The position numbers and the translations under genes were made by a program. A DNA stretch of 64,000 nucleotides from Terriglobia bacterium (GTDB taxonomy: Bacteria; Acidobacteriota; Terriglobia; Bryobacterales; Bryobacteraceae). Numbering within the stretch: the first letter of the stretch is position 1; each line of letters begins with the position of its first letter. The notes beneath the pieces were generated by a model. That model did no database searches and was not told the DNA's origin. It worked only from the letters and a program-made list of their open reading frames with translations. Of the stretch, positions 1-64,000 are shown one piece after another. The DNA lies in NCBI GenBank assembly GCA_020073345.1, contig JAIQFI010000009.1, positions 62,001-126,000 on the forward strand. Reading direction: 5' to 3'.

Positions 1-138
1 GCGCGAGCCGGGAGCGCGGCCTTCGAGCAGATCGCTCGAGAGAAACTTGACATGCGCGCGGATGCGTTCCCCGGAGACTTCGATCATCTGCGCGGAGGCA
101 AGCAGAGACATTAAAGGAAGCAGGAGGGCGCGTTTCAT
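1..138 (-). CDS. M28-type zinc peptidase, N-terminal part (runs off window)
   Basis: The minus strand from an ATG at 138 reads a short signal peptide (MKRALLLPLMSLLASAQ) followed by a segment with VKFLSSDLLEGRAPGSR. That LSSDxLEGRxxGSRG type sequence is characteristic of the mature N-terminus of secreted M28 family aminopeptidases in Acidobacteria. Only 46 codons lie in the window, so the zinc ligands cannot be seen. The enzyme would be exported and release N-terminal amino acids. The identification rests on the N-terminal motif only. Confidence 0.7.
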   Translation of the reverse strand, partial: MKRALLLPLMSLLASAQMIEVSGERIRAHVKFLSSDLLEGRAPGSR

Positions 139-145
139 GAAGATG

Positions 146-292
146 TTAGTGCCGGAGTCCCTTTTCGATCTGGGCCAGCCGGATCTGGCAGGCGAGACAC
201 AGGTCTTTGCCATCCTGACGCGAGGCGAGCTTGGACATGGGCGGGATTCTCTGGCCGCAGGAATCGCAGGTCCGGATTCCGTCTCGCTCCAT
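146..292 (-). CDS. Small zinc-ribbon protein, DksA/TraR-like C4 motif
   Basis: A 48-codon reading frame starts at an ATG at 292 and contains CDSCG and CLACQ about 23 residues apart, which gives a four-cysteine zinc ribbon. The spacing and the residues around it (GQRI, then LA-R, then DLCLACQ) resemble the C-terminal zinc finger of DksA/TraR proteins, but the coiled coil that carries DksA function is absent. The frame stays open upstream to about 352 without a convincing start. It lies between a peptidase gene and tRNA-Pro. It may be a genuine small protein or the tail of a decayed gene. Confidence 0.4.
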   Translation of the reverse strand: MERDGIRTCDSCGQRIPPMSKLASRQDGKDLCLACQIRLAQIEKGLRH

Positions 293-367
293 ATGGCGAT
301 GGTAGCGCGAGTCTTCGCTACCAGGGCAAACGGGTAAACTCCAGGCGAGGTGCTAGACTGTTACATT

Positions 368-445
368 CGGGCTGTGGCGCAGCCTGGCTAGCGCGCTTGC
401 TTGGGGTGCAAGAGGTCCCGGGTTCAAATCCCGGCAGCCCGACCA
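368..445 (+). tRNA. tRNA-Pro, anticodon GGG, with encoded CCA
   Basis: The acceptor stem CGGGCTG pairs with CAGCCCG, the anticodon stem CTTGC pairs with GCAAG around the loop TTGGGGT (anticodon GGG), and the T-stem is CCGGG/CCCGG around TTCAAAT. The CCA end is encoded. The 40 bases at its 3' end (406-445) recur with three changes at 14895-14934, which makes this gene the likely integration target of the segment to its right. Confidence 0.96.
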
Positions 446-727
446 ACTACCTCAAAGACTTACAGCCAGGAGACCTTCCCAAACTTTCGCCGTGGAGTCC
501 AAGTGGAGTCCAAAAATGGATGCCGCCATCAGGCGTCGCTGGACTTTCCGTGAAGGGCGTTTTTCGTCAAGTGACCGTACGGCGACTTCGGCGGAGTAAC
601 GTCCTAGAACGCCGTTTCCGGCCGGCTTAAACTGAAGTAATGCGCTGAGTGTCATACTTGACAGACGACGAGTCGATCAAGCTCACATGCTCGGATTTTG
701 CTCATGCGTCGTTGAAGGAGACGGATT
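446..727. other. Intergenic region with attachment-site-like tandem repeats
   Basis: No supported gene lies here. Just downstream of tRNA-Pro the 11-mer GTGGAGTCCAA is repeated in tandem at 492-502 and 503-513. Related GGAGTCC/GGCGTCC repeats occur at 14765-14826 inside the opposite end of the segment. The arrangement resembles arm-type binding sites of a tyrosine recombinase at an attL. A ribosome binding site (GAAGGAGA) for the next gene ends the region. Confidence 0.45.
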
Positions 728-1657
728 ATGCATAAGACCATCGTTACTGCTGCCGCAGTGCTTCTCACAAGTGTTGGCGTGTGCCTCGCGCAACCGGCCG
801 GCATCACGCCCGAGATGATCTCTCGCGCGTTACCTCTGGAAGGCGCGCCGCTCGCGGAGCCGGGACCGTACAAAATCACGTCCGAAGCGGCGTTCGGCTC
901 GCCTGGCCTTCAAGTTTTGCGCCCGACGACGCTGGACGCGTTTCCGAAGAAGGACACCCTGCCCGTGATGGTGTGGGGCAACGGCGGTTGCGCCATCGAC
1001 AGCACGCGCTACTCGGGCTTTCTAACCACGATCGCCTCGCACGGCGTCCTGGTGATGGGCACGGTCCCGCAGGAAGGTGCAGCACGGCGACAGGAAACCG
1101 CCGATGACGTGCGTGCCGCGATCGACTGGGCCGCAAAGGAAAATGCGCGAACGGACTCGCCTCTGAAGGGCAAGATCGCCGTGGACAAAGTCGCGGTCAT
1201 GGGCCAGTCGTGCGGAGGATTCCTCTCGATCGTGCTCGGCGCCGATCCGCGCGTCAAGACCATCGGCGTGTTCAATTCAGGCGTGCAAGACGCGGCGCCC
1301 GCCGCGCAAGCGAAGGGGAAGGGCGGTGGATCGCCGCAACCCACGCCGGACGCTCTGCCGAAATTGCACGGGCCGGTGCTGCTCATCAACGGCGGTGAAC
1401 CCGACTTCATGATGGCGGCTTCGGCTGCGACGTTCGACAAGATTGACCACCTGCCCGCGTTTTACGGCGCCCGGCACAACGCCGGCCACACCGCGACCGT
1501 CTTTCATCCCGGCGGCGGCGAGTTCGCCAATGTTGCGTCGAATTGGCTCAGGTGGACGTTCAAAGGCGACAAGAAAGCCGGCGGGATGTTCGTCGGCAAG
1601 AACTGCAGCCTCTGCACGAATTCGAACTGGGACGTGCGGTCTAAAGGGATCAAGTAA
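728..1657 (+). CDS. Secreted alpha/beta hydrolase
   Basis: The 309-residue product begins with a signal peptide ending near residue 21 (VCLAQ). An alpha/beta hydrolase core follows, with a nucleophile elbow GQSCGG (Ser161), an acid candidate in GGEPDF near residue 227, and His candidates in ARHNAGH near residue 245. The extracytoplasmic enzyme probably cleaves an ester; the substrate cannot be read from sequence. The C-terminus carries a CSLC motif close to the end, which might form a disulfide. The start is supported by GAAGGAGA eight bases upstream. It is the first gene inside the tRNA-bounded segment and stands alone on its strand. Confidence 0.8.
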   Translation: MHKTIVTAAAVLLTSVGVCLAQPAGITPEMISRALPLEGAPLAEPGPYKITSEAAFGSPGLQVLRPTTLDAFPKKDTLPVMVWGNGGCAIDSTRYSGFLTTIASHGVLVMGTVPQEGAARRQETADDVRAAIDWAAKENARTDSPLKGKIAVDKVAVMGQSCGGFLSIVLGADPRVKTIGVFNSGVQDAAPAAQAKGKGGGSPQPTPDALPKLHGPVLLINGGEPDFMMAASAATFDKIDHLPAFYGARHNAGHTATVFHPGGGEFANVASNWLRWTFKGDKKAGGMFVGKNCSLCTNSNWDVRSKGIK

Positions 1658-1796
1658 CGAAAGCGCAAGTCGCGCGCAGGTTCTTGGGCGGCAGGTCCCC
1701 GGACACTTCCGTGCGCTCCTCACGAAGGAAGGGTCGAGGCGGCAGGGAACGGCTTCGTGTTTCGCGGAGGGCTAGCGTGACCTCCGCCGAATGAAG

Positions 1797-2456
1797 TTAC
1801 TTTACCGCCGGAAGTTCGGGCTTGCCTTCGGGAGAGCGCTCATCGACGGCGATGGCAAAATAGCCGCTCACTGCGTAGGTGCTCATGACGGCCACCATGT
1901 CCATCGTGCCGCGCTTGCCCCACAATTGGACGGCCTTCGCGAAGGTGGCGGAATCGACCTTTTTATCCGTGAGCATCTGGCGCCCGAAACGAATGACGGT
2001 GGCGTCCTTTTCATTCAAACCAGCGAGCGGGCCGCGTTTCCGAACCACGTCGATCAACTTGGCGTCGATTCCAGCCTTTAGGCCGCTGGCCTCGTGCCCG
2101 TTCCACTCCAGGTTGTAGTTGGTTTCGCGGCAGGCGACCAGAATTGCGAGTTCACGCGTGTACGGATCGAGCGTTCCGCCGGTCACGGCGGCGTCGTGGA
2201 GGTCCAGCAAGGCTTGTCCCACGGCCGGGTTATAGGTGGCGAAGGCAAGCGGCCCGCTCACCGTTCCACCCTTGCCAAAGATGTCGACGACTTTCTTCCC
2301 CTTGGCGTCCACTTCGGAACTCTTCAGATACGGCAGGCGGGCTCGCGATTGGGGATCGAGGTCGGCAGGGAGCTTCGCTTGAGCATACGCAATGAAGGAC
2401 GCCACGGCGGCCACCAGAATCACGGCGCACCAGCGCAAGAACAGGGAAAGAATCAT
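1797..2456 (-). CDS. Secreted carboxymuconolactone decarboxylase-family protein
   Basis: The 219-residue protein has an N-terminal membrane or signal segment (residues 6-25) and a CMD/AhpD-like core. In that core, RELAILVACRE followed by EWNGHEASG matches the family pattern in which a helix ends in an E-W-x-x-H motif. The family includes gamma-carboxymuconolactone decarboxylases and peroxidase-like AhpD proteins, but the CxxC of AhpD is not present, so a peroxidase role is not supported. Export of a CMD-fold protein is unusual relative to the cytosolic enzymes. The gene follows three secreted-protein genes on the same strand, with a gap of about 110 bases. Confidence 0.75.
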   Translation of the reverse strand: MILSLFLRWCAVILVAAVASFIAYAQAKLPADLDPQSRARLPYLKSSEVDAKGKKVVDIFGKGGTVSGPLAFATYNPAVGQALLDLHDAAVTGGTLDPYTRELAILVACRETNYNLEWNGHEASGLKAGIDAKLIDVVRKRGPLAGLNEKDATVIRFGRQMLTDKKVDSATFAKAVQLWGKRGTMDMVAVMSTYAVSGYFAIAVDERSPEGKPELPAVK

Positions 2457-2565
2457 TCGAGTTTTCTCCTCCGTTCATTCTACTTCCTGGGCTGGGTAAA
2501 TGCGGGCTCGATGCTCTGTAACAGATCCAATCCGAGTCTGCTTCAGACTTTCGCAGTCGCACGAT

Positions 2566-2961
2566 CTACTTCGTCGTGGAACTGGCGTTCGCACGATTCG
2601 GACTCACCCAATGCCAACCGTCCGCTGGACGGCTGATTTCCTGAACCAGCGTCAGGATTCGTTTCTCGGGGTTACGGTTGATGGACCCGGTTACGATCAG
2701 GCGATCGCCTTCCTTCACTGGGACAGCGCTGATACCTTGCCTCGAGAGTTGGAATACCGCTCCCCACTCGACTGAGTATTCGCCCTTGGTTTGGGTCTCG
2801 AGCGTCAACACCACGTGAGGATTGGCCCATAGCACGCGTTTGAGGTTGCCCTCCAACGTCACAGGCGCGTTGCGGTCGTACTCGGCGTAGCCGTGGTGCC
2901 CGATCATCGAGCCGGCGGTCAGAAGTAATGCCGCCATCGAGGTTAATATAGTTCGTTTCAT
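2566..2961 (-). CDS. DUF6152-type secreted protein (copy 1)
   Basis: A 131-residue protein with signal peptide and the hallmark GHHGYAEYDRN just after it, then VTLEGNLKRVLWANPHV, the conserved core of the DUF6152 family. The fold is probably a small OB-like beta barrel; function is unknown. The gene has a ribosome binding site (AAAGGAT) and lies 13 bases downstream of a second, divergent DUF6152 copy. The near-identical leader sequences of the two suggest an old tandem duplication. Family members often sit beside cytochrome or PQQ-enzyme genes, as a third copy does at 16731. Confidence 0.75.
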   Translation of the reverse strand: MKRTILTSMAALLLTAGSMIGHHGYAEYDRNAPVTLEGNLKRVLWANPHVVLTLETQTKGEYSVEWGAVFQLSRQGISAVPVKEGDRLIVTGSINRNPEKRILTLVQEISRPADGWHWVSPNRANASSTTK

Positions 2962-2974
2962 TTCGTATCCTTTC

Positions 2975-3361
2975 CTATTCGATCGTCCGGCTGTCCGGGC
3001 GCACCCAGCGCCACGCGTCGGCAGGGCGCCGGATCTCGGTCAAAGCGGACACCACGCGCGAATCAGGATCGCGGGCGGGACTTCCCTCGATTTCCAGGAA
3101 GTCGCCGGTTTGGACGGTTTCCTGCCGGACTCCCTGGCGCGCAAGACTGTCCACGTTCGTCCATTCCGCCTGCCAGGTGCCCGAGTTTTTCGTTTCAATG
3201 GTCAGCATGACATGGGGATTAAGGAAGGATACCTTCGACACCCGCCCCTTGAGGGTGACCCGATGGTCCATTAAATAAAAGGTGCTGTAGCTGTGGTGAG
3301 CCCACAACCCCGTGCAGGTCAGAAGCAGTGCCACCGTCGACGCGAATACAATTCGTTTCAT
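2975..3361 (-). CDS. DUF6152-type secreted protein (copy 2)
   Basis: A 128-residue paralogue of the neighbouring gene. The signal peptide ends near residue 20, followed by AHHSYSTFYLMDHRVTLKG and FLNPHVMLTIETK. The C-terminal RRPADAWRWVRP parallels RPADGWHWVSP in copy 1, so the two align over their whole length. Function is unknown; the protein is predicted to be periplasmic. It is separated by 12 bases from the upstream TIGR03435 gene, so the three genes form one transcription unit. Confidence 0.75.
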   Translation of the reverse strand: MKRIVFASTVALLLTCTGLWAHHSYSTFYLMDHRVTLKGRVSKVSFLNPHVMLTIETKNSGTWQAEWTNVDSLARQGVRQETVQTGDFLEIEGSPARDPDSRVVSALTEIRRPADAWRWVRPDSRTIE

Positions 3362-3373
3362 TTCGTGTCCTTT

Positions 3374-4195
3374 CTAGTTTTCCGCCGGCGGCCGCACACT
3401 CTCGACCACGAACACCTTGAACGGCCCCTGCGCCGGTTCCAGTTTCAGTCCCCACTGTTCTCGGATTGCTGTGGAAAGTGACGGTTGTGAATTGTCCGGG
3501 AGCGCACTCGGGTCCACAGGTCGCGGAACTGTGAACTTGTACTCCAGCAGCATCTTGTACCGGCCGGTGAGTCCTGTCCGGTCTTGCACGACGCGGCCAA
3601 GAAGAGTCCTGGAAATAGGGAGCGACAACAGGTCCGCGGCGTTATACATAGTGGCGCCGTCCAAACGAAGTCCCGGCCCACCATAGCCGCTCAGACATCG
3701 CGGATAGACGGGGTCATCGTCGGGCGAAGGCATCCGGCCGCCCGCGCAGGTTCCGTCCCACGGTTGCACCTTCGGCCCGAGTTTTCCATCGCTACGGTCC
3801 AGAACCAAAGCGTATATGTTGCCGGACCTGGTTTCCGTGCGAATCTTCAACCCGAAGCGATCTTCGAGGAGCGTGCGCAGCATCGCCTGGAACTGGCGTT
3901 GTGTCGCGGGCTCAGGTGCGAGACCTTCCACAGCGTAGGCGGTCCGGTTTGCCCAGTCAGGGCCGCCGGTGACAGTGGCCGACGTGTTCATCCCCTCGCC
4001 GTACGCCGTGTAAATCATCCAGATCAGAGTCATGCTGGGGATGGACATCCGGGTGGGGCTGATCCGGAGCATCTGATTTCGCACCGCCGCATTGGGATCG
4101 GCCAGCTTGACGGTCGCAACCTCGAATTTGAGCGCAGACTGAGCGAACGCCGACGCCGCCAGCCAGAGGAAAAGAATGAGTTTGGGGAGAGTCAT
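3374..4195 (-). CDS. TIGR03435-family secreted protein
   Basis: The 273-residue protein opens with a signal peptide (to about residue 18) followed by FEVATVKLADP, the usual start of the mature TIGR03435 domain. Further family marks are GGPDWANRTAYAVEG, LLEDRFGLKIRTETR, VVQDRTGLTGRYKMLLEY and the terminal VRPPAEN. The family is greatly expanded in soil Acidobacteria and has no established function. Promoters are often shared with BlaI-like regulators, but none is seen here. It is first in an operon with two DUF6152 genes and shares a short divergent region with the regulator at 4289. Confidence 0.85.
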   Translation of the reverse strand: MTLPKLILFLWLAASAFAQSALKFEVATVKLADPNAAVRNQMLRISPTRMSIPSMTLIWMIYTAYGEGMNTSATVTGGPDWANRTAYAVEGLAPEPATQRQFQAMLRTLLEDRFGLKIRTETRSGNIYALVLDRSDGKLGPKVQPWDGTCAGGRMPSPDDDPVYPRCLSGYGGPGLRLDGATMYNAADLLSLPISRTLLGRVVQDRTGLTGRYKMLLEYKFTVPRPVDPSALPDNSQPSLSTAIREQWGLKLEPAQGPFKVFVVESVRPPAEN

Positions 4196-4288
4196 CTTTT
4201 TCTTCGGTTCTTTGGCCTCGATGGTTTATCCTACGGCTTGCCGGACGCGTTTCCAATAACCTAAAAGATACCTGCTGGCGGACACTCA

Positions 4289-5206
4289 ATGTACTGGCGC
4301 CCCTTCCGTAAAGCCGATCTCTCTCACTGTCTAGAGATTCAACCTGCTTGCCTGGGAGACCAAATCGTGGGCCGCCGTACTGCTCTTCGTATTTGGAAGG
4401 CTTTCTTAGATAACCCGTCGTTTCAGGCAACTGTGATTGAATCCGAACTCCCGATCGCGGGATATAAGATCGTGGCGTGCGGCATGGGAGTTTTCGTCAC
4501 GGGAGCGTTCGCAGACCGCGAAACCAGCGATCCGCAGCCAGGCCTCAACTCAAGAATCATCGCCGGCGTCGCGTCGGGAGAACCGGTCGTGTTGAGTCGG
4601 GCCGAAATCGGAGCAGGAAATGCGGGCGAAGGCCTCGACTTTGTGAATATGTACGGGACGTGGCGCGATGGGATTATGAACCACGACCAGCTGGCGGAGG
4701 TCCACGCGCTACTGGGGACCAGCTTCGTCGAACATTTTGCGGGCTATCGCTTCAACCGCGTGCTGAAGGAGGCGATTGGCGCTTCCAGGATCGCCTTGGC
4801 GCGCGCCACCGGAACGTACCGGTTGCTCGCGGAATTTCCCGAGTCTGAAAGCGCGCTGGCGGTTGTGACCCGTGAGAGCGCTCTCGCCGCGCCGTACTCC
4901 GCCGCGGCCGCCATCTATCGTTACCGCGAGCCGGTACTTCGTCTGCGCCCTGCCGAACAGCAGCTGCTTGCCGCGGCTCTCAGCGGCAAGACCGACGCCG
5001 AACTCAGCGCGGATCTCGGACTCGCCATCGAGTCGACCAAAAAGCGCTGGCTGTCAATTTTCGGAAGGGTCGACCAATTCAAGCCGGAGATTTTGAGCCA
5101 GACCGAAGTGGACAGCGACGGACGCGGACCGCAAAAGCGCCACCGCGTCGTAGCCTACATCCGGGCTCATCCCGAGGAATTGCGCCCGTTTTCCTGGGAC
5201 AGGTGA
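4289..5206 (+). CDS. Probable LuxR-type HTH regulator with GNAT-like N-terminus
   Basis: The last third of this 305-residue protein contains LRPAEQQLLAAALSGKTDAE followed by a recognition-helix-like segment, as in LuxR/GerE DNA-binding domains. The first 200 residues resemble the acetyltransferase (GNAT) fold only loosely: MYWRPFRKADLSHCLEI has the shape of a GNAT first strand and helix, but no acetyl-CoA motif is clear. The domain may sense a ligand rather than acetylate. No signal peptide is present, so the protein is cytoplasmic. Its 3' end overlaps the convergent MFS gene by 40 bases. Confidence 0.55.
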   Translation: MYWRPFRKADLSHCLEIQPACLGDQIVGRRTALRIWKAFLDNPSFQATVIESELPIAGYKIVACGMGVFVTGAFADRETSDPQPGLNSRIIAGVASGEPVVLSRAEIGAGNAGEGLDFVNMYGTWRDGIMNHDQLAEVHALLGTSFVEHFAGYRFNRVLKEAIGASRIALARATGTYRLLAEFPESESALAVVTRESALAAPYSAAAAIYRYREPVLRLRPAEQQLLAAALSGKTDAELSADLGLAIESTKKRWLSIFGRVDQFKPEILSQTEVDSDGRGPQKRHRVVAYIRAHPEELRPFSWDR

Positions 5207-6456
5207 TTCCAATGACGACCCAGGAATATCGCAACCAAGAGCAGTAGGATTCCGAAACCGCCGTTGGCGGCAGCATCGGTTGCCATCAAGCCTCGGGCAC
5301 CCCAATGCCGATAGCCCAGCCCGTCCAGCCACGTCATGTAGACGATCGGGAGGTTCCCGGCTGAACAGAGAACGGTGTAGCCACTAGCCGCCGCATGTTT
5401 GCGCCGGCCCAGGATATCGAGCACCATGGCCGTAAACACGGCATAAGCGAATCCCGCCGCGACTGAATAGCCTGAGTACCCCATCGCGTAGGTGAAGGGT
5501 GTCGCGTGAGCAAATCCCAGATAGACACCAAATAGGGCCGCCATGCCTCCCGCGAGTGCATAGGCAAACATCCGCCCGATCTTGTCGGCGACAAGGCCAC
5601 CGATCAAGCAGCCCAGTGCGGAGAACAAGCCGCCGACGATACCGGTGACCCACAGCACCTCGTTTCCCGAGGCGTGATAATCGGGACCCATTCCGGAAAT
5701 CAGGTTGCCGATCGCCGCACTCCCTACCGGCGAGAGGAGGAACACCAATCCGATCCACGTCCGGCGCGACTGAAAAATTTCCCCCATGTCGTGAACCAAG
5801 CCGATGATTTTCGGACGGATCGCGCGGCGAACGGGCAGAGGTTCTTGTATCAGAAAGGCCGCGAACACCGGCGACAACATCGCGGCTACGATGACCACGG
5901 CGATTACCGCCAACGATGCATGATCGGCCAGCCAGATGAAAAGTCCGCCGCCAATGGCCGCTCCTCCCGTGTTGCCGGCTTGATACCAGCCGGCCGAGCG
6001 CCCCCGGAGCGCTACCGGCATCGCTGTCAGCAGCGCTCCGCAAGCCGAGCCCAGCAATCCCGCAAAGGTATTCATCAGAAACAGGAGTGCGGTCAGCAGG
6101 ACATGGGAGCCGTGAATGCCGGGTATCGCGGCGCCACCGGCCAGACCAGCGCCTAACGCGGAGAAGACCACCCATGATCGCCTTCGGAGTCCCAGATCGG
6201 CTAGGGGCGACCAGAAGAATGACCAGATGGAGGGCAGAGTTGCGATGACGACCACCTTGGCGATTTGGTCTACGGATATCCCATACTTTCGCAACAGATA
6301 CGGCATCAGGAGAACTGTCACCGAGGTTGTAAAGGCATAGGGCAGCGCCAAAACGGCGAAAAGCGCAGGCTTGTTGTGCAGTTGAGGGGTTTGGGACGAC
6401 TCAGTGGGTGCGAACAGGACTCCCACTTTAGCGGATTCATCGAAATCTTGCTTCAT
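5167..6456 (-). CDS. Major facilitator superfamily transporter (AmpG/PAT-like)
   Basis: The 429-residue membrane protein has about twelve hydrophobic segments. An RRSW basic loop follows the second helix (PLADLGLRRRSW), as in MFS carriers. The overall pattern resembles AmpG/PAT-type permeases, which import muropeptides or acetyl-CoA, but the substrate is not determined by the sequence. The start is taken at the ATG at 6456, which has TCAGGAGC directly upstream. The frame remains open to 7293, but that extension lacks hydrophobic segments and overlaps another gene. It overlaps the regulator at 4289 tail to tail. Confidence 0.8.
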   Translation of the reverse strand: MKQDFDESAKVGVLFAPTESSQTPQLHNKPALFAVLALPYAFTTSVTVLLMPYLLRKYGISVDQIAKVVVIATLPSIWSFFWSPLADLGLRRRSWVVFSALGAGLAGGAAIPGIHGSHVLLTALLFLMNTFAGLLGSACGALLTAMPVALRGRSAGWYQAGNTGGAAIGGGLFIWLADHASLAVIAVVIVAAMLSPVFAAFLIQEPLPVRRAIRPKIIGLVHDMGEIFQSRRTWIGLVFLLSPVGSAAIGNLISGMGPDYHASGNEVLWVTGIVGGLFSALGCLIGGLVADKIGRMFAYALAGGMAALFGVYLGFAHATPFTYAMGYSGYSVAAGFAYAVFTAMVLDILGRRKHAAASGYTVLCSAGNLPIVYMTWLDGLGYRHWGARGLMATDAAANGGFGILLLLVAIFLGRHWNHLSQENGRNSSG

Positions 6457-6534
6457 TGCTCCTGAGGAATTACCGCGCCTTTTGTATCGCAGCCCGCGGA
6501 ACCTGTATGTTTCGGACGGTGCGATACTTCCTAG

Positions 6535-7371
6535 ATGGAAGTAGGGCTCTTTCCCAACCCGTACAGGCCCGGAATTGGCCTGCGACCGCGCCGCGAAGGG
6601 CAGCGCCCCCTTCTGCCACAGCACGCCCGCCACTGTCCCGTGCTCGAAGCCGGAAGCAGCGCAGGCTTCCTGGTCTATCCTCCGCTCGCTGAAAAAGAGA
6701 CCTTTCAAGTAGCGTATGAGGGGGAGGGCCGTTATCAGCTGGTCTACTCGGTGAACACCAAAGGAAACAAGTGGGATCCGGTCTTTACCGTGACGTATCT
6801 GCTGCCGATGGGCGGGATCGGCGCCACCAAACGCGAAGTCAAGATGCACATTCAGGACACGCCGCAAACCCGTGAGATCGCCCACTTGATGCCTGGCATG
6901 TTCGTCTCGCAGGATGACATGGGGACACCGGCAGGCGCCGTGACTCTGCGGGGAGCGTGGAACTTCCAGACTCCGCAGGGCTGGGACACCCTCTACACTC
7001 CGATCTTCAACATGATCGAGCGGCCCTTCGCCCCCATGCTGGTGATCCGCGTCGAGACCGATTGGCACGTGCATGACTCCGAGTTCCGCTACGTCCTGCA
7101 GCCGGGCGAAACGATTTCTGCGTCCCACAGCATGCCGATCGGGCAGGTGATGTTTGTTCCACGAGAAGAGATCACGTTCCGCGACGGCACGGAAGAGGAG
7201 ATCGCAGCGCGCCACCAATCCGCTCAGGCGTTCTACGACGAAAAGGCGAAAATGAAGGTTAAGACGCCATACGGATTGGAATACAGCCCGCACTATCAGA
7301 ACACGAGCCGTCAGAAGAAGGTGACGACCAAACCGCGTGGCGGGGATGCAGCAGGCGATCCCCCTGCTTAG
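6535..7371 (+). CDS. Uncharacterised cytoplasmic protein
   Basis: A 278-residue protein without signal peptide or membrane segments. The central part is beta-rich and contains RGAWNFQTPQGWDTLYTPI, FAPMLVIRVETDW and LQPGETISASHSMPIGQV. This recalls DUF6065-like cupin-type proteins in which an 'EtDW' strand precedes a proline-rich turn, but the likeness is weak. I do not assign a function. Codon use is like that of neighbouring genes and the reading frame is uninterrupted. The start has only a poor ribosome binding site, so the true N-terminus might lie a little downstream. Confidence 0.55.
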   Translation: MEVGLFPNPYRPGIGLRPRREGQRPLLPQHARHCPVLEAGSSAGFLVYPPLAEKETFQVAYEGEGRYQLVYSVNTKGNKWDPVFTVTYLLPMGGIGATKREVKMHIQDTPQTREIAHLMPGMFVSQDDMGTPAGAVTLRGAWNFQTPQGWDTLYTPIFNMIERPFAPMLVIRVETDWHVHDSEFRYVLQPGETISASHSMPIGQVMFVPREEITFRDGTEEEIAARHQSAQAFYDEKAKMKVKTPYGLEYSPHYQNTSRQKKVTTKPRGGDAAGDPPA

Positions 7372-7523
7372 GCAGAACGCTGGACAGGGCTAAAGCGCGT
7401 CTGCTGCGATGCGTGCTGGACTGCTGGCTCGATCCTGCGAAGCTCTAGTATTGCTCCGATCAGATCATTTGCACTGCAGTCGATTTGTTTGTATTCTACT
7501 GAACGCAGTCAAAGGACAATTTC

Positions 7524-8564
7524 ATGCCGACACGGCTCTACCGGCAAAAGAACTGGGCGACCGCGAATCTTGCGCTAGCGGCAGCGATAGCGGTGCTACC
7601 TCTGGCTGTCTCGGCGTTGGCTCAGAGAGCCTCAACGCCAACGAAGCCAGAATCGGCCAAGAAACCCTGGACTCCCCCACGAACAGCGGACGGCCAACCG
7701 GACCTCCAGGGAATCTGGAGCAACGCCTCGATCATCCCATTGGAACGACCTAAGGAACTTGAGGGGAAGCAGTTTCTCACCCCGGAGGAAATGGCGGCCT
7801 ACGAAGCGAAGGTGTTCAATCGCTCTTCCCGCGAAAGGCCGCTGCCTGCCGGGCAGGTTGGTACTTACAACGACTTCTGGTGGGACGCAGACTCTAAACG
7901 CGCGCCAAATCTGCGCACCTCCATCATCGTGGATCCGGCTGATGGGAAAGTCCCCGCACTCACTCCAACAGCACAACAGAGAGTCCAGGCAGACCGGGCC
8001 TATGCCGGAGAACATCCGGCCGACGGTCCCCAAGACCGCCCGTTATATGAGCGATGCATTGTGTTTCCGATGACCGGACCACCGATGCTTCCTAGTTTTT
8101 ACGACAACCATCAGTACGGTCCCCTCACGACGAATTATCAGATCGTGCAGACGCCCGGATACGTGGCGCTGCTCATGGAAGTCATGCATGAGATGCGCAT
8201 CATTCCCCTGGATGGCCGTCCTCATCTTCCGCCGACGGTCCGTGAATGGATGGGCGACGCGCGCGGGCACTGGGAAGGCAATACTCTGGTGGTTGACTCC
8301 ACGAATTTCACGGATAAGACCCGGTTCCGAGGCGCCGACGAGAATCTGCATCTGATTGAGCGCTTCACCAGAACCGCCCCGAATACCCTCCTGTATGAGT
8401 TCACCGTGGATGATTCGACCGCGTTCACCAAGCCCTGGAAGGGGGAAGTCCCCATGATCGCGAGTGACGGCCCGTTATTCGAACACGCCTGCCATGAGGG
8501 CAACTACGGTCTTGCAGGGATTCTCGGGGGTGCCCGCGCCGACGAAAAGAAGCAGCCGAGATAG
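7524..8564 (+). CDS. Secreted protein of the Acidobacterial 'HMVGK'-related family
   Basis: A 346-residue protein with an N-terminal signal sequence (hydrophobic residues about 15-32, ending in ALAQ). Core motifs are PWTPPRTADGQPDLQGIWSN, GRPHLPPTVREWMGDARG, HWEGNTLVVDSTNF and LHLIERFTR. These are shared with three shorter proteins in this window (15976, 20563, 62113), so all four are paralogues. The TADGxPDLxGxW opening and the terminal FTVDD..FTKPW segment define the family. No catalytic residues are evident and no function is established. The protein should be periplasmic or surface-exposed. Confidence 0.7.
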   Translation: MPTRLYRQKNWATANLALAAAIAVLPLAVSALAQRASTPTKPESAKKPWTPPRTADGQPDLQGIWSNASIIPLERPKELEGKQFLTPEEMAAYEAKVFNRSSRERPLPAGQVGTYNDFWWDADSKRAPNLRTSIIVDPADGKVPALTPTAQQRVQADRAYAGEHPADGPQDRPLYERCIVFPMTGPPMLPSFYDNHQYGPLTTNYQIVQTPGYVALLMEVMHEMRIIPLDGRPHLPPTVREWMGDARGHWEGNTLVVDSTNFTDKTRFRGADENLHLIERFTRTAPNTLLYEFTVDDSTAFTKPWKGEVPMIASDGPLFEHACHEGNYGLAGILGGARADEKKQPR

Positions 8565-8661
8565 CCTGGCTTTCCCTTACAAAAAGGGTTCGGATGGGAG
8601 CAAGAATTCATTTGTTCCCGGCGCTTGGGGTGGTGCGGCTCCAGGTGGTAGAATCCTGCCG

Positions 8662-10380
8662 ATGCCCTCGAAACCCATCCTGGTCGCCGCCCTCGCGATC
8701 GGCGCATGGAGTATGCTGGCCACGGCGCAGCAGGCGGACCGGTTGCCGGCTCTCGAAAAAAGAGTCGAACGCCTTCAGTCGCAAATGGAAAGCGTCGAGT
8801 CCGTCCGCGCCATCAAGCGTCTGCAGTACGCCTACGGACACTACGTCGAACTCGGTTTGTGGAACGACTTCGCGGACCTGTTCACCGAGGACGCCGCCAC
8901 CAACTATCAGCAGGGCGCGCGCGGAAAGGCTGCGGTCCGTAAGCTCTTTTTTGAGCAGGTGGGACAAGGGAAGCTCGGCCTCTCCGAGGGCCGCATCTAC
9001 CCGCACATCCTGTTCCAGCCGGTAATCACGCTCGCGCCGGACGGCCGAACCGCGAAGGGGCGGTGGCGCATCCTGGCGATGTTGGGAGGCTACGGAGGCT
9101 CGGCCACCTGGTATAGCGGCGTCTATGAGAATGAGTATGTCTTGGAAAACGGCGTGTGGAAGATCAGTGTGCTTCACTCGGAGCCCAAGGTCACGGCAGC
9201 GTACACTGCCGCCGGCTGGAGGGATTCCGGAGCGCACGTCCCGTTTCACTACACGGCCGCGAGCGTGACGAAGCCGATTCCGGATGTCGCGAATACGAAG
9301 GCTGCCAGCGGCACGGCTCCATCGCTCACATCGCTTGGACGTAGCGTCAACCAACTCGCACAGCGTGCCGCGCGGCTGAACGATCAGGCCGAGGTCACCA
9401 ATGTTCTCGATACCTTCGGATACGCTGTCGATCGTAAACTTTGGGATCAGGCGTCGGGGCTCTTTGCGAACGATGGAACGATGGAGCTGGGGTTGCAAGG
9501 CGTCTACGCGGGCAAGGCCAGCATCCGGCGCGCTCTCGATCAATTCGGGCCGCAGGGGCTCCGCGACGGCGAGCTGAACGATCACGTTTACTTACAGACT
9601 CTCGTGTCCGTCGCGCCGGACGGGCGCACGGCGAAGGCGCGTGGAGTCGAGTTGATCATGTCTTCTACTGCTGGTGGCGAGCTGAGCGAGGGCGTCTTCG
9701 AGAACACGTTCGTCAAACTGAATGGCGCCTGGAAGATTCAGTCCGTGCACTTCTACCCGCGCATGATCGTCGATGCCGCGGCAGGCTGGGCCAAGAGCGC
9801 AAAGCCCGCGCCCGGTCCCAGCAAGGAGTTTCCTCCGGACCGCCCGCCGACTGCTTCTTACGAGATCTATCCCAAGTTCGCGGTCGCCCCGTTTCACTTC
9901 GACAACCCCGTGACCGGAAAGCCTCCGCAGTATCCCGATGGCGTTCTCTCCGTCGCGAGGCCCGCTACGTCTGCCGCGGCGCCTGCGAGCGGACCGGCGA
10001 TCCGCAACGCGGCGGAGTTGACGGCTCGTTTGGCAGAGGTGGAGCGCAGCCTCACCGCAGCGGAAGCCTACGACGCGGCCGAGAATCTGATCGGTGCGTA
10101 TGGCTACGGCCGGGATGATTCTCCTTCGGCGGAAGGTGGCACACTCTTCGCAAGCCAAATTCTGCAACCGGTGATCGACGTCGCGCCGGACGGCAAGAGT
10201 GCGAAGGTTCGTGCGCGCCGGTTGGATCTCGGCGGCACTTCCGGAGGCCCCGGCTATTGGTCGGCGGGGACCTTTGAAGGCCAGGTCGCTTCCGAAGGCG
10301 GAGTATGGAAATTCGAGATGCTGCGTTCCCTCCCAACGTGGTCCGCACCCTATCCGGGTGGCTGGGCTCGCACTCGGTAA
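8662..10380 (+). CDS. Secreted protein with three NTF2/SnoaL-like domains
   Basis: The 572-residue product has a signal peptide (to about residue 22, ATAQQ) and a short coiled coil (residues 28-46, LEKRVERLQSQMESVES). Three related SnoaL-like units follow. Units one and two carry the pattern 'YGHYVELGLWNDFADLFTED' / 'YAVDRKLWDQASGLFANDG' and VYENEYVLENGVWKI / VFENTFVKLNGAWKI. The third unit is shortened, with a GYG turn and GTFEGQV followed by GGVWKFEML. Such cone folds bind small hydrophobic molecules or isomerise them; the ligand is unknown. The start was placed at 8662 because the upstream extension lacks a signal peptide. Confidence 0.7.
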   Translation: MPSKPILVAALAIGAWSMLATAQQADRLPALEKRVERLQSQMESVESVRAIKRLQYAYGHYVELGLWNDFADLFTEDAATNYQQGARGKAAVRKLFFEQVGQGKLGLSEGRIYPHILFQPVITLAPDGRTAKGRWRILAMLGGYGGSATWYSGVYENEYVLENGVWKISVLHSEPKVTAAYTAAGWRDSGAHVPFHYTAASVTKPIPDVANTKAASGTAPSLTSLGRSVNQLAQRAARLNDQAEVTNVLDTFGYAVDRKLWDQASGLFANDGTMELGLQGVYAGKASIRRALDQFGPQGLRDGELNDHVYLQTLVSVAPDGRTAKARGVELIMSSTAGGELSEGVFENTFVKLNGAWKIQSVHFYPRMIVDAAAGWAKSAKPAPGPSKEFPPDRPPTASYEIYPKFAVAPFHFDNPVTGKPPQYPDGVLSVARPATSAAAPASGPAIRNAAELTARLAEVERSLTAAEAYDAAENLIGAYGYGRDDSPSAEGGTLFASQILQPVIDVAPDGKSAKVRARRLDLGGTSGGPGYWSAGTFEGQVASEGGVWKFEMLRSLPTWSAPYPGGWARTR

Positions 10381-10417
10381 GCCGGATATGGGCGGCTGCA
10401 GCGACCGTCGAAAGCAA

Positions 10418-10443
10418 AAAGGACCGGATTGCTCCGGCCCTTT
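10418..10443. terminator. Bidirectional hairpin terminator
   Basis: AAAGGACCGGA at 10418-10428 and TCCGGCCCTTT at 10433-10443 form an eleven-pair stem with one mismatch around a four-base loop. A-rich and T-rich flanks on the two sides allow use from either direction. It lies between the convergent genes ending at 10380 (+) and 10471 (-). Confidence 0.7.
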
Positions 10444-10470
10444 GCTGCTTGTTCGCGTAGCGCGAAGTGA

Positions 10471-11721
10471 TTACTTAGGCGTCACGTGGATCAAGGCGCC
10501 GGGGTTGGCGTCTTCGATCAGCCACAGTGAGCCATCGGGGGCTTCCGCCACATCGCGGACGCGTTTGCCTATGCTCCAGCGCTCGGCCATTTTAGCGCCG
10601 CCTTTGCCGTCCATAATGACGCGGTTGAGCGACTGGGTTCCCATGCCGCTGACGAAGGCATTACCGTTCCACTGCGGGAAGGTCTGGGTGCCGCGGTAGA
10701 ACATCAGATTGCCCGGCGCGACCACCGGTACCCAATAGATCGCCGGCTTCGCAAAGTCGGGACGAGTGTCGGGCCGGGGAATGGGGACGGCGTTATAGTT
10801 GTCGGCGTACTCGACCAGCGGCCAGCCGTAATTCTTGCCTTTCTCGATCAGGTTCAACTCGTCGCCGCCGCGCGGGCCATGTTCGACCTCCCACAATTCG
10901 CCGGTGGGAGAGAACGCCAGGCCGTAGGGCGTGCGATGGCCCATGGTCCAGGTTTCCGCCGGCGTCAGGTTCTCGGCCGGGAAGGTATAGGTGCTCACTA
11001 CCTTCGCCGTTTTGGCGGTTTCGGTGTCACTGGGTGGATCGATCAGGGAGATAGTGCGAGCGCCAGTCTTGCCGGCGTTAGGATTGTCGGGGGCGGGTTT
11101 GCCGTCCAGCGTCAGGTGCAGGATCTTGCCTACGGGTTGGTTGGGATCCTGGGCAGGTGTGAAGCGCTGGCGGTCGCCCACCGTGAGGAACAGAGACTGG
11201 CCGTCGGGCGCGAAGGCGAGTGCCCCGCCCTCCTGGCCGCCCTTGCCCTTGGGCATCTGGTGCCACAGCACCTCAAGCCTTTGGAGGCTGGGCCCTCCGC
11301 CACCGGGGCCGCGGCCACCGCCTCCAAGGTTCAACCGGGCGCGCGCGAGCGCCAGACCGCCGCCATAGTCACCCGGCTCGGAATACGTGAGATAGATAGT
11401 TTGGTCGGTCGCGTAGTTGGGCGAAATATAGACACCCAGCATGCCGCTCTGACCCGACCAATATACTGGGGGTGTACCGCCCACCGGCGCGATCTTCTGC
11501 CCCTCTTTGGACACCAGCCACACCGGGCCGATCTTCTCGGTGACCAGCATGCGGCCATCGGGCAGGAACGCGATCCGCCACGGCAGTTCAAACGTGGTCG
11601 TCGTGGTCATGTTGAAGGGCAGGCTCGCTTCGGGCTTCTGTTCGCCCGCATTCACCTGGGCCCAGGCCGCCATCGATGCCAGGGTAAGAAGCAATACCGC
11701 TTTCACCAATTTCATCATCAT
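10471..11721 (-). CDS. Secreted PQQ-dependent sugar dehydrogenase (soluble GDH-like)
   Basis: A 416-residue exported protein with a six-bladed beta-propeller pattern. Motifs of the glucose/sorbosone dehydrogenase family are visible: LPWRIAFLPDGRMLVTEK, GLALARARLNL, GALAFAPDGQSLFLTVGDR (the GDR strand), GHRTPYGLAFSPTGELWEVEHGP, and GDELNLIEKGKNYGWP. These contribute PQQ and calcium sites and the catalytic His in soluble glucose dehydrogenase. It would oxidise a sugar in the periplasm and pass electrons to a cytochrome or quinone. Three ATG codons in a row (11721, 11718, 11715) follow AAGGAGAA, so any of them may start translation. Confidence 0.85.
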   Translation of the reverse strand: MMMKLVKAVLLLTLASMAAWAQVNAGEQKPEASLPFNMTTTTTFELPWRIAFLPDGRMLVTEKIGPVWLVSKEGQKIAPVGGTPPVYWSGQSGMLGVYISPNYATDQTIYLTYSEPGDYGGGLALARARLNLGGGGRGPGGGGPSLQRLEVLWHQMPKGKGGQEGGALAFAPDGQSLFLTVGDRQRFTPAQDPNQPVGKILHLTLDGKPAPDNPNAGKTGARTISLIDPPSDTETAKTAKVVSTYTFPAENLTPAETWTMGHRTPYGLAFSPTGELWEVEHGPRGGDELNLIEKGKNYGWPLVEYADNYNAVPIPRPDTRPDFAKPAIYWVPVVAPGNLMFYRGTQTFPQWNGNAFVSGMGTQSLNRVIMDGKGGAKMAERWSIGKRVRDVAEAPDGSLWLIEDANPGALIHVTPK

Positions 11722-11857
11722 TTTCTCCTTGCTTTTCAAGGGCTCGACCCTAAGCGATCCGGGGCGCCAGTATCCATCGTATACCACCCAGGTCAACCTT
11801 CGGACGCGACCGGCAATGCTTTGGTGGCAGTAAGCAATCGTGAAAAACTTGATTGAC

Positions 11858-11871
11858 GACAAGTACTTGTC
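11858..11871. promoter_or_regulatory. Perfect 14-bp palindrome, candidate operator
   Basis: GACAAGTACTTGTC at 11858-11871 is fully self-complementary and lies about 40 bases before the start of the TIGR03435 gene, in the divergent region with the sugar dehydrogenase. Its form (two short half sites around a centre) is like operators of BlaI/MecI-type dimeric repressors, which often accompany TIGR03435 genes. No regulator gene is adjacent. Confidence 0.4.
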
Positions 11872-11910
11872 TTGGTAAAGTTATTTAAGACTGCTGTCCT
11901 TCGAGAAATC

Positions 11911-13032
11911 ATGAAGCACTTGTTATGGTTAGCCGCTCTGCCGGGCGCGTTGCTGGCCCAAACTCTTGAGGGTACCTGGCAGGGAACCCTAATCCCTCCC
12001 AACCAGAATGACGGAATCCGGCTTGCCTTCAAGATCGACAAGAACGGGAACGCCTATCAAGGAACTTTCTATAACCTTGCGAACGGCCGCCAGTTAAACC
12101 TCGGGGCCATCACGTTCCAGGGGAATGCTGTAAAGATCGTCATCCCCGGAAACGGCATGACCTACGACGGGAAGATCGAAGCCGACGGTAATTCGATCGC
12201 CGGCACATTGACCCAGGGGACGAACCCGCTGCCGCTGCCGTTGAAGCGCGCCACATCCCAGACCGCCTGGGAACTTCCGCCGCCTCCCGCGCCGCCGAAA
12301 GGCCTGCCTGAAGGCACGAAGGCGGAATTCGAGGTCGTGTCTATCAAGCCGACCGGGCAACCAGGCGGCCTCGGCCTCAACGTAACCGCTACCGAATTGC
12401 GCGCTGGGAGCATTAGCCTCGCGGGCCTCATTGCCTTCACATTCGAACTCCACCTGACGCAGGTCTCGGGTCTGCCGGGTTGGGCCGAAACGGAGGGGTA
12501 TGAAATTGTCGCCCGGCTTCCTCAGGGGGGCGACCCGAACGATGTCCAGATCCGTACGATGCTAAAGAATCTGATGCAGAGCCGATTCGGCCTTTCCTTC
12601 CATACGGAGAAACGTGAACTGTCCGTGTATGCGATCAGCATCGGCAAGAACGGGCTGGCCGGCATCAAGATGGTGAAGAATACCACCAACGGAGCGAGGG
12701 TCGGCGCGCAAGGTTTGGGAAGAACGCTTTTCAGCGGCGTCACCATGGCTGACTTCGCAGGCCAATTGCAACTGCGCGTGCTCGACCGCCCCGTCATCGA
12801 TCGAACCGGTCTTACGGACCGCTACGATTTCACACTCAACTGGAGGCCCGACGAATTCCAGTTTCCGCGTGCTTCCGCGGCCCAGCGCGCCGACGCTGTC
12901 TCGAGGGGTGCGGACGCCTTGCCAGATCTGTTCACCGCAGTCCAGGAACAACTCGGTTTGAAGCTGGACGCGACGAAGGCTCTTGTGGATGTGCTGGTGA
13001 TCGACAAGGTATCGAAGCCGTCGGAGAACTAA
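11911..13032 (+). CDS. TIGR03435-family protein with extra N-terminal domain
   Basis: The 373-residue protein has a signal peptide, then about 110 residues (TLEGTWQGTLIPPNQ ... GNSIAGTLTQG) that form a separate beta-rich domain. A proline-rich linker (ELPPPPAPPKGLPEG) follows, and then the TIGR03435 domain (EFEVVSIKPTG, SRFGLSFHTEKRELSVYAI, VIDRTGLTDRYDFTLNW, VSKPSEN). The added domain is not present in the copy at 3374. The start was chosen at 11911 because the signal peptide begins there. The stop overlaps the next start codon by one base (TAATG), which suggests translational coupling to the beta-lactamase-like gene. Confidence 0.8.
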   Translation: MKHLLWLAALPGALLAQTLEGTWQGTLIPPNQNDGIRLAFKIDKNGNAYQGTFYNLANGRQLNLGAITFQGNAVKIVIPGNGMTYDGKIEADGNSIAGTLTQGTNPLPLPLKRATSQTAWELPPPPAPPKGLPEGTKAEFEVVSIKPTGQPGGLGLNVTATELRAGSISLAGLIAFTFELHLTQVSGLPGWAETEGYEIVARLPQGGDPNDVQIRTMLKNLMQSRFGLSFHTEKRELSVYAISIGKNGLAGIKMVKNTTNGARVGAQGLGRTLFSGVTMADFAGQLQLRVLDRPVIDRTGLTDRYDFTLNWRPDEFQFPRASAAQRADAVSRGADALPDLFTAVQEQLGLKLDATKALVDVLVIDKVSKPSEN

Positions 13033-14255
13033 TGTCGAAGAGCCGGATTCCTACATGGGTTTCGCTGGTCCTCTTGGGTGTGGCACTGCTGGCAGTGGGG
13101 ATTCCGGGACTGTGGGTGTACATGAGCCTCACAGCGACGAAAGTCCATCCCGACCTCCAGAACATTCCATCTTTTACGAACTCCCCGTCGCTGCCAAAGT
13201 GGACCGGAGCCGCGGAGCAGTCACGCCAGATCTTGCGCGCGAGCATGTCCGAGAACAATCTGGCCGGGCTCTCTGTTGCCGTCGGTATCGATGGCGAGAT
13301 CGTGTGGGCGGAAGGCTTTGGGTTTGCCGACATCGAGAGCCGCTTGCCGGTTACGCCCAATCACCGGTTCCGCACCGGAACCGCTTCCATCGTATTCACC
13401 TCGGCCGCAATCGGCTTGCTCCTGGACGAAGGCAGGTTGAAGTTGGATGACGAGATTCAGCGCTACGTTCCGGAGTTTCCGACGAAGCAGTGGCCTGTCA
13501 CCGTCCGTCAGGCGATGGGGGATGTGGCAGGCCTCAAGACGGAAGACCCCGACGACGGCGTCCTGACTTCCAGCCACTGCGAGCGTCCGGCCGACGCGGT
13601 GGCGCTTTTTGCGAAGGAACCATTGCTGTTTCAACCGGGCACCGAATATCGCGATTCGACGTTTGGCTGGGTGCTTTTGAGCGCCGTCGTGGAGGCTGCT
13701 GCGGACACACCGTTTGCGACGTTTCTCAACGAAAGAATACTTCGTCCGCTCGGCATGCTGGACACTTTCAAGGAATCGGTGACCAACCCACCGCCTGACG
13801 CGGCGACTTCTTACAATCCGAGATTCGCTGCGAATCCTGTGTACGGCCTGACGCCATTGCCCAAATTCGATTATTCCTGCCACGCGGGATCCAACGGGTT
13901 CCTGTCCACACCGTCGGACCTGGTGCGTTTCGGGATGGCGATCAACCGTGGCAAGCTGCTGAGTCCCCAGACGGTTCAGACGTTGCAAACACCCCAGCGA
14001 TTGGCTTCGGGCCAACAGACGAGCTACGGGCTAGGCTGGGATCTCAAGACCGTAACGCTGGCGGGTCAACAGGTTCAGGCGGCTGGTCACAATGGCCATT
14101 TTTGGGTTGAAGAAGTGGCGTCCTTGCTCACGTTCCCGGAACGCGGGCTGGCGGTTGCAGTCATGTCGAATATCTCGTTCGCGGGCACACCTTCTGTAAC
14201 GGAGAGAGTCGCGCAGACATTCGTGGCTCAGGGGAGAGGTCCAGCAGGCAAGTGA
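13032..14255 (+). CDS. Beta-lactamase-fold serine hydrolase homologue, probably catalytically dead
   Basis: The 407-residue protein has an N-terminal signal or anchor helix (residues 8-31) and the overall pattern of class C/LACTB-like proteins: VGIDGEIVWAEGFGFADIE, AIGLLLDEGRLKLDDEIQRY, GTEYRDSTFGWVLLSAVVE and AAGHNGHFWVE. The region that should carry the catalytic SxxK reads TGTASIVFT: by alignment the nucleophile Ser is Thr and the Lys is Ile. The YxN triad reads DST. The frame is otherwise intact. It may be a binding protein derived from a penicillin-binding fold. It is translationally coupled to the TIGR03435 gene. Confidence 0.8.
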   Translation: MSKSRIPTWVSLVLLGVALLAVGIPGLWVYMSLTATKVHPDLQNIPSFTNSPSLPKWTGAAEQSRQILRASMSENNLAGLSVAVGIDGEIVWAEGFGFADIESRLPVTPNHRFRTGTASIVFTSAAIGLLLDEGRLKLDDEIQRYVPEFPTKQWPVTVRQAMGDVAGLKTEDPDDGVLTSSHCERPADAVALFAKEPLLFQPGTEYRDSTFGWVLLSAVVEAAADTPFATFLNERILRPLGMLDTFKESVTNPPPDAATSYNPRFAANPVYGLTPLPKFDYSCHAGSNGFLSTPSDLVRFGMAINRGKLLSPQTVQTLQTPQRLASGQQTSYGLGWDLKTVTLAGQQVQAAGHNGHFWVEEVASLLTFPERGLAVAVMSNISFAGTPSVTERVAQTFVAQGRGPAGK

Positions 14256-14281
14256 TGTGCCGACCGCAGTCAATCGGCCGG

Positions 14282-14329
14282 GCGTTTGTTAGTAGCCACG
14301 ATAACGTGTCGAAGCCGTCGGAGAACTGA
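14282..14329 (+). pseudogene. Remnant of a TIGR03435 C-terminus
   Basis: The frame ending at the TGA at 14327-14329 reads DNVSKPSEN, matching the last residues (DKVSKPSEN) of the gene ending at 13032. Nineteen bases are identical between the two sites. There is no open frame upstream long enough for a gene. The fragment suggests that a second TIGR03435 copy, or a duplicated gene end, was lost after the beta-lactamase-like gene. The fragment is short and the call is tentative. Confidence 0.35.
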
Positions 14330-14419
14330 CTAGGCAGCGATCCCACGGCTGGCGTGCCGCGCCCACGACGCCAGCCGCACCGGAAGTTCCGCCCAGTTTG
14401 GCGGATGTGCCACCAGCGA

Positions 14420-14722
14420 CTACGCGTGTCCAGTAGTTACCGAACTCTCCGTAGCCAGTCGGTCGCTCAATTCCTTGCTCGGCTTGAATGTAGCGGCCCT
14501 ACGGGCTGCAATCTGGATGGTTTCGCCGGTCTTGGGGTTCCGTCCCTGGCGAGCCTTCTTATCTTTCACTGAGAAGCTGCCAAACCCGCGAAGGTCAACG
14601 CGTTCGCCGGATCGCAGTGCCTTGCCGATCTCTCCTAAGAGGGAGTCGACGATAGTTTCAACCTCGGCCCTAGTCCGCTCAGTGGCGGCGGCGACCGTAT
14701 CGATGAGTTGTTGCTTTGTCAT
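14420..14722 (-). CDS. HU/IHF-family DNA-binding protein
   Basis: The 100-residue product is a typical HU-family histone-like protein: MTKQQLIDTVAAATE at the dimerisation helices, LRSGERVDLRGFGSFSV before the arm, and RQGRNPKTGETIQI in the DNA-clasping arm with the invariant Pro. A short C-terminal tail (SVTTGHA) follows. HU proteins bend DNA and assist recombination and replication. The gene is the last one before the right-hand repeats and tRNA remnant, a typical position for an accessory HU carried by an integrated element. Confidence 0.93.
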   Translation of the reverse strand: MTKQQLIDTVAAATERTRAEVETIVDSLLGEIGKALRSGERVDLRGFGSFSVKDKKARQGRNPKTGETIQIAARRAATFKPSKELSDRLATESSVTTGHA

Positions 14723-14764
14723 TCCGCTTCAGTTTAGCTGTTTGGATCCTTTTTCGCTCACTTC

Positions 14765-14934
14765 TGGAGTCTGGACGGAGTCCAAACCGCACAAAGGCGA
14801 CGCTTGGCGTCCATGTGGCGTCCAAATCGATCGAACGTAAGCCTCGTGTTATCATACAGAGGCACTCTTAAGTGATTGATGTTTTTTGCACGGAGTGCAA
14901 GAGGTCGCGGGTTCAAATCCGGGCAGCGCGACCA
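14765..14934 (+). other. Attachment-site-like repeats and tRNA-Pro 3' fragment
   Basis: Repeats of GGAGTC(C) at 14765-14786 and TGGCGTCCA/TGGCGTCCAAA at 14805-14826 mirror the GTGGAGTCCAA repeats at 492-513. At 14895-14934 forty bases match the 3' half of tRNA-Pro (406-445) at 37 positions, including the CCA end. The T-stem of this copy is broken by mismatches and the 5' half is absent, so it is not a functional tRNA. It has the form of an old attR. Confidence 0.6.
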
Positions 14935-14977
14935 ACCCTCTCAACGACTTATGACCCTCGCAGCCGGGAGCAGCGTT

Positions 14978-15925
14978 GTGCGGAAGACACTTCTGAGTGT
15001 CCTCGTGACGGGCGCCAGCGTGGCGCTGTTCGTCCTCTACGCACAGCAAAACACGCAACAACCTGCCGGGCAACCGGGAAAGGCGGCTCCCAAGGGGGGC
15101 GTTCAAGGACGCTTGACCTGGTTTGACCGGCAAGGCAAAGTTGCCGGCACGGCCGGAGAGCCGGGTTTGTACCGCACCTTGACTCTTTCGCCGGATGGGA
15201 AGCGAATAGCCTTCGAACGCGCGGATCCTGAGACCCAGAACCGCGACATCTGGCTGCTCGAGGTTGCCAACGGAAAGACGACTCGATTCACCTCAGACCC
15301 GGGCTGGGACGCGTTCCCAACATGGTCGCCCGATGGAAGCCGCATCATCTTCACATCCAACCGGAGCGGAGTCTACGATTTGTACCAGAAAGCCTCGAAT
15401 GGCACGGGAACCGAGGAGCTAGTGTACAAATCGAGTGAAGGCAAAGGCCCGACAAGCTGGTCGCCTGACGGCCGGTTCTTGATTTATTACAGCCTCGGGC
15501 AGCCAACCCATGTAAAGCTGCTGGCCGCCTCGGGACCCGCGGATCGCGCGCCAGTGCCCGTGGTCGATCTGCAATTCAACAGCATCACGGCACGATTCTC
15601 ACCGGATGGACGCTGGATCGCCTATACCTCCAACGAATCGGGCAAGAACGAAGTTTCGGTCCGGCCGTTCGATCCTGTGACGGGAACTTCGGGCAAGCCG
15701 ACCGTCCTGACCAGCGACGGCGGCAGAACTCCTCTTTGGCGCGAAGACGGTAAGGAAATCTTTTACATCGATCAAGACGGGATGGTGACGGCCATGGAAG
15801 TGAGCATCGGCACCGAATTGAAGCCCGCAGCTCCGAAACATTTGTTCCAGATGCCCCCGGGAGTGACGTTCTGGGACGTAACTCCGGATGGCGCTCGTTT
15901 TCTGATGCCCGTGCCGGCGCCCTAG
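14978..15925 (+). CDS. Secreted TolB-like WD40/PD40 beta-propeller protein
   Basis: The product (about 315 residues) has a signal peptide and repeated PD40 blades: LTLSPDGKRIAFER, PTWSPDGSRIIFTSN, TSWSPDGRFLIYYS, ARFSPDGRWIAYTSNESG and LWREDGKEIFYID. The same propeller commonly forms the C-terminal part of Acidobacterial serine/threonine kinases (GRLTWFDRQGKVAG start), but here no kinase domain is attached. This suggests a freed domain or a gene truncated by the recombination that left the tRNA fragment just upstream. GTG at 14978 has a GGGAG ribosome binding site; ATG at 14951 is the alternative. Confidence 0.7.
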   Translation: MRKTLLSVLVTGASVALFVLYAQQNTQQPAGQPGKAAPKGGVQGRLTWFDRQGKVAGTAGEPGLYRTLTLSPDGKRIAFERADPETQNRDIWLLEVANGKTTRFTSDPGWDAFPTWSPDGSRIIFTSNRSGVYDLYQKASNGTGTEELVYKSSEGKGPTSWSPDGRFLIYYSLGQPTHVKLLAASGPADRAPVPVVDLQFNSITARFSPDGRWIAYTSNESGKNEVSVRPFDPVTGTSGKPTVLTSDGGRTPLWREDGKEIFYIDQDGMVTAMEVSIGTELKPAAPKHLFQMPPGVTFWDVTPDGARFLMPVPAP

Positions 15926-15975
15926 GCCGCTTCCTCACTGTCGCGGCTCGGCAGGCTGTATAATTCTTCGAGACG

Positions 15976-16734
15976 ATGCGTTACTTCGTGGTCGCCCTGT
16001 TGTGCGTGATCCCCAGTTCGGCTTGGGCACAGTGGCTGAACTACCCGATTAAGGGAACGCCACGCGGGCCTGATGGGAAAGCCAACCTGACTGCCCCCAC
16101 TCCGCGGCGACCCGACGGCAAGCCCGATATGTCCGGCGTGTGGATGGGCGTCACGAAGTACATGATCAACATCGCCGCCGACATGAAGGAAGACGAAGTT
16201 CCTTTTCAGCCTGCGGCCGCCGTAGAGTACAAGCGCCGCCGCGCGAACGAGAGCAAGGACGATCCTAGCGCGCGCTGCCTTCCCTTGAGCCTTCCGCTGA
16301 AACAGACCATCACTTCGCCGTTCAAGCTGATCGACATTCCCGCCAAGGAAGAAATGGTGATGTTGTATGAGGGCGCGCGCCATCGCGAAATTTTCATGGA
16401 CGGCCGCCCGCTGCCCAAGGATCCTGAGCCCTCATGGTACGGGTACTCGATTGGAAAATGGGATGGCGACGACCTGGTGATCGATTCTAACGGCTTCAAT
16501 GGCCAGGGATGGCTCGATATCAACGGCCATCCGACCAGCGACGCCTTACGCGTAACCGAGCGATATCACCGGATCGATTTCGGGCACATGTCTCTCGAAA
16601 TCACGATTGATGATCCCAAAATGTACACCAAGCCTTGGAAGGTGAAGGAATCTCCTCGCCTGCTGCCGGACACGGAACTTCTGGAAGCCGTTTGCGAGAA
16701 CAACCAGGATCTGGAGCACATGGTGGGCAAATGA
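15976..16734 (+). CDS. Secreted 'HMVGK' family protein, operon head
   Basis: A 252-residue protein with signal peptide (to residue 19, AWAQ). Family motifs are PRRPDGKPDMSGVWMG, CLPLSLPLK, YEGARHREIFMDGRPLPKD, PEPSWYGYSIGKWDGDDLV, RVTERYHRIDFGHM, TIDDPKMYTKPW and the terminal HMVGK. Close paralogues are at 20563 and 62113. Function is not known. It is first in an operon; its stop overlaps the start of the DUF6152 gene (ATGA), so the two are translated together and probably act in the same compartment. Confidence 0.75.
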   Translation: MRYFVVALLCVIPSSAWAQWLNYPIKGTPRGPDGKANLTAPTPRRPDGKPDMSGVWMGVTKYMINIAADMKEDEVPFQPAAAVEYKRRRANESKDDPSARCLPLSLPLKQTITSPFKLIDIPAKEEMVMLYEGARHREIFMDGRPLPKDPEPSWYGYSIGKWDGDDLVIDSNGFNGQGWLDINGHPTSDALRVTERYHRIDFGHMSLEITIDDPKMYTKPWKVKESPRLLPDTELLEAVCENNQDLEHMVGK

Positions 16735-17144
16735 AACTGAAATCGTTGCTTGTGGTCTCGAGTATCGTGCTGGTGGCCGCGGCGCAGTTGTTCGCGCATC
16801 ACTCCTTCGCGGCGGAGTTTGACGCGAATAAGCGCGTAACGCTGAAGGGAACGGTCACGAAAGTCGACTGGCGCAACCCGCATATCTACGTCTATCTCAA
16901 CGTCAAGGACGACACCGGCAAAGTGACGGAATGGGCCTGCGAAGGCGGTCCTCCGAACGTTCTGTTGCGGGAAGGCTGGACCCGCAATTCCGTTAAAGAG
17001 GGCGACGAAGTCACCATCGACGGAGCCGTGGCCAAGGACGGTTCGAAGCGCTGCAACTCCCGGTCTGTAAACCTGGCGGACGGCCGGAAGGTTTTCGCCG
17101 GCTCCTCGGAGGATAGTGCGGGCGGCGCTGGCAACAAAAAGTAG
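16731..17144 (+). CDS. DUF6152-type secreted protein (copy 3)
   Basis: A 137-residue protein with signal peptide, then FAHHSFAAEFDANKRVTLKG and KVDWRNPHIYVYL, the DUF6152 core. It is more charged at the C-terminus than the two copies at 2566 and 2975. Start ATG overlaps the stop of the upstream gene. It precedes a cytochrome c and a PQQ dehydrogenase, so a role as a periplasmic accessory of electron transfer is plausible but unproven. Confidence 0.78.
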   Translation: MKLKSLLVVSSIVLVAAAQLFAHHSFAAEFDANKRVTLKGTVTKVDWRNPHIYVYLNVKDDTGKVTEWACEGGPPNVLLREGWTRNSVKEGDEVTIDGAVAKDGSKRCNSRSVNLADGRKVFAGSSEDSAGGAGNKK

Positions 17145-17167
17145 TCCCGTCGTTCGAGGCTGAGAGG

Positions 17168-18046
17168 ATGAAGAAAGTCATCTGGATCTCCGTAGCCGCT
17201 CTGATTGCCGGCGGTATCGTCATTGCGCAGGGCCCCACAGGTCAGGCGAAAGGACCGTCCAAGGGCCAGGCAAAAGCTCAGCCTCGTGATCCCGCTCAGA
17301 GCCCGGCCTCCCAGCCTGGACCACCAACGATGACGCCACAGGCGTATCCGATCGAGCAGATTAGAGCGGGCGAGCTACGCTTTACTTCACAATGCGGCTT
17401 CTGCCACGGCCGCGATGCCGCGGGAGGAGAGACCGGACCGGACCTCACCCGCTCACATCTCGTCGCCGAAGATGCCGGTGGCGACAAAATCGGACCTGTG
17501 CTGCGCGCAGGACGCCCGGACCAGGGCATGCCTTCGTTTAACGTGAGCGACACGGACCTAGGCGCGATCGTCGCCTTCATCCACGACCAGAAGACCAAGT
17601 TCGAAGCGCTCGGCGGAGGACGCCGCGCCGTGGATGCCGCGGACCTGGCAACCGGAGACGCCACGGCCGGCCGTCGCTATTTCAATGGAGAGGGTGGCTG
17701 CTCCGGCTGCCATGCCGCCACCGGCGATCTCGCGGGTATCGCGTCACGATATCAGGGATTGGCCCTGCTGCAGCGGATGCTCTATCCCAGCAGTGGACGG
17801 CCCGCTCCGGCGCGGCCGAAAGTCACCTTGTCGCTCCCTTCGGGCCAGACCGTGGTGGCACCGTTGGCCAGCGAGGATGAGTTCACGATTGCAGTTCTTG
17901 ATCCCTCGGGAACGCGTCAGACATACGAAAAAAAGGCGGTGAAGTTTCAGATCGATGATCCCATGTCGGCCCACTTCGATCAATTGGGGAAATACACCGA
18001 CGATGACATGCACAACGTCTTCGCCTATTTGGACACACTGAAGTGA
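17168..18046 (+). CDS. Dihaem c-type cytochrome
   Basis: The 292-residue exported protein has two haem-attachment motifs, CGFCH (residues 76-80) and CSGCH (residues 178-182). After the first haem, GMPSF supplies a likely axial Met. A low-complexity Gln/Lys/Pro segment (residues 21-55) lies between signal peptide and first haem domain. The C-terminal 80 residues contain beta strands (RPKVTLSLPSGQTVV) as in cytochromes of PQQ alcohol dehydrogenases. It probably accepts electrons from the quinoprotein encoded directly after it: its TGA overlaps that gene's GTG start. Confidence 0.88.
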   Translation: MKKVIWISVAALIAGGIVIAQGPTGQAKGPSKGQAKAQPRDPAQSPASQPGPPTMTPQAYPIEQIRAGELRFTSQCGFCHGRDAAGGETGPDLTRSHLVAEDAGGDKIGPVLRAGRPDQGMPSFNVSDTDLGAIVAFIHDQKTKFEALGGGRRAVDAADLATGDATAGRRYFNGEGGCSGCHAATGDLAGIASRYQGLALLQRMLYPSSGRPAPARPKVTLSLPSGQTVVAPLASEDEFTIAVLDPSGTRQTYEKKAVKFQIDDPMSAHFDQLGKYTDDDMHNVFAYLDTLK

Positions 18047-19596
18047 GAAGCGCGCGCGCTCTGTTGAGTCTCGGCATCGGAATGGGTCTGGTGGCGTCTG
18101 CCCAAAATGTTGGCCCGAAGGACCTGCTCCAACCGCCGGCGGATAGCTGGCTCACCTTTCACGGCAACTACTCGGGTCAGCGGCATACCAACCTCAGCGA
18201 GATTACTCTGGAAAATGTCGGCAAGCTGCGGCAAGTTTGGCATTTCCAGACGGGACAGAATCAGCAGATCAAGGCTTCGCCGATTCTGACAAACGGCGTC
18301 CTCTTCGTAACGCTGCCGGACAACATCTGGGCCGTCGACGCACGCACGGGAAAGGAACTGTGGCACTACCAGAATCCTCCCAACAACGCGTTCCACATTG
18401 GCCATCGCGGTGCGGCTGTCTACAAAGACACGGTGTATTTGACCACGCCCGACTCCCACCTGATCGCGCTGAACGCGAAAGACGGGAAGGTCAAGTGGGA
18501 CGTCGTCATTGCCGATTCCAACAAGGGTTACTGGTCGACGAACGCTCCCCTGGTCGTAGGCAATCACGTCCTGGTTGGCGTTTCGGGCGATTTCGATAAT
18601 CTGCCCGGCCAGTTGAAATCGGTCGATGCGGATACCGGTAAGACGCAATGGATCTTTTACAGCACGCCTCCTGCCGGTGGTACGGAGCCCAACAGCGGCG
18701 GAGCTACCGGCGGCCAGATGTGGACCACCGGCACGTATGATCCCGACCTCAATCTGGTTTACGTTGGCACGGGAAATCCCACACCGGTGCTCAACGGAGA
18801 AGCCCGGCCCGGCAATAATCCCTGGACCTGCAGCATCGTGGCGCTCAATCCGGACACCGGGAAACTGGTCTGGGGTTTCCAAGCCTCGCCACACGATACG
18901 CACGATTGGGATGCCAACGAAGTGCCTGTGCTCGTCGACGCCAATTTCAACGGCCAGCCTCGCAAGATGCTGATGCAGGCCTCGCGCAACGGCTATTTTT
19001 TCGTGCTCGACCGGACAAATGGGAAGAGCCTGCTGACCACGCCATTCGCGACCGTCAATTGGGCCAAGGGAATCGATTCGGAAGGACGCCCCATTCCGGA
19101 TCCGGCCAAGTATCCCTCGAAAGACGGGGTTCTGGTAGCGCCCAACGAGAGCGGCGCCACCAACTTTCGCCCGCCGAGCTTTGATCCGAGGACTGGATTG
19201 CTGGTTGTGAGCGCTCAGGATGGCTACGGCATCTACTTCTTCAAATCCGAGCACGGGGCTTACGGGTGGGCCGGCGCGGATTATCCCGTCGCGGGCAGGG
19301 CGTTCCTTAGGGCCATCGATTATCAGACTGGAAAGATTGTGTGGAACCATCCGATCGGCGACGGCGCGGGCACCGCCGGCGTGCTGACAACGGAAACGGG
19401 CCTGACGTTCAGTGGCGACGTTCCCGGTAACGTGATGGCGCTTCGGACCACCGACGGCGCCACACTATGGCACGAGAACATCGGCAGGATGGGCAACGGA
19501 CCAATCGCGTATGAGCTGGACGGCCACCAGTATATAGTGGTGGGCGGAGGCGGCTCGCTGTACGCGTTTGCCTTGCCACTAGGAGAACCACGGTGA
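18043..19596 (+). CDS. PQQ-dependent methanol/ethanol-type dehydrogenase
   Basis: A 517-residue quinoprotein with eight-bladed propeller repeats (WAVDARTGKELWHYQ, IALNAKDGKVKW, VDADTGKTQWIF, VALNPDTGKLVWGFQ, DYQTGKIVW). Active-site features visible are VGTGNPTP for the calcium site and HDTHDWDANEVPVLVD, where the DWD segment holds the catalytic Asp. It starts at GTG inside the stop of the cytochrome gene. A signal peptide of about 20 residues precedes GPKDLLQPPADSW. It oxidises an alcohol or aldehyde in the periplasm, with the cytochrome as electron acceptor. No fused cytochrome domain is present. Confidence 0.88.
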   Translation: MRSARALLSLGIGMGLVASAQNVGPKDLLQPPADSWLTFHGNYSGQRHTNLSEITLENVGKLRQVWHFQTGQNQQIKASPILTNGVLFVTLPDNIWAVDARTGKELWHYQNPPNNAFHIGHRGAAVYKDTVYLTTPDSHLIALNAKDGKVKWDVVIADSNKGYWSTNAPLVVGNHVLVGVSGDFDNLPGQLKSVDADTGKTQWIFYSTPPAGGTEPNSGGATGGQMWTTGTYDPDLNLVYVGTGNPTPVLNGEARPGNNPWTCSIVALNPDTGKLVWGFQASPHDTHDWDANEVPVLVDANFNGQPRKMLMQASRNGYFFVLDRTNGKSLLTTPFATVNWAKGIDSEGRPIPDPAKYPSKDGVLVAPNESGATNFRPPSFDPRTGLLVVSAQDGYGIYFFKSEHGAYGWAGADYPVAGRAFLRAIDYQTGKIVWNHPIGDGAGTAGVLTTETGLTFSGDVPGNVMALRTTDGATLWHENIGRMGNGPIAYELDGHQYIVVGGGGSLYAFALPLGEPR

Positions 19597-20543
19597 TAAA
19601 AGCGCTCTGGTTGGTTGGCGCGTCTCTGGTACTCGTCGGCGTTTCCTGCGCGGCGGACCCGATCCACGTCATGCTCCTGGATGGCGAAAGCGGCGGGACC
19701 TATCACAAGTGGAATTTGATCACGCCGGTGCTCCGAAAACAGCTCGAGGAGACCGGCCTGTTCCAGGTGGATGTCGTGACCGCGCCGCCACCGGGCGGTG
19801 ATTTTACGGCTTTCAGGCCTGCTTTCAGCAAGTACGCGGTCGTTGTGTGGAACTACGATGCGCCCGATGAGCGATGGCCGGCGGAACTGAAGGCATCGTT
19901 TGAGAACTACGTTCGCGGCGGAGGCGGCTTTGTCAGTGTGCATGCCGCCGACAACGCGTTCCCCAATTGGGTCGCGTTCAACGAAATGATCGGCGTGGGT
20001 GGTTGGCGCGGCCGAACGGAGAAAAACGGGCCGTTCTGGTATTACAAGGACGGCAAGCTGGTTTCCGATCCAGCGCCAGGTTCCGCCGGTAGCCATGGCC
20101 AGCGTACGCCGTTTCAGGTCGCAGTCCGCCAAGATCACCCCATCACGAGTGGTCTGCCCAAGCTCTGGATGCATCAGGGCGATGAACTATACGCCAGGCT
20201 CCGCGGCCCCGGAAAGAACATGACAGTTCTGGCGACGGCGCGTTCCGATCCCGCAAATAGCGGCACCGGGCACGATGAGCCGGTCCTGATGACCATCAGC
20301 TACGGTCAGGGGCGCGTGTTCCATACGACGCTGGGGCACGATATCAACGCCCTGAGCTCGATTGATTTCGTCGTGACGTTTCAGCGCGGCACGGAATGGG
20401 CTGCGACGGGCAAGGTAACCCAGAAGGTCCCGGCGAACTTCCCCACGGCGAACTCGGTAAGCTTTCGTACTGATCTTGCCGCGATGGATCCGGGCTACGA
20501 GAGAGGCTTAAATCCTCTTGATGCCGCAGCCCCGAGGCGATAG
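19593..20543 (+). CDS. Secreted ThuA-like domain protein
   Basis: The 316-residue product has a signal peptide (residues 1-21) and the ThuA class I amidotransferase-like fold: VMLLDGESGGTYHKW, YAVVVWNYD, FENYVRGGGGFVSVHAADNAF, DHPITSGLPKLWMHQGDELY, MTISYGQGRVFHTTLGHD. ThuA proteins occur in carbohydrate utilisation regions; biochemical activity is poorly defined. The catalytic Cys of true amidotransferases is replaced by the sequence VHAAD. The GTG start overlaps the dehydrogenase stop (GTGA), placing it as last gene of the five-gene operon. Confidence 0.85.
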   Translation: MIKALWLVGASLVLVGVSCAADPIHVMLLDGESGGTYHKWNLITPVLRKQLEETGLFQVDVVTAPPPGGDFTAFRPAFSKYAVVVWNYDAPDERWPAELKASFENYVRGGGGFVSVHAADNAFPNWVAFNEMIGVGGWRGRTEKNGPFWYYKDGKLVSDPAPGSAGSHGQRTPFQVAVRQDHPITSGLPKLWMHQGDELYARLRGPGKNMTVLATARSDPANSGTGHDEPVLMTISYGQGRVFHTTLGHDINALSSIDFVVTFQRGTEWAATGKVTQKVPANFPTANSVSFRTDLAAMDPGYERGLNPLDAAAPRR

Positions 20544-20562
20544 CAACCTGTCGAGTTGTCTG

Positions 20563-21348
20563 TCACTTTCCGACCATGTGCTTCGGGTCCCGGTTGTTCT
20601 CTTCACAGATGCTTTCGATAAGATCCGTATCCGGTATCAGGCGCCAGGCCATCTTCACGGTCCAAGGCTTGGTATACGCCTCCGGATCGTCGATGGTGAC
20701 GTCGATGTCCATGTGCCCGATCTTCGGCCGGGAGAAACGTTCGGTGACGCGCAGGGATTCGGTCCCTGGCAGCCCTCGCATGTCGAGCCAGGTCTTGCCG
20801 TTTTGTCCGATCGTCTCTACGACGAAGGTGTCCTTGTCCCAATGGCCGATCGAATACCCCATCCATGTCGGCTCCGGATTCTTCGGAAGCGGCCGCCCGT
20901 CCGTGAAAATCTGCCGGTAGATGGTGCGCGATTCGTGCAGGAGCAGCGTCAGGTCTTCGGTCTGTACTAGCTTGAGACCGTCGGGGATATTGTCCTTCTC
21001 GGGAATTCCGGAAGGCAGGCAGGACACGCCGGGGTGATCCTTGCCGTTGTTCGCGATCCGCTCATTGTAGACGCCCCGGCCCCAGGGCGTGAGCGGAATT
21101 TCCTCTTGCTTCATGTCGGAGGCGAGGTTCAGCAGGTACTTGGTGATATTTTCCGGCATCCAAAACCCGGACAGATCGATCTTTCCGTAAGGCGTGCGCT
21201 GCGCGGGCGCATTCAAATCAACCTTGCCATCGGCGGTGCGCGGCACGTGCTTCCACGGATACGGGTCCCATTGTGCGTTGGCCACACTGGCAACGGTCAA
21301 CATCGCCAAGACAGCTAATGGAGGGCAGTGGGTTTTCTTAATTCGCAT
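20563..21348 (-). CDS. Secreted 'HMVGK' family protein
   Basis: A 261-residue paralogue of the genes at 15976 and 62113. It has a signal peptide ending near VANAQ, then RTADGKVDLNAPAQRTPYGK, DLSGFWMPENITKYLLNLA, GRPLPKNPEPTWMGYSIGHW, RVTERFSRPKIGHMDI, TIDDPEAYTKPW and the terminal HMVGK. The start at 21348 overlaps the end of the upstream gene by eleven bases, so the pair is co-translated. It faces the ThuA operon tail to tail. Confidence 0.75.
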   Translation of the reverse strand: MRIKKTHCPPLAVLAMLTVASVANAQWDPYPWKHVPRTADGKVDLNAPAQRTPYGKIDLSGFWMPENITKYLLNLASDMKQEEIPLTPWGRGVYNERIANNGKDHPGVSCLPSGIPEKDNIPDGLKLVQTEDLTLLLHESRTIYRQIFTDGRPLPKNPEPTWMGYSIGHWDKDTFVVETIGQNGKTWLDMRGLPGTESLRVTERFSRPKIGHMDIDVTIDDPEAYTKPWTVKMAWRLIPDTDLIESICEENNRDPKHMVGK

Positions 21349-22006
21349 TATCACGTTTGACCGGTTTCCCATAAACCTCAATCCAGGCGACGTCAGAGTA
21401 CCCGCCCGTGCCATGACCGCTTCCGGGAGTGAGATCGGCGAACCCGATCGCGTCGACCTTGCTCAGATCCACCTTGTCGAGCAGCGTCCCCTTGGTCTGC
21501 ACTTTGGGCATATCGAGTTTGAGCCAGCGCACTTCGGACAAATAGAATTCGCTCTCGTGATAGTCGAAGACGTTCGCATCCACGTAATCTCCAATGAGCC
21601 ACGTTCCGTCGGCGAGCTTCAACACGGGCCGAACTTCGTGGAATCCCGAAGTCTTGGTGTACCAGCGGATCTTTGCCTTGCCCGTCAGATCCACAAAGCT
21701 GCCTTTGTGACTGAGGGTCAGCGCGCAAGATGAGGCGCAGAGTCCGGTCCAGATGTGCGGCACATTTCCCTCGCTGGTGACACCGAAGTCTTCCTTGCCC
21801 GCGCCATAGATGTTCAACTGCAGGTCCGGGTTCACGACAAAGTCTTGCGTCACCGGCACATTGCCGGGGGCTTCCTTCCACGTTTCCTTAAAGAATAGTG
21901 GAGGCGGTGGAGGCGGTCCGCCCCTGCCGCCGCGCCCGGCGGGTGGTTGCGCCAACGCGCCTATAGCCGTACCCAATAAGATCAAAGTAAGGATCTGTCG
22001 TTTCAC
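21338..22006 (-). CDS. Secreted protein, carbohydrate-binding-like beta sandwich
   Basis: The product (about 222 residues) starts with a signal peptide and a Gly/Pro-rich stretch (PAGRGGRGGPPPPPP). The body has the strand pattern of a jelly-roll sugar-binding module: FKETWKEAP, LNIYGAGKEDFGV, KAKIRWYTKTSGFHEVRP, VDAIGFADLTPG, SDVAWIEVYGKPV. No catalytic residues are seen. The GTG at 22006 is preferred over upstream ATGs because GGAGG sits five bases before it. It is co-transcribed with the HMVGK family gene, so the two may act on the same extracellular substrate. Confidence 0.6.
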   Translation of the reverse strand: MKRQILTLILLGTAIGALAQPPAGRGGRGGPPPPPPLFFKETWKEAPGNVPVTQDFVVNPDLQLNIYGAGKEDFGVTSEGNVPHIWTGLCASSCALTLSHKGSFVDLTGKAKIRWYTKTSGFHEVRPVLKLADGTWLIGDYVDANVFDYHESEFYLSEVRWLKLDMPKVQTKGTLLDKVDLSKVDAIGFADLTPGSGHGTGGYSDVAWIEVYGKPVKRDNAN

Positions 22007-22114
22007 AAGAACCTCCATATTCATGCGCAAAGTATCAGCCCGACCCGCGCCGCTTCAAGGAAGCTTATCACAACGCTCCCATTCATTCGTACGATTGTCT
22101 ACAATAATCCCACC

Positions 22115-23221
22115 ATGTCGAAGTTTCTTCCACAACGTTTGACCCGCCGGCAGGTCCTTGAAGTGCTGGGGATCAGCGCGGCAGCCGCTGCCATCCCGAG
22201 GGGTGCATTCGCGCAGGAACCAACATTTCCCAAAGGCGCGATCATCCGAACTCTCCTCAAAGACTATGCGCCCGAGGAGTTGGCGGGCGGCGCCACGCTG
22301 TTCCATGAGCACATGCAGCTGGCCCTCGATTTCAACGCGAAATTCGCAGCGGCGACAGCAGCCGCTCGAGCCGCGAATGGTTTGCCGCCGGCTCCTCCGC
22401 GTGGTGGCGGCGCCCCCAAGGGCGGTCCCCCGCCTACACCGCCACCGGACATCATGCACAACGTCGATTTGATGACCGATGAAGTCGCCAAGGTCAAGAG
22501 CGCGGGCGTCGCCTGTATTGTCGACGCCGGACATCCGGACATGGGACGCGACATCAACTTCATTCGCCAGGTATCGATGAAGTCCGGCGTCCCGATCGTA
22601 GCGGGCGGCGGGTTCTACTCGCAGCCGTTCTATCCGAAAGAGATCTCCACGATGAGCGAAGAACAGATCGTCAAGGCGCTCATCAAGCAGGCGGACGACG
22701 ACACGCTCGGCGTGTTCGGCGAAATCGGCTCCTGGGACGAAATCACCGCGGATGAACGCAAGGTGTTCCGCGCCATCGGCAAGGCGCACGTCGCCACGAA
22801 TCTCCCGATCTTCACGCATACCGGGATTCCCGGCAAGTCGGCGCTCGAACAGCTCGATATCCTCGAGGACGCCGGTGTCAAACCGGATCGCGTCGTCGTC
22901 GGGCACCTAGGGAATCTGGTGGACGCGAACATATATGTGCACAAGGCGGTTTGCAGACGCGGGGCGTTCGTTGGTTTCGATCGGCAGGGCGGAAACGGCG
23001 ACGCGCAGCAGGTGCCGATGGTCATGGCGCTCATCGACGCGGGTTTTGCCGACCATCTGATGTTCTCTGCCGACGCATCGAGCGGTTACTCGAAGACGTT
23101 GACGGTGTTCGCGCCGAAGCTGAAAGCCGCCGGCGTCAGCGACCAGGTGCTGCATCACATCATGGTCGACAATCCGCGCCGGTTTCTCGCATTCGTTCCG
23201 AAACGGCCTCGAAAAAGATAA
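22115..23221 (+). CDS. Tat-exported phosphotriesterase-family amidohydrolase
   Basis: The 368-residue protein begins with a twin-arginine signal (LTRRQVLEVLGISAAAAA). The metal-site pattern of the phosphotriesterase family follows: HEHMQ near residue 66, the bridging residue in GVFGEIGSW (a Glu where bacterial phosphotriesterases have carboxylated Lys), HTGIPG, VGHLGN and SADAS. A Glu at this place is known from E. coli PHP-type homologues. A Pro/Gly-rich insert (residues 92-115) lies after the first metal ligands. Substrate is unknown; a lactone or phosphoester is likely. It is divergent from the gene pair at 20563-22006. Confidence 0.8.
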   Translation: MSKFLPQRLTRRQVLEVLGISAAAAAIPRGAFAQEPTFPKGAIIRTLLKDYAPEELAGGATLFHEHMQLALDFNAKFAAATAAARAANGLPPAPPRGGGAPKGGPPPTPPPDIMHNVDLMTDEVAKVKSAGVACIVDAGHPDMGRDINFIRQVSMKSGVPIVAGGGFYSQPFYPKEISTMSEEQIVKALIKQADDDTLGVFGEIGSWDEITADERKVFRAIGKAHVATNLPIFTHTGIPGKSALEQLDILEDAGVKPDRVVVGHLGNLVDANIYVHKAVCRRGAFVGFDRQGGNGDAQQVPMVMALIDAGFADHLMFSADASSGYSKTLTVFAPKLKAAGVSDQVLHHIMVDNPRRFLAFVPKRPRKR

Positions 23222-23267
23222 ACCCACTCAGGAACATAGACACCCGCTTTAGTAAACTGTTGGCACT

Positions 23268-24530
23268 ATGGCGACTGACTCGTCCGGAAAGACTTCACGC
23301 CGTTCGATGCTTGCCTCCCTTCCTGTAGCGGCGGGTTTACCGATACTCACGCAAACCATCGCGACTGCGCAAGCTGGCGGCCCACGTCCCTTCCGGGTAG
23401 AAATTCAGAAGGCGACGATCGATCGTATTTTGCGCCGCGTCAAGGAGTTCCGATGGCCGGATCGGCTGGACGCGAATGACTGGCGCTATGGGGCTGACTG
23501 GGATTACATGAAGGCCCTCGCGGAGTATTGGACCACCGGGTTTAACTGGCGCAAAGCGGAAGCCAACCTGAATCGGTATCCGCAATTCCTGGCTCGCGTC
23601 GAGGATTTTGAGATTCACTTCTATCATGTGAAAGGACGCGGCCCGCGACCGATACCGCTCATTCTGACCCATGGCTGGCCGGGCTCGGTCTTCGAATTCC
23701 TCGAGGCCGTTGGCCCGCTGACGGATCCCGCCAGCGCCGGCGGCTCGCCGGAGGACGCGTTCGACGTTGTCATTCCGTCGTTGCCCGGTTTTGGTTTCTC
23801 ATCTAAACCGAAGGGCGCGCCAGTGGGCCCGCCGACTACGGCTCGGCTCTGGAACAAGCTCATGACTGAGGTGCTCGGATACCCAAAGTACGGTGCGCAA
23901 GGAGGTGACTGGGGCAATGCCGTAACCGTCCAACTGGCGCGAGACTACCCCGGGAACTTGTCAGGCATTCACCTGAACGCCGCCGGGGCTGCGGTCTCCG
24001 CCGACGGAGAACAAACCGAGGAAGTTCGCGAATGGCAACGCACATCGAATGCGTATCGAACGCAGGAGCTGGACTATTTCAACGAGCAGCAGCATAAGCC
24101 ACAAACCGTCGCGTTCGCGTTATCCGATAATCCCGTCGGCGCGGCGGCCTGGATGGTGGAGAAGTTCAAATCGTGGAGCGACTCGGGGAACAACCTGGAT
24201 CAGACGTTCAGCAAGGACCAGATTCTGACCAGCGTGATGGTGTATCTGGTCACAGAAACGATGGGGACTGGCGTCTGGTTCTACCGAGGATCCGCGGATG
24301 ACCGCCCATCGGCCGGGTCAAGGGCTCGTGGCAAGGTGATGGTTCCTACCGGGTTCGCCTCTTTCCCGAGAGAGATGCCGCCGTTGAATCCGCCCAGGAG
24401 TGCGCTGGCTCAGACTTTCAACTTGGTCCACTACACTAAAATGCCGCGAGGCGGCCATTTCCCCTGCCTGGAACAGCCGGCGCTGTTTGCGGAGGATGTG
24501 AGGCTGTTCTACCGTAAATTGCGCGCCTGA
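23268..24530 (+). CDS. Exported epoxide hydrolase
   Basis: The 420-residue protein has a Tat-like N-terminus (SRRSMLASLPVAAGLP) and an epoxide hydrolase N-terminal domain (RPFRVEIQKATIDRILRRV, FRWPD). The alpha/beta hydrolase core follows: oxyanion strand LILTHGWPGSVFEF, the loop SLPGFGFS, nucleophile elbow GGDWGNA (Asp nucleophile) and the catalytic His in RGGHFPCLEQP. It opens epoxides to diols by an alkyl-enzyme intermediate. Export is less usual for the family. It lies 46 bases after the phosphotriesterase homologue in the same direction. Confidence 0.88.
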   Translation: MATDSSGKTSRRSMLASLPVAAGLPILTQTIATAQAGGPRPFRVEIQKATIDRILRRVKEFRWPDRLDANDWRYGADWDYMKALAEYWTTGFNWRKAEANLNRYPQFLARVEDFEIHFYHVKGRGPRPIPLILTHGWPGSVFEFLEAVGPLTDPASAGGSPEDAFDVVIPSLPGFGFSSKPKGAPVGPPTTARLWNKLMTEVLGYPKYGAQGGDWGNAVTVQLARDYPGNLSGIHLNAAGAAVSADGEQTEEVREWQRTSNAYRTQELDYFNEQQHKPQTVAFALSDNPVGAAAWMVEKFKSWSDSGNNLDQTFSKDQILTSVMVYLVTETMGTGVWFYRGSADDRPSAGSRARGKVMVPTGFASFPREMPPLNPPRSALAQTFNLVHYTKMPRGGHFPCLEQPALFAEDVRLFYRKLRA

Positions 24531-24550
24531 ACCGTGAACCAAAAACCGCA

Positions 24551-26920
24551 CTAATTTTCATTCGCCGCCACCTCTATGTAATCGAGCGCGGCGCCTTCGC
24601 CGCCATCCGGCATGCCTTCGATGCGGATCTCGTCACCTGGCCGCAATGCGATTCTTTCCATCGCATACACAGCGGATGACGAGCTATCGATCTTTCGCGT
24701 TGGCACGCGGTCGGCGGCCGTCCAGTCCCCGATAACCCGATCTCCAATGAGTGCCCGGAAGTGCGAAACGCCGTTGTTCTGGTCGAAATAGCGCACACGA
24801 ATCTGAAATACTCCGGGAGCACCACTGTACATAAAGGTGGTCGCGCACCTCGCCGCCGCGCACTCGACGGCCTTGCCGCCGGAGGCTGCCTCCCACGGCG
24901 TGACGTCGATCGTTTTATATCCATCGAGCCTGGCGGATTCCGCCTCCATGCGGCCCGGATAGCGGCCCACACGGCCCTTTGCATCGGGAATACCGGACGC
25001 ACGCAGGAACCAGTTCGAGACCGCATCTCGCCAGACTTCGGCCTGGCCAGCCTGGTATTCCAGCTGCGCGAGGACTTCCTGATAACGGCGCGCATCCACG
25101 CGGCCCCCGAGCGACTTCCAGACCTGCACAAATCCAGTGACGGCTTCAGCGCCCTCGTAGTGCGAATCGTAAAGATACTGAATCACCGTCTTTCCCGAAT
25201 GCAGAAGGTGCGCGTACGGCACGTGATGCATGAAAAGGAGTAAATCGTCGGGGCAGGTCGCGAGCGATTCGTACATGCGCGCCACAGCGGGAGTGTACTG
25301 GCCGATGAATCCCGTCCCAGTAGCGACCGTGCGATCCATGCCCACGCCTTTGTCATCAGCGCGATGCCATTGGCCCCAGCCGTTGCGCTCCGATGCCTCG
25401 ACGGCCACGCCATAGTGGTTACCGACGATATCAGTCAACGTCTGCAAGCCCAGCGGACCGGTGTAGTTTTCGTAGACACGCCAGGACTTGAGCTGCATGT
25501 CCACGATGGCCTGGACCACCTTAGGATCGTCCCCAAAAGTGAGTCGAGTCCATTCTTCGGCAATCTGACGCGCACTCAAGTCGGGATTCCAGGCCAACCG
25601 TCCGAAACTATAAAGATTCGCCTGCGACATGTGGTTTCCGAACCAGTTGTCATCTAGTCCGGCGTTAGAAACGCCCACAATCGCATTCACCCGAGTCTTC
25701 ACCGGCGTCGGGCGATTATTGACGCGCAGGTCAAAGTCGAGAGCCTCTTTCCACATCGGCGCGAGGAACACCGTGTGCCGAGCCTGCCCAGTGTACTCCT
25801 GCGTGATCTGCAGCTCGATCGCCTGCTTCGTTTTCGCAAGCGTTTCGAACAAAGGCGACACGGGCTCGCGCACCTGAAAATCGATCGGCCCGTTCTTGAT
25901 CTGGATCACGACGTTATCGTCGAATTTGCCGTCGAGCGAGCGGAAATTGTCATCGGCCGCGCGGGCGCGATCGTTCTTGAGATTGCGCCAATCCATCTTG
26001 TTGTCGTAGACGAAGCCGCGATAGAAGATCATCCCTCCGTGCGGCTTCAGCGCGCGGGCGACCACGTTCGCCGCATCGGCGTGAGTTCGCCCGTACGCCG
26101 ATGGACCGACGCGGCCTTCCGAATCGGCTTTGATAATGAAGCCGCCCAGGTCGGGCACAGCACGATAGATCTCGTCCGTTTTCGCACTCCACCAGGCGAT
26201 GACCTTCGGATCCAGGGGGTCGAAAGTATCGAGGCCGCCAACTTTCTGCGGACTTCCAAAATCGACCGACAGCACAGTACGGACACCCCACGGCCGCAGC
26301 GTGTCTGCAATCCGCACGATCTCGGGTAAGAAGTCCGGTGCGAGGATGCGCGGATTCACATTCACATTGTTGATGGAACAGCCGTTGATACCGAGCGAAA
26401 CCAGCATGCGCCCGTAATCATTCACGCGCTCGAGATCCGCGCGAGATGTCCCGTTATCCCAGAAGATCGAGCGGCCGCCATAGCCGCGCTCGATCGAGCC
26501 ATCGAGGTTGTCCCAATGATTCACCCATCGCACGGGAACCCGCGGCTCGCTCTTTTCGTCGAGTTTTGCGACGGATTCGCCCAGCGCGATTTTGCGCAAC
26601 AAAGCGAATGCACCGTACAAGACGCCGCGATCGTCCGCGCCGGCGATGATGATCTTGCCGCCGGTGGTCTTCAGAGAGTAACCTTCCGCCTTGAGATCAG
26701 ATGACGTCCGGAGAATGATTTGCACTCCAGGCGTGCGCAGGCCGCGCGCCAGCTCCTGTCGCGCGGATTCAAGGAGCGGAGAATTTCCCTCGACGGTGAT
26801 GAGCGGGGCTGAACCGGATGATGGATATCGCAGCCAGGCATTGTAGCCAGACTCCCCGTAGACTCCTCCACCAGCCAGAAGGAGAAGAGCGAGGCTCTTA
26901 TGAATTGACGCCCAGAGCAA
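24551..26920 (-). CDS. GH67 alpha-glucuronidase
   Basis: The 789-residue exported enzyme matches GH67 along its length. The N-terminal domain has LKTTGGKIIIAGADDRGVLYG; the barrel has VRWVNHWDNLDGSIERGYGG, RDxxDYGRMLVSLGINGCSINNVN, DLGGFIIKADSEGRVGPSAYGRTHAD and MIFYRGFVYD. Downstream are GFVQVW and a helical C-terminal region, and the last 120 residues resemble a CBM6-like jelly roll (GRMEAESARLDGYK), an unusual addition. It removes 4-O-methylglucuronic acid from xylan fragments. The first 23 bases overlap the end of the SDR gene, and the operon then handles the released glucuronate. Confidence 0.9.
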   Translation of the reverse strand: MLWASIHKSLALLLLAGGGVYGESGYNAWLRYPSSGSAPLITVEGNSPLLESARQELARGLRTPGVQIILRTSSDLKAEGYSLKTTGGKIIIAGADDRGVLYGAFALLRKIALGESVAKLDEKSEPRVPVRWVNHWDNLDGSIERGYGGRSIFWDNGTSRADLERVNDYGRMLVSLGINGCSINNVNVNPRILAPDFLPEIVRIADTLRPWGVRTVLSVDFGSPQKVGGLDTFDPLDPKVIAWWSAKTDEIYRAVPDLGGFIIKADSEGRVGPSAYGRTHADAANVVARALKPHGGMIFYRGFVYDNKMDWRNLKNDRARAADDNFRSLDGKFDDNVVIQIKNGPIDFQVREPVSPLFETLAKTKQAIELQITQEYTGQARHTVFLAPMWKEALDFDLRVNNRPTPVKTRVNAIVGVSNAGLDDNWFGNHMSQANLYSFGRLAWNPDLSARQIAEEWTRLTFGDDPKVVQAIVDMQLKSWRVYENYTGPLGLQTLTDIVGNHYGVAVEASERNGWGQWHRADDKGVGMDRTVATGTGFIGQYTPAVARMYESLATCPDDLLLFMHHVPYAHLLHSGKTVIQYLYDSHYEGAEAVTGFVQVWKSLGGRVDARRYQEVLAQLEYQAGQAEVWRDAVSNWFLRASGIPDAKGRVGRYPGRMEAESARLDGYKTIDVTPWEAASGGKAVECAAARCATTFMYSGAPGVFQIRVRYFDQNNGVSHFRALIGDRVIGDWTAADRVPTRKIDSSSSAVYAMERIALRPGDEIRIEGMPDGGEGAALDYIEVAANEN

Positions 26921-27671
26921 GATACCCTCCGTCGACGGCCATGCACTGGCCGGTCAGGAAGCTCGCGCCATCGGACGCCAGCAGGACCGCCGCGCCCACC
27001 AACTCCTCCGGCTGGCCGAATCGGCCCATGGGAGTGCGCATCAGCATCTCCCGGCCTCGTTCCGTGCCCATGATAACGTCGCGATTCAAGTCAGTGGGAA
27101 ACACTCCCGGCGCGATGGCATTCACGCGAATCCCGTCCTTCGCCCATTCGCAGGCCAGGCTCCGGGTCAGGGAAACAATCGCAGTCTTCGCAGCGGAATA
27201 CGCGGCCACCTGGTGAAATGCCGCAAAGGAGCTCAGCGACGCGATGTTGATAATCCGGCCGTGGCCGCTCGCCTTCAGCGGCTCGTAAAAGCTCTGGCAG
27301 GCCCGCAGCGCCCCGTTCAAATGCGTATCCAGCACGGACGACCATTGCTCTTCGGACACCGCTACGGTGGGTTGGCGGATCACGTTTCCCGCGGCGTTCA
27401 CCAGAATGTCGACCCGTCCCATGTGCCTCAGCACAACCTCGCGCAACGCATCGATCGACTCCCGAGTGTGTACGTTTGCCGGATGAACCAGCGTCCTGCG
27501 GCCGATCGCCTTGATTTCGATGCACGCGCTTTCCACGAGTTCCTTCCGGCGGCCGCTCGGCACAACATCCGCGCCGTGTTGCGCCAGACCGATCGCGATC
27601 GCGCGTCCCAACCCCGACGTTGCGCCCACGACCACAGCCACGCGGCCGTTCAGATCAAACAGGCTCGCCAT
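26898..27671 (-). CDS. SDR oxidoreductase, gluconate/2-keto-3-deoxygluconate dehydrogenase-like
   Basis: A classical short-chain dehydrogenase of 257 residues: GATSGLGRAIAIGLA binds the nucleotide, NAAG and the catalytic Ser (NIASLSS), Tyr and Lys (YSAAKTAI) are present, and the C-terminus VDGGYLA is typical. The likeness to KduD/gluconate 5-dehydrogenase is consistent with its position between a GH67 glucuronidase and a glucarate dehydratase-like gene. The ATG at 27671 lies one base after the upstream stop, and the 3' end overlaps the glucuronidase start. Confidence 0.85.
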   Translation of the reverse strand: MASLFDLNGRVAVVVGATSGLGRAIAIGLAQHGADVVPSGRRKELVESACIEIKAIGRRTLVHPANVHTRESIDALREVVLRHMGRVDILVNAAGNVIRQPTVAVSEEQWSSVLDTHLNGALRACQSFYEPLKASGHGRIINIASLSSFAAFHQVAAYSAAKTAIVSLTRSLACEWAKDGIRVNAIAPGVFPTDLNRDVIMGTERGREMLMRTPMGRFGQPEELVGAAVLLASDGASFLTGQCMAVDGGYLALGVNS

Positions 27672-27672
27672 G

Positions 27673-28917
27673 CTAATAGGGGATCTCCACGGAACGATCA
27701 TCTTTCGGATCTGCCCAACGGTCGTTCGGAATCACGGGCGTCCAGCCGGGCCGTGCCGGATCCTGATCGTACGGATAATTGCCCAGACGCTTGTATAGCT
27801 CGTTGTACTTGCCCAGCTTCTCGCGATCGAGCTTGACACCCAGTCCCGGCCCAGTAGGCACACCGATCGTCCCGTTCTGATACGGCATGAGACCGCCCTG
27901 AATCACGTCGTCCATCAAATGATGATAGTGCGCGTCAGCGGAAAACGACAGATTCGGAATCACCGCGCCCAGGTGCAGCATCGTAGCGAGCTGGATTCCC
28001 AGTTCGCCCGACGAGTGAACCGCGACGCCAAGCTGGAATGTCTCGCAAACCCCCGCAGCCTTCACGCACGCCTGGATGCCGCCCCAGAAGGTAGTATCGA
28101 GAAGAATCACGTCTACCGCGGTATTGAGCACGTTCGCCGCGAGCTGCTCGAAGTTCACAACCACCGTGTTCGTGGCCAGTGGAACGCGCACTTTCTCGCG
28201 CGTCCGGCGCATGCCGTTCATGCCGAACACGGGATCTTCCAGATAATCGTTGCGCAGATTCTCGATCGCCTGACCAAAGCCGATGGCCTGCTCGGTGGAC
28301 CATACTCCGTTCGGATCGAAGCGCAGCGAATCATCCGGAAACGCACCGGCGAGCGCCCGGTAGGCCTCCAATTCGTAATCGGGATGGAACACGCCGCCTT
28401 TGAGCTTGTGCGTGGTGAAGCCAAAGCGGCGCTTGAGCTCGCAGGTGTGCTCCACCAGTTGCTCGATAGTGCGAACCTCCCCCGATCCTGTGCGCGGATC
28501 GGGATAGCGAAAGAAACAATACGAGGCAAACGGAACGCGGTCGCGCAGGCGGCCGCCCAGAATATCGCACACCGGCACGCCCCAAGCCTGCCCGAGAATA
28601 TCGAGACAGGCGAACTCCAGCGCAGCGAGCACTTGCGTCCGGTTGTTATAAAGGGACGCGGTGGGGTTCGCGATCAGAAATCGCATTTCCTCGCGGCGAG
28701 CCGGGTCGTGCCCCACCAGGTATGTCTTCATCGCGCGGAAGACAGCCTCGGCCGATTCACCGCCGCCGCCCATCTCCCCCAGGCCGATCAGTCCGTTATC
28801 GGTTTCCACCTCGACGATGGTCCGAACGAACCGGCCCCAATGGCAGCCGTTGGCGTGGCGCAGCGGCGCCTCCAGTGGAACGGTGACGGTGGTCGCGCGA
28901 ATGTCGCTGATGCGCAT
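27673..28917 (-). CDS. Enolase-superfamily sugar acid dehydratase (glucarate dehydratase-like)
   Basis: The 414-residue protein has a capping domain ([20 protein letters not shown]) and a barrel with acid/base Lys in [10 protein letters not shown], metal ligands in [16 protein letters not shown] and the end of the barrel ([15 protein letters not shown]), as in glucarate dehydratase and related mandelate racemase-group enzymes. It probably dehydrates an aldarate or uronate-derived acid to the keto-deoxy sugar. It leads the operon with SDR and GH67 glucuronidase. Specificity (glucarate, galactarate or other) is not decided by the sequence. Confidence 0.85.
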
Positions 28918-28938
28918 GAAGTCAGTGTGCCACAGGCT

Positions 28939-29670
28939 TTAGCCTACGGTCGGCGTGTGCTCCGCCTCCCGTTCCAGCGTGCGCCGTGATTGCAGCCAGC
29001 GGGCCGTCAGCCAGCACAGCAGCGCCCAGACCGCGCCCGCCGTCCAGCCGGCCAGAACGTCGGTGGGCCAGTGTACTCCCAGATACACGCGCGTGACCCC
29101 AACCGCGAAGGTTAGGAACATCGCCAGCAGGAGAAAGTACGCCTTCAGGCGTTTCCGTTCCTGCGACCGGGCGAGTAAAGCGCCCAGCGTCAAATACGTC
29201 ACCGCCGACATCATGGAATGCCCGCTGGGAAAGCTTCCGCCCGAGACATAGACATCAAACGGAACCAGATCGGGCCGCGCACGATGAAACACGTCTTTGA
29301 GAATGGTGCTGGCCGCCAGGCCTCCTAGTACGGATCCGAGAACGAACAGCGCCATATGTTTCTTTCCATCGAGTGCCAGAAATCCGGATGCGAAAGCAGT
29401 CACCAGCGTCAGCACCGCGACGCCGCCCAGGGCGGTGATATCGCGTGCGGCTTGCTGAACCGATGGCGGACCTAGCAGAGCGCGAGTCCCGCTGTGACGA
29501 AAGGCCAGCAGCAACTTCTGGTCAAAGACTTGCGTTCCGCCCTCCAGAACTTCGTCCGCCAGGAGAGCAAACCCCCACACGCCGGCTACGATCAAGGCAA
29601 GCGCCAGCAGGACCGTCATCTCGTGCCCGCCCAGCCACGTCAGGAGCCGAAATCTGTTGCGCTGCGCCAC
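28939..29670 (-). CDS. PAP2-family membrane phosphatase
   Basis: A 243-residue integral membrane protein with six hydrophobic segments and the three phosphatidic acid phosphatase motifs: KDVFHRARP, the PSGH motif (SFPSGHSM), and TRVYLGVHWPTDVLAG with the catalytic His. It dephosphorylates a lipid phosphate such as phosphatidate or undecaprenyl pyrophosphate at the outer face of the membrane. The N-terminus to TM1 is cytoplasmic. It is divergent from the copper/cytochrome gene at 29742, with a gap of 71 bases. Confidence 0.92.
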   Translation of the reverse strand: MAQRNRFRLLTWLGGHEMTVLLALALIVAGVWGFALLADEVLEGGTQVFDQKLLLAFRHSGTRALLGPPSVQQAARDITALGGVAVLTLVTAFASGFLALDGKKHMALFVLGSVLGGLAASTILKDVFHRARPDLVPFDVYVSGGSFPSGHSMMSAVTYLTLGALLARSQERKRLKAYFLLLAMFLTFAVGVTRVYLGVHWPTDVLAGWTAGAVWALLCWLTARWLQSRRTLEREAEHTPTVG

Positions 29671-29741
29671 TCGATCCCATTGTCACCCCAGGCACGCCAG
29701 CCAAGCTTGTGAGATGATTCCCAAAAGGGAGGAGCCCCAGG

Positions 29742-31040
29742 ATGAGCCCTCGATTCTTCGCGGCCCTTTTGTATGCAGCTTTCGCGCTGGCTGCGCGCGG
29801 CGCCACGGATCCGGCCACGTTCAACAAGGACGTGCTGCCGATCTTGCAGAAGAACTGCCAGGCCTGCCACCGGCCCGGCGAGGCCGCTCCCTTCTCGCTT
29901 CTGACTTATGAAAGCGCGCGGCCCTGGGCCAAGGCCATTAAAGCCGCCGTGGTCTCCCGAAAAATGCCTCCTTGGTTCGCCGATCCGAAGTATGGCCATT
30001 TTCTGAATGACCCGCGGCTATCCGAGGCGGATGTGCGCACTATTACGGCTTGGGTGGACGCGGGCGCTCCGGAGGGCGACGCGAAGGATAAGCCGGTTCC
30101 CATCCAATGGCGCGACGGCTGGAACATCCGGCCCGACGTGATCATCCCGTTGCCCAAGCCCTATGTGGTTCCCGCCAAAGCCGTCATCCCTTGGCTCGAT
30201 TTCGTGGTGCCGACGAACTTCACCAAGGACACCTGGGTTGCCGCGGGCGAAATCCGTCCGGGCGCGCGTGCCGTGGTCCATCACGCGACGATTACCTTCG
30301 TGCCTCCTGGCCCAGATACGAAAGTGCTGGAAGCACTCGCTACCGGAGAGCCGGTGGCTTTGCCGCGAGGACTCGCCGCTCAAGCGTTAGTAGCGCTCGG
30401 CCCTGGAGCGCCGGCGCGGCGCTTCGACGACTACGATGCCGCGGTGCTGGTTCCGGCGGGATCCTTCCTGATCTTCAACATGCACTACACGTCTAACGGT
30501 ACCGAGACCTCCGACCAGTCCAAGCTCGGATTGGAGTTGGCCAGCTCCGAGCCGAAGAACCAGTTGATCAGCGTTCTGGCGGGCGATGACGGCAGCACCA
30601 CTGCGGGGAGTCTCAAAATTCTCCCGGGCGATGCAAATTCGGCTGGACACGGCTCGGTGACGTTCGCCGCGCCAGTAAAGTTGGCGTCGCTAAATCCCCA
30701 CATGCATCTGCGCGGCAAAGATTTCGTTTATCGTGTAGTTTATCCCACCGGAGAATCGCAGATCATTCTCAACGTGCCGAAATACGATTATGCCTGGCAG
30801 GCGGGCTATCGTTTCGAGAGAATGCTCGAGCTCCCCGCAGGCACGCGTTTGGAGATGGATGGCCACTGGGATAATTCCGCCAACAACCCGAACAATCCCG
30901 ATCCGACGGCGACCGTCCGCTGGGGCCAGCAGATCTGGGAGGAAATGTTCGGCGGCGGGATCTCGCTGCTGGTCCCCCGCGGCACGGACCCGAAGACGCT
31001 GGTCAAGAAGGAAAACCTTCGCCAGCGGCCAGCGCCGTAA
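29742..31040 (+). CDS. Cytochrome c fused to copper monooxygenase-like domain
   Basis: The 432-residue exported protein contains one haem motif CQACH (residues 39-43) followed by RPGEAAPFSL. A domain then follows with the ligand pattern of type II copper ascorbate-dependent monooxygenases (PHM-like): VHHATITF, FNMHYTSNG and HMHLRGKDF. The fusion could deliver electrons from the haem to a copper site. Such proteins are widespread in Acidobacteria and Planctomycetes and are uncharacterised. The start is supported by GGAGCCCCAGG upstream. No partner dehydrogenase is adjacent. Confidence 0.8.
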   Translation: MSPRFFAALLYAAFALAARGATDPATFNKDVLPILQKNCQACHRPGEAAPFSLLTYESARPWAKAIKAAVVSRKMPPWFADPKYGHFLNDPRLSEADVRTITAWVDAGAPEGDAKDKPVPIQWRDGWNIRPDVIIPLPKPYVVPAKAVIPWLDFVVPTNFTKDTWVAAGEIRPGARAVVHHATITFVPPGPDTKVLEALATGEPVALPRGLAAQALVALGPGAPARRFDDYDAAVLVPAGSFLIFNMHYTSNGTETSDQSKLGLELASSEPKNQLISVLAGDDGSTTAGSLKILPGDANSAGHGSVTFAAPVKLASLNPHMHLRGKDFVYRVVYPTGESQIILNVPKYDYAWQAGYRFERMLELPAGTRLEMDGHWDNSANNPNNPDPTATVRWGQQIWEEMFGGGISLLVPRGTDPKTLVKKENLRQRPAP

Positions 31041-31046
31041 TCGTCC

Positions 31047-31532
31047 TCACGCGGCGGCCCCTACATGAGCGCCAGCTCGCGAACCGCGATGATAGATCGC
31101 CCGCAGCGTGTTCATCACGTCTTCGAAGGAAACCGGAGGCCGGTCTGTATCGTCGTGGTGGCGCGCCCGCAGGGTGACGTCGTCCAGGGACAGAATACCC
31201 ACTAAAGCTCCTTCATCGTCGACCACCGGAAGGCGACGCACTCGCTCGGCGGCCATGATCTTGAGTGCAGAGCGGACGTCTTCGTCCTCGTTACAAACCG
31301 CCGCCCCCCGATACGCAACGTCGCTCACCCTGCTTTCAGAGGCCCTCTGATCCCGCGTGCCGAGCGCGATGCAGATGTCCCGGTCGGTGATCACACCAGT
31401 GACCTTCCCCTGATCGTCAACCACGGGCAGCAACCCGCAACCGTATTTCCACATCAGAGCCACAGCCGCCGCCAGGTTCGCATCAGGGCGGCAGGAGGCT
31501 ACGGTCTTGTTCATTACGTCTTGGACTCTCAT
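31047..31532 (-). CDS. Two-CBS-domain protein
   Basis: A 161-residue protein with two CBS repeats. The first has VQDVMNKTVASCRPDANLAAAV and GLLPVVDDQGKVTGVITDRDI; the second has RLPVVDDEGALVGILSLDD. CBS pairs bind adenosyl ligands such as AMP or ATP and regulate partner proteins; as a stand-alone pair it may respond to energy status. The gene faces the cytochrome gene tail to tail, six bases apart. A 160-base gap without features follows to the LOG gene. Confidence 0.9.
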   Translation of the reverse strand: MRVQDVMNKTVASCRPDANLAAAVALMWKYGCGLLPVVDDQGKVTGVITDRDICIALGTRDQRASESRVSDVAYRGAAVCNEDEDVRSALKIMAAERVRRLPVVDDEGALVGILSLDDVTLRARHHDDTDRPPVSFEDVMNTLRAIYHRGSRAGAHVGAAA

Positions 31533-31692
31533 AGTTCACTCCTCAGGCGTCACCGTAAACAAGTGCAATCCGGTTGCCAATGCTGGGCCTTTTATTACGA
31601 GCGCCTTTCGGCAGGCCAAACCCTGGGCGGAAGTGCCCAAGTGGGTCAAAACACTCACAGGTTACGGCAGGTGGCTGCCGAAAAAGTAGCTG

Positions 31693-32481
31693 CTAGATCC
31701 CCCGCTCCCACAGGATTCTCGCCGGCCGACGAGGCACGTAGCGTAGCCCGAAATTTTCGGTCGCGCATCGTTGAATGTGGGCCACGGCTTCCGCAGGTGA
31801 ATCGGTCACCAGGATTGCCTCCAGATCCCGCGGCGAGATGGCTGCGTTCGCCAGGACCGTTTGCCGGAGGAAGGCAAGCAAAGGAGACCAGTATTCGACG
31901 CCTAACAAAACCACGGGAAAGTTCTTGATCTTGCCGGTCTGGATCAGAGTCGCGACTTCAAACAGTTCATCCAGGGTGCCAAATCCGCCAGGCGCGGCGA
32001 CGAACCCATAAGAGTACTTCACCAGCATCATTTTCCGGATGAAGAAATACCGGAACTCCACCCACTTGTCGAGGAACGCGTTGGGCTTTTGCTCTTGCGG
32101 CAGGACAATGTTGCAGCCGATGGAAACGCCAGCGGCTTCTTTCGCCCCGCGATTGGCGGCTTCCATAAGACCCGGGCCGCCGCCGGTCATCACCGTAAAG
32201 TGCGCCAGCGCGATTCTCGCACCGAGCTCCCGCGTCAGCGCATAGTAAGGGTGATCCGAAGGGAATCGCGCGGACCCAAACACCGTAACGCACGGTCCCA
32301 CAAAATGCAGAGCTCGAAAACCGTAGATCAGTTCCCAAAATATGCGGAGTGCTCGTCCGAGCTCAGAGCCCCGCCCGCGGGGGCCTTCCAGGAAGAGTCG
32401 TTCCTCCGGGCTCGCGGTGGATTTCCCCCATTGCGAATTGGTTTCGGGTAATTCAGGCTTCGCCAGGTCTTCAACGGGCAT
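31693..32481 (-). CDS. LOG-family protein (cytokinin-activating-like nucleosidase fold)
   Basis: A 262-residue protein with the Rossmann-like LOG fold: FGSARFPSDHPYY, TGGGPGLMEAANRGAKEAAG and the signature PGGFGTLDELFE. In LOG enzymes this motif hydrolyses nucleoside 5'-monophosphate bonds to release cytokinin bases; other members are pyrimidine nucleotide nucleosidases (PpnN). The extended C-terminus (about 60 residues) and N-terminal 50 residues exceed the minimal LOG core. Bacterial substrates other than cytokinin are likely. The preceding gap from the CBS gene shows no features. Confidence 0.85.
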   Translation of the reverse strand: MPVEDLAKPELPETNSQWGKSTASPEERLFLEGPRGRGSELGRALRIFWELIYGFRALHFVGPCVTVFGSARFPSDHPYYALTRELGARIALAHFTVMTGGGPGLMEAANRGAKEAAGVSIGCNIVLPQEQKPNAFLDKWVEFRYFFIRKMMLVKYSYGFVAAPGGFGTLDELFEVATLIQTGKIKNFPVVLLGVEYWSPLLAFLRQTVLANAAISPRDLEAILVTDSPAEAVAHIQRCATENFGLRYVPRRPARILWERGI

Positions 32482-32529
32482 AAGGGTTCTTCCCGATCAC
32501 TATAACCCTTTGCCGTTTTATGCTCTTGA

Positions 32530-33504
32530 TTACTTGGACGTGGCCAGCCACTGCATAAAGGTCGACCCCACGTTCGTGAACTCGAACGCGTGCAAGCCCA
32601 AGTGAAGCGCCAGCTCTTTGCACACCGCGATTCCCCGGACGCTGTTGCCTTTGGCGTCCAATCTGGGGGAGTACACTGCGATTCCCAATTGACGATTTAC
32701 AACCGAGAGAATTCCGCCTCCCACGCCGCTCTTCGCCGGCAGGCCGACGCGGTAGGCCCACTCCCCCGCATAGTCGTACAGTCCGCAGGTGAACATCACC
32801 GCCAGCACGTCCTTGACGTACTCCAGTTCGAATACATGCTCCTGGGTAACCGGGTTGATGCCCATGTTCGCCAGCGTCGCTGCCATCATCGCGAGATCCT
32901 TACAATTCACCTTGAGCGAGCATTGCGAGAAATACTGATGCAGCGAGTGGTCCACCGCGGCGTCGATAATGCCGCAGTTCAGCATGAGATATGCGATCGC
33001 CCGATTGCGATTACCGGTGGCGGATTCCGAGGCCAGCACAGCGTGGTCGATATCCAGCGTCCGGCCCGCGGCCAGTTGCATCTTGTTCACAAAAGCCCGG
33101 ACGCCTTCTTCACGCGAGCACTTCTTGATCATGGATGCGATCGCGATCGCGCCCGCATTGATCATAGGATTGAACGGCCGCATCGTCTTGGGCTCGAGCT
33201 CGATCGAGTTGAATGCGTCTCCGCTCGGCTCGACGCACACTTTCTCGAGCACCGCATCCCGCCCGAATTCCTCCAAGGCCATAAGGAATGCGAAAGGCTT
33301 ACATATGGACTGGATGGTAAACTCCTGTCGCGAGTCCCCCACCGAAAACACCTGGCCGTCCACCGTGGCCAGGCAGATGCCAAAATCGTCGGGCTTGGCC
33401 TTGGCCAGCTCGGGGATGTAGGTGGCCACTTCGCCGTCGCGAACGTCTTTGTACTTTTCGTAAACGCTCTGAACCGCGTCTTGGATGTGGGAAGTAGTGG
33501 TCAT
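32530..33504 (-). CDS. glsA: Glutaminase
   Basis: The 324-residue protein has the serine-dependent glutaminase fold: IQSICKPFAF (Ser66, Lys69) as SxxK, then PFNPMINAGAI, ASESATGNRNRAIAYLM, LYDYAGEWAYRVGLPAKSGVGGG, with the conserved Tyr and the SGVGGG strand. It hydrolyses glutamine to glutamate and ammonia in the cytoplasm and is typical in length. It stands alone, with a divergent region of about 200 bases before the SDR gene at 33709. Confidence 0.92.
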   Translation of the reverse strand: MTTTSHIQDAVQSVYEKYKDVRDGEVATYIPELAKAKPDDFGICLATVDGQVFSVGDSRQEFTIQSICKPFAFLMALEEFGRDAVLEKVCVEPSGDAFNSIELEPKTMRPFNPMINAGAIAIASMIKKCSREEGVRAFVNKMQLAAGRTLDIDHAVLASESATGNRNRAIAYLMLNCGIIDAAVDHSLHQYFSQCSLKVNCKDLAMMAATLANMGINPVTQEHVFELEYVKDVLAVMFTCGLYDYAGEWAYRVGLPAKSGVGGGILSVVNRQLGIAVYSPRLDAKGNSVRGIAVCKELALHLGLHAFEFTNVGSTFMQWLATSK

Positions 33505-33708
33505 GCGGAACGCTCATCCAGGCGAGGGAGCGCACCGGCATCACACTGCCGGCAGCAGGACGGGACAGCTCGCTGAGAATGCCCAGTCTATCTGGATTCC
33601 TAAGTCGCGTCCAATCAAAACTTTGAATTGCCCGAGAAGCGTTCTTCTATGACTGTGACAGGCCGGCAACCATAATGATATAAAGGACCTGCGCGCTTCA
33701 CGCCAATC

Positions 33709-34401
33709 GTGCTCCTGAACAAAGTGGTCTTGATCACCGGCGCCAATGGCGGTCTGGGTTCCGATGTGACGAACGCGTTCCTCGAAGCCGGAGCCCGGGT
33801 GGCGGGTGTTGCCAGGAAAATCCAGAACTCCGACTTTCCTCACGCGAACTTCTTCGGATACGCCGCGGAGCTGGGGAGCGCCGAAGCAGCGCGTGCCGCA
33901 GCCGCGGCAGTGATCGCAAAATGGGAAAGAATCGACGCGCTGGTGCACCTGGTCGGCGCATTCACCGGTGGACAATCCGTGGCCGAGACCGACGACGCCA
34001 CCTTGGACCAGATGCTTGATGTGAACCTGCGAGCCGCCTTCCACATGGTCCGCGCGGTGCTGCCGGCAATGCGCGCTCGCGGCGCGGGCCGCATCCTGGC
34101 GATCGGCAGCCGGACCGCCGTCGAGCCGCAACCTATGCTGGGCGCGTATTCCGCCTCGAAGGCCGCCCTGGTTTCGCTGGTTCAGACCATCGCACTCGAG
34201 AATAAAGACCGCGGGATTTCCGCGAACGTGATTCTGCCCGGAACGATGGATACTCCAGCAAATCGCGCTGCGATGCCGGGCGTGGACCCCGCGAAATGGG
34301 TGCAGCCCGCCCAAGTCGCCAGCCTGCTGGTGCATCTGGCCTCGGATCAGGCATCCCAGATTAACGGAGCCGTGATCCCGATCCTGGGCGGCGATCTATA
34401 A
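33709..34401 (+). CDS. SDR-family oxidoreductase
   Basis: A 230-residue classical short-chain dehydrogenase: ITGANGGLGSDVTNAFLEAG nucleotide-binding motif, GRILAIGSRTAVEP with the catalytic Ser and YSASKAAL with Tyr and Lys. The C-terminus NGAVIPILGGDL is like FabG-type enzymes. Translation starts at a GTG. No cofactor-preference Asp is obvious after the second strand (VAGVARKI), which is closer to NADPH users. The substrate is unknown and there is no operon partner. Confidence 0.85.
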   Translation: MLLNKVVLITGANGGLGSDVTNAFLEAGARVAGVARKIQNSDFPHANFFGYAAELGSAEAARAAAAAVIAKWERIDALVHLVGAFTGGQSVAETDDATLDQMLDVNLRAAFHMVRAVLPAMRARGAGRILAIGSRTAVEPQPMLGAYSASKAALVSLVQTIALENKDRGISANVILPGTMDTPANRAAMPGVDPAKWVQPAQVASLLVHLASDQASQINGAVIPILGGDL

Positions 34402-34579
34402 CAGCCGCGGTGCGGTTGCTGTTTCCGGTGGCGTCATAGAATCGTCATCTTCGCCGGCGGTCAGCGTCCGGCTCAAAATCAAAGGCCCACAACAATAAAA
34501 CATTCCCTTGCGAAAGTGTTTCATTAAAGATTCATCGAATGTACACGGTCCCTTAAGCTGCATTGGTGAAGCTGGGGGC

Positions 34580-35713
34580 ATGAAAGCCACGTCGCGCATT
34601 CACTTCCAGTGGTCGCCGGTCTTTTCTCTTGAATCCTTTCGGGTAGGTGTTTCTCTCCACTCCCATACCTTGCATTCGCGCGAGCCTCTCGATTTTTTGT
34701 ATCGAGTTGCGAACCATTCCTGGCTCCTGCGCAAGCTCCTTCACAGGGCCGAACGGCAGTACGAGGCGTTCCACGGCAGCCCCCTCGACCTTTCGCGCGG
34801 ATGGTGGACTCCTCCGCTGGCGCCCCTGGATGCGTATAACGTTGAATTCGGCCAGATAAAAGCGTTGGGCTTGAGTCCGCTGGTCTCACTCACGGATCAC
34901 GACAATATCGAAGCTCCCAGCTCTCTTCAGGCCATCGATGCGACCCGCAAGGTGCCTATCTCCATCGAGTGGACCGTTCCCATCCGGAATACCTTCTTCC
35001 ACATCGGCGTCCACAATCTGCCGCCACTCCGAGCACGGTCCATCGTCAGCCGGATGCAGGAATTCACTGGCAAGCCGAATACGGCTGTCCTTAAGGAGAT
35101 TCTCGCTGGACTTCACGCCAGCCCAGGTACGCTGATCGTATTGAATCACCCGCTATGGGATGAAAAAGGCGTTGGCGACGATGCCCATCGTTCCGCCCTG
35201 TTAGATTTGCTGAATCAAGGCCGGGAGTATATCCACGCCGTGGAACTGAACGGGCTCCGTCCATGGGCTGAGAATCGCCAGGCCACAAGACTCGGCGAGA
35301 CCTGGTCGAAACCAGTCATCTCCGGCGGGGATCGTCATGCACTGGAGCCAAACGTCATGCTCAACCTCACCACCACAGCAAATTTCGCTGAATTCGCGAC
35401 CCAGATCCGAAGTGGCTACAGCGACGTGCTGATCGGCTCACGCTATCGGGAAGGCTATGCCGCCCGGATCGTTCAAAACGTGATCGACGTGCTCAGCACC
35501 TGCGAAAACCATGGGCTCGGATGGAAAGAGTGGCCCGACCGCGTCTTCTACATGTTCGACGACGGGGAGGTAAAGTCGCTGGCCCAGAGTTGGGGAAACC
35601 GGCCGCCCATGGCTATCGCTGCCTTCACGGGTTGCATGCGCCTGGCGGGACGAGCGCCGGTGCGGCAGGCTCTGCGTACCGCGGCGTGGCGCACCGGGCA
35701 AGTTGCGCTCTAG
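34580..35713 (+). CDS. PHP-domain metal-dependent hydrolase
   Basis: The 377-residue protein has PHP signatures: VSLHSHTLHS near residue 35 (HxH), SLTDHDNIEAPSS, LNHPLWDE and SGGDRHALEP. These four blocks carry the metal ligands found in PHP phosphoesterases and histidinol phosphatases. The region between residues 60 and 95 is an insert. It probably hydrolyses a phosphoester in the cytoplasm, since no signal peptide is present. The start at 34580 follows GGGGGC. The 180 bases before it hold no gene. Confidence 0.75.
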   Translation: MKATSRIHFQWSPVFSLESFRVGVSLHSHTLHSREPLDFLYRVANHSWLLRKLLHRAERQYEAFHGSPLDLSRGWWTPPLAPLDAYNVEFGQIKALGLSPLVSLTDHDNIEAPSSLQAIDATRKVPISIEWTVPIRNTFFHIGVHNLPPLRARSIVSRMQEFTGKPNTAVLKEILAGLHASPGTLIVLNHPLWDEKGVGDDAHRSALLDLLNQGREYIHAVELNGLRPWAENRQATRLGETWSKPVISGGDRHALEPNVMLNLTTTANFAEFATQIRSGYSDVLIGSRYREGYAARIVQNVIDVLSTCENHGLGWKEWPDRVFYMFDDGEVKSLAQSWGNRPPMAIAAFTGCMRLAGRAPVRQALRTAAWRTGQVAL

Positions 35714-35734
35714 CCAGACCCACGCGGGAGCGGA

Positions 35735-38608
35735 TCACGGCTGATTCTTGCTCGCATACTCCCCGGCAGCGGTGACGAACTCGGAAAGAGTAAATTCGTA
35801 CGCCTTGCCATCGGGCGAGCGCAGCATCTCCTCAATCACGTGCAAACCCAAACGCCGGTAGCTCTCAAATTGCGATTCATCAAAGAACTGGTCGGAGGTC
35901 GGCTGATGCGGGAACAGGGGGTCCGCCGCCGCGTAGTGTTGCACGTCCGCAGGCTCGTTGCCGTTGAGGGAAGGCTTGATGTAAATCAAGATGCCTTCGG
36001 GTGCGTCCGGTCCGTCGACCGCGGAATAGCGGATGCGGGCGATCGCGCAGTGTTTGCCGCTATGCCGCGCCGTGGGCATTTTATCCGCCGACATCGGCAT
36101 ATGAGGATCGTCGAAATCGATCGGGATACCTAAATCGATGCGGATCTTGCGAACCGCGTTGGCCAGATCCTCATACGTGTAATCCGGGTCGCACCCGGCA
36201 TCGGACACCACGATGCAATGGCAGCGCCGCAGAACCATTTCATAGATGGCAAGATTCTCAAAATGACCGCCGTCGGAGAGATAGATCCAGGAGTTGGTGT
36301 CTGTAGTCAGCCCGAAGGCTTCATCCAGAAACGGCCGGATTCCCCAGACGGGGCTCGGTGCCGTCCAAATTCGGCGATTGCGCCGCGGATTCCCCAGCCA
36401 CCAGCCCAGCCTGGCGTTGAACAGCGTCATGACCAGCATCAGCAAAGGCGAGGAATGATAACCCATGTTTGGGCTCGCCGCCGCGCCTGAGATGGTGATG
36501 GCGGTACCCAGCGAGATCGGTGTTTTGGTCGTGGTGTAGCGTCCCCCGTACAGCGCCGACGGGCGATAGTCGATGCACAGTCCCCCGGTATGCAGGCGTG
36601 TCGACGTGAAGGATGCGGCTTTCCGTTCCTGCCACTTGAGGTTTTCGCCATGAACCAAATTCAGCGCCATGTTGACCACGTGCATGGGCTTGTTCGCGGT
36701 CAACGTACACATCGAAATGTTGTCGTTCTCATCGAAACCTGTGAACGGATGAGGGCGGCGGAAGGGATTGGAAGCTCCCAGGTACGCGCGAATCAGTCTC
36801 TGGCGATACATCGCGTGGAGAGAAAACTTATTCACGTTGATGAACCAGGAGGCCATCAGACACAGAGCGCTATAGCCGAGCGCCAGCCCCAAAACCGGGG
36901 CAGTAAAACCCCATAAAGAAGGTCCGGAAGAAGGAAGGCCGAACACGGTGAGAATCCTTTGATTGAGCCCCGACAGGAGCATCACCAGTAAAAGCATGAA
37001 GCAGGCCATCAATAGTTGCCCACCGTAACGCTTAAACAATCTCGAAGCGGTGCCGCCTAGATCCGCGTTGCTGACATCCTGACGGCCGCTGAGCGTCTTG
37101 GAACTGTTTCCAACTCTCGCGGCTGTGAAGCCCATCAAGCTGGTGAGAGCCGTTACGGCCGCGCTGGTACGAGTATCCAGCCAGTTGAGCGCCTGGGGCG
37201 AATAGAGCACTACACATGCGAACGCCAGCCAACCGAGCGCAATTGCAAGAAACCATCCGCCCGATGTCGCCCACCATTCCCGGTCTTCATCCTTGGTCAC
37301 GTAGCTGGTCGATCCCACCAACAAAGATCCGGAGAAGAGAAACACACCCATCAACATGGGGAAGGCCAGACAGGCATAAAGCCTGGGGTCCTGCAAAAAA
37401 TCCGAATAGTCGGTCTCCACGGCTGCCAGTTGCGCGATGGTCCAAGCCGCCAGCCCGCCCACAAACCCCGCCACGAAAGCGGCGCTGGTGGCCACGACTC
37501 CGGTCCTGGTCGGCGGCCGGCGGAAGCGGAACTTTACATGTCCCAAGCCAACCAGCATTCCTCCGCCGTGCATCACGGCTCCAAACACCGCGAAGTGCCA
37601 CCACGCGACGCCCTCTTTCCCGAGGCTCACCACGTCCCACCAAGCGGCGGTAGTGACCCCAGCCGGCATCCACGCCCAGAAAACACTCAGAGCCGCCGCG
37701 GCCAAAGACAAAGGAGCCAGGCAGTAGATAAAAAAGTGCTTCGACGAGCGTTCCGCGTCTCCGGCACTAGGGAGATCAAAGCCGACATACGCAGTCGCCT
37801 GACCGCCCAGGAGCATCCCGGCGATGAGTAAGGACCAAAGGGCAAGCGGTTCGACGTCGGAAGGACGAAGCCACATCACCCGCCAACAGAAAACGGGAAT
37901 CAGCAGGAATGCGGCAAATGCGGGGAGCAACACCAGCCAATTCAGGAACATGTTCCGAAGGACCGTGGAAGCGAGCGTCCAAGTGTCGGTTGAAAAGAAA
38001 CCGAGCTTCGGCGAAAGATAGTTGCTATAGGCGCGCAGATGTTTGACCGGCTCGCGCTCCGGCTCAAAACCTACGTCTGGCACGGATGCCAGGTCGCGAA
38101 TCACATCGGCGCTCCCGTCTCGAAGATCGGGAATGCCGCAATCGTATAGGCGTTCGCCGGAACCTCCGGAATCGTCAATCTTCGATCGGCGGGTGGCCCA
38201 AGCTGAAAACCATGAGCCCAGGTATCCGCCTCCGGACACCGTGGAGAGGTAATCGAACTCCCCCAGCAGATCAGGGCGTTCACCATCGGGCTTGCGAGAA
38301 TATGCGGCCAGTCCCTGAAGCACTCCCAGACCAAACGTCGCGCTACGAATGCCGCCTCCGGAAAAACAGAGCGCGCTCCGGGCGCTTGCGTGGAGCCTCT
38401 GCATGACTCGGGCACGATACTTCCGCGTGATCTCGCCATTGCCTGTGGGATGCTCGCGCAAGGCTCGCCGATATTCTTCGCGAAGCTGGACATCGCTCTC
38501 GGAGGGCGTCGAACCGGTAAGCTCTTGATTCTCTTCGTCGAGAATCTCCAGATAGGAGAGTGGCTGGTGCTCGTGGTGTGCTCGCCCGATCATTTTGAAA
38601 CGTTCCAC
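35735..38608 (-). CDS. Patatin-like phospholipase with large membrane domain
   Basis: A 957-residue protein. Residues 78-135 contain the patatin oxyanion loop FSGGGIRSATFG and nucleophile TVSGGGYLGSW (Ser125). Roughly residues 215-600 hold about ten hydrophobic segments, and the catalytic Asp lies far downstream in LSDGGHFENLAI near residue 790. The catalytic dyad is therefore split by a membrane domain of some 380 residues. Such hybrids are rare compared with ordinary 250-350 residue patatins. It would be an acyl hydrolase working at a membrane. It is divergent from the haem dioxygenase gene, 56 bases away. Confidence 0.8.
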   Translation of the reverse strand: MERFKMIGRAHHEHQPLSYLEILDEENQELTGSTPSESDVQLREEYRRALREHPTGNGEITRKYRARVMQRLHASARSALCFSGGGIRSATFGLGVLQGLAAYSRKPDGERPDLLGEFDYLSTVSGGGYLGSWFSAWATRRSKIDDSGGSGERLYDCGIPDLRDGSADVIRDLASVPDVGFEPEREPVKHLRAYSNYLSPKLGFFSTDTWTLASTVLRNMFLNWLVLLPAFAAFLLIPVFCWRVMWLRPSDVEPLALWSLLIAGMLLGGQATAYVGFDLPSAGDAERSSKHFFIYCLAPLSLAAAALSVFWAWMPAGVTTAAWWDVVSLGKEGVAWWHFAVFGAVMHGGGMLVGLGHVKFRFRRPPTRTGVVATSAAFVAGFVGGLAAWTIAQLAAVETDYSDFLQDPRLYACLAFPMLMGVFLFSGSLLVGSTSYVTKDEDREWWATSGGWFLAIALGWLAFACVVLYSPQALNWLDTRTSAAVTALTSLMGFTAARVGNSSKTLSGRQDVSNADLGGTASRLFKRYGGQLLMACFMLLLVMLLSGLNQRILTVFGLPSSGPSLWGFTAPVLGLALGYSALCLMASWFINVNKFSLHAMYRQRLIRAYLGASNPFRRPHPFTGFDENDNISMCTLTANKPMHVVNMALNLVHGENLKWQERKAASFTSTRLHTGGLCIDYRPSALYGGRYTTTKTPISLGTAITISGAAASPNMGYHSSPLLMLVMTLFNARLGWWLGNPRRNRRIWTAPSPVWGIRPFLDEAFGLTTDTNSWIYLSDGGHFENLAIYEMVLRRCHCIVVSDAGCDPDYTYEDLANAVRKIRIDLGIPIDFDDPHMPMSADKMPTARHSGKHCAIARIRYSAVDGPDAPEGILIYIKPSLNGNEPADVQHYAAADPLFPHQPTSDQFFDESQFESYRRLGLHVIEEMLRSPDGKAYEFTLSEFVTAAGEYASKNQP

Positions 38609-38619
38609 ACTGGGGCGTC

Positions 38620-38632
38620 ACTAAGTCTTAGT
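38620..38632. promoter_or_regulatory. Palindrome in divergent patatin/dioxygenase promoter
   Basis: ACTAAGTCTTAGT is a 13-base palindrome centred on T. It is followed by a second TAAGTCTAG, so TAAGTCT occurs twice at a nine-base interval. It lies between the start codons at 38608 (-) and 38665 (+) and could be an operator shared by both genes. Confidence 0.35.
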
Positions 38633-38664
38633 AAGTCTAGTACCATCGTTCAAGGGTCGTCAAT

Positions 38665-41562
38665 ATGCCAAGGATTCAATGCTGTCTCTTAGCGGCTGCG
38701 ACGTTGCTGGGGGCGAGTTGCAATCGAACGTCTCCTAAATTAGTGAAGGCCGAGCTGGCTTCGTTGCAGGCCTGTGAAGAAATGGCGCGGGACGGCCTCC
38801 GGCCCATCGCAACTTCGCGCGATGACCGATTCTTGGCGAAAGTCCAGACCGCGACGGCGTTGTGCCGCGGTGGAAACCGGGCGACGCAGTTTCGGATGAC
38901 TCCGTGGGTGGATTGGGCGAACTATTGGGGTGCGGGCGACGCCAGTTCTAAGGCCCCGGATTTTGTGAAGCAGGCGGGCCATCTCGGTCCGACGCAGCGC
39001 GGCATCGATGGCGCTCTCCTGGACCTGGAATACGAACGCATCGAGCTGATCAAGTTCAATCTGTTCGATAACAATGGCACCTATAAGGAGTACGTTTCGG
39101 GCCGCAATGGAGTGGGAGGTCCGGCGCTCAAGACCTGGAAGGAATTGCGCCTTCCGCCTGCGAATCCGGACTACGCGCGCGTAGGCGGCGCCGGGGAGCA
39201 GGTCTGCAAGGGCGAACTGATCCGGCACCGCAACGTCAACGGCATCTGCAACGACATCTTCAATCCTCTGATGGGTTCGACCGGCCGAAGGTTTGCGCGT
39301 AACGTGACGTTCGACACCACCTTTCCCGATCAAGGCCGAACGGACCTCACCAGGAATCGTCACGGGGATCGGCTCAGTCTGATGAAGCCGGATCCGCAGG
39401 TGATCAGCCGCAAGCTGTTCACCAGGCAGCAAACCGATCCCGGCAAGTGCAACAACGGGTACGGTCTGCCCGGTTTTTCAAAGGATGCCGATTGCGACTA
39501 CAAAAAGGCGCCGTTCTTCAATGTTCTGGCCGCGTTTTGGATCCAGTTCATGACCCACGATTGGTTCTCGCACCTGGAGGAAGGCCACAATCAGGCGGAA
39601 TACATGACCGTCGGCTGCTCCTCGCAGAAGGTGAATGGCGTCGAAAAGCCGCTGACGCCCGAGGACGCAAAGAAGCTCGGCTGCCGGCCGAGCGACCAGA
39701 TCGACAAGGCCTACGTCGCGGAGAGCTCCGAGCCGAAGCAATTCTCAAAGGACGGCAAGGCCTACTCTGAGCGCGCGCCGAAGACTTTTGGAAATAACGT
39801 AACCGCCTGGTGGGATGCTTCGCAGATCTACGGCTATGACGATCGTTCCAGGATGCGCGTAAAGCGCGAGCCGGCAGATCCGGCCAGACTGTTGCTGCCG
39901 AACGTCACGGGACGCACCAGCGAAGGCGATCGGCAAGGCTACCTTCCCACGCTCGCGCCGTCCGATCCGATGAATCCGGAATGGGCCGGGCAGGAAGCGA
40001 CGGCATTTCCGGACAACTTTACGGTCGGCGTCAGCTTTTATCACAACCTCTTCGCCCGCGAACACAATGCGTTCGTCGACGAGTTCCGGAAGCAGGCGGC
40101 GCGGACGCCCGACGCGGATTCGGGGCTTCGCAATCCCGCTCAGCCTGGCCGCGTGATCCACTATCGCGACGTGACGCCGGACGAGTTGTTCGAAGCGGCC
40201 CGGCTGGTAGTGGCGGCGGAGATCGCCAGAATCCATACCATCGAATGGACTCCTCAGCTCTTGTATGGCGAGCCGCTATATCTGGGCATGAACGCCAACT
40301 GGAATGGACTGCTGGGCGATCATGCGCCGCAAGTATCGGAAGCGTTGCGGCAAATCGTCTCCAGAAGCTTTGGCGCTTCGAGCGACGTTAAGAAGGCCAC
40401 GCAGTGGTACTCGGTGTTTGCATCCGGGCCGGGGATCTTCGGGCTTGGCAGCCGTGTCTATGCCGATGACCCGGTGTGGTCGTTGATCGATCCTAATAAA
40501 AAAGATATTTGGGATCTTTCCAACCCGCAGCACGTCAACGGCGGGGTGAATCACTTCGGGTCGCCTTTCAATTTCCCGGAGGAGTTTGTCACAGTTTACC
40601 GGCTGCATGCCTTGGTGCCGGACCTGCTCGAATACCGCGAGTTGGCCACGCCCAACGAGATTAAGAACAAAATTCCAGTAGTCGAAACCTTCCAAGCCAA
40701 GGCAACCGATGCTACGCGGTCGCGGGGGCTCTCCAACTGGGCGCTCACGATGGGCCGGCAGCGCCTGGGGCTTCTGGCGCTCGAAAACTCTCCACAGTTC
40801 TTGCAGAATCTGAAAATCCCGCGCTTGAACTCGGCCACGCAGCAAATCGACGTGGTGGCGCTCGATCTGATCCGCGACCGCGAGCGCGGCGTCCCGCGGT
40901 TCAATGAGTTTCGCCGCCAGTATGGATTGCGGCAGCTCACCAGCTTCGACGACTTCGTCGACCAGCGCTTGCCCGCCAATTCCGCGGAGAAGTCCAGCCA
41001 GCAACGGTTGGCCGCGGCGCTGCGCGAAGTATACGGCCAGCACGTTTGCGACGCTGCAAAAGTGATTACGGATGTACAACGCAACGAAGACCGGTCGCCC
41101 ATCAACGATTGCCTCGGGCATCCCAACGGCAGCATGGTAGACAACGTCGAGGACGTGGATACAGTCGTGGGGTGGCAGGCCGAATCCACCCGGCCCCACG
41201 GGTTCGCGATTTCCGAGACACAATTCGTGGTGTTTATTCTCAACGCGTCCCGCAGGCTGTATAGCGATCGTTTTTTCACATCCAGTTTTCGGCCGGAGTT
41301 CTACACCCAACTCGGACTCGACTGGGTGATCAACAATGGGCCGGGACCCGCGCAGATGGAAAAGGGAACGCCGAACGGGCACTCGCAGCCAGTCTCTCCA
41401 CTGAAGCGGGTGCTTCTGCGTACGATGCCCGAACTGGCCCCGGAACTCAGCACCGTAGTCAACGCCTTCGACCCATGGGCTAGAGATCGGGGCGAATACT
41501 ACAGTCTCGAGTGGAAACCGCGAGCTGGGGCGGATTCCGACGAGGCGTTTCGCAAGAAGTGA
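38665..41562 (+). CDS. Lipoprotein haem dioxygenase/peroxidase, COX/alpha-DOX-like
   Basis: The 965-residue protein has a lipoprotein signal with Cys near residue 19 (LLGASCNRTS). The animal haem peroxidase core has QFMTHDWF, where Gln294 and His298 match the distal site. FAREHNAFVDEF follows, and then EEFVTVYRLHALVPD, in which Tyr645 and His648 match the catalytic Tyr and proximal His of cyclooxygenases and alpha-dioxygenases. Peroxidases without dioxygenase activity lack this Tyr. The protein probably oxygenates a fatty acid at the cell surface. It has an unusual N-terminal 280 residues and inserts relative to COX. Neighbours are a patatin and a phospholipase C-like gene. Confidence 0.85.
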   Translation: MPRIQCCLLAAATLLGASCNRTSPKLVKAELASLQACEEMARDGLRPIATSRDDRFLAKVQTATALCRGGNRATQFRMTPWVDWANYWGAGDASSKAPDFVKQAGHLGPTQRGIDGALLDLEYERIELIKFNLFDNNGTYKEYVSGRNGVGGPALKTWKELRLPPANPDYARVGGAGEQVCKGELIRHRNVNGICNDIFNPLMGSTGRRFARNVTFDTTFPDQGRTDLTRNRHGDRLSLMKPDPQVISRKLFTRQQTDPGKCNNGYGLPGFSKDADCDYKKAPFFNVLAAFWIQFMTHDWFSHLEEGHNQAEYMTVGCSSQKVNGVEKPLTPEDAKKLGCRPSDQIDKAYVAESSEPKQFSKDGKAYSERAPKTFGNNVTAWWDASQIYGYDDRSRMRVKREPADPARLLLPNVTGRTSEGDRQGYLPTLAPSDPMNPEWAGQEATAFPDNFTVGVSFYHNLFAREHNAFVDEFRKQAARTPDADSGLRNPAQPGRVIHYRDVTPDELFEAARLVVAAEIARIHTIEWTPQLLYGEPLYLGMNANWNGLLGDHAPQVSEALRQIVSRSFGASSDVKKATQWYSVFASGPGIFGLGSRVYADDPVWSLIDPNKKDIWDLSNPQHVNGGVNHFGSPFNFPEEFVTVYRLHALVPDLLEYRELATPNEIKNKIPVVETFQAKATDATRSRGLSNWALTMGRQRLGLLALENSPQFLQNLKIPRLNSATQQIDVVALDLIRDRERGVPRFNEFRRQYGLRQLTSFDDFVDQRLPANSAEKSSQQRLAAALREVYGQHVCDAAKVITDVQRNEDRSPINDCLGHPNGSMVDNVEDVDTVVGWQAESTRPHGFAISETQFVVFILNASRRLYSDRFFTSSFRPEFYTQLGLDWVINNGPGPAQMEKGTPNGHSQPVSPLKRVLLRTMPELAPELSTVVNAFDPWARDRGEYYSLEWKPRAGADSDEAFRKK

Positions 41563-41675
41563 GCGCCGGCCAGGATTTCCCAAATGGGTACAGTAATCAT
41601 CAGACAAATAAATTGGGCCGTTTTTGAAACGCTTCCCTGTACAATCGAATCCAGTTCTTTTAACGAGGATCACAA

Positions 41676-42902
41676 ATGCCCGCGGGTCTGGATAATTTAA
41701 AGCACATCGTAGTCTTGATGATGGAAAATCGGTCGTTCGACCATATGCTGGGCGCCTTGATGAAGCAGGACCCGCGCATCAACGGCCTCAGGGGCACGGA
41801 ATCCAATCTCGACACCAGCAACGAACCCGCCAGGGTTCAACCTCAGGCGCGGTTTCAGGGCCAGCTCGATCCCGATCCGGACCATCACTTTCCCGCGGTG
41901 CATAAGCAGCTCTACTTTGGCACGACCGGGCCGCCGGCGGCGCCTTCAATGGGGGGCTTCGTCCAGAGTTATCACGATCAGCGCCAGGACGTAAATCATT
42001 CGCGCCAGATCATGTTCTACTTCCCGCCGGAGAAGCTGCCTGTATTGACGACGTTGGCCAGAAGTTATGCGGTTTTCAATGGCTGGTTCTCTTCCATCCC
42101 CGGTCCGACCCTCTGCAATCGCGCCTTCGCCCACTACGGCACGTCTTTCGGTCATGTGGACATGAATCTGTTCTACGAAAAGACCCCGTTTCTGAGCATT
42201 TACGACCGCATGCTCAAGGCGGGAAAGACCACTAAGCTGTATTACTACGACCGGGCAAGTTCCAGCCTGGAGGTCGTGAATTTACTGAAGAATCAGCCCA
42301 AGATCTTTGCGACATATCCCCAGTTTCTCGAAGATTGTAAGCGCGGCGAACTACCCGACTACTCCTTCGTCGAACCCAACTATAGCGACCACCTGGGCGA
42401 AGGGGGCGGCGAAGAGCTGGCTTCAGACCAGCATCCGGATCACGACGTGCAGGCCGGAGAGATCTTCATCGCGTCTATTTATAACGCGATCCGTCAGAAC
42501 CCCGACCTGTGGAAGAGCACTGCGCTCCTGATCGCTTACGATGAGCACGGCGGGATCTATGACCACGTTCCGCCTCCCGCCTGTCTCGCCGACGGTTTCC
42601 ACGCGACCGAACAGCAGACGGGAGTTCCCGGACAACCGTTCGCATTCGACCGCCTGGGTGTCCGTGTTCCCGCCATTCTGGTGTCGCCCTGGGTTCCGAA
42701 GGCCACGGTAGTGCCGGGGACGGAAGATCCTGCGAACGGACGCATCTTCGAACACGCGTCCATCCCCGCGACCGTGACCAAGCAGTTTCTCGGAACCTAT
42801 GATGAGCGTTCTCCTCGTGAGAAGGCCGCGCTGACGTTCTTGGATCTTCTATCCGATACGATGCGCCCCGAGGCCGATTGTCCAGTCTTCAACTTCGCGT
42901 GA
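41676..42902 (+). CDS. Phospholipase C / acid phosphatase-family phosphoesterase
   Basis: A 408-residue protein of the phosphoesterase family that includes phospholipase C and AcpA: KHIVVLMMENRSFDHMLG at the N-terminus, DPDPDHHF, PGPTLCNRAFAHYGTS, YSFVEPNY, and YDEHGGIYDHVPPP carrying Asp/His metal ligands. Unlike most relatives it has no signal peptide; the mature domain begins at once. It could be cytoplasmic or exported by a non-canonical route. The start has TAACGAGGA upstream. A small protein and an outer-membrane barrel follow within 300 bases. Confidence 0.88.
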   Translation: MPAGLDNLKHIVVLMMENRSFDHMLGALMKQDPRINGLRGTESNLDTSNEPARVQPQARFQGQLDPDPDHHFPAVHKQLYFGTTGPPAAPSMGGFVQSYHDQRQDVNHSRQIMFYFPPEKLPVLTTLARSYAVFNGWFSSIPGPTLCNRAFAHYGTSFGHVDMNLFYEKTPFLSIYDRMLKAGKTTKLYYYDRASSSLEVVNLLKNQPKIFATYPQFLEDCKRGELPDYSFVEPNYSDHLGEGGGEELASDQHPDHDVQAGEIFIASIYNAIRQNPDLWKSTALLIAYDEHGGIYDHVPPPACLADGFHATEQQTGVPGQPFAFDRLGVRVPAILVSPWVPKATVVPGTEDPANGRIFEHASIPATVTKQFLGTYDERSPREKAALTFLDLLSDTMRPEADCPVFNFA

Positions 42903-42913
42903 CAGGAGAAATC

Positions 42914-43168
42914 ATGGCAGAGCCTTCCAATGCGATTCGAATCCCGAAGCCATCGCGCAGTTCGTTTAACATGGATCGACTTCTCGAAAAAAACTCGCTG
43001 TTGCTGAATCAGGTGAAGCATTTTCTGGAGCTCGAAAAGACGTTTCCGCCAGAGAAGCGGACGGGTACGGACCCTAAGTCCATCACAACCGAAGGACGCG
43101 CGGCTGAGTACATTCGAAAAATGACAGATATCCTGCATCCAAAGACTGCCAAGAGCGGTGGAAGGTAG
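42914..43168 (+). CDS. Small charged protein, unknown
   Basis: An 84-residue protein with AGGAGAAATC upstream of its ATG and a stop ten bases before the next gene. The sequence is basic with a central helix (MDRLLEKNSLLLNQVKHFLE) and no signal peptide. I do not recognise it. The tight spacing after the phosphoesterase gene makes a role in that pathway likely, possibly as an export or folding partner. Codon use agrees with its neighbours. Confidence 0.6.
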   Translation: MAEPSNAIRIPKPSRSSFNMDRLLEKNSLLLNQVKHFLELEKTFPPEKRTGTDPKSITTEGRAAEYIRKMTDILHPKTAKSGGR

Positions 43169-43177
43169 AAACGACTC

Positions 43178-44566
43178 GTGCGAATCATAGTTCTTATCGG
43201 GTGCCTGCTTGCTGCGGGATGGGCTCACGCTCAGGAGAGCGGCCTGGGAGCGGATTTCCGCCACGAAAAGGATCATCTCAAGGACTGCACCAGTTTCAAA
43301 AGCATAATCGGCTGTGGGGAAACCTTATTTACCGGTCATCCGTTGCACATCGCCGTCGGAAGTCTGGCGCCCGGGAATGGCGTGGGAGCCGGCTTGGCGC
43401 TTGTGACCCATTGGACTCCCAACGAAACTTGGCGCCTGAACTTGGATGCGGACGGCATCACAACGCCCAATGGTTCCTGGCGAGCCGGCGCGTACATGAC
43501 CGCCGTATTCATCCGCAGGCGGCAACTTGTGGCGAGTCCCGGCGGGCCGGGGACCACGTCCAATCTGGCTGTGCAGGAATACCCGGTCTTCCACCTCTAC
43601 GCGCAAGGCATCTCTCTGGAAAAAATCAGCTACTTCGGCTTAGGGCCCGACACCCAGGAATCGGCGCGGTCGTACTTCGGAATGCGGCAGACTGTGATCG
43701 GAACCAATGCCGTCTGGCCCGTGTTTAAGAAGCTGAACGTGTCGCTGCTAGGCGAAGCCAACGGACGCTTCGTGAATATCCGGCCGAGCCTGAACCAGGC
43801 CAGCCCATCCATCGGCCAGCTTTACACCGAATCCACGGCTCCAGGGCTCACTCAGCAAAGCGCGTTTGCGCAATTCGGAGAAGGCGTGCGTATTCGTCCC
43901 CAGCTCGCCGGCGGCTTCGTGCGGCTCAACTACCTCGCCGAGTTTCAGGAATTTGTTTCGCCTGGTACGTCGCAATATTCCTTCAACCGGTTCACCGTGG
44001 ATCTCTCACATCAGTTCCCCCTATACCGAAAGACGCGATCGCTGATTCCGCTCGATTCGAACGGACCCAACGACTGCTCGGGCGGACTTAATGTGCACGA
44101 CTGCCCGCCTGTCACGGGAGGCACATCCCGGAATCTGGAGGGTAGCTTCAACCTGCGATTCTTGATGAATCAGTCCTTCGTGCCATCCGGACACGTCGTG
44201 CCGTTCTACTTTCAGCCCACTCTGGGAGGATCCGATATTGACGGCGCGGCATCGCTCAGCAGTTACCGCGATTATCGTTTCCGTGCGCCCAACTCGATCC
44301 TGGTTCGAGCCAGCTTCGAGCATTCGCTCTTCGACTGGCCCCTGGGAGTGATGGCCATGATCGACGAAGGGAAAGTGGCAAATACGCGCGGCGATCTCGA
44401 TTTCACGCATCTCCGCCATAGCTACTCGGCCGGATTGACGCTGCGCGCCGGCGGTTTTCCGCTGATCAATATTCTCTTTTCCTGGGGCGGCAATGAAGGC
44501 CGTCATACCATCGTCAACATGGATCCCTCGCTGCTGGGTGGCGGCGCGCGACCGTCTTTATATTGA
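43178..44566 (+). CDS. Omp85/BamA-like outer-membrane beta barrel
   Basis: A 462-residue exported protein (signal peptide to residue 19, AHAQ) with alternating beta strands throughout: LHIAVGSLAPGNGVGAGLAL, WRLNLDADGI, ISYFGLGPDTQES, GVRIRPQLAGGFVRLNYLAEF, HLRHSYSAGLTLRAGG. The pattern is like bacterial surface antigens of the Omp85 C-terminal barrel, without POTRA domains. It starts with GTG at 43178. The position after the phospholipase-like gene suggests a translocator or an outer-membrane partner. Confidence 0.65.
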   Translation: MRIIVLIGCLLAAGWAHAQESGLGADFRHEKDHLKDCTSFKSIIGCGETLFTGHPLHIAVGSLAPGNGVGAGLALVTHWTPNETWRLNLDADGITTPNGSWRAGAYMTAVFIRRRQLVASPGGPGTTSNLAVQEYPVFHLYAQGISLEKISYFGLGPDTQESARSYFGMRQTVIGTNAVWPVFKKLNVSLLGEANGRFVNIRPSLNQASPSIGQLYTESTAPGLTQQSAFAQFGEGVRIRPQLAGGFVRLNYLAEFQEFVSPGTSQYSFNRFTVDLSHQFPLYRKTRSLIPLDSNGPNDCSGGLNVHDCPPVTGGTSRNLEGSFNLRFLMNQSFVPSGHVVPFYFQPTLGGSDIDGAASLSSYRDYRFRAPNSILVRASFEHSLFDWPLGVMAMIDEGKVANTRGDLDFTHLRHSYSAGLTLRAGGFPLINILFSWGGNEGRHTIVNMDPSLLGGGARPSLY

Positions 44567-44654
44567 TGGAAAGCGACTGAGTGTGGACTGCCCCAGACTG
44601 AGCGTTCAGAAGTAAATCTCGATTCAGCACCTAGGTGCCAGGAGGATTTGATAC

Positions 44655-45422
44655 ATGCCGATTCATCGCAAATACGGTTGGGCTCCCGACCTGCCCGACC
44701 AGCGTGACCATCTGTACTCGGCTCCGCAGCCGGTACTCGCAAAATTGCCGCCGAAGAAGGACCTTCGGTCCGGTTGTCCACCGGTATACGATCAGGGCCA
44801 ACTCGGAAGTTGCACCGCCAACGCCATATCCGGAGCCATTGAATTCGAGCAGAAGAAACAGGGAGTCAAGGTATTCATGCCGTCCCGACTCTTCATCTAC
44901 TACAACGAACGAGCTATGGAAGGGTCGATCAATTCCGACGCCGGAGCACAAATTCGCGATGGCATCAAGTCCGTCGCGGATCTCGGAGCCTGCCCGGAAA
45001 CCGAGTGGCCCTATGACATCAATAAATTCGCCAACAAACCCACGCCGAAATGTTACACCGACGCGACGAAATGCGAGGCAGTGGGGTACCAGCGGCTCGA
45101 TTCCAGCAATCTGAACCAGTTGAAAGGCTGCATTGCCTCCGGCTTTCCGTTCGTGTTCGGCTTCACCGTTTATGACGCGTTCGAAAGCCAGCAGGTAGCA
45201 AAAACAGGCGTCTTGAACATGCCCGGCCCGAAGGAGAAAACCGTGGGAGGCCACGCGGTATTGGCCGTGGGCTACGATGATTCGGCACAGCGCTTCACCG
45301 TACGCAATTCCTGGGGCAAGGACTGGGGCGTCAAAGGCTACTTCACCATCCCCTACACTTACCTGACCACGACGGACCTAGCCGATGATTTCTGGACGAT
45401 TCGCATCCTGAAAGAGGCGTAG
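44655..45422 (+). CDS. Papain-like C1 cysteine protease
   Basis: A 255-residue C1A peptidase without signal or propeptide: DQGQLGSCTANA gives oxyanion Gln47 and nucleophile Cys53, GGHAVLAVGYDD carries the catalytic His and RNSWGKDWGVKGYF the Asn. The protein begins almost at the mature domain, as is typical of bacterial intracellular or phage-associated papain-like proteins. A GGAGGATTT ribosome binding site precedes it. It is tail to tail with a chagasin-like inhibitor gene (0 bp between stops), a possible protease/inhibitor pair. Confidence 0.9.
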   Translation: MPIHRKYGWAPDLPDQRDHLYSAPQPVLAKLPPKKDLRSGCPPVYDQGQLGSCTANAISGAIEFEQKKQGVKVFMPSRLFIYYNERAMEGSINSDAGAQIRDGIKSVADLGACPETEWPYDINKFANKPTPKCYTDATKCEAVGYQRLDSSNLNQLKGCIASGFPFVFGFTVYDAFESQQVAKTGVLNMPGPKEKTVGGHAVLAVGYDDSAQRFTVRNSWGKDWGVKGYFTIPYTYLTTTDLADDFWTIRILKEA

Positions 45423-45818
45423 TCAGGGAGTCACTATCACCCGCAGAGTAAAGGATCGCGCCGGCTCTGCGGGCGCCTCCCAGGATCGCTGCAAGACCAT
45501 CCCGATTTCACTCTCGCCCTCGTGTATGGTCCGAAATCGCCAGGAATGAATGCCCTGGCCCCCAACTCCTGTGCTCGGGCGAAATTCTTCGCCAGTCAGC
45601 GTACTGACAGGCTCTCCGGTCGCGGTGATTTTCCATCGGAAACCAGTCGCGGGGTTCTCCGGCAAAGAGATCTCAAACGATTCTCCCTTAGGCAGCTTCG
45701 CTGACATACCCGTTTGCGAAAGTGTGAACCGAAGCATGGTGGCCATTCGAAGTAACGGACTTCCGGCGTCGACCTCATCGAGGCGTAATCCGCCCGGGCC
45801 GCAACGGCCTTGAATCAC
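45423..45818 (-). CDS. Chagasin-family (I42) cysteine protease inhibitor
   Basis: The last 90 residues carry the chagasin signature: SLPENPATGFRWKI corresponds to the NPTTGY loop that enters the papain active site, and GIHSWRFRTIHEGESEIGMVLQRSWE matches the later inhibitory loops. The N-terminus is uncertain (GTG at 45818, or ATG near 45746 or 45737), so residues 1-25 may not be translated. No signal peptide is seen. The stop codon abuts that of the C1 protease gene on the other strand, so the inhibitor probably acts on that protease. Confidence 0.75.
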   Translation of the reverse strand: MIQGRCGPGGLRLDEVDAGSPLLRMATMLRFTLSQTGMSAKLPKGESFEISLPENPATGFRWKITATGEPVSTLTGEEFRPSTGVGGQGIHSWRFRTIHEGESEIGMVLQRSWEAPAEPARSFTLRVIVTP

Positions 45819-46052
45819 TCTTTCATCTTAATGGTTATGGGCGTTCACTCGTCGACTTGTATGACCATGGTGTTGGCGCAGAAATAGTTTCCATGTTCAT
45901 AATTTCAATATAAGAAATAACGAATGTATGGAGGCATGAGCTTCTCTGGCCGACTGGACGACATGCATTCCCGGCTGTCCTCCTCGCCCTCAGGCGTTGC
46001 TGCGCGGAATCCTGCTGGCTGTGGGCAGCATGGAGCAGAAAGAGTTAGTTCA

Positions 46053-46130
46053 ATGAAACAGGACCTGCGGCGCTTCAAAGCCGAGATTTTCCGGGCCCTT
46101 GCACATCCCACGCGAATCGCCAGAGTATAA
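46053..46130 (+). pseudogene. Truncated ArsR-family regulator
   Basis: From an ATG at 46053 with AAAGAG upstream the frame reads MKQDLRRFKAEIFRALAHPTRIAR and then stops after one more residue. This is the first part of an ArsR helix-turn-helix regulator, cut off just where the DNA-binding helices should begin. The rest of the domain is not present in any frame nearby. A kinase gene starts 49 bases later. Confidence 0.6.
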
Positions 46131-46178
46131 GCAATTCTGGTATGTTGTTGTTGTTCCTCAGAACGACAAATAATCGTC

Positions 46179-48593
46179 ATGAACTCCGACGAATGGAGTA
46201 TCGAAGACAATCCGGGTCAAAAGCCCCTAACTTCCGGCACGCAGATTGGCTCCTACCGTATTGAATTTCAGATTGGCGAGGGCGGTATGGGCACCGTCTA
46301 CCGAGCGCTGGACACCAAACTCAACCGGCCGGTAGCCATCAAGTTCCTTTCGAACGAACTGGCCGACGTCACCGCACGGCGCCGCTTCCAGCGCGAGGCG
46401 CAGATGGCGTCGTCGCTAAATCATCCGCATATCCTCACAGTCAATGATGCCGGTGAATTCCAGGGACGTCAGTATTTAGTGACGGAGTTCGTCGATGGGG
46501 GAACACTCAAACAGTGGGTGCAGAAAGAAGAGCGCTCCTAGCAGCAGGTGGTCGAGCTCCTAGTGGGCGTAGCCGACGGCTTGGCCGCGGCACACGCTGC
46601 CGGCATCCTGCATCGCGATATAAAGCCCGCCAATATTCTGGTATCCAGAAACGGCTACGCCAAGCTGGCGGACTTCGGCTTGGCCAAACTGACTGAGAGC
46701 ACGCCCGCCGATGCCACGCGCACACTCGCCGAGGGTGAAACGCGGGCCGGCGTGATCTTGGGAACGATCGCTTATATGTCGCCGGAACAGGCTTCCGGTA
46801 AGCCTCTAGATGCACGCAGCGACATTTTCTCTTTCGGCATAGTCCTCTATGAAACGCTGGCCGGGAACGGGCCTTTCGCGGGAACCAACGATTTGGCAGT
46901 GTTGCAGACTATCCTCCATGGCGCACCCCAGCCTCTGGACCCAGCGCTCCCGGTTGCGTTGCGTGCCGTGGTCGAGAAGGCCCTGGAGAAAGATCCGGCC
47001 TCCCGTTACCAGACCATGAAGGATCTTGTGGTGGACCTGCGGCGCTTGGTCCGGTCTGGGGCGAGCGAAACTGGGCTGCCACTCGCTAGTCAGGGGAAAA
47101 CGGCACTCAGCGGCGTGCCGGCGCGGCGGGGCTGGTTGGCAACTGCCGCGGTTGCTCTGATTCTCGTGGCGGCGGCTGTGGTCTCGCGGTTCGCACCGTT
47201 CGCAGGCACGCCCCAGATCCGGTCCATCGCGGTTCTACCACTCGATAACTTCTCACGCGATCCCGAACAAGACTTTTTCGCCGACGGCATGACTGAGCAA
47301 CTCATTGCCGATCTTTCAAAAATTGGATCGCTGCGGGTGATTTCGCGAACGTCGGTGATGCAGTACAAGGAAAAACGTAAATCGCTGCCGGAGATCGCCA
47401 AGGAACTGAACGTCGATGCAGTCGTGGAGGGCAGTGTCTTGCGCGACCATGATCGCGTTCGCATCACGGCACAACTCTTGCAAGCGGCCACTGAAAAGCA
47501 TCTTTGGGCGGAGACGTACGACCGCGATCTGCGCGATGTCTTAGACCTGCAGAGTTCGGTCGCGCGTGACATCGCCAACCAGGTCCGCATAACGCTTACG
47601 CCCCAGGAGCAGGCTCGGCTCGGGAACCGTGGCCGAGTCGATCCCGAAGTCTACCAGCTCTATTTGAAGGGTCGCTATTACACCAATCAAGCCGACGAAG
47701 GACCGATCCGGAGGGGAATCGGCTATTTCGATGAGGCTATCGCCAAAGATTCCAACTACGCACCTCTTTATGCCGGAGAAGCCATCGCGTACGCCAGCCT
47801 GGCCAGTGCCTATGCCGCTCCGAAAGAAGTTATGCCCAAGGCGAAGAACGCGGCCCAGAAGGCCGTGGCCCTCGACGAAACGCTTTCGGAGGGGCACTCG
47901 TCACTGGCGTTTGTCCTGATGATGTTCGATTGGGACTGGTCCGGAACCGCTCGAGAGTTGAAGCGCGCCATCGAGCTGAATCCGAGCTCCGCGGAAGCTC
48001 ATGATCTCTACGGAGAATACTTCACGGCTCAGGGGCAATTTCAAGAAGGCATCGCGGAATCGCGCCGGGCCCACGATTTGGATCCACTGTCCCTTCGGAT
48101 CCAGTCCGACCTCTTCTACGCCATTCTGGAGGCACGGCAGTATGACGAGACCATAGCGGAATGCCAGAAGGCGATTGAGGCTAATCCGAAGTTTGCAAGT
48201 GCGTATACTGTCCTGGGTCTGGCCTATGCTCAGAAGAAAGATTTCTCGAAGGCGATCGATGCCCTCAAGAAGGCAGCCGACCTCGATCCTAACCCGACGA
48301 ATCAGCTTTTTGTTGCGCACGTCCAGGCTGTTTCCGGAAACAAGGCCGAGGCGCGTGCGCTACTGGCGAAGCTGGAAGACCTCTCTCGCCGCAGCTACGT
48401 GTGCGCCTATGAAATTGGCACGGTTCACGCGAGTCTGGGCGATAACGACAAGGCTTTCGAATGGATGGAGAAAGGCAGGCGCGAGCAGTGCGACTGCCTG
48501 GTCTGGCTGATCGCGGAGCCTTGGATGGACCCGATGCGCGTGGACAAAAGGTACCTATCCTTGCTCCAGCAGGTCGGATTGCCGCCGCCCTAG
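46179..48593 (+). pseudogene. Serine/threonine kinase with TolB-like and TPR domains, interrupted by in-frame amber codon
   Basis: The frame from 46179 to 48593 encodes a kinase of about 804 residues: GEGGMGTVYRALD, VAIKFLSNE, HRDIKPANIL (catalytic loop near residue 145), DFGLAKL, GTIAYMSPEQ. A membrane helix (residues 308-328), a TolB/FlgO-like domain (IAVLPLDNFS ... VVEGSVLRDHDRVRITAQLL) and C-terminal TPR repeats follow. A TAG at 46539-46541 interrupts the kinase domain at codon 121, in frame, with no other damage. Either the gene is a recent pseudogene, or the codon is read through, or the base is an error. Reinitiation downstream would give only a kinase fragment. Confidence 0.8.
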
Positions 48594-48637
48594 TAGCAGG
48601 CAACCGAAAGCGCCGCCAAGCTCATTACCTGATGTGC

Positions 48638-49145
48638 CTCGGCGAGTCCACAGATTTGAGCGGAATCATGGCCGATCTTGGCGCCCGACATCCTGGCTGC
48701 GGTTCAGGCTTGCATCAGTAACGGTAAGTCTGCCTGGTCCTGGGAAACAGCAACGCGGTGCTCGAAGAGAGTCTTGAGCCCGAAGTTGACTTCCGCGGCG
48801 TTATTTGCCGCTGCCAGTGACTGGTAGTGCGAAGAACCCGCCCTGTCGGCCATCTTGGAGCGTTCCGCGTGAACTAACCGGGAGAGACGGCTCGCACCAA
48901 AACATGTGGCTCCCCAGAGAGACCAGACGAACCCGTCTCTGGAGACGGCTACCCTAAAGATCGCGTCTAATAACGCTAAAATAACGCGGCGAAGCCGCGT
49001 AGAATCGGCAGATTTGAACGGAACCATGGCCGATCGCGGCCTTCTCCCGACCTGCTAGCTGCGCTTAGGGCTTGCATCCGTGATAGAGCAGTCTGCCTGA
49101 TCCTGAGCACGACGTTGATTTCCACCGCGTTATTTCCCGCGTCAC
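48638..49145. repeat. Two diverged direct repeats, about 175 and 160 bases
   Basis: The block at about 48638-48812 and that at about 48986-49145 share ATTTGA(A/G)CGGAA(C/T)CATGGCCGAT, then CTTGCATC, GTCTGCCTG and a GCGTTATTT segment, with an internal deletion in the second copy. Between them are a perfect hairpin (ACGCGGC gaa GCCGCGT at 48984-49000) and several inverted GACGG/CCGTC segments. On the minus strand both read the start of a short peptide (M-P-K-S-DS), which hints at tandem remnants of one gene. No transposase is seen. The whole interval 48594-49280 lacks a supported gene. Confidence 0.5.
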
Positions 49146-49280
49146 TTTCACGTCAAGTCGCGCTGATCACCGCGTCCGTTCGCTTCAGCCCAAATGAGCC
49201 GCTTACTCCTTGCGTCACGGGAACATTTCTTGTAAAATTGATTTAGGTAGACAACCATATCTGCCTTCGAAAGGGACGCA

Positions 49281-49997
49281 ATGAGATCTTCTCTCGCGCT
49301 CCCCTCATCTCTCTTCAGAAACCAGATTCCGGGGTTGTCCGACTTCGGACATATTCTAGTCTCTCTCAGGCTCCCCACCATTGACGCCTTGTGGTATGCA
49401 TCTTGCGGAGCCGGCACCGGGCCGCTCGAAGACGCTTACGACGTGTTCGCGAGCGTAATTTCCAGGGAGCGAACACTGGATGAAACGCTGATCGGCACGA
49501 CCATACCGTCCCTGGTCGCTGAGGCTGCGGAGGAGTACGGCTGGTTTCGATCTTCGACGCCGGTGGGCCAGCCCCTAAAACCACAGCTTCTAGAGCAAAT
49601 CAGAGAACTGGTTCGCATACCGATCGCCAGATGGACGGCGGCTATGCCGCGCGTGGCGAGGTCGGACCACCCACTTCGATCTACTCCAAGCTCCGCCGAA
49701 CTCAAGCTGAGTGATCTGCCGCTGGACGACAATGGGGAGCCTCAAGACATTATTGCTTGCAGATCCTTCCGGCAGAAGGCTATTGTCGTCTATAAACAAA
49801 CTTGGCGGACGACCAAGCACAAGGTCACTGATGTCGACATCGCCAAGGAGGCCGGCGGCTGGGAGGATCGTACCTACGTCGGCAAGTTCAAGCGCTGCGA
49901 CCCGAAAAACACCCTTGCGGTGGACAGGAAGATATGGCGGGTACTTCGATCTACGTCGACGCCTAGCTTTATAAAGGCAGGTACGCCTCCAAAATAA
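49281..49997 (+). CDS. Uncharacterised protein at left end of phage-like element
   Basis: A 238-residue protein with a ribosome binding site (AAAGGGAC) before its ATG. The sequence is soluble, with no signal peptide or membrane segment. Its C-terminal third has VTDVDIAKEAGGWEDRTYVGKFKRCD, which might be a DNA-binding helix-turn-helix followed by a basic tail. I do not recognise a family. The gene precedes the methyltransferase and packaging genes of the phage-like element and is on their strand. Confidence 0.55.
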   Translation: MRSSLALPSSLFRNQIPGLSDFGHILVSLRLPTIDALWYASCGAGTGPLEDAYDVFASVISRERTLDETLIGTTIPSLVAEAAEEYGWFRSSTPVGQPLKPQLLEQIRELVRIPIARWTAAMPRVARSDHPLRSTPSSAELKLSDLPLDDNGEPQDIIACRSFRQKAIVVYKQTWRTTKHKVTDVDIAKEAGGWEDRTYVGKFKRCDPKNTLAVDRKIWRVLRSTSTPSFIKAGTPPK

Positions 49998-50102
49998 TTC
50001 CGCGTTTCCGCACATTATTCTCTTGATTTCATCGTTGCGGAATGAATCAAGCTGGGTCTGCGGGCATTCTGACGTTTTCAAATGCCACAGGGAGCGCGCC
50101 GA

Positions 50103-51365
50103 ATGAAGGCAATCACAATACCGGACAGGATCGAGCTCTGGTCGTTGGACCGTCTCAGCGCGGAGGAGCGTCAAGCTCGCTTCCACTCGCCACTTCAGAT
50201 CGAGCAAATCGCGAACAGCATCACCGAGTTCGGTTTCACAAATCCAATTCTGGTGAATCCAGAAGGTCGAATCATTGTCGGTTATGCGCGCTACCTTGCC
50301 GCGCAAAGGACCAAACTGGCGCAAGTGCCCGTGATTGTACTGGCACATCTGAGCAAGGCCCAGCAGCGCGCGTACCGGATTGCAGATAACCAACTTGCTT
50401 TGAACGCTTCCTGGGATGAGGAGGTTCTCCGGGAAGAATTAAAAGCTCTCATGGAGGAGGCAATATCGCTTGATTTGATTGGTTTCAGCGAGGAGGAGCT
50501 CAAACGTCTTGAAGCGTGTCCCGAGCTCCAACGCGGCCTGACCGACGAAGATGCTGTACCGGAACCAGCCGGTTACACCGTTTCCCAACTGGGTGACGTC
50601 TGGATACTGGGTCGCCATCGGTTATTGTGCGGGGACTCTACAGAAGCAGCAACGATTCAGACGCTGCTGGCGGGGAAGGAAGCGGCGATGACCTTCACCG
50701 ATCCTCCTTACAATGTGGCATACGAGGGTACGAACAAGCGGAAGATCCTCAACGATGACCTGGGCAGCGCGTTTCCTGCATTCCTCGGAAAAGCGTGCCG
50801 AAACATCGTTGCGTCTACCGCCGGCGGAATCTACATATCGATGTCTTCCTCGCAGCTTCATACGCTAGCCAAGGCATTCATGGAAGCCGGCGGGCATTTC
50901 TCGACGTTCCTCATTTGGACCAAGGATCGGTTCACCCTGGGGCGTTCCGATTATCACCGGCAGTTTGAGCCGCTCCTTTATGGATGGCGGGAGGGTGCAA
51001 AGAGACACTGGTGCGGGGATCGAAAACAGGGCGACGTTTGGTGCTATCCCAAGCCCAGAGCCAACCACCTGCATCCCACGATGAAGCCGGTGGCGCTGGT
51101 TGAGAGGGCAATCTTCAACAGCAGCCAGAGAGACGATGTGGTGCTCGACCCTTTTGCCGGGGCGGGATCGACCGTGATTGCTTGCCAGAAAACAGCGCGC
51201 CAGGCATGCATGATCGAACTAGACCCCAAATACGTAGACGTGATTGTCCGGCGATGGCAGGATTTCACCGGCCTCGCAGCAGTCCTTGAAGCGGACGGAC
51301 GACGCTTCGCAGAGATTGCCGAAGAACGTAATAAATGCCCGGTGGCCGAGGAAGTTGCCCAATGA
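50103..51365 (+). CDS. DNA methyltransferase with N-terminal ParB-like nuclease domain
   Basis: The 420-residue protein joins a ParB/Srx-like domain (QIEQIANSITEFGFTNPILV, IIVGYARYLAAQ) to a type II DNA methylase. The methylase has TDPPYNVAYEG (catalytic DPPY), HPTMKPVALVERAI, LDPFAGAGSTVIAC for AdoMet and ARQACMIELDPKYVDVI. The DPPY-before-FxGxG order indicates a beta-class N6-adenine or N4-cytosine methylase. Such ParB-methylase fusions are common in phages and integrative elements. The ATG at 50103 has GGGAG upstream. The 3' end overlaps the DUF5681 gene (ATGA). Confidence 0.88.
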   Translation: MKAITIPDRIELWSLDRLSAEERQARFHSPLQIEQIANSITEFGFTNPILVNPEGRIIVGYARYLAAQRTKLAQVPVIVLAHLSKAQQRAYRIADNQLALNASWDEEVLREELKALMEEAISLDLIGFSEEELKRLEACPELQRGLTDEDAVPEPAGYTVSQLGDVWILGRHRLLCGDSTEAATIQTLLAGKEAAMTFTDPPYNVAYEGTNKRKILNDDLGSAFPAFLGKACRNIVASTAGGIYISMSSSQLHTLAKAFMEAGGHFSTFLIWTKDRFTLGRSDYHRQFEPLLYGWREGAKRHWCGDRKQGDVWCYPKPRANHLHPTMKPVALVERAIFNSSQRDDVVLDPFAGAGSTVIACQKTARQACMIELDPKYVDVIVRRWQDFTGLAAVLEADGRRFAEIAEERNKCPVAEEVAQ

Positions 51366-51811
51366 GTCAGGCTCGGGGCCGACCCTTCCAACCCGGTAAC
51401 GCGTTCGGTCGCGGACGGCCTGCGGGAAGCCGGAACAAATCCACCATTGCCTTACAGGGCATGCTCGATCAGCATGCGGAGGCCATTCTCAAGAAAGCCG
51501 TGGTCATGGCCTTACAGGGGGAGAAAGCAGCGATTCGACTTTGCCTCGAACGGCTGCTCCCGGTGCGGCGGCATAGCTCAGTCAAGTTCAAACTTCCACG
51601 CCTCGATTCGGTCGCCGATATCGCGAAAGCTGCGTCGAACGTGGTTCGTGCCGTCGCGGACGGAAAGCTGACAGCGTCCGACGGCGAAACGATAACGGGC
51701 ATGCTAGAGCACCTCCGCCAAGCCTTTGAGGCAGTCAGCCTAGAAGAGAGGATTGGTGCTCTGGAGCGCCAGCAGTCGAAAGGATCTCGGGATGAGACTC
51801 CGACAGCTTGA
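51362..51811 (+). CDS. DUF5681-family phage protein
   Basis: A 149-residue protein with the N-terminal signature FQPGNAFGRGRPAGSRNKST, as in DUF5681 proteins that precede terminase genes in prophages. The rest is helical (LDQHAEAILKKAVVMALQGE, LEHLRQAFEAVSLEERIGALERQ) and ends in a coiled coil. It may be a small terminase or DNA-recognition protein. Its start overlaps the methylase stop and its end overlaps the next start, so the four genes form one unit with the terminase. Confidence 0.75.
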   Translation: MSQARGRPFQPGNAFGRGRPAGSRNKSTIALQGMLDQHAEAILKKAVVMALQGEKAAIRLCLERLLPVRRHSSVKFKLPRLDSVADIAKAASNVVRAVADGKLTASDGETITGMLEHLRQAFEAVSLEERIGALERQQSKGSRDETPTA

Positions 51812-52151
51812 CCGCCGCGTTCGCCTATTGGAGGCCGCCCTCACGTGCCGTGCCGTTCACGATCCGCTACTGATCCTGGTGGAATCCGCCGTCTCGCCTC
51901 GCAAGCTTCGTGTCGATGAGCATCTCGTGATCGATCGGTTCCGCGATACAGGCAATGTTGTTTGGGGTCAGGAACGGATCACCTCCGACCTGGGTGACGA
52001 TGGTCACACGTGCGCACCTGGCGGGTACATCAAGGCCCTGCTTGAGAGATTTCATCAGACCTGTTACTGGCGGACCGTTCCTGGAACATGCCGCATGTGC
52101 GCGGGAACCCCGGTGGCGGCCAGGGACATAGACAAAAGGGCAGACAGATGA
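51792..52151 (+). CDS. Small protein of packaging module
   Basis: A 119-residue protein starting at ATG 51792 inside the end of the DUF5681 gene and ending with an overlap of the terminase start (TGATC/ATG). The N-terminus is a charged helix (RQLDRRVRLLEAAL). The middle contains HEHLVID-like acidic/His residues (VDEHLVIDRFRDTGNVVWG) and Cys residues toward the end (CYWRTVPGTCRMC). No family is recognised. Overlaps on both sides make it part of the packaging operon. Confidence 0.55.
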   Translation: MRLRQLDRRVRLLEAALTCRAVHDPLLILVESAVSPRKLRVDEHLVIDRFRDTGNVVWGQERITSDLGDDGHTCAPGGYIKALLERFHQTCYWRTVPGTCRMCAGTPVAARDIDKRADR

Positions 52152-53422
52152 TCAAGCTGAAGCCGCCCCAAATGCAAGTCTTCTTGAGCCCGCAGCGGTT
52201 CCGATTGTTGGTCGCCGGACGAAGGTTCGGAAAGACGTTCCTGGCACAGACCGAGTTACTCCGGGCCGCCAAAGGCCGAGGGCGGGTGGCTTGGTACGTT
52301 GCGCCGAGTTACAAGCAGGCGAAGCGGATCGCATGGGGGCCACTGAAGCAACTCACACGACCCTATTGGGCGAGCAAACCCAATGAAACCGATCTTCGGA
52401 TCGAACTGGCTGGCGGCGGCACGATCGCCGTCCGTGGAGCCGACGCCTACGACAGCCTGCGCGGCGAAGGGATCGATTTCGTAGTGCTCGACGAATACGC
52501 GTCCATGGCGCCGGCTGCCTGGCACAGTGTTCTGAGGCCGATGCTCGCCGACCGGTTGGGCGAAGCCCTTTTCATCGGTACTCCACAGGGATTCAATCAT
52601 TTCTACGATCTCTACAGCGAAGCCGAAGGACGGCCTGGATGGGCCGTCTTCCACTTCACGACTGAACAGGGCGGAAACGTTCCGCAGGAGGAATTGGCGA
52701 GTGCGGCTGGTGAGATGGACGAGCGTTTGTATCGTCAGGAGTTTCGTGCCAGTTTCGAAGAGCTGCGCTCCGGCCGGGTTTATTGGGGGTTCGACCGGAC
52801 ACTAGACGTTTCCGAAGTCGAGTTTGATCCCCGGTTCGAGTTATCCTGGACGCTCGACTTCAATGTCGATCCGGCCTGCAGTCTGTTGTGTCAAATCGTT
52901 CACGACCGGATTCATGTGCTGGATGAAATCGCGCTCAGCAACTCGAATACGTACGAAGTTTGCAAGGACTTTTTCCGCCGCGCACAGACGATCCTGGGTT
53001 CGTGCAACAAGCGGGCTGCATCAGCAATTCGAATCTTCGGCGATGCAACCGGCGACAGCCGCAAGAGTTCGGCTTTTAAGACAGACTGGGAGATCATTCG
53101 CGGTTTCTTTCGCGACCACCAGCAGATCTTCAGCCCCCATTACTCACTCCCAGGTGGGAACCCTCTGGTAGCCGATCGCATCAACTGCGTCAACGCCAAA
53201 ATCGTAAACGCAAAAGGGGAGCGCCGGCTAACGGTGAACCGCCGCTGCACCCAGTTGATTAAGGACCTGGAGCAAGTGTGCTGGAAAACGGACGCAAGCG
53301 GGAACAAACTCCGCGAATTGGACTCTTCGAATCCTGCACGGACTCATGCGAGCGATGCTCTCGGTTACTTGATTGCACAAAAGTTTCCGATGCAACGGGG
53401 CGTGCCTCAGCGGGAGTTTTGA
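52148..53422 (+). CDS. Phage terminase large subunit
   Basis: A 424-residue terminase of the GpA/TerL type. Walker A is AGRRFGKT (residues 23-30), Walker B is FVVLDE with Asp115/Glu116, and GTPQGFNHFYDLY is the coupling motif III. The C-terminal part has the nuclease Asp in TLDFNVDPA, and later FGDATGD and THASDALGYL, as in the RNase-H-like nuclease fold. It would cut and translocate DNA into a prohead. No portal, capsid or tail genes follow, which is unusual for a phage. A short gap separates it from the convergent nuclease gene. Confidence 0.9.
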   Translation: MIKLKPPQMQVFLSPQRFRLLVAGRRFGKTFLAQTELLRAAKGRGRVAWYVAPSYKQAKRIAWGPLKQLTRPYWASKPNETDLRIELAGGGTIAVRGADAYDSLRGEGIDFVVLDEYASMAPAAWHSVLRPMLADRLGEALFIGTPQGFNHFYDLYSEAEGRPGWAVFHFTTEQGGNVPQEELASAAGEMDERLYRQEFRASFEELRSGRVYWGFDRTLDVSEVEFDPRFELSWTLDFNVDPACSLLCQIVHDRIHVLDEIALSNSNTYEVCKDFFRRAQTILGSCNKRAASAIRIFGDATGDSRKSSAFKTDWEIIRGFFRDHQQIFSPHYSLPGGNPLVADRINCVNAKIVNAKGERRLTVNRRCTQLIKDLEQVCWKTDASGNKLRELDSSNPARTHASDALGYLIAQKFPMQRGVPQREF

Positions 53423-53430
53423 AACCAGAT

Positions 53431-54351
53431 CTACCGGATCTTGGCGAGAATCCAGGACACCAGACCTGCGTCAACGACCATCGCTGCCAGACGAGCGGGC
53501 AGAACGAGTTCGACCATGGGGCTGCTTTCTTCCTGGGCTAGGCTTACGGTGGGGCTGTGGACTACAAAGAAGAGCTTTCTGAAACCGCGACCTTTAAATT
53601 GGTCGCGATATCGCGCGAAATCGGCCGTATCGGCGGCGGACTTGATCTGGACCTGATAGCGTTCCGTCGTTATGGGTTCCTCTAGTTCCAGGTCGGCGTA
53701 CTTCATGGTTTCGCCGAGCACACTGAGCCGACGCCAACCGGCTTGACGAAAGAGAAGGTCAACCAAGGTTTCAAAGTCCTTCCAATGTAGTTCACCTATC
53801 GCCGATTGAACCGCGCTGACGAGCGTGTCACGAGCCCTTGTCACAGCCTGATGCGGCAAACTCGACTGGGCGTTGAGAAGACGACGCAGGCTCTCTGAAG
53901 CTCGGACCGCACAGACGGTTCCTCTAAACCCCTGCAACTGCGAGAGGAGTCCCGAAATATCAGAGATGAGCAGCGTGCGGCCGTTTACGTCACGATCGCG
54001 CCATTCCCCACAGACGTGCCTGAATTTCGACACCTCGTCTTCTTCAACCGGCCCTGCTGCAAGCCGGCACCACCACAGTCGTGATCCGTGAAAAGTGATC
54101 CAGACGTCCGCTTCGGACGAGAGGACGATCTCGCGCAGCGCATTGGCGTCGCGTGTAGCCGTCCCTTGGTGTGAGAGTTCCGCGCGGAGCTTGTGCTCGA
54201 TAGCGTCCCAGTTGTGCGAGTTGATGTCGGCAAGAGAACTTCCGGACCACCCGATTCGCATGATGTGGTTCGCGATGCTATCGAGCTCCCACGAACCGCC
54301 CTTCCCTAGCTTGATGTAGAAAGCTCGTTCCAACAGGACCTGGGACGTCAT
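53431..54351 (-). CDS. Mrr-like restriction endonuclease with N-terminal unknown domain
   Basis: The 306-residue protein has an N-terminal region of about 160 residues (FYIKLGKGGSWELDSIANHI, VWITFHGSRLWWCRL, GFRGTVCAVRA) of EVE/PUA-like aspect. A PD-(D/E)xK nuclease follows: WKDFETLVDLLFRQAGW, an Asp in KYADLELEEP and QVQIKSAAD as the QxK motif. The order reader-domain then nuclease is that of modification-dependent type IV enzymes, but this is inference. It is transcribed against the surrounding phage genes and its start overlaps the zinc-finger gene (ATGA), so the pair is an accessory module. Confidence 0.7.
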   Translation of the reverse strand: MTSQVLLERAFYIKLGKGGSWELDSIANHIMRIGWSGSSLADINSHNWDAIEHKLRAELSHQGTATRDANALREIVLSSEADVWITFHGSRLWWCRLAAGPVEEDEVSKFRHVCGEWRDRDVNGRTLLISDISGLLSQLQGFRGTVCAVRASESLRRLLNAQSSLPHQAVTRARDTLVSAVQSAIGELHWKDFETLVDLLFRQAGWRRLSVLGETMKYADLELEEPITTERYQVQIKSAADTADFARYRDQFKGRGFRKLFFVVHSPTVSLAQEESSPMVELVLPARLAAMVVDAGLVSWILAKIR

Positions 54352-54533
54352 CCGTTCAAACCCCAGGCATCATCGAACTCAGTCAGACGCGTACAGCACT
54401 GTTCACAGATCAGAAGGTGCTCTTCCACCTCTCCCAGGTCTGGTTCTTCCAGGCGCCCCTCGCTGTACCGGCCTAGCCGTTCGTCGGAAATATGTTCGGA
54501 GATCATTTCGAGTTGTTGGAGTCTAGGATCCAT
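54348..54533 (-). CDS. Small zinc-finger protein (zf-HC2/anti-sigma-like)
   Basis: A 61-residue protein with the pattern ISDERLGRYSEGRLEE and EEHLLICEQCC, the H-x3-C-x2-C zinc motif of anti-sigma factor domains. It lacks the transmembrane helix of classical anti-sigma factors. The ATG at 54533 has a poor ribosome binding site; TTG at 54542 is possible. Its stop overlaps the start of the nuclease gene, so it is made first and may regulate or stabilise it. It is divergent from the XRE gene at 54607. Confidence 0.55.
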   Translation of the reverse strand: MDPRLQQLEMISEHISDERLGRYSEGRLEEPDLGEVEEHLLICEQCCTRLTEFDDAWGLNG

Positions 54534-54606
54534 GACCGACAATGTTATCTCAGGATACGTCTTTATGCTCGTGTTCTTTTTGCTCGTGATTGGGCAGGCT
54601 TAATGG

Positions 54607-54873
54607 GTGGCCGCCAGCAGAGACCTTCCAGCCAACTACTCCCGTTTCTTCCGCGCCTTGGGCCACCGGATTCGATCGCTGCGCGTCGAGCGCAAGCTCA
54701 CCCAGGAAGACATGTATTCCTACGACTTCAGCGTGCGTCACTGGCAGATGATCGAGGCTGGCCGCCCGTTCACCATGTTCACGCTGCTGCGCATCTGCGA
54801 GGCGCTGGAGGTCTCCCCGGAACAGCTCGTCGCCGGTCTCGCCCAGCACCTTCGCAAGCGCAAGCGCGAATAG
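54607..54873 (+). CDS. XRE-family HTH regulator
   Basis: An 88-residue helix-turn-helix protein of the Cro/C1 type. The segment FRALGHRIRSLRVERKLTQE is the first helix pair, SVRHWQMIEAGRPFT is the recognition helix and LRICEALEVSPEQL closes the domain. It starts with GTG. It is divergent from the zinc-finger/nuclease pair with 73 bases between, so it may control that pair, as restriction-controller proteins do, or control the phage genes. Confidence 0.75.
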   Translation: MAASRDLPANYSRFFRALGHRIRSLRVERKLTQEDMYSYDFSVRHWQMIEAGRPFTMFTLLRICEALEVSPEQLVAGLAQHLRKRKRE

Positions 54874-54878
54874 CTGGC

Positions 54879-55253
54879 TCATGGGCGACCCTTTTTCGCC
54901 ACTGGCGTTGCGTAACCCTCAAGAGCTTTCTCCAGGTCGTGACGGATTCGGCCGAAGTATGCCAAGCCGCGCTCTTCACGGTTTTCGAGGATCTGGAGAA
55001 TCTCGAAGTTGAGCCAGGAACGGCACTCCTGGAGAGTGGCTCTGCAAATGGCGATCGATTGCCGCTGGAATTGGTTTCGGAACAGACCCAAGTTGTGGAG
55101 CCGATTGACGCAATCAAGAATCTCGTCGAAGTTCTGATTGAGGGCGAAGAGGTTCTCATAGATCGCGAGGTTCTTGGCGTCCTCCCTCGGCGTTTCCTCA
55201 CGCGTTGAACGTGTTTTCTTCTTCTGGCCCATGCTGTCCGTGACACCACACAT
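54879..55253 (-). CDS. Uncharacterised helical protein
   Basis: A protein of about 124 residues with a basic N-terminus (QKKKTRSTREETPRED) and a long helical region (NLFALNQNFDEILDCVNRLH, EILQILENREERG) and no signal peptide. The start is uncertain between ATG 55253 and ATG 55232. It runs tail to tail with the XRE gene. No family is recognised. Its orientation matches that of the nuclease module rather than the phage genes. Confidence 0.5.
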   Translation of the reverse strand: MCGVTDSMGQKKKTRSTREETPREDAKNLAIYENLFALNQNFDEILDCVNRLHNLGLFRNQFQRQSIAICRATLQECRSWLNFEILQILENREERGLAYFGRIRHDLEKALEGYATPVAKKGRP

Positions 55254-55371
55254 GCACGCTCTTTGCCGGGTGGAAGTCAACTGCGAAATCGCAAGCATTT
55301 CACTTGCTTTATGAAAACACCAGAGCGTCCATGGAACTGTGGTTCACAGCCAGAGAAAGGACACCAGACCT

Positions 55372-55866
55372 ATGGACCCAGCCGTCATTGCGGCGATCGA
55401 AGAGCTACAAGCCTTGAAGGTCGCCGTTCTGAAGAGGCGATACCGGGAGCTGTTTGGCGAAGAATCGAAATCCTCGAACAAGCAGTTCCTGTTTCGCCGT
55501 CTCGCCTGGCGCCTGCAGGCAAACGGAGAAGGAGATCTGAGCGAACGAGCGCGCCGCCGAGCCACTGAGATCGCCGATGATCGAGACCTTCGTATTCGAG
55601 CGCCCAAGGAGTTTTTCATTCGACCAGATTCCGCTTCCGGGAGCATCGATCGCACGCGACTGCCGAAGGACTGGAGGCTGCCGGAGCCGGGTTCGCTGCT
55701 GACACGCCGAGTCGGCGATCGGCGGATCGTCGTCAAGGTCCTGAAGGACGGGTTTGAGTACGAGTCACGGCGTTATCGCTCGCTGAGCGCTATTGCCCGC
55801 GAGGTTACGGGCACTCGCTGGAATGGACTTCTGTTTTTTGGGCTTGCGGAGCGGCGCGATGCCTAA
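55372..55866 (+). CDS. DUF2924-family protein
   Basis: A 164-residue protein with the DUF2924 pattern: LQALKVAVLKRRYRELFGEE, SSNKQFLFRRLAWRLQ, RLPKDWRLPEPGSLLTRR, GFEYESRRYRSLSAIAREVTG and TRWNGLLFFGL. The family nearly always lies just upstream of serine recombinases in prophages and transposons, as here. Function is unknown; a regulatory or DNA-binding role is supposed. It overlaps the recombinase start by eight bases. Confidence 0.88.
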   Translation: MDPAVIAAIEELQALKVAVLKRRYRELFGEESKSSNKQFLFRRLAWRLQANGEGDLSERARRRATEIADDRDLRIRAPKEFFIRPDSASGSIDRTRLPKDWRLPEPGSLLTRRVGDRRIVVKVLKDGFEYESRRYRSLSAIAREVTGTRWNGLLFFGLAERRDA

Positions 55867-57124
55867 GAGCATTCCAACGGTCCGCTGCGCCATTTACACA
55901 CGCAAATCGACCGAAGAGGGTCTCGATCAGGATTTTAATTCGCTTCATGCCCAACGCGAGGCCGCAGAGGCCTACATCAAGAGCCAAAAGCATCTCGGCT
56001 GGACCCTTGTCTCTAATCATTATGATGACGGCGGCTTCACCGGCGGAAATCTGGACCGCCCGGCTCTGCAGCAACTGCTCGAAGATATCGAAGCCCACCG
56101 CATAGACTGCGTCGTCGTATATAAGGTTGACCGCCTGAGCCGGTCGCTTCTCGATTTCGCGCGGCTGGTGGATCGGTTCGATCAGCGCTCAGTCAGCTTT
56201 GTTTCGGTTACCCAGCAGTTCAACACCACGTCCTCGCTCGGCAGGCTGACGCTTAACATTCTGCTTTCTTTCGCCCAGTTCGAGCGCGAGATCATCGGCG
56301 AGCGCACGCGTGACAAAATGTCGGCGGCGCGCCGCAAAGGCAAATGGGTCGGCGGGACGCCAGTGCTCGGCTACGATGTCGATCCAGGCGGTGGCCGACT
56401 GATTGTCAATGAGAAGGAAAGCCGTCGTGTTCAGGACACCTTCGCGCTGTTCCTCCAACACCATTCCCTTTCAGCCGTGGTCGGGGAATTGGCGCGACGG
56501 CGGTGGAAGACAAAGTCTTGGAAGTCGCGGAATGGAACGGCTCACGCTGGCCGGGCTTTCGCCAAGGCATCGTTACGCCGGCTGCTCACCAACGCGGTTT
56601 ATACCGGCATGGTGGAACACCGCGGTGCGATGTACGCGGGTGAGCATGCGTCGATCATCGAACCGTCGGTATGGCAGGAAGTCAATGCCGAGCTCCGTGC
56701 AGGTCGCCGCACCGAGGCAGGAGCGATTCGCGCACCACAGAACGCTTTGCTCGCCGGTCTGCTGCTCTGCAGGAGCTGCCAACGGCCCATGGTCCCCACC
56801 TATACGGCCAAGCCAGGGCGGAGGTATCGCTATTACGTATGCCAGGCGGCCCGACAGAATGGATGGAGTGCTTGTCCCACCAAATCGGTGCCAGCCCGCA
56901 TGATCGAAGATTCAGTCTTGGATCGGCTTAGAACGGCTTTGCGCACGCATGAGACACGTGAGCAGTTAAACGTTTCGGACGCCGACTGGCAGGCCTTTGA
57001 AGAGGGTCATTGCGAGCTCGTGCGCGCATTGGTGAAAGAAGTCAGTTATGACGGAGCGACGGGGGCCGCGTCGCTGCTCCTCAGTAGGAGTGAAGCCAGC
57101 AGCGAGGCCCAGCATGAAGATTGA
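55859..57124 (+). CDS. Large serine recombinase
   Basis: A 421-residue serine recombinase. The resolvase-like catalytic domain has AIYTRKSTEE (nucleophile Ser17), VVYKVDRLSRSLLDF with the Arg cluster, and FAQFEREIIGERTRDKM. A recombinase domain follows (RRLLTNAVYTGMVEHRG), then a zinc ribbon (CRSCQRPM, CQAARQNGWSAC) and a short helical end. It inserts, excises or inverts DNA between att sites. It overlaps DUF2924 upstream and the next HTH-like gene downstream by eleven bases, the standard three-gene set. The length is at the short end of large serine recombinases. Confidence 0.93.
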   Translation: MPKSIPTVRCAIYTRKSTEEGLDQDFNSLHAQREAAEAYIKSQKHLGWTLVSNHYDDGGFTGGNLDRPALQQLLEDIEAHRIDCVVVYKVDRLSRSLLDFARLVDRFDQRSVSFVSVTQQFNTTSSLGRLTLNILLSFAQFEREIIGERTRDKMSAARRKGKWVGGTPVLGYDVDPGGGRLIVNEKESRRVQDTFALFLQHHSLSAVVGELARRRWKTKSWKSRNGTAHAGRAFAKASLRRLLTNAVYTGMVEHRGAMYAGEHASIIEPSVWQEVNAELRAGRRTEAGAIRAPQNALLAGLLLCRSCQRPMVPTYTAKPGRRYRYYVCQAARQNGWSACPTKSVPARMIEDSVLDRLRTALRTHETREQLNVSDADWQAFEEGHCELVRALVKEVSYDGATGAASLLLSRSEASSEAQHED

Positions 57125-57488
57125 ATTCACAGTGCCGTTCCGGCGGGTGCCAGCGCCGCGAACTCTGTTGGTCGAACCAGTTCCAGAACCGCAGGGCCGC
57201 CCGCCTCGAATCGCGCGGCTTCTGGCGCTGGCGCACAAACTGGACGCGCTGGTTCGAACGGGCAAGATCAGCGGCTACGTCGAGCTAGCGCGATTGGGTC
57301 ACATTTCCCCGGCCCGTCTTACGCAAATCATGGTTCTCTTGCATCTGGAGCCGTCGATCCAGGAATACGTTCTGTTTCTCTCCGTGGCAGACGCTCGGTT
57401 TGTCACCGAATTAGGGTTGCGGAAGATCGCGCGTGAGCCGCGCTGGGACCACCAACTCACACTTTTCGACGAGCTTCTCAAGAAATGA
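57114..57488 (+). CDS. Recombinase-associated HTH-like protein
   Basis: A 124-residue protein that overlaps the recombinase end. The sequence RIARLLALAHKLDALVRTG, followed by GYVELARLGHISPARLTQIM, has the shape of a helix-turn-helix. Proteins of this kind follow DUF2924/recombinase pairs in many elements. It probably acts as a recombination directionality or DNA-binding factor, which is inference from position only. It starts at ATG 57114. Confidence 0.7.
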   Translation: MKIEFTVPFRRVPAPRTLLVEPVPEPQGRPPRIARLLALAHKLDALVRTGKISGYVELARLGHISPARLTQIMVLLHLEPSIQEYVLFLSVADARFVTELGLRKIAREPRWDHQLTLFDELLKK

Positions 57489-57557
57489 CTTGCTTCTGCG
57501 ACCGAACAGAGGGATCAATGTCGTGACGCGGCGACTGCCGCCAAAGGAGCCCCCCAA

Positions 57558-57896
57558 ATGACTGCCTCGATTCCTGAAGAAGAGACCGCGAAGACGAAGG
57601 CTCGTGTCGCCAAACCACGCCCCCACGCCGCGCCGACCAAAGCCAAGCCGGCCCGAAAGGCCACCCACGGTAAGAAGCCCGCTCCTGCCCGCCGCGGCAC
57701 CAAAACGGCCAAGATCCTCGACCTGCTGAAACGGCCCGGGGGCGTCACATTGAAGGAGCTAATGAAGGCGACCGGCTGGCAGGCGCATTCGGTCCGCGGC
57801 TTCTTGAGCGGCACGCTCGGCAAGAAGATGGAGACTCCCGTCGAGTCCTCCAAATACGCAGATGGCGAGCGCTGCTACCGCGTCTCTTCTAAGTAA
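57558..57896 (+). CDS. DUF3489-family protein
   Basis: A 112-residue basic protein. The first half is a low-complexity Lys/Ala/Pro tail. The second half is the DUF3489 domain: KILDLLKRPGGVTLKELMKATGWQ, AHSVRGFLSGTLGKKM, ending YRVSSK. The domain is a winged-helix type DNA-binding fold and is common next to serine recombinases. It is the last gene of the element. A gap of 103 bases separates it from the tRNA remnant. Confidence 0.85.
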   Translation: MTASIPEEETAKTKARVAKPRPHAAPTKAKPARKATHGKKPAPARRGTKTAKILDLLKRPGGVTLKELMKATGWQAHSVRGFLSGTLGKKMETPVESSKYADGERCYRVSSK

Positions 57897-57999
57897 CGTC
57901 CCACCCTGGCGCCGCTGTGCCCATGGCGCCCGGCGGCGTTCCTTGCCCGAACTTGACCATACCCCGTTCGCCGCGTTTGCAGGCTTCGTGCAGAGGCTG

Positions 58000-58055
58000 A
58001 CCAAAAGCATCCCGGTTGGAGTTAGAACCAGCGACCTCCTGCGCCCAAGGCATTG
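58000..58055 (-). tRNA. Degenerate tRNA 3'-half remnant (non-functional)
   Basis: The minus strand reads CTTGGGCGCAGGAGGTCGCT, then GGTTCTAAC and a CCAACCGGGATGC end. This resembles the anticodon arm, variable loop and T-arm of a tRNA. The T-loop has one extra base, one T-stem pair is mismatched, and no 5' half is found to the right. It is not a working gene. It lies at the right end of the phage-like element and could be an attachment-site remnant. Confidence 0.4.
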
Positions 58056-58082
58056 GAACATGAAAATTATGGCACATTGCAA

Positions 58083-58162
58083 GTCTAACATTTAACAAGA
58101 GTTAAGCCACAAACGTCTACATCGCCAGACGTCCAATGTAGCGAGAATTGCAGCTGTTAGAA
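58083..58162 (-). repeat. attC-like element 1
   Basis: The 80-base segment begins and ends with inverted core-like sevenmers: GTCTAAC (58083-58089) and GTTAGAA (58156-58162), where consensus integron cores are RYYYAAC and GTTRRRY. Read on the minus strand it ends in GGCTTAACTCTTGTTAAATG and GTTAGAC, like the 3' half of aadA-type attC sites. Inside is a CTACAT/ATGTAG stem. It lies 47 bases after the stop of the phosphoesterase fragment. L-box complementarity is weak. Confidence 0.35.
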
Positions 58163-58208
58163 TCTGGACTGGACCTCTAAAATGAGACAAGCTGTAGATC
58201 GACACTTT

Positions 58209-58553
58209 TCATTGAATGGAGAGCGTCGATTTGAATGCAGCCATCTCCCGAGCCGGTGCCCAGATGGTTTCGAGTGCAGGCAACTGGGCGGCGAACTCTT
58301 CGAAGGCAGCCGGTATCGAGAGCATTTCGTCCGTATTCCCAACAACTCCCTGCCAGCCAGCAGATTGAAGCATGTCTACTACCTCAACTGGACTGGAGCC
58401 GTTGTCCGCTAGATCGCCACCGTGCAGGATTAGGTCGGGTGCCGTAATCTGCAAGTCGGCCAAAACCGCTTCAAGTGCCGTCAGGTTTCCGTGGATGTCG
58501 GAAATAATCGCCGTGCGCACAAAGATCCTCGCCTTATCATCGCCAAACCTCAC
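58209..58553 (-). pseudogene. Truncated metallophosphoesterase
   Basis: The 114-residue frame carries the first three metallophosphoesterase motifs: ISDIHGNLTALEAVL, LHGGDLADNG and GVVGNTDEML. Full-length relatives (YfcE/ApaH-like phosphodiesterases) have a further 80-120 residues with GH and GHTH motifs, absent here. The frame ends in KSTLSIQ. The gene is therefore probably inactive. It lies between two attC-like elements. Confidence 0.65.
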
Positions 58554-58604
58554 GGCTCGCGCAATCGGATAAGCGGACTACTCGCGCAGAGTCGCGATGT
58601 CGTT

Positions 58605-58681
58605 ATCCAACTGGTACGCGGATCGACGCCGTACCGGCGAACGGACCGGCTCTAGGATCGCTGCCGAGCACGCCGTTAGGC
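58605..58681 (-). repeat. attC-like element 2
   Basis: A 77-base segment bounded by ATCCAAC (58605-58611) and GTTAGGC (58675-58681), which fit the integron core consensus RYYYAAC and GTTRRRY on either strand. It starts 13 bases after the stop of the hydrolase gene in that gene's direction. Its outer half (TAACGGCGTG with CACGATAGA beyond it) recurs near 59493-59515. No integron integrase gene is in the window. Confidence 0.35.
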
Positions 58682-58694
58682 GCGATCTATCGTG

Positions 58695-59375
58695 TCAGGA
58701 CGTTGTCAGAGAATCGAGGATTGTTGCCAATTCCGCAGGCCGCGCGATGTGAGGGGCGTGCCCGGCCTCCATCCGGATGGGGTCCACGCCAAGTCGTTGG
58801 CGAGCGGCCCTTTCCCACCAAGCTGGACTGAGTGCTCGATCCCCGCTGCACGAGACGTACGTCGAAGCAACATTGGGCCAATTCGCAAGTGGACAGGCTT
58901 CGATGAGGGCCTCTTTTGCAAACATCAGGCGTAGTGTGGTCAGCGCCCACTGGGCGGTGCTGGGCGGGCAGTCGTGGAACAAATACTGGCGCGCCAACGC
59001 TTCATCTTTGGTGGGGTCCTTGCCGATGAAATCGGGGCGGTACATCCCCTGATCCCGCTGAAATTGAGACAAGAAGCTCTCACCCGGCAACGGGATGACA
59101 GCGGCCAAGTACACCAATTTGGAAACCGGTGCATATTCGGGAACGAGCGGCAGGAAAAGCCCGCTCGCAGAGTGAGCCACGACAATCGCTCCATTGGAGT
59201 TTTCTATGGCCCTGCCGATGGCACCTGCATATACGAGTGCGCCTGAGTCAGGTTGGTCGGTCGGCAGGTCGACACAAACGCAATCGTGGCCACGCGCCCT
59301 CAGTTCTTCGACCAAGAGATCCCAGCCCTTGGGACCTTGGGTTGATCCATGAACTAGACAGAAAACACTCAACAT
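58695..59375 (-). CDS. Alpha/beta hydrolase, esterase/salicylate-esterase-like
   Basis: A 226-residue alpha/beta hydrolase: FCLVHGSTQGPKGWDLLVEE (oxyanion), VAHSASGLFLPLV (nucleophile Ser), SCSGDRALSPAW (Asp) and EAGHAPHIARPAEL (His). The whole resembles plant salicylate/methylesterase-type and EstC-like hydrolases. No signal peptide. It is flanked on both sides by related repeat sequences, as a mobile cassette would be. The substrate is an ester of unknown nature. Confidence 0.8.
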   Translation of the reverse strand: MLSVFCLVHGSTQGPKGWDLLVEELRARGHDCVCVDLPTDQPDSGALVYAGAIGRAIENSNGAIVVAHSASGLFLPLVPEYAPVSKLVYLAAVIPLPGESFLSQFQRDQGMYRPDFIGKDPTKDEALARQYLFHDCPPSTAQWALTTLRLMFAKEALIEACPLANWPNVASTYVSCSGDRALSPAWWERAARQRLGVDPIRMEAGHAPHIARPAELATILDSLTTS

Positions 59376-59399
59376 GCACCGCCAAGTGTTAAGGATAGC

Positions 59400-59515
59400 T
59401 CGCGATCTGTCGGGCAGTACCGCGAAGCACTACGCGCTTCGCCGTCGTACCAGCCGTCGAGCCCGGCAACGGATGGCGGGCGATCACGCCGTTAGTCAGG
59501 TCTATCGTGTGGAAG
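59400..59515. repeat. Copy of the repeat next to attC-like element 2
   Basis: CACGCCGTTAG and then TCTATCGTGT (59488-59513) match 58669-58695 in order and spacing, and the CTACGCG...GCCGTCGTACC part matches GTACGCG...GCCGTACC. A perfect GCGAAGC/GCTTCGC hairpin lies inside. One core (GTTAGTC) departs from the attC consensus and the partner core is unclear. The two copies flank the hydrolase gene in direct orientation. Confidence 0.4.
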
Positions 59516-59596
59516 GCCCGGAGGATTCAGCTACAACGTCGTCGCTCAGATGATAACGCTTCAAGTTTCCTGCTTCGATAGTTATGATGTTTGATT

Positions 59597-60046
59597 ATGC
59601 CTACGCCCTTTGAAAGCGCGCAATTGAACCTCCAACTGTTCGATCTCCGCCGCGAAGCCGTACTTCGTGAGGCTCGTAATTGGTTCTTGCTAGAGTTCAA
59701 TCCGGAGACGTTCGCGGAATTGGTCGCCATAGTGAGTGGCCCGAGGAACTCAGCATTCCGCATGGTGGTTGGTTACTGGGACATGGCTGCTTCTTTAGTG
59801 ACCACGGGTGCGATTGATGCTGATGCTTTCAGGGCAGCGCATGGAGAGATTTTTGCAACCTTCAGCAAGATTCATCCATTTCTTTCTGAGTTGCGCACAG
59901 CAAGTGGTGAAGGGGACATTTGCGAACACATGGAAAAGGTAGTCCTTGCAGTTCCCGGTGCTGAAGGCATGCTGTCGCGTCGCCGCGAAGCGCTCCGTGT
60001 GGCGGCCAAAGCGCTGGCCGCGGAAAAGACGCGGGCTTCTAGCTAA
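59597..60046 (+). CDS. Uncharacterised cytoplasmic protein
   Basis: A 149-residue acidic helical protein (FESAQLNLQLFDLRREAVLR, ARNWFLLEFNPETFAELVAI). It has no signal peptide. The sequence is uninterrupted and has coding character, but no family is recognised. Genes of this size and obscurity are typical of integron or mobile cassettes, which fits the attC-like repeats nearby. The ATG at 59597 is used; a TTG two codons upstream is possible. Confidence 0.6.
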   Translation: MPTPFESAQLNLQLFDLRREAVLREARNWFLLEFNPETFAELVAIVSGPRNSAFRMVVGYWDMAASLVTTGAIDADAFRAAHGEIFATFSKIHPFLSELRTASGEGDICEHMEKVVLAVPGAEGMLSRRREALRVAAKALAAEKTRASS

Positions 60047-60453
60047 ACGCCGTTTCAGCCGGTTTACCCGCCGAAAGTCGCGTAGTGTAGACCTACCGGC
60101 AGCCACTTGGACGTATAACGCGCAAACGGGACAAGTGCCACCGGGCTCTGCCTCCGTGGCCCGGGGAGAGCCTTCCGATATTCCGAATTATCGAGCGAGA
60201 ATCTACGGCCTGCAGCAGGATAGCGGACTATCTATAAGATTTACCCGCGTCGACGATTACAAAAAGTAATGGACGGTTAGCCGACCATCCATTCCGTAAT
60301 TCTATGAATCGCGCGTTTCTATGCCAAGTGGTCGACGTGATGATTAGGAACAAATAAACGGATCACGCTTCAGGTGCTGTGAAGGCACGGCACACAAATC
60401 GCTGCTGGAGGTCACAAGATCGTCCCGATCCGCCCACTGTTTTGGGATGTACA
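60047..60453. other. Region without a supported gene
   Basis: About 400 bases without a frame of convincing coding character. A frame ending at 60269 reads YGLQQDSGLSIRFTRVDDYKK at its end, which might be a remnant of a beta-rich protein. The first bases contain AACGCCGTTT, similar to the cores of the attC-like repeats. I see no promoter or hairpin worth naming. Confidence 0.4.
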
Positions 60454-61376
60454 TTACGCATCCGCTATCGCGTCCCGGCATGCTCGCCGTATCATCGGCT
60501 CCGCAGCCTGCACGCATGCCAATCCTTCGGTAATGGCTTCATTTGCGCGATGAAAATCGAGCCAGGAAAATTCCCCTAGCCTTGGGCATAGAAGCACATC
60601 GGGAGGATCGCCAGCCAGTCGCGTCCGGGTAATACGATCCTGCATGATGTTCAAAGAATTCGCCAACACTTCGAAGTAACTTGGATAGTTGAGTCCGGCC
60701 TGGAGCACGCGTTGAAGAATTGGACCGACCGCGTCCATCAGCCACTGAGGCGCATGGGCCGAAACGGCAGGCGCCGTGGGGGACGCGGTCACGTCAATAT
60801 CGGACCCGCTGAAGCGCCGCCCGACCAATTCCGAGTTGAGGTCGACAGCGATGACAATATCGGCACCCAAAGCACGCGCGAGCGACACCGGTACGGGATT
60901 GACCAGACCGTCGTCGATCAACCACCGATCGTCATGCCTCGTCGGGCTGAAGATTCCCGCCATACCGATTGACGCGCGTACCGCGCGCCCGATCGGTCCC
61001 TTCTGAAGCCAAATCTCACGTCCCGACGCAAGATCCGTTGCCACCGCAGCATAACGGGGACCCTGCGCTTCGATCGAGCCAGCAATTCCCAAGCTCTCGA
61101 GAAACGTTTCTACACGCCTGCCTTCAATCAGGCCGCCGGTCGTGAGATGCACGTCGAACATGGCAGCAACATCGCGCCGGCCGAAATTCTCCATCCGGGT
61201 CTTATAAGCGCGGCAAGTTTGCCGGTCACGAAGGCGGCTCCGACCAATGCGCCAATAGAAGTACCTGAAACAACCTCCGGCACGATTCCCAGCGCTGCGA
61301 GTCCCTCCAACACGCCAATCTCGGCCCATCCGCGCGCCGCGCCGCTGCCGAGTGCAACACCAATTTTCGGTCGCAT
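60454..61376 (-). pseudogene. RssA/NTE-type patatin with a frameshift
   Basis: The N-terminal part starts at ATG 61376 and reads MRPKIGVALGSGAARGWAEI, followed by VVSGTSIGALVGAA with the nucleophile Ser. Near 61205 the homology jumps to another frame, which continues FGRRDVAAMFDVHLTTGG to the catalytic Asp in LIDDGLVNP and runs to 60454. One or two bases must be gained or lost at the junction. Intact, it would be a patatin of about 305 residues acting on phospholipids in the cytoplasm. It is a recent pseudogene or an assembly error; all later motifs are undamaged. Confidence 0.75.
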
Positions 61377-61440
61377 GAAAGGAACTTTCGAAGTGGTCAG
61401 GAATATTATCGCGACAAACGCGAGGCATCGCGATCTCGCG

Positions 61441-61902
61441 CTACTTGCCCTTCTGAATCACCACGGCCAGCTCACGATAATTGCCCTGCATTTCCCAGGT
61501 ACCCTTATAGCCGGCCGGAAGCACTAGAGAGTCGCCCGGGTGATACTCATGCACCGTGCTATTGGGCTCGGTCAGAATCAGCTTGCCGCTGAGCACGTGG
61601 ACGAATTCATCACCATCGGTCGGGCGCGTCCGGTGATTCGTTTTGGCCGGCGTCGACTCGAAAATCTCCGCGCGCAGTTCCTTACCGGAAAATAGCGTTG
61701 CCACTCGCATGTTCAGCTCGCCGCCGACGAGGATGTCCTTATAGGCATCCGGCGGAATCGCCGTCAGGTCGAGACCCGCGATCTTGTCGGGATCGAGCCG
61801 CACCGGCGCGACACTGTCGTCGGCGAACGCCCTCGTGCCGGTCGAGATGGCCAAGTAAAGGGATAGCGCGCCGCAGAGCACGCAGGCGGACAACTTGATC
61901 AT
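61441..61902 (-). CDS. Secreted cupin protein
   Basis: A 153-residue exported protein: signal peptide to about residue 29 (TRAFAD) and a cupin_3-type barrel with DGDEFVHVLSGKLILTE and YHPGDSLVLPAGYKGTWEM. The HxH metal ligands of classical cupins are reduced, as in the DUF861 group. GGAGG lies six bases before the ATG. Function is unknown; a sugar-acid isomerase-like or binding role is possible. It is 65 bases downstream of the patatin's start on the same strand. Confidence 0.75.
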   Translation of the reverse strand: MIKLSACVLCGALSLYLAISTGTRAFADDSVAPVRLDPDKIAGLDLTAIPPDAYKDILVGGELNMRVATLFSGKELRAEIFESTPAKTNHRTRPTDGDEFVHVLSGKLILTEPNSTVHEYHPGDSLVLPAGYKGTWEMQGNYRELAVVIQKGK

Positions 61903-62112
61903 GGACGTTCCTCCGTGCGTTGAAATAGTTTCCGCGAGGATATCACGAATCGAGCGGCGCAAGTTGTCGGGGACACGGCGGTCGTCCGTGGGCGACGTTA
62001 GTACGGCCCGAGTTTCCTTGCCTGGGGAGTCATTATTTGTTTCATGGCTAGCCCCGCCATTGTATGAATCCGCCCTTTGCCCGCGCCAGTTGCCAACCGC
62101 GCGGTCCGGGCT

Positions 62113-62898
62113 CTACTTGCCGACCATGTGCTTCGCGTCTTTTTCGTTCTCCGTGCACCAATATTCCATGATCTCCACGCCCGGATTCACGCGATAAATG
62201 TACGAGGTGCTCCACGGGCGCGTATACGCCTTCGCATCCTCAATCGTCACGGTGAAGCGCATCGTATTCGCGTTCAGCCGTCGATACCGCTCTACAAGGT
62301 GCAATTGATCGCTGTGCGGATGCCCAGTCGAATCGAGCCAAGACTGTTCGTCATTGAATCCTGTTACATCGATCACCAATTCCGGACCCTCGTAGTGGCC
62401 CACCGAATCGCCCATCCACGTCCAGGCATCCGGATTGTGCTTGTGCCCATCCATCGGCACGATCCGGAACGTGTGTAACCCGCCTTCATACAGGAAAATC
62501 ACCTGATCGTCGGTCTGCACGATCTGCATCGGATACGGGACGCCTTGTGCGCGCGGCAGCCCGCTGGGCTTGCACTGCATGTTCGGATCGTTTTTCTGCA
62601 GGCTTCCCGTGCGCTCGTCCCACAGCTTGCGGCCCCATTCTGTAAACGGAACCTCAACGGTCTTCTCTGCATAGCGTCCATCGGCCATGTCCACAATCCA
62701 GCCGCTATTCCAGACGCCACGTAAATCCGGCACGCCCTCTCTGAGCCAAATCGTGGGCCCTTCCACAATCGGCGCCCGCCCCTTCCCTTTCGCTTTTGCT
62801 TGCCCCGGACCCTGCCCGGGGGCCTGCGCTGGAAGCGACCACGCCATCATCAAACCCAACACGCTGGCCGCACACACGGCTATCCATTGCTTATACAT
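62113..62898 (-). CDS. Secreted 'HMVGK' family protein
   Basis: A 261-residue paralogue of the genes at 7524, 15976 and 20563. After the signal peptide and a Gly/Gln/Lys-rich linker (PGQGPGQAKAKGKGR) come REGVPDLRGVWNSGW, CKPSGLPRAQGVPYP, LHTFRIVPMDGHKHNPDAW, TWMGDSVGHYEGPELVIDV, LVERYRRLNANTM and the terminal HMVGK. The start at 62898 has AGGAGAAG upstream. Function is unknown. Confidence 0.75.
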   Translation of the reverse strand: MYKQWIAVCAASVLGLMMAWSLPAQAPGQGPGQAKAKGKGRAPIVEGPTIWLREGVPDLRGVWNSGWIVDMADGRYAEKTVEVPFTEWGRKLWDERTGSLQKNDPNMQCKPSGLPRAQGVPYPMQIVQTDDQVIFLYEGGLHTFRIVPMDGHKHNPDAWTWMGDSVGHYEGPELVIDVTGFNDEQSWLDSTGHPHSDQLHLVERYRRLNANTMRFTVTIEDAKAYTRPWSTSYIYRVNPGVEIMEYWCTENEKDAKHMVGK

Positions 62899-63510
62899 TT
62901 CGATCTTCTCCTCGAACCATGCAATCCCCGTCCTCATGCTCCCACGATCGGCGCGTCCACTCGATACGCCGCCGATTCAACTCCGAGCGTTAGATTGGGA
63001 ACCGAATGCTCTCGTTCGCCTGCCTTCGAACCGGTCGGCCACCTATCGTGAACGGCTATTGATCTTGTATGAGCTACCCGTCGCCCGCCATGCGCACACA
63101 AATAATCGGCGACTTTCCTGATCAAAGGGTTACCGCAGCCCGAAGGGTCATGAAACACCGTGACTCTATCGCAGGCGGTCCACGGCAGTTGCACGTTGTT
63201 CGGAATAGTCAGAAGCGACTGGATTGCACCCATTGGCGTGGGGTTGAGCTTTCCCCACAAAGTAGTGGAAGTAACCAGTACTTGACGGCCGCACACGAAG
63301 GGATAACGCGAAAACAAGAGCAGGACTCAGAGCTTTGCGGTGCAGACGATACGTCCCTATTTTATCACGGAGCTATTCCGGAAGAACGGCGCGGGGAGGC
63401 GCTGCAAAAGGTTCTAACCCAAAGGGATGCGATAGCAGTCGCCCTCAAACCCAACTCGCGGACGCTTCAATTCGCGGCGTTCAGCCCGTTTGGAAGCTTG
63501 AACTATCCGG
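62899..63510. other. Region without a supported gene
   Basis: About 610 bases between the family protein and the receptor. Several open frames exist on both strands (for example 62934-63317 and 63069-63593), but none has a ribosome binding site, a recognisable motif or consistent codon use. The receptor gene's 3' end is at 63511. No strong terminator was found; a transcript from the right would run into this region. Confidence 0.4.
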
Positions 63511-64000
63511 TCAGAACCGGAATCGAGCTACAACGGACCCGCTGCGCGGCCCGGGAGCCGCAGACGTTGCGGCCAGTGGCGTCTGAACGTTGATGTAACC
63601 GAAGCCCGCCGTAGTCTGACCCAGCTTGTTGACGTTCTGTGTAGCAGCGGCGTTGGTGGACGTCGGCGTCTGGAAGTAAGCCCGGTTCAAGATGTTGCTG
63701 AACTCACCGCGTATCTCCAGCGTGACCCTTTCCACTAAACGGAAGGTGCGCCCCACGTTCAGGTTTTCGCTCGGGCGGCGGGGCTGGCGGTAATCGTTGT
63801 AGTAGGCGGCCGAAGTCCCGAACTGGCCCTGTGGCGGATCGGTCCACGCAGCCTTATTCAAAGCGAAGGTCGTATTGGGATCGAAGCAGTGGCAGTTGAG
63901 ATCCACTGTGTACAACGGCTGGCCCGCGACACGGTTGGCGTAGGTTGGGCGGAACAGAGTCGAGTTCAGAGCATTATTGGAAATCGGCGCCAGAATGGGC
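63511..64000 (-). CDS. TonB-dependent receptor, Oar-like, C-terminal part
   Basis: The 163 residues in the window are the end of an outer-membrane barrel: the strand RTFRLVERVTLEIRGEFSNILNRAYFQTP is the typical last-but-one part of Acidobacterial carboxypeptidase-regulatory/Oar-type receptors, and the protein ends in RSGSVVARFRF with the terminal aromatic residue required for barrel assembly. The N-terminal plug and carboxypeptidase-like domain lie outside the window to the right. It imports or binds large substrates at the outer membrane. Confidence 0.85.
   Translation of the reverse strand, partial: PILAPISNNALNSTLFRPTYANRVAGQPLYTVDLNCHCFDPNTTFALNKAAWTDPPQGQFGTSAAYYNDYRQPRRPSENLNVGRTFRLVERVTLEIRGEFSNILNRAYFQTPTSTNAAATQNVNKLGQTTAGFGYINVQTPLAATSAAPGPRSGSVVARFRF

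Follow-up and report, generated by a model that had tools for sequence, protein, structure and literature searches.

Does a haem enzyme encoded between two lipase-like genes in a soil acidobacterium oxygenate fatty acids, and if so in what manner and with which partners? The window, by which we mean the whole 64,000-nucleotide stretch of DNA analysed, had received an initial annotation proposing that a COX-like lipoprotein, a divergent membrane patatin and a phospholipase C-type protein together release and oxygenate fatty acids at the cell surface. The three reading frames are present as described, at 35735-38608 (minus strand), 38665-41562 (plus) and 41676-42902 (plus), and, since a block of four genes that includes them is kept at 84-91% identity in one congeneric genome, we regard them as real rather than chance ORFs. 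The features that concern us are these:

35735..38608, minus: membrane patatin (P0002), 957 aa, recognized by PF01734
36266..36274, minus: DGG, presumed catalytic Asp motif of the patatin
38225..38242, minus: TVSGGG, presumed nucleophile motif of the patatin
38342..38362, minus: SGGGIRS, presumed oxyanion motif of the patatin
38609..38664: divergent gap between patatin and dioxygenase genes, 56 bp
38665..41562, plus: long alpha-dioxygenase-type haem enzyme (P0001), 965 aa, assigned by PF03098 and solved relatives
38665..38718, plus: N-terminus resembling a signal peptide, MPRIQCCLLAAATLLGAS followed by Cys, with an imperfect lipobox (from sequence)
39556..39558, plus: His298, distal haem His (rice H157), by alignment
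40234..40251, plus: stretch from His524 (rice H311) through Trp528 (W315) to Thr529 (T316), for placing the carboxylate and the alpha carbon
40597..40608, plus: stretch from the radical tyrosine, Tyr645 (rice Y379), to the proximal histidine, His648 (rice H382)
41254..41256, plus: Arg864, carboxylate partner (rice R559), by alignment
41676..42902, plus: PF04185 phosphoesterase (PLC-type) gene (P0003), 408 aa, by Pfam
43178..44566, plus: 462-aa protein with signal-like N-terminus, last gene of the conserved block

The haem enzyme and its active site

P0001 scores 220 bits with PF03098 (Pfam), and its best solved relatives in sequence searches are the alpha-dioxygenases (alpha-DOX) of rice and Arabidopsis: E 1.6e-53 against 4kvj and 1.3e-50 against 4hhr, with a profile search giving E 6.3e-76. 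COX-1 is matched only at E 0.033, and animal-type peroxidases (lactoperoxidase, myeloperoxidase), which have the fold in common with this family, match in sequence much more weakly than alpha-DOX. A predicted model of P0001 aligns with alpha-DOX (4kvl) over 568 residues (Z 26.3, rmsd 3.0), ahead of lactoperoxidase (Z 22.0) and COX-2 (Z 18.8); with pLDDT below 50 at the active-site stretches 532-558, 626-645 and 839-873, the match applies to the overall fold only. Tyr645, whose place in a structural alignment had been named as a check, falls in one of these low-confidence stretches.

The haem- and carboxylate-site residues of rice alpha-DOX, as quoted in PMC8720084, map to H298, H524, W528, T529, F641, Y645, H648, F857, A861 and R864 of P0001. 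The distal His298, within WIQFMTHDWF, and Tyr645 and His648, within EEFVTVYRLHALVPD (residues 639-653), had been picked out from the start, and are indeed where they were placed: they form the haem set of distal histidine, proximal histidine and radical tyrosine typical of alpha-DOX, while H524, R864 and T529 supply the carboxylate and alpha-carbon set. The solved chain of the rice Y379F mutant departs from wild type exactly at the residue aligned with Tyr645. All ten positions are invariant in the 79 readable rows of an 81-row alignment, so homologues without the tyrosine, one half of a result named as refuting the original proposal (the other being random neighbours), did not arise there. 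Every mappable rice haem and carboxylate residue is kept, as in a fatty-acid-oxygenase type of active site.

As controls we used two bacterial COX homologues, one of which scores 240 bits with COX-2, and five plasmid-borne short alpha-DOXs. The latter are identical to P0001 at all ten positions (5/5). The COX controls share its tyrosine, proximal histidine and threonine, and carry F, P and H at positions 524, 528 and 864. T529, being Thr in the COX controls too, does not discriminate. More broadly, COX and the Nostoc linoleate 10S-dioxygenase have superfamily, tyrosine and proximal histidine in common with the window family, whereas the carboxylate-site residues of the COX controls differ from it; the 10S-dioxygenase lay outside this comparison. 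By sequence, then, P0001 is of the alpha-DOX type and not a COX: on the scores and control residues we reject COX identity, and the label "COX-like" has to be replaced. "Lipoprotein" was put too strongly: the N-terminus is signal-like and contains LLGASC, an imperfect lipobox with Gly at -3, a strict one being absent. Export of P0001 itself appears probable.

A long subfamily of alpha-dioxygenase-type enzymes

Relatives of P0001 were found in genome contigs (n=198), and a strict lipobox is seen in 34 of the 80 covered. Judged by sequence features, P0001 is a member of a distinct long alpha-DOX subfamily spanning seven phyla: proteins of about 910-1000 aa, many with export signals, with ten invariant cysteines, an N-terminal extension and several insertions of their own. 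The long and short forms fall on separate sides of one fully supported branch of the tree. The plant enzymes (rice OsaDOX, Arabidopsis DOX1) share haem and carboxylate residues and overall fold with the window family, but their solved chains run to 621-652 aa, as against the 965-aa type with its extension and insertions, and it is the latter that has the ten cysteines and, often, a bacterial export signal. Short bacterial alpha-DOXs, such as CalDOX and LepDOX (described in PMC8720084) and the acidobacterial and plasmid forms, have a core of about 550-650 aa. Thirteen acidobacterial short forms keep the equivalents of the tyrosine, the proximal histidine, H524, T529 and R864; one of these short forms (L106) has Arg at the distal histidine position. 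Rice alpha-DOX scores 185 bits with P0001 vs 390 bits with one short bacterial member; given this distance from proven alpha-DOXs, and the insertions, substrate or product could differ.

Long-form hosts include nitrifiers, methanotrophs, halomonads and acidobacteria, among them the isolates Nitrosomonas europaea, Methylomonas lenta, Halomonas and Acidobacteriaceae bacterium KBS 83; a search of viral contigs gave no relative. Within the window's own genus the long form occurs in two of 23 searched genomes and the short form in one more, and the gene is therefore accessory. The literature searched, consisting of titles and abstract openings with few subscription journals, yielded no account of the long subfamily, nor of the fusion of catalase and alpha-DOX described below. 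Bacterial alpha-DOXs are treated as biocatalysts in passages of PMC8720084 and PMC9305512. The long subfamily would offer new enzymes for making aldehydes and 2-hydroxy acids.

Neighbouring genes

The dioxygenase gene is divergent from that of a membrane patatin, as had been noted. P0002 scores 29.7 bits with PF01734, just over the Pfam cut-off of 27.7, and has the oxyanion glycines, serine nucleophile and DGG aspartate of patatin phospholipases, in what we take to be the motifs SGGGIRS, TVSGGG and DGG; a Kyte-Doolittle scan places seven hydrophobic segments between its two catalytic parts. The spacing is much alike in a second locus (L120), where the two matches lie 59 bp apart.

A patatin lies within 6 kb of the dioxygenase gene in 10 of 90 long-form loci, where about 0.65 would be expected on a rough estimate from PF01734 density in eight genomes, themselves picked for having such loci or for being Nitrosomonas, applied to 869106 bp of flank; this figure is somewhat low because PF01734 missed the patatin of L191. 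The count includes kin (the window and L120; L141 and L191; L180 and L195), and several patatin queries were drawn from the loci being counted. The other 80 loci have none within 6 kb, just 47 of the 90 having 6 kb on both sides. Beyond 6 kb, in 340 kb, the queries returned only more pieces of the L096 gene, about four hits being expected at the near rate. Patatins of the same membrane kind lie near six of the 90 loci, in at least four lineages and differing gene orders; in Acidobacteriaceae bacterium KBS 83 (L141) patatin and dioxygenase genes are adjacent on the same strand. Three related rhizobial plasmids likewise carry such a membrane patatin close to their alpha-DOX gene; a nearby patatin match was the reason for including two of these plasmids. 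The pairing recurs in several phyla, above the rough chance estimate.

The PLC-type gene is where it was said to be, downstream of the dioxygenase, and belongs to PF04185 (236 bits, Pfam); the curated phosphocholine-PLC model TIGR03396, with a cut-off of 580, gives P0003 only 106.6 bits, so that "phospholipase C-type" holds for the family and not for that narrower class. No hydrophobic signal was seen in P0003, which from its sequence looks cytosolic. This, together with a multi-pass patatin that may work on either side of the membrane, leaves the proposed action "at the cell surface" unsupported. The fourth gene of the block, 43178-44566, has no Pfam match and no credible match among solved structures; by eye it resembles, we presume, an outer-membrane barrel. 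Seven other window neighbours tested in the congener were not found in the 17.5 kb examined.

The full set of three genes is kept elsewhere in that one congeneric genome only. Of the 90 long loci, two have a PF04185 homologue beside the dioxygenase, and these two belong to a single genus, so that we reject the set as a general rule; one further case joins a partial dioxygenase to a 35% PF04185 protein. PF04185 is present several times in eight of nine genomes searched, and the congener, G020, which has a counterpart of 43178-44566 (88%), carries another PF04185 gene (C64) beside another relative of 43178-44566, off the dioxygenase contig (C91). These extra copies and this pairing elsewhere weaken PF04185 as a partner, G023 and G168 being left out of the judgement on account of contig ends; most likely the gene is a companion confined to this lineage and no core component.

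Proposed reaction and competing readings

We put at about 65% the probability that P0001 is exported, to the periplasm or as a membrane-anchored protein, and acts there as a fatty-acid alpha-dioxygenase of the long subfamily, a reading drawn from kinship in sequence and fold, conserved site residues and the export-type N-termini of many members. Peroxide-activated haem would generate a radical on Tyr645; His524 and Arg864 would hold the fatty-acid carboxylate while Thr529 positions the alpha carbon; removal of H from C2 and addition of O2 would yield a 2-hydroperoxy fatty acid, to be converted to the 2-hydroxy acid or, with loss of CO2, to an aldehyde shorter by one carbon. Such alpha-dioxygenation is what the residues suggest, and the divergent patatin may possibly supply the free fatty acid.

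An exported haem peroxidase that merely uses H2O2 or lipid hydroperoxides in envelope protection, its tyrosine structural, would share superfamily and fold with lactoperoxidase and might be at home among the catalase-like and, weakly, DyP-like genes that surround many relatives; we consider it unlikely, since a plain peroxidase would have no use for the carboxylate histidine, threonine and arginine or for the phenylalanines stacked on the tyrosine, all of them invariant, and since the nearest solved relatives are oxygenases. Attack on mid-chain allylic carbons in the manner of COX or 10S-dioxygenase is more improbable still: the common tyrosine and proximal histidine, the COX-2 fold match and the true COX homologue and lipoxygenase that adjoin some relatives speak for it, against which stand the feeble COX-1 match and, for COX at least, the absence of the 524, 528 and 864 residues from the controls.

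That the neighbourhood is coincidental, the enzyme acting alone with patatin and PLC as passengers, is compatible with the alpha-dioxygenase reading and has a substantial chance, though short of even. Neighbours differ across most relatives, the PLC is confined to one lineage and 80 of 90 loci have no patatin in reach; the spread of same-kind membrane patatins over at least four lineages in varied orders argues the other way, as do, with the selection noted above, the rhizobial plasmids.

Rather less likely, and offered tentatively, is that the long alpha-DOX forms the core of a widespread, horizontally moving cell-envelope oxylipin system with interchangeable partners. A lipase (patatin, Tle1-like or other) would free the fatty acid, the exported alpha-DOX would turn it into 2-hydroperoxides, and catalase-related or DyP-like haem proteins and FAD/GMC oxidoreductases would process these, at times joined by a lipoxygenase and a COX encoded in one cluster; if true, bacteria would have their own equivalent of the eicosanoid cascade. 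The window genome, when searched, had no CAT2-type homologue and no lipoxygenase.

Beside other relatives lie genes for catalase-related proteins, lipoxygenase, COX or FAD oxidase. This frequent company of lipid-peroxide-handling genes is a hint of a bacterial oxylipin pathway that has received little study, and a conserved, often exported subfamily with recurring partners makes it testable in the isolates named above. In certain rhizobial alpha-DOXs the enzyme forms a fusion with a catalase-related domain, and the catalase-related genes beside relatives parallel the catalase-related lyase that, according to PMC13049297, handles the product of the Nostoc linoleate 10S-dioxygenase.

A patatin, a probable alpha-dioxygenase and a PF04185 protein in the window

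The initial annotation had proposed a possible bacterial oxylipin locus, made up of a COX-like dioxygenase and two lipases, and its three open reading frames are indeed present with the positions and orientations it gave. They are listed here with the gene that follows them:

35735-38608 (-), membrane patatin
38665-41562 (+), haem enzyme of long alpha-dioxygenase (alpha-DOX) type, 965 aa
41676-42902 (+), PF04185 protein
43178-44566 (+), protein of unknown family

The middle ORF is a PF03098 protein (220 bits) that does carry Tyr645, His648 and His298; it lies 56 bases from the divergent patatin gene and 113 from the PF04185 gene. All four genes are kept as a block, at 84-91%, in the congeneric genome G020. 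Seven further genes from around them in the window were also looked for there, and the 17.5 kb of G020 examined contains none of these. At 44655-45818 two genes meet tail to tail, one for a papain-type cysteine protease (PF00112) and the other for a chagasin-type inhibitor (PF09394); they may be a protease-inhibitor pair. A second PF01734 patatin match, unrelated-looking, lies close to the window end at 60877-61355 (-).

Relation of the enzyme to plant alpha-dioxygenases

Searched with phmmer against solved chains, the window enzyme matched the alpha-DOXs of rice and Arabidopsis best (E 1.6e-53 and 1.3e-50), as against 0.033 for COX-1; rice alpha-DOX matched a 46-sequence profile at 6.3e-76. 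Numbering between the rice and window proteins is fixed by the rice Y379F chain (4kvl), since it is at the residue aligned with Tyr645 that this chain departs from wild type. We then mapped the rice site residues named in the excerpted text of PMC8720084, using the phmmer alignment blocks (L53 and R57 fall outside the mapped set). Identical pairs are H157-H298, H311-H524, W315-W528, T316-T529, A331-A544, F375-F641, Y379-Y645, H382-H648, F549-F854, F552-F857, I553-I858, A556-A861 and R559-R864; rice M325 is replaced by L538.

Among 81 rows, the window protein and the best 80 of 198 relatives, ten of these residues (H298, H524, W528, T529, F641, Y645, H648, F857, A861, R864) are identical in all 79 readable rows, the unreadable ones being L151 with L147 or, at H298, L151 with L121; A544, F854 and I858 vary. 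When added to the alignment (MAFFT --add), five of five plasmid alpha-DOXs match the window at all ten positions. The control COX homologues of Nitrosomonas europaea and N. communis retain the Tyr, proximal His and Thr; their residues are F at 524, P at 528, V at 857 and H at 864, and position 298 falls in a gap. There is one counter-example: in L106, one of 13 aligned acidobacterial short forms, the distal His is Arg.

An AlphaFold2 model built on the 46 sequences (mean pLDDT 73.9, pTM 0.82) has alpha-DOX 4kvl as its best structural match (Z 26.3, 568 residues, rmsd 3.0), followed by lactoperoxidase (Z 22.0) and COX-2 (Z 18.8). Its pLDDT falls below 50 at 532-558, 626-645 and 839-873, among others, and the placing of Tyr645 therefore rests on sequence. 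Sequence, residues and overall fold thus relate the enzyme to alpha-DOX, and it would be expected to oxygenate fatty acids at C2.

The long subfamily and its patatin neighbours

The window protein was matched in 32 of 257 genomes of its order, 24 with a long and 8 with a short form as judged by reading of rows, and in 13 of 396 in a phylum sample; among the 23 genomes of its own genus, the long form occurs in two and the short in one. In genome G023 the long DOX lies in pieces at two contig ends (L078:182-1475; L079:147-490), internal parts being absent, through either assembly or decay. A scan of genome contigs by two patterns confirmed 198 relatives, the best 80 having a best-segment identity to the window protein of at least 59%. 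A tree made by a quick method (78 long rows, 12 short), whose program warned of long short-form rows, has a very long, fully supported branch that splits the two forms. Long rows span Acidobacteriota, Pseudomonadota, Nitrospirota, Campylobacterota, Thermodesulfobacteriota, Gemmatimonadota and Myxococcota. Wherever they can be read (79 or 80 of the 81 rows), ten cysteines are conserved. Export-type N-termini are found in many relatives: 34 of the best 80 of 198 have a strict lipobox, and a Sec-like signal was seen by eye in several others and not in some with the start chosen. Alpha-DOXs are already in print from five bacterial phyla, Acidobacteria among them (PMC8720084); that study left out sequences above 1000 aa and trimmed extensions, and its excerpted text does not name a long subfamily.

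Genes near 90 long loci (6 kb each way; full 6 kb on both sides in 47) and near 22 short-type loci (14 acidobacterial and 8 of 20 plasmid matches), the latter an unfair sample as plasmid matches H17 and H19 were chosen because a patatin had already been seen nearby
Neighbour; long (n = 90); short-type (n = 22)
Membrane patatin; 6 (window, L120, L141, L160, L191, L096); 3
Other patatin; 4 (L136, L195, L180, L157); 1
PF04185 protein; 2; 0
Lipoxygenase; 4 (L132, L185, L172, L157); 0
COX homologue; 2; 0
Tle1-like; 5; 1
Catalase-like; 22; 5
DyP-like; 16; 0
435-aa protein; 19; 0
151-aa protein; 22; 0
FAD/ALO oxidase; 6; 1
GMC; 5; 1
Cytochrome c type; 5; 2
TPP enzyme; 0; 4

A 1300-aa protein of unknown family also lies within 6 kb of 3 of the 90 long loci. 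Patatins recur near long DOX genes; the 14 acidobacterial short loci have no patatin within reach. From the PF01734 density of eight genomes (about 28 distinct genes in 37 Mb), some 0.65 would be expected in the 0.87 Mb flanking the long loci, where 10 were observed; even at doubled density the chance of at least eight is 7e-5, and about seven lineages with a patatin remain once kin are collapsed. Several of the patatin queries were drawn from counted loci, PF01734 misses the patatin of L191, which makes the expectation somewhat low, and the eight genomes had been picked for having such loci or for being Nitrosomonas. The link is likely to be real, but loose. Because the window patatin has its catalytic motifs on both sides of seven predicted membrane segments, and no signal was seen in the PF04185 protein, we place the identification of the enzyme well above the pathway, in which the patatin may supply fatty acids and the whole step may be located in the envelope.

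Catalase-like and other possible partners

At 15 loci a gap of 30-242 bp separates the long DOX from a catalase-like match. The label is weak in part: CAT1, one of two such recurring neighbours, reaches PF00199 at 25.0 and 29.5 bits in L164 and L168 (cut-off 25), the nearest solved relative of the L164 protein being coral allene oxide synthase (E 2.9e-5); CAT2 matches no Pfam family and owes its name to its likeness to CAT1. DyP-like proteins score around or under Pfam cut-offs. At L164:11988-17476 and in its relatives, catalase-like, 151-aa, 435-aa, weakly DyP-like and second catalase-like genes form a block adjoining the long alpha-DOX; it recurs in methanotrophs, halomonads and others, and Pfam gives no match for three of the proteins.

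Two rhizobial-type plasmid records have an alpha-DOX ORF in which PF00199 (28.1 and 26.5 bits) is N-terminal to PF03098 (327 and 296 bits); one of the two also has an N-terminal match to 3e4w (E 9.2e-12). These fusions, of Rhizobium phaseoli and Phyllobacterium, are of 942 and 949 aa. Three more records have catalase-like similarity at the same place, spanned in one by a 974-aa ORF, and Nonomuraea probably has such a fusion too. The ORFs, the last a probable fusion, are:

L198:8762-11590, catalase-related/alpha-DOX fusion
L200:8789-11638, catalase-related/alpha-DOX fusion
L203:8696-11620, probable catalase-related/alpha-DOX fusion

That the pair is fused in one lineage and adjacent in others speaks for a step shared by a catalase-related protein and an alpha-DOX; the excerpted text of PMC13049297 provides a precedent, a Nostoc 10S-dioxygenase with a catalase-related lyase.

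In N. europaea (L172) a COX homologue (5611-7212; 240 bits to COX-2), a lipoxygenase (7248-8945) and the long alpha-DOX (9001-11862) are direct neighbours, and genes for a tyrosinase and a GMC oxidoreductase are close by; N. communis (L157) has all three as well. No catalase-like, COX or lipoxygenase partner gene was found among the window neighbours scanned, and the patatin is a candidate for the window's own local partner. Plasmid alpha-DOX genes lie close to TPP-dependent enzymes at L197, L199, L200 and L204, and in Streptomyces also to a P450, an alpha/beta hydrolase and an FAD oxidase, which fits what is expected for fatty-acid alpha-oxidation.
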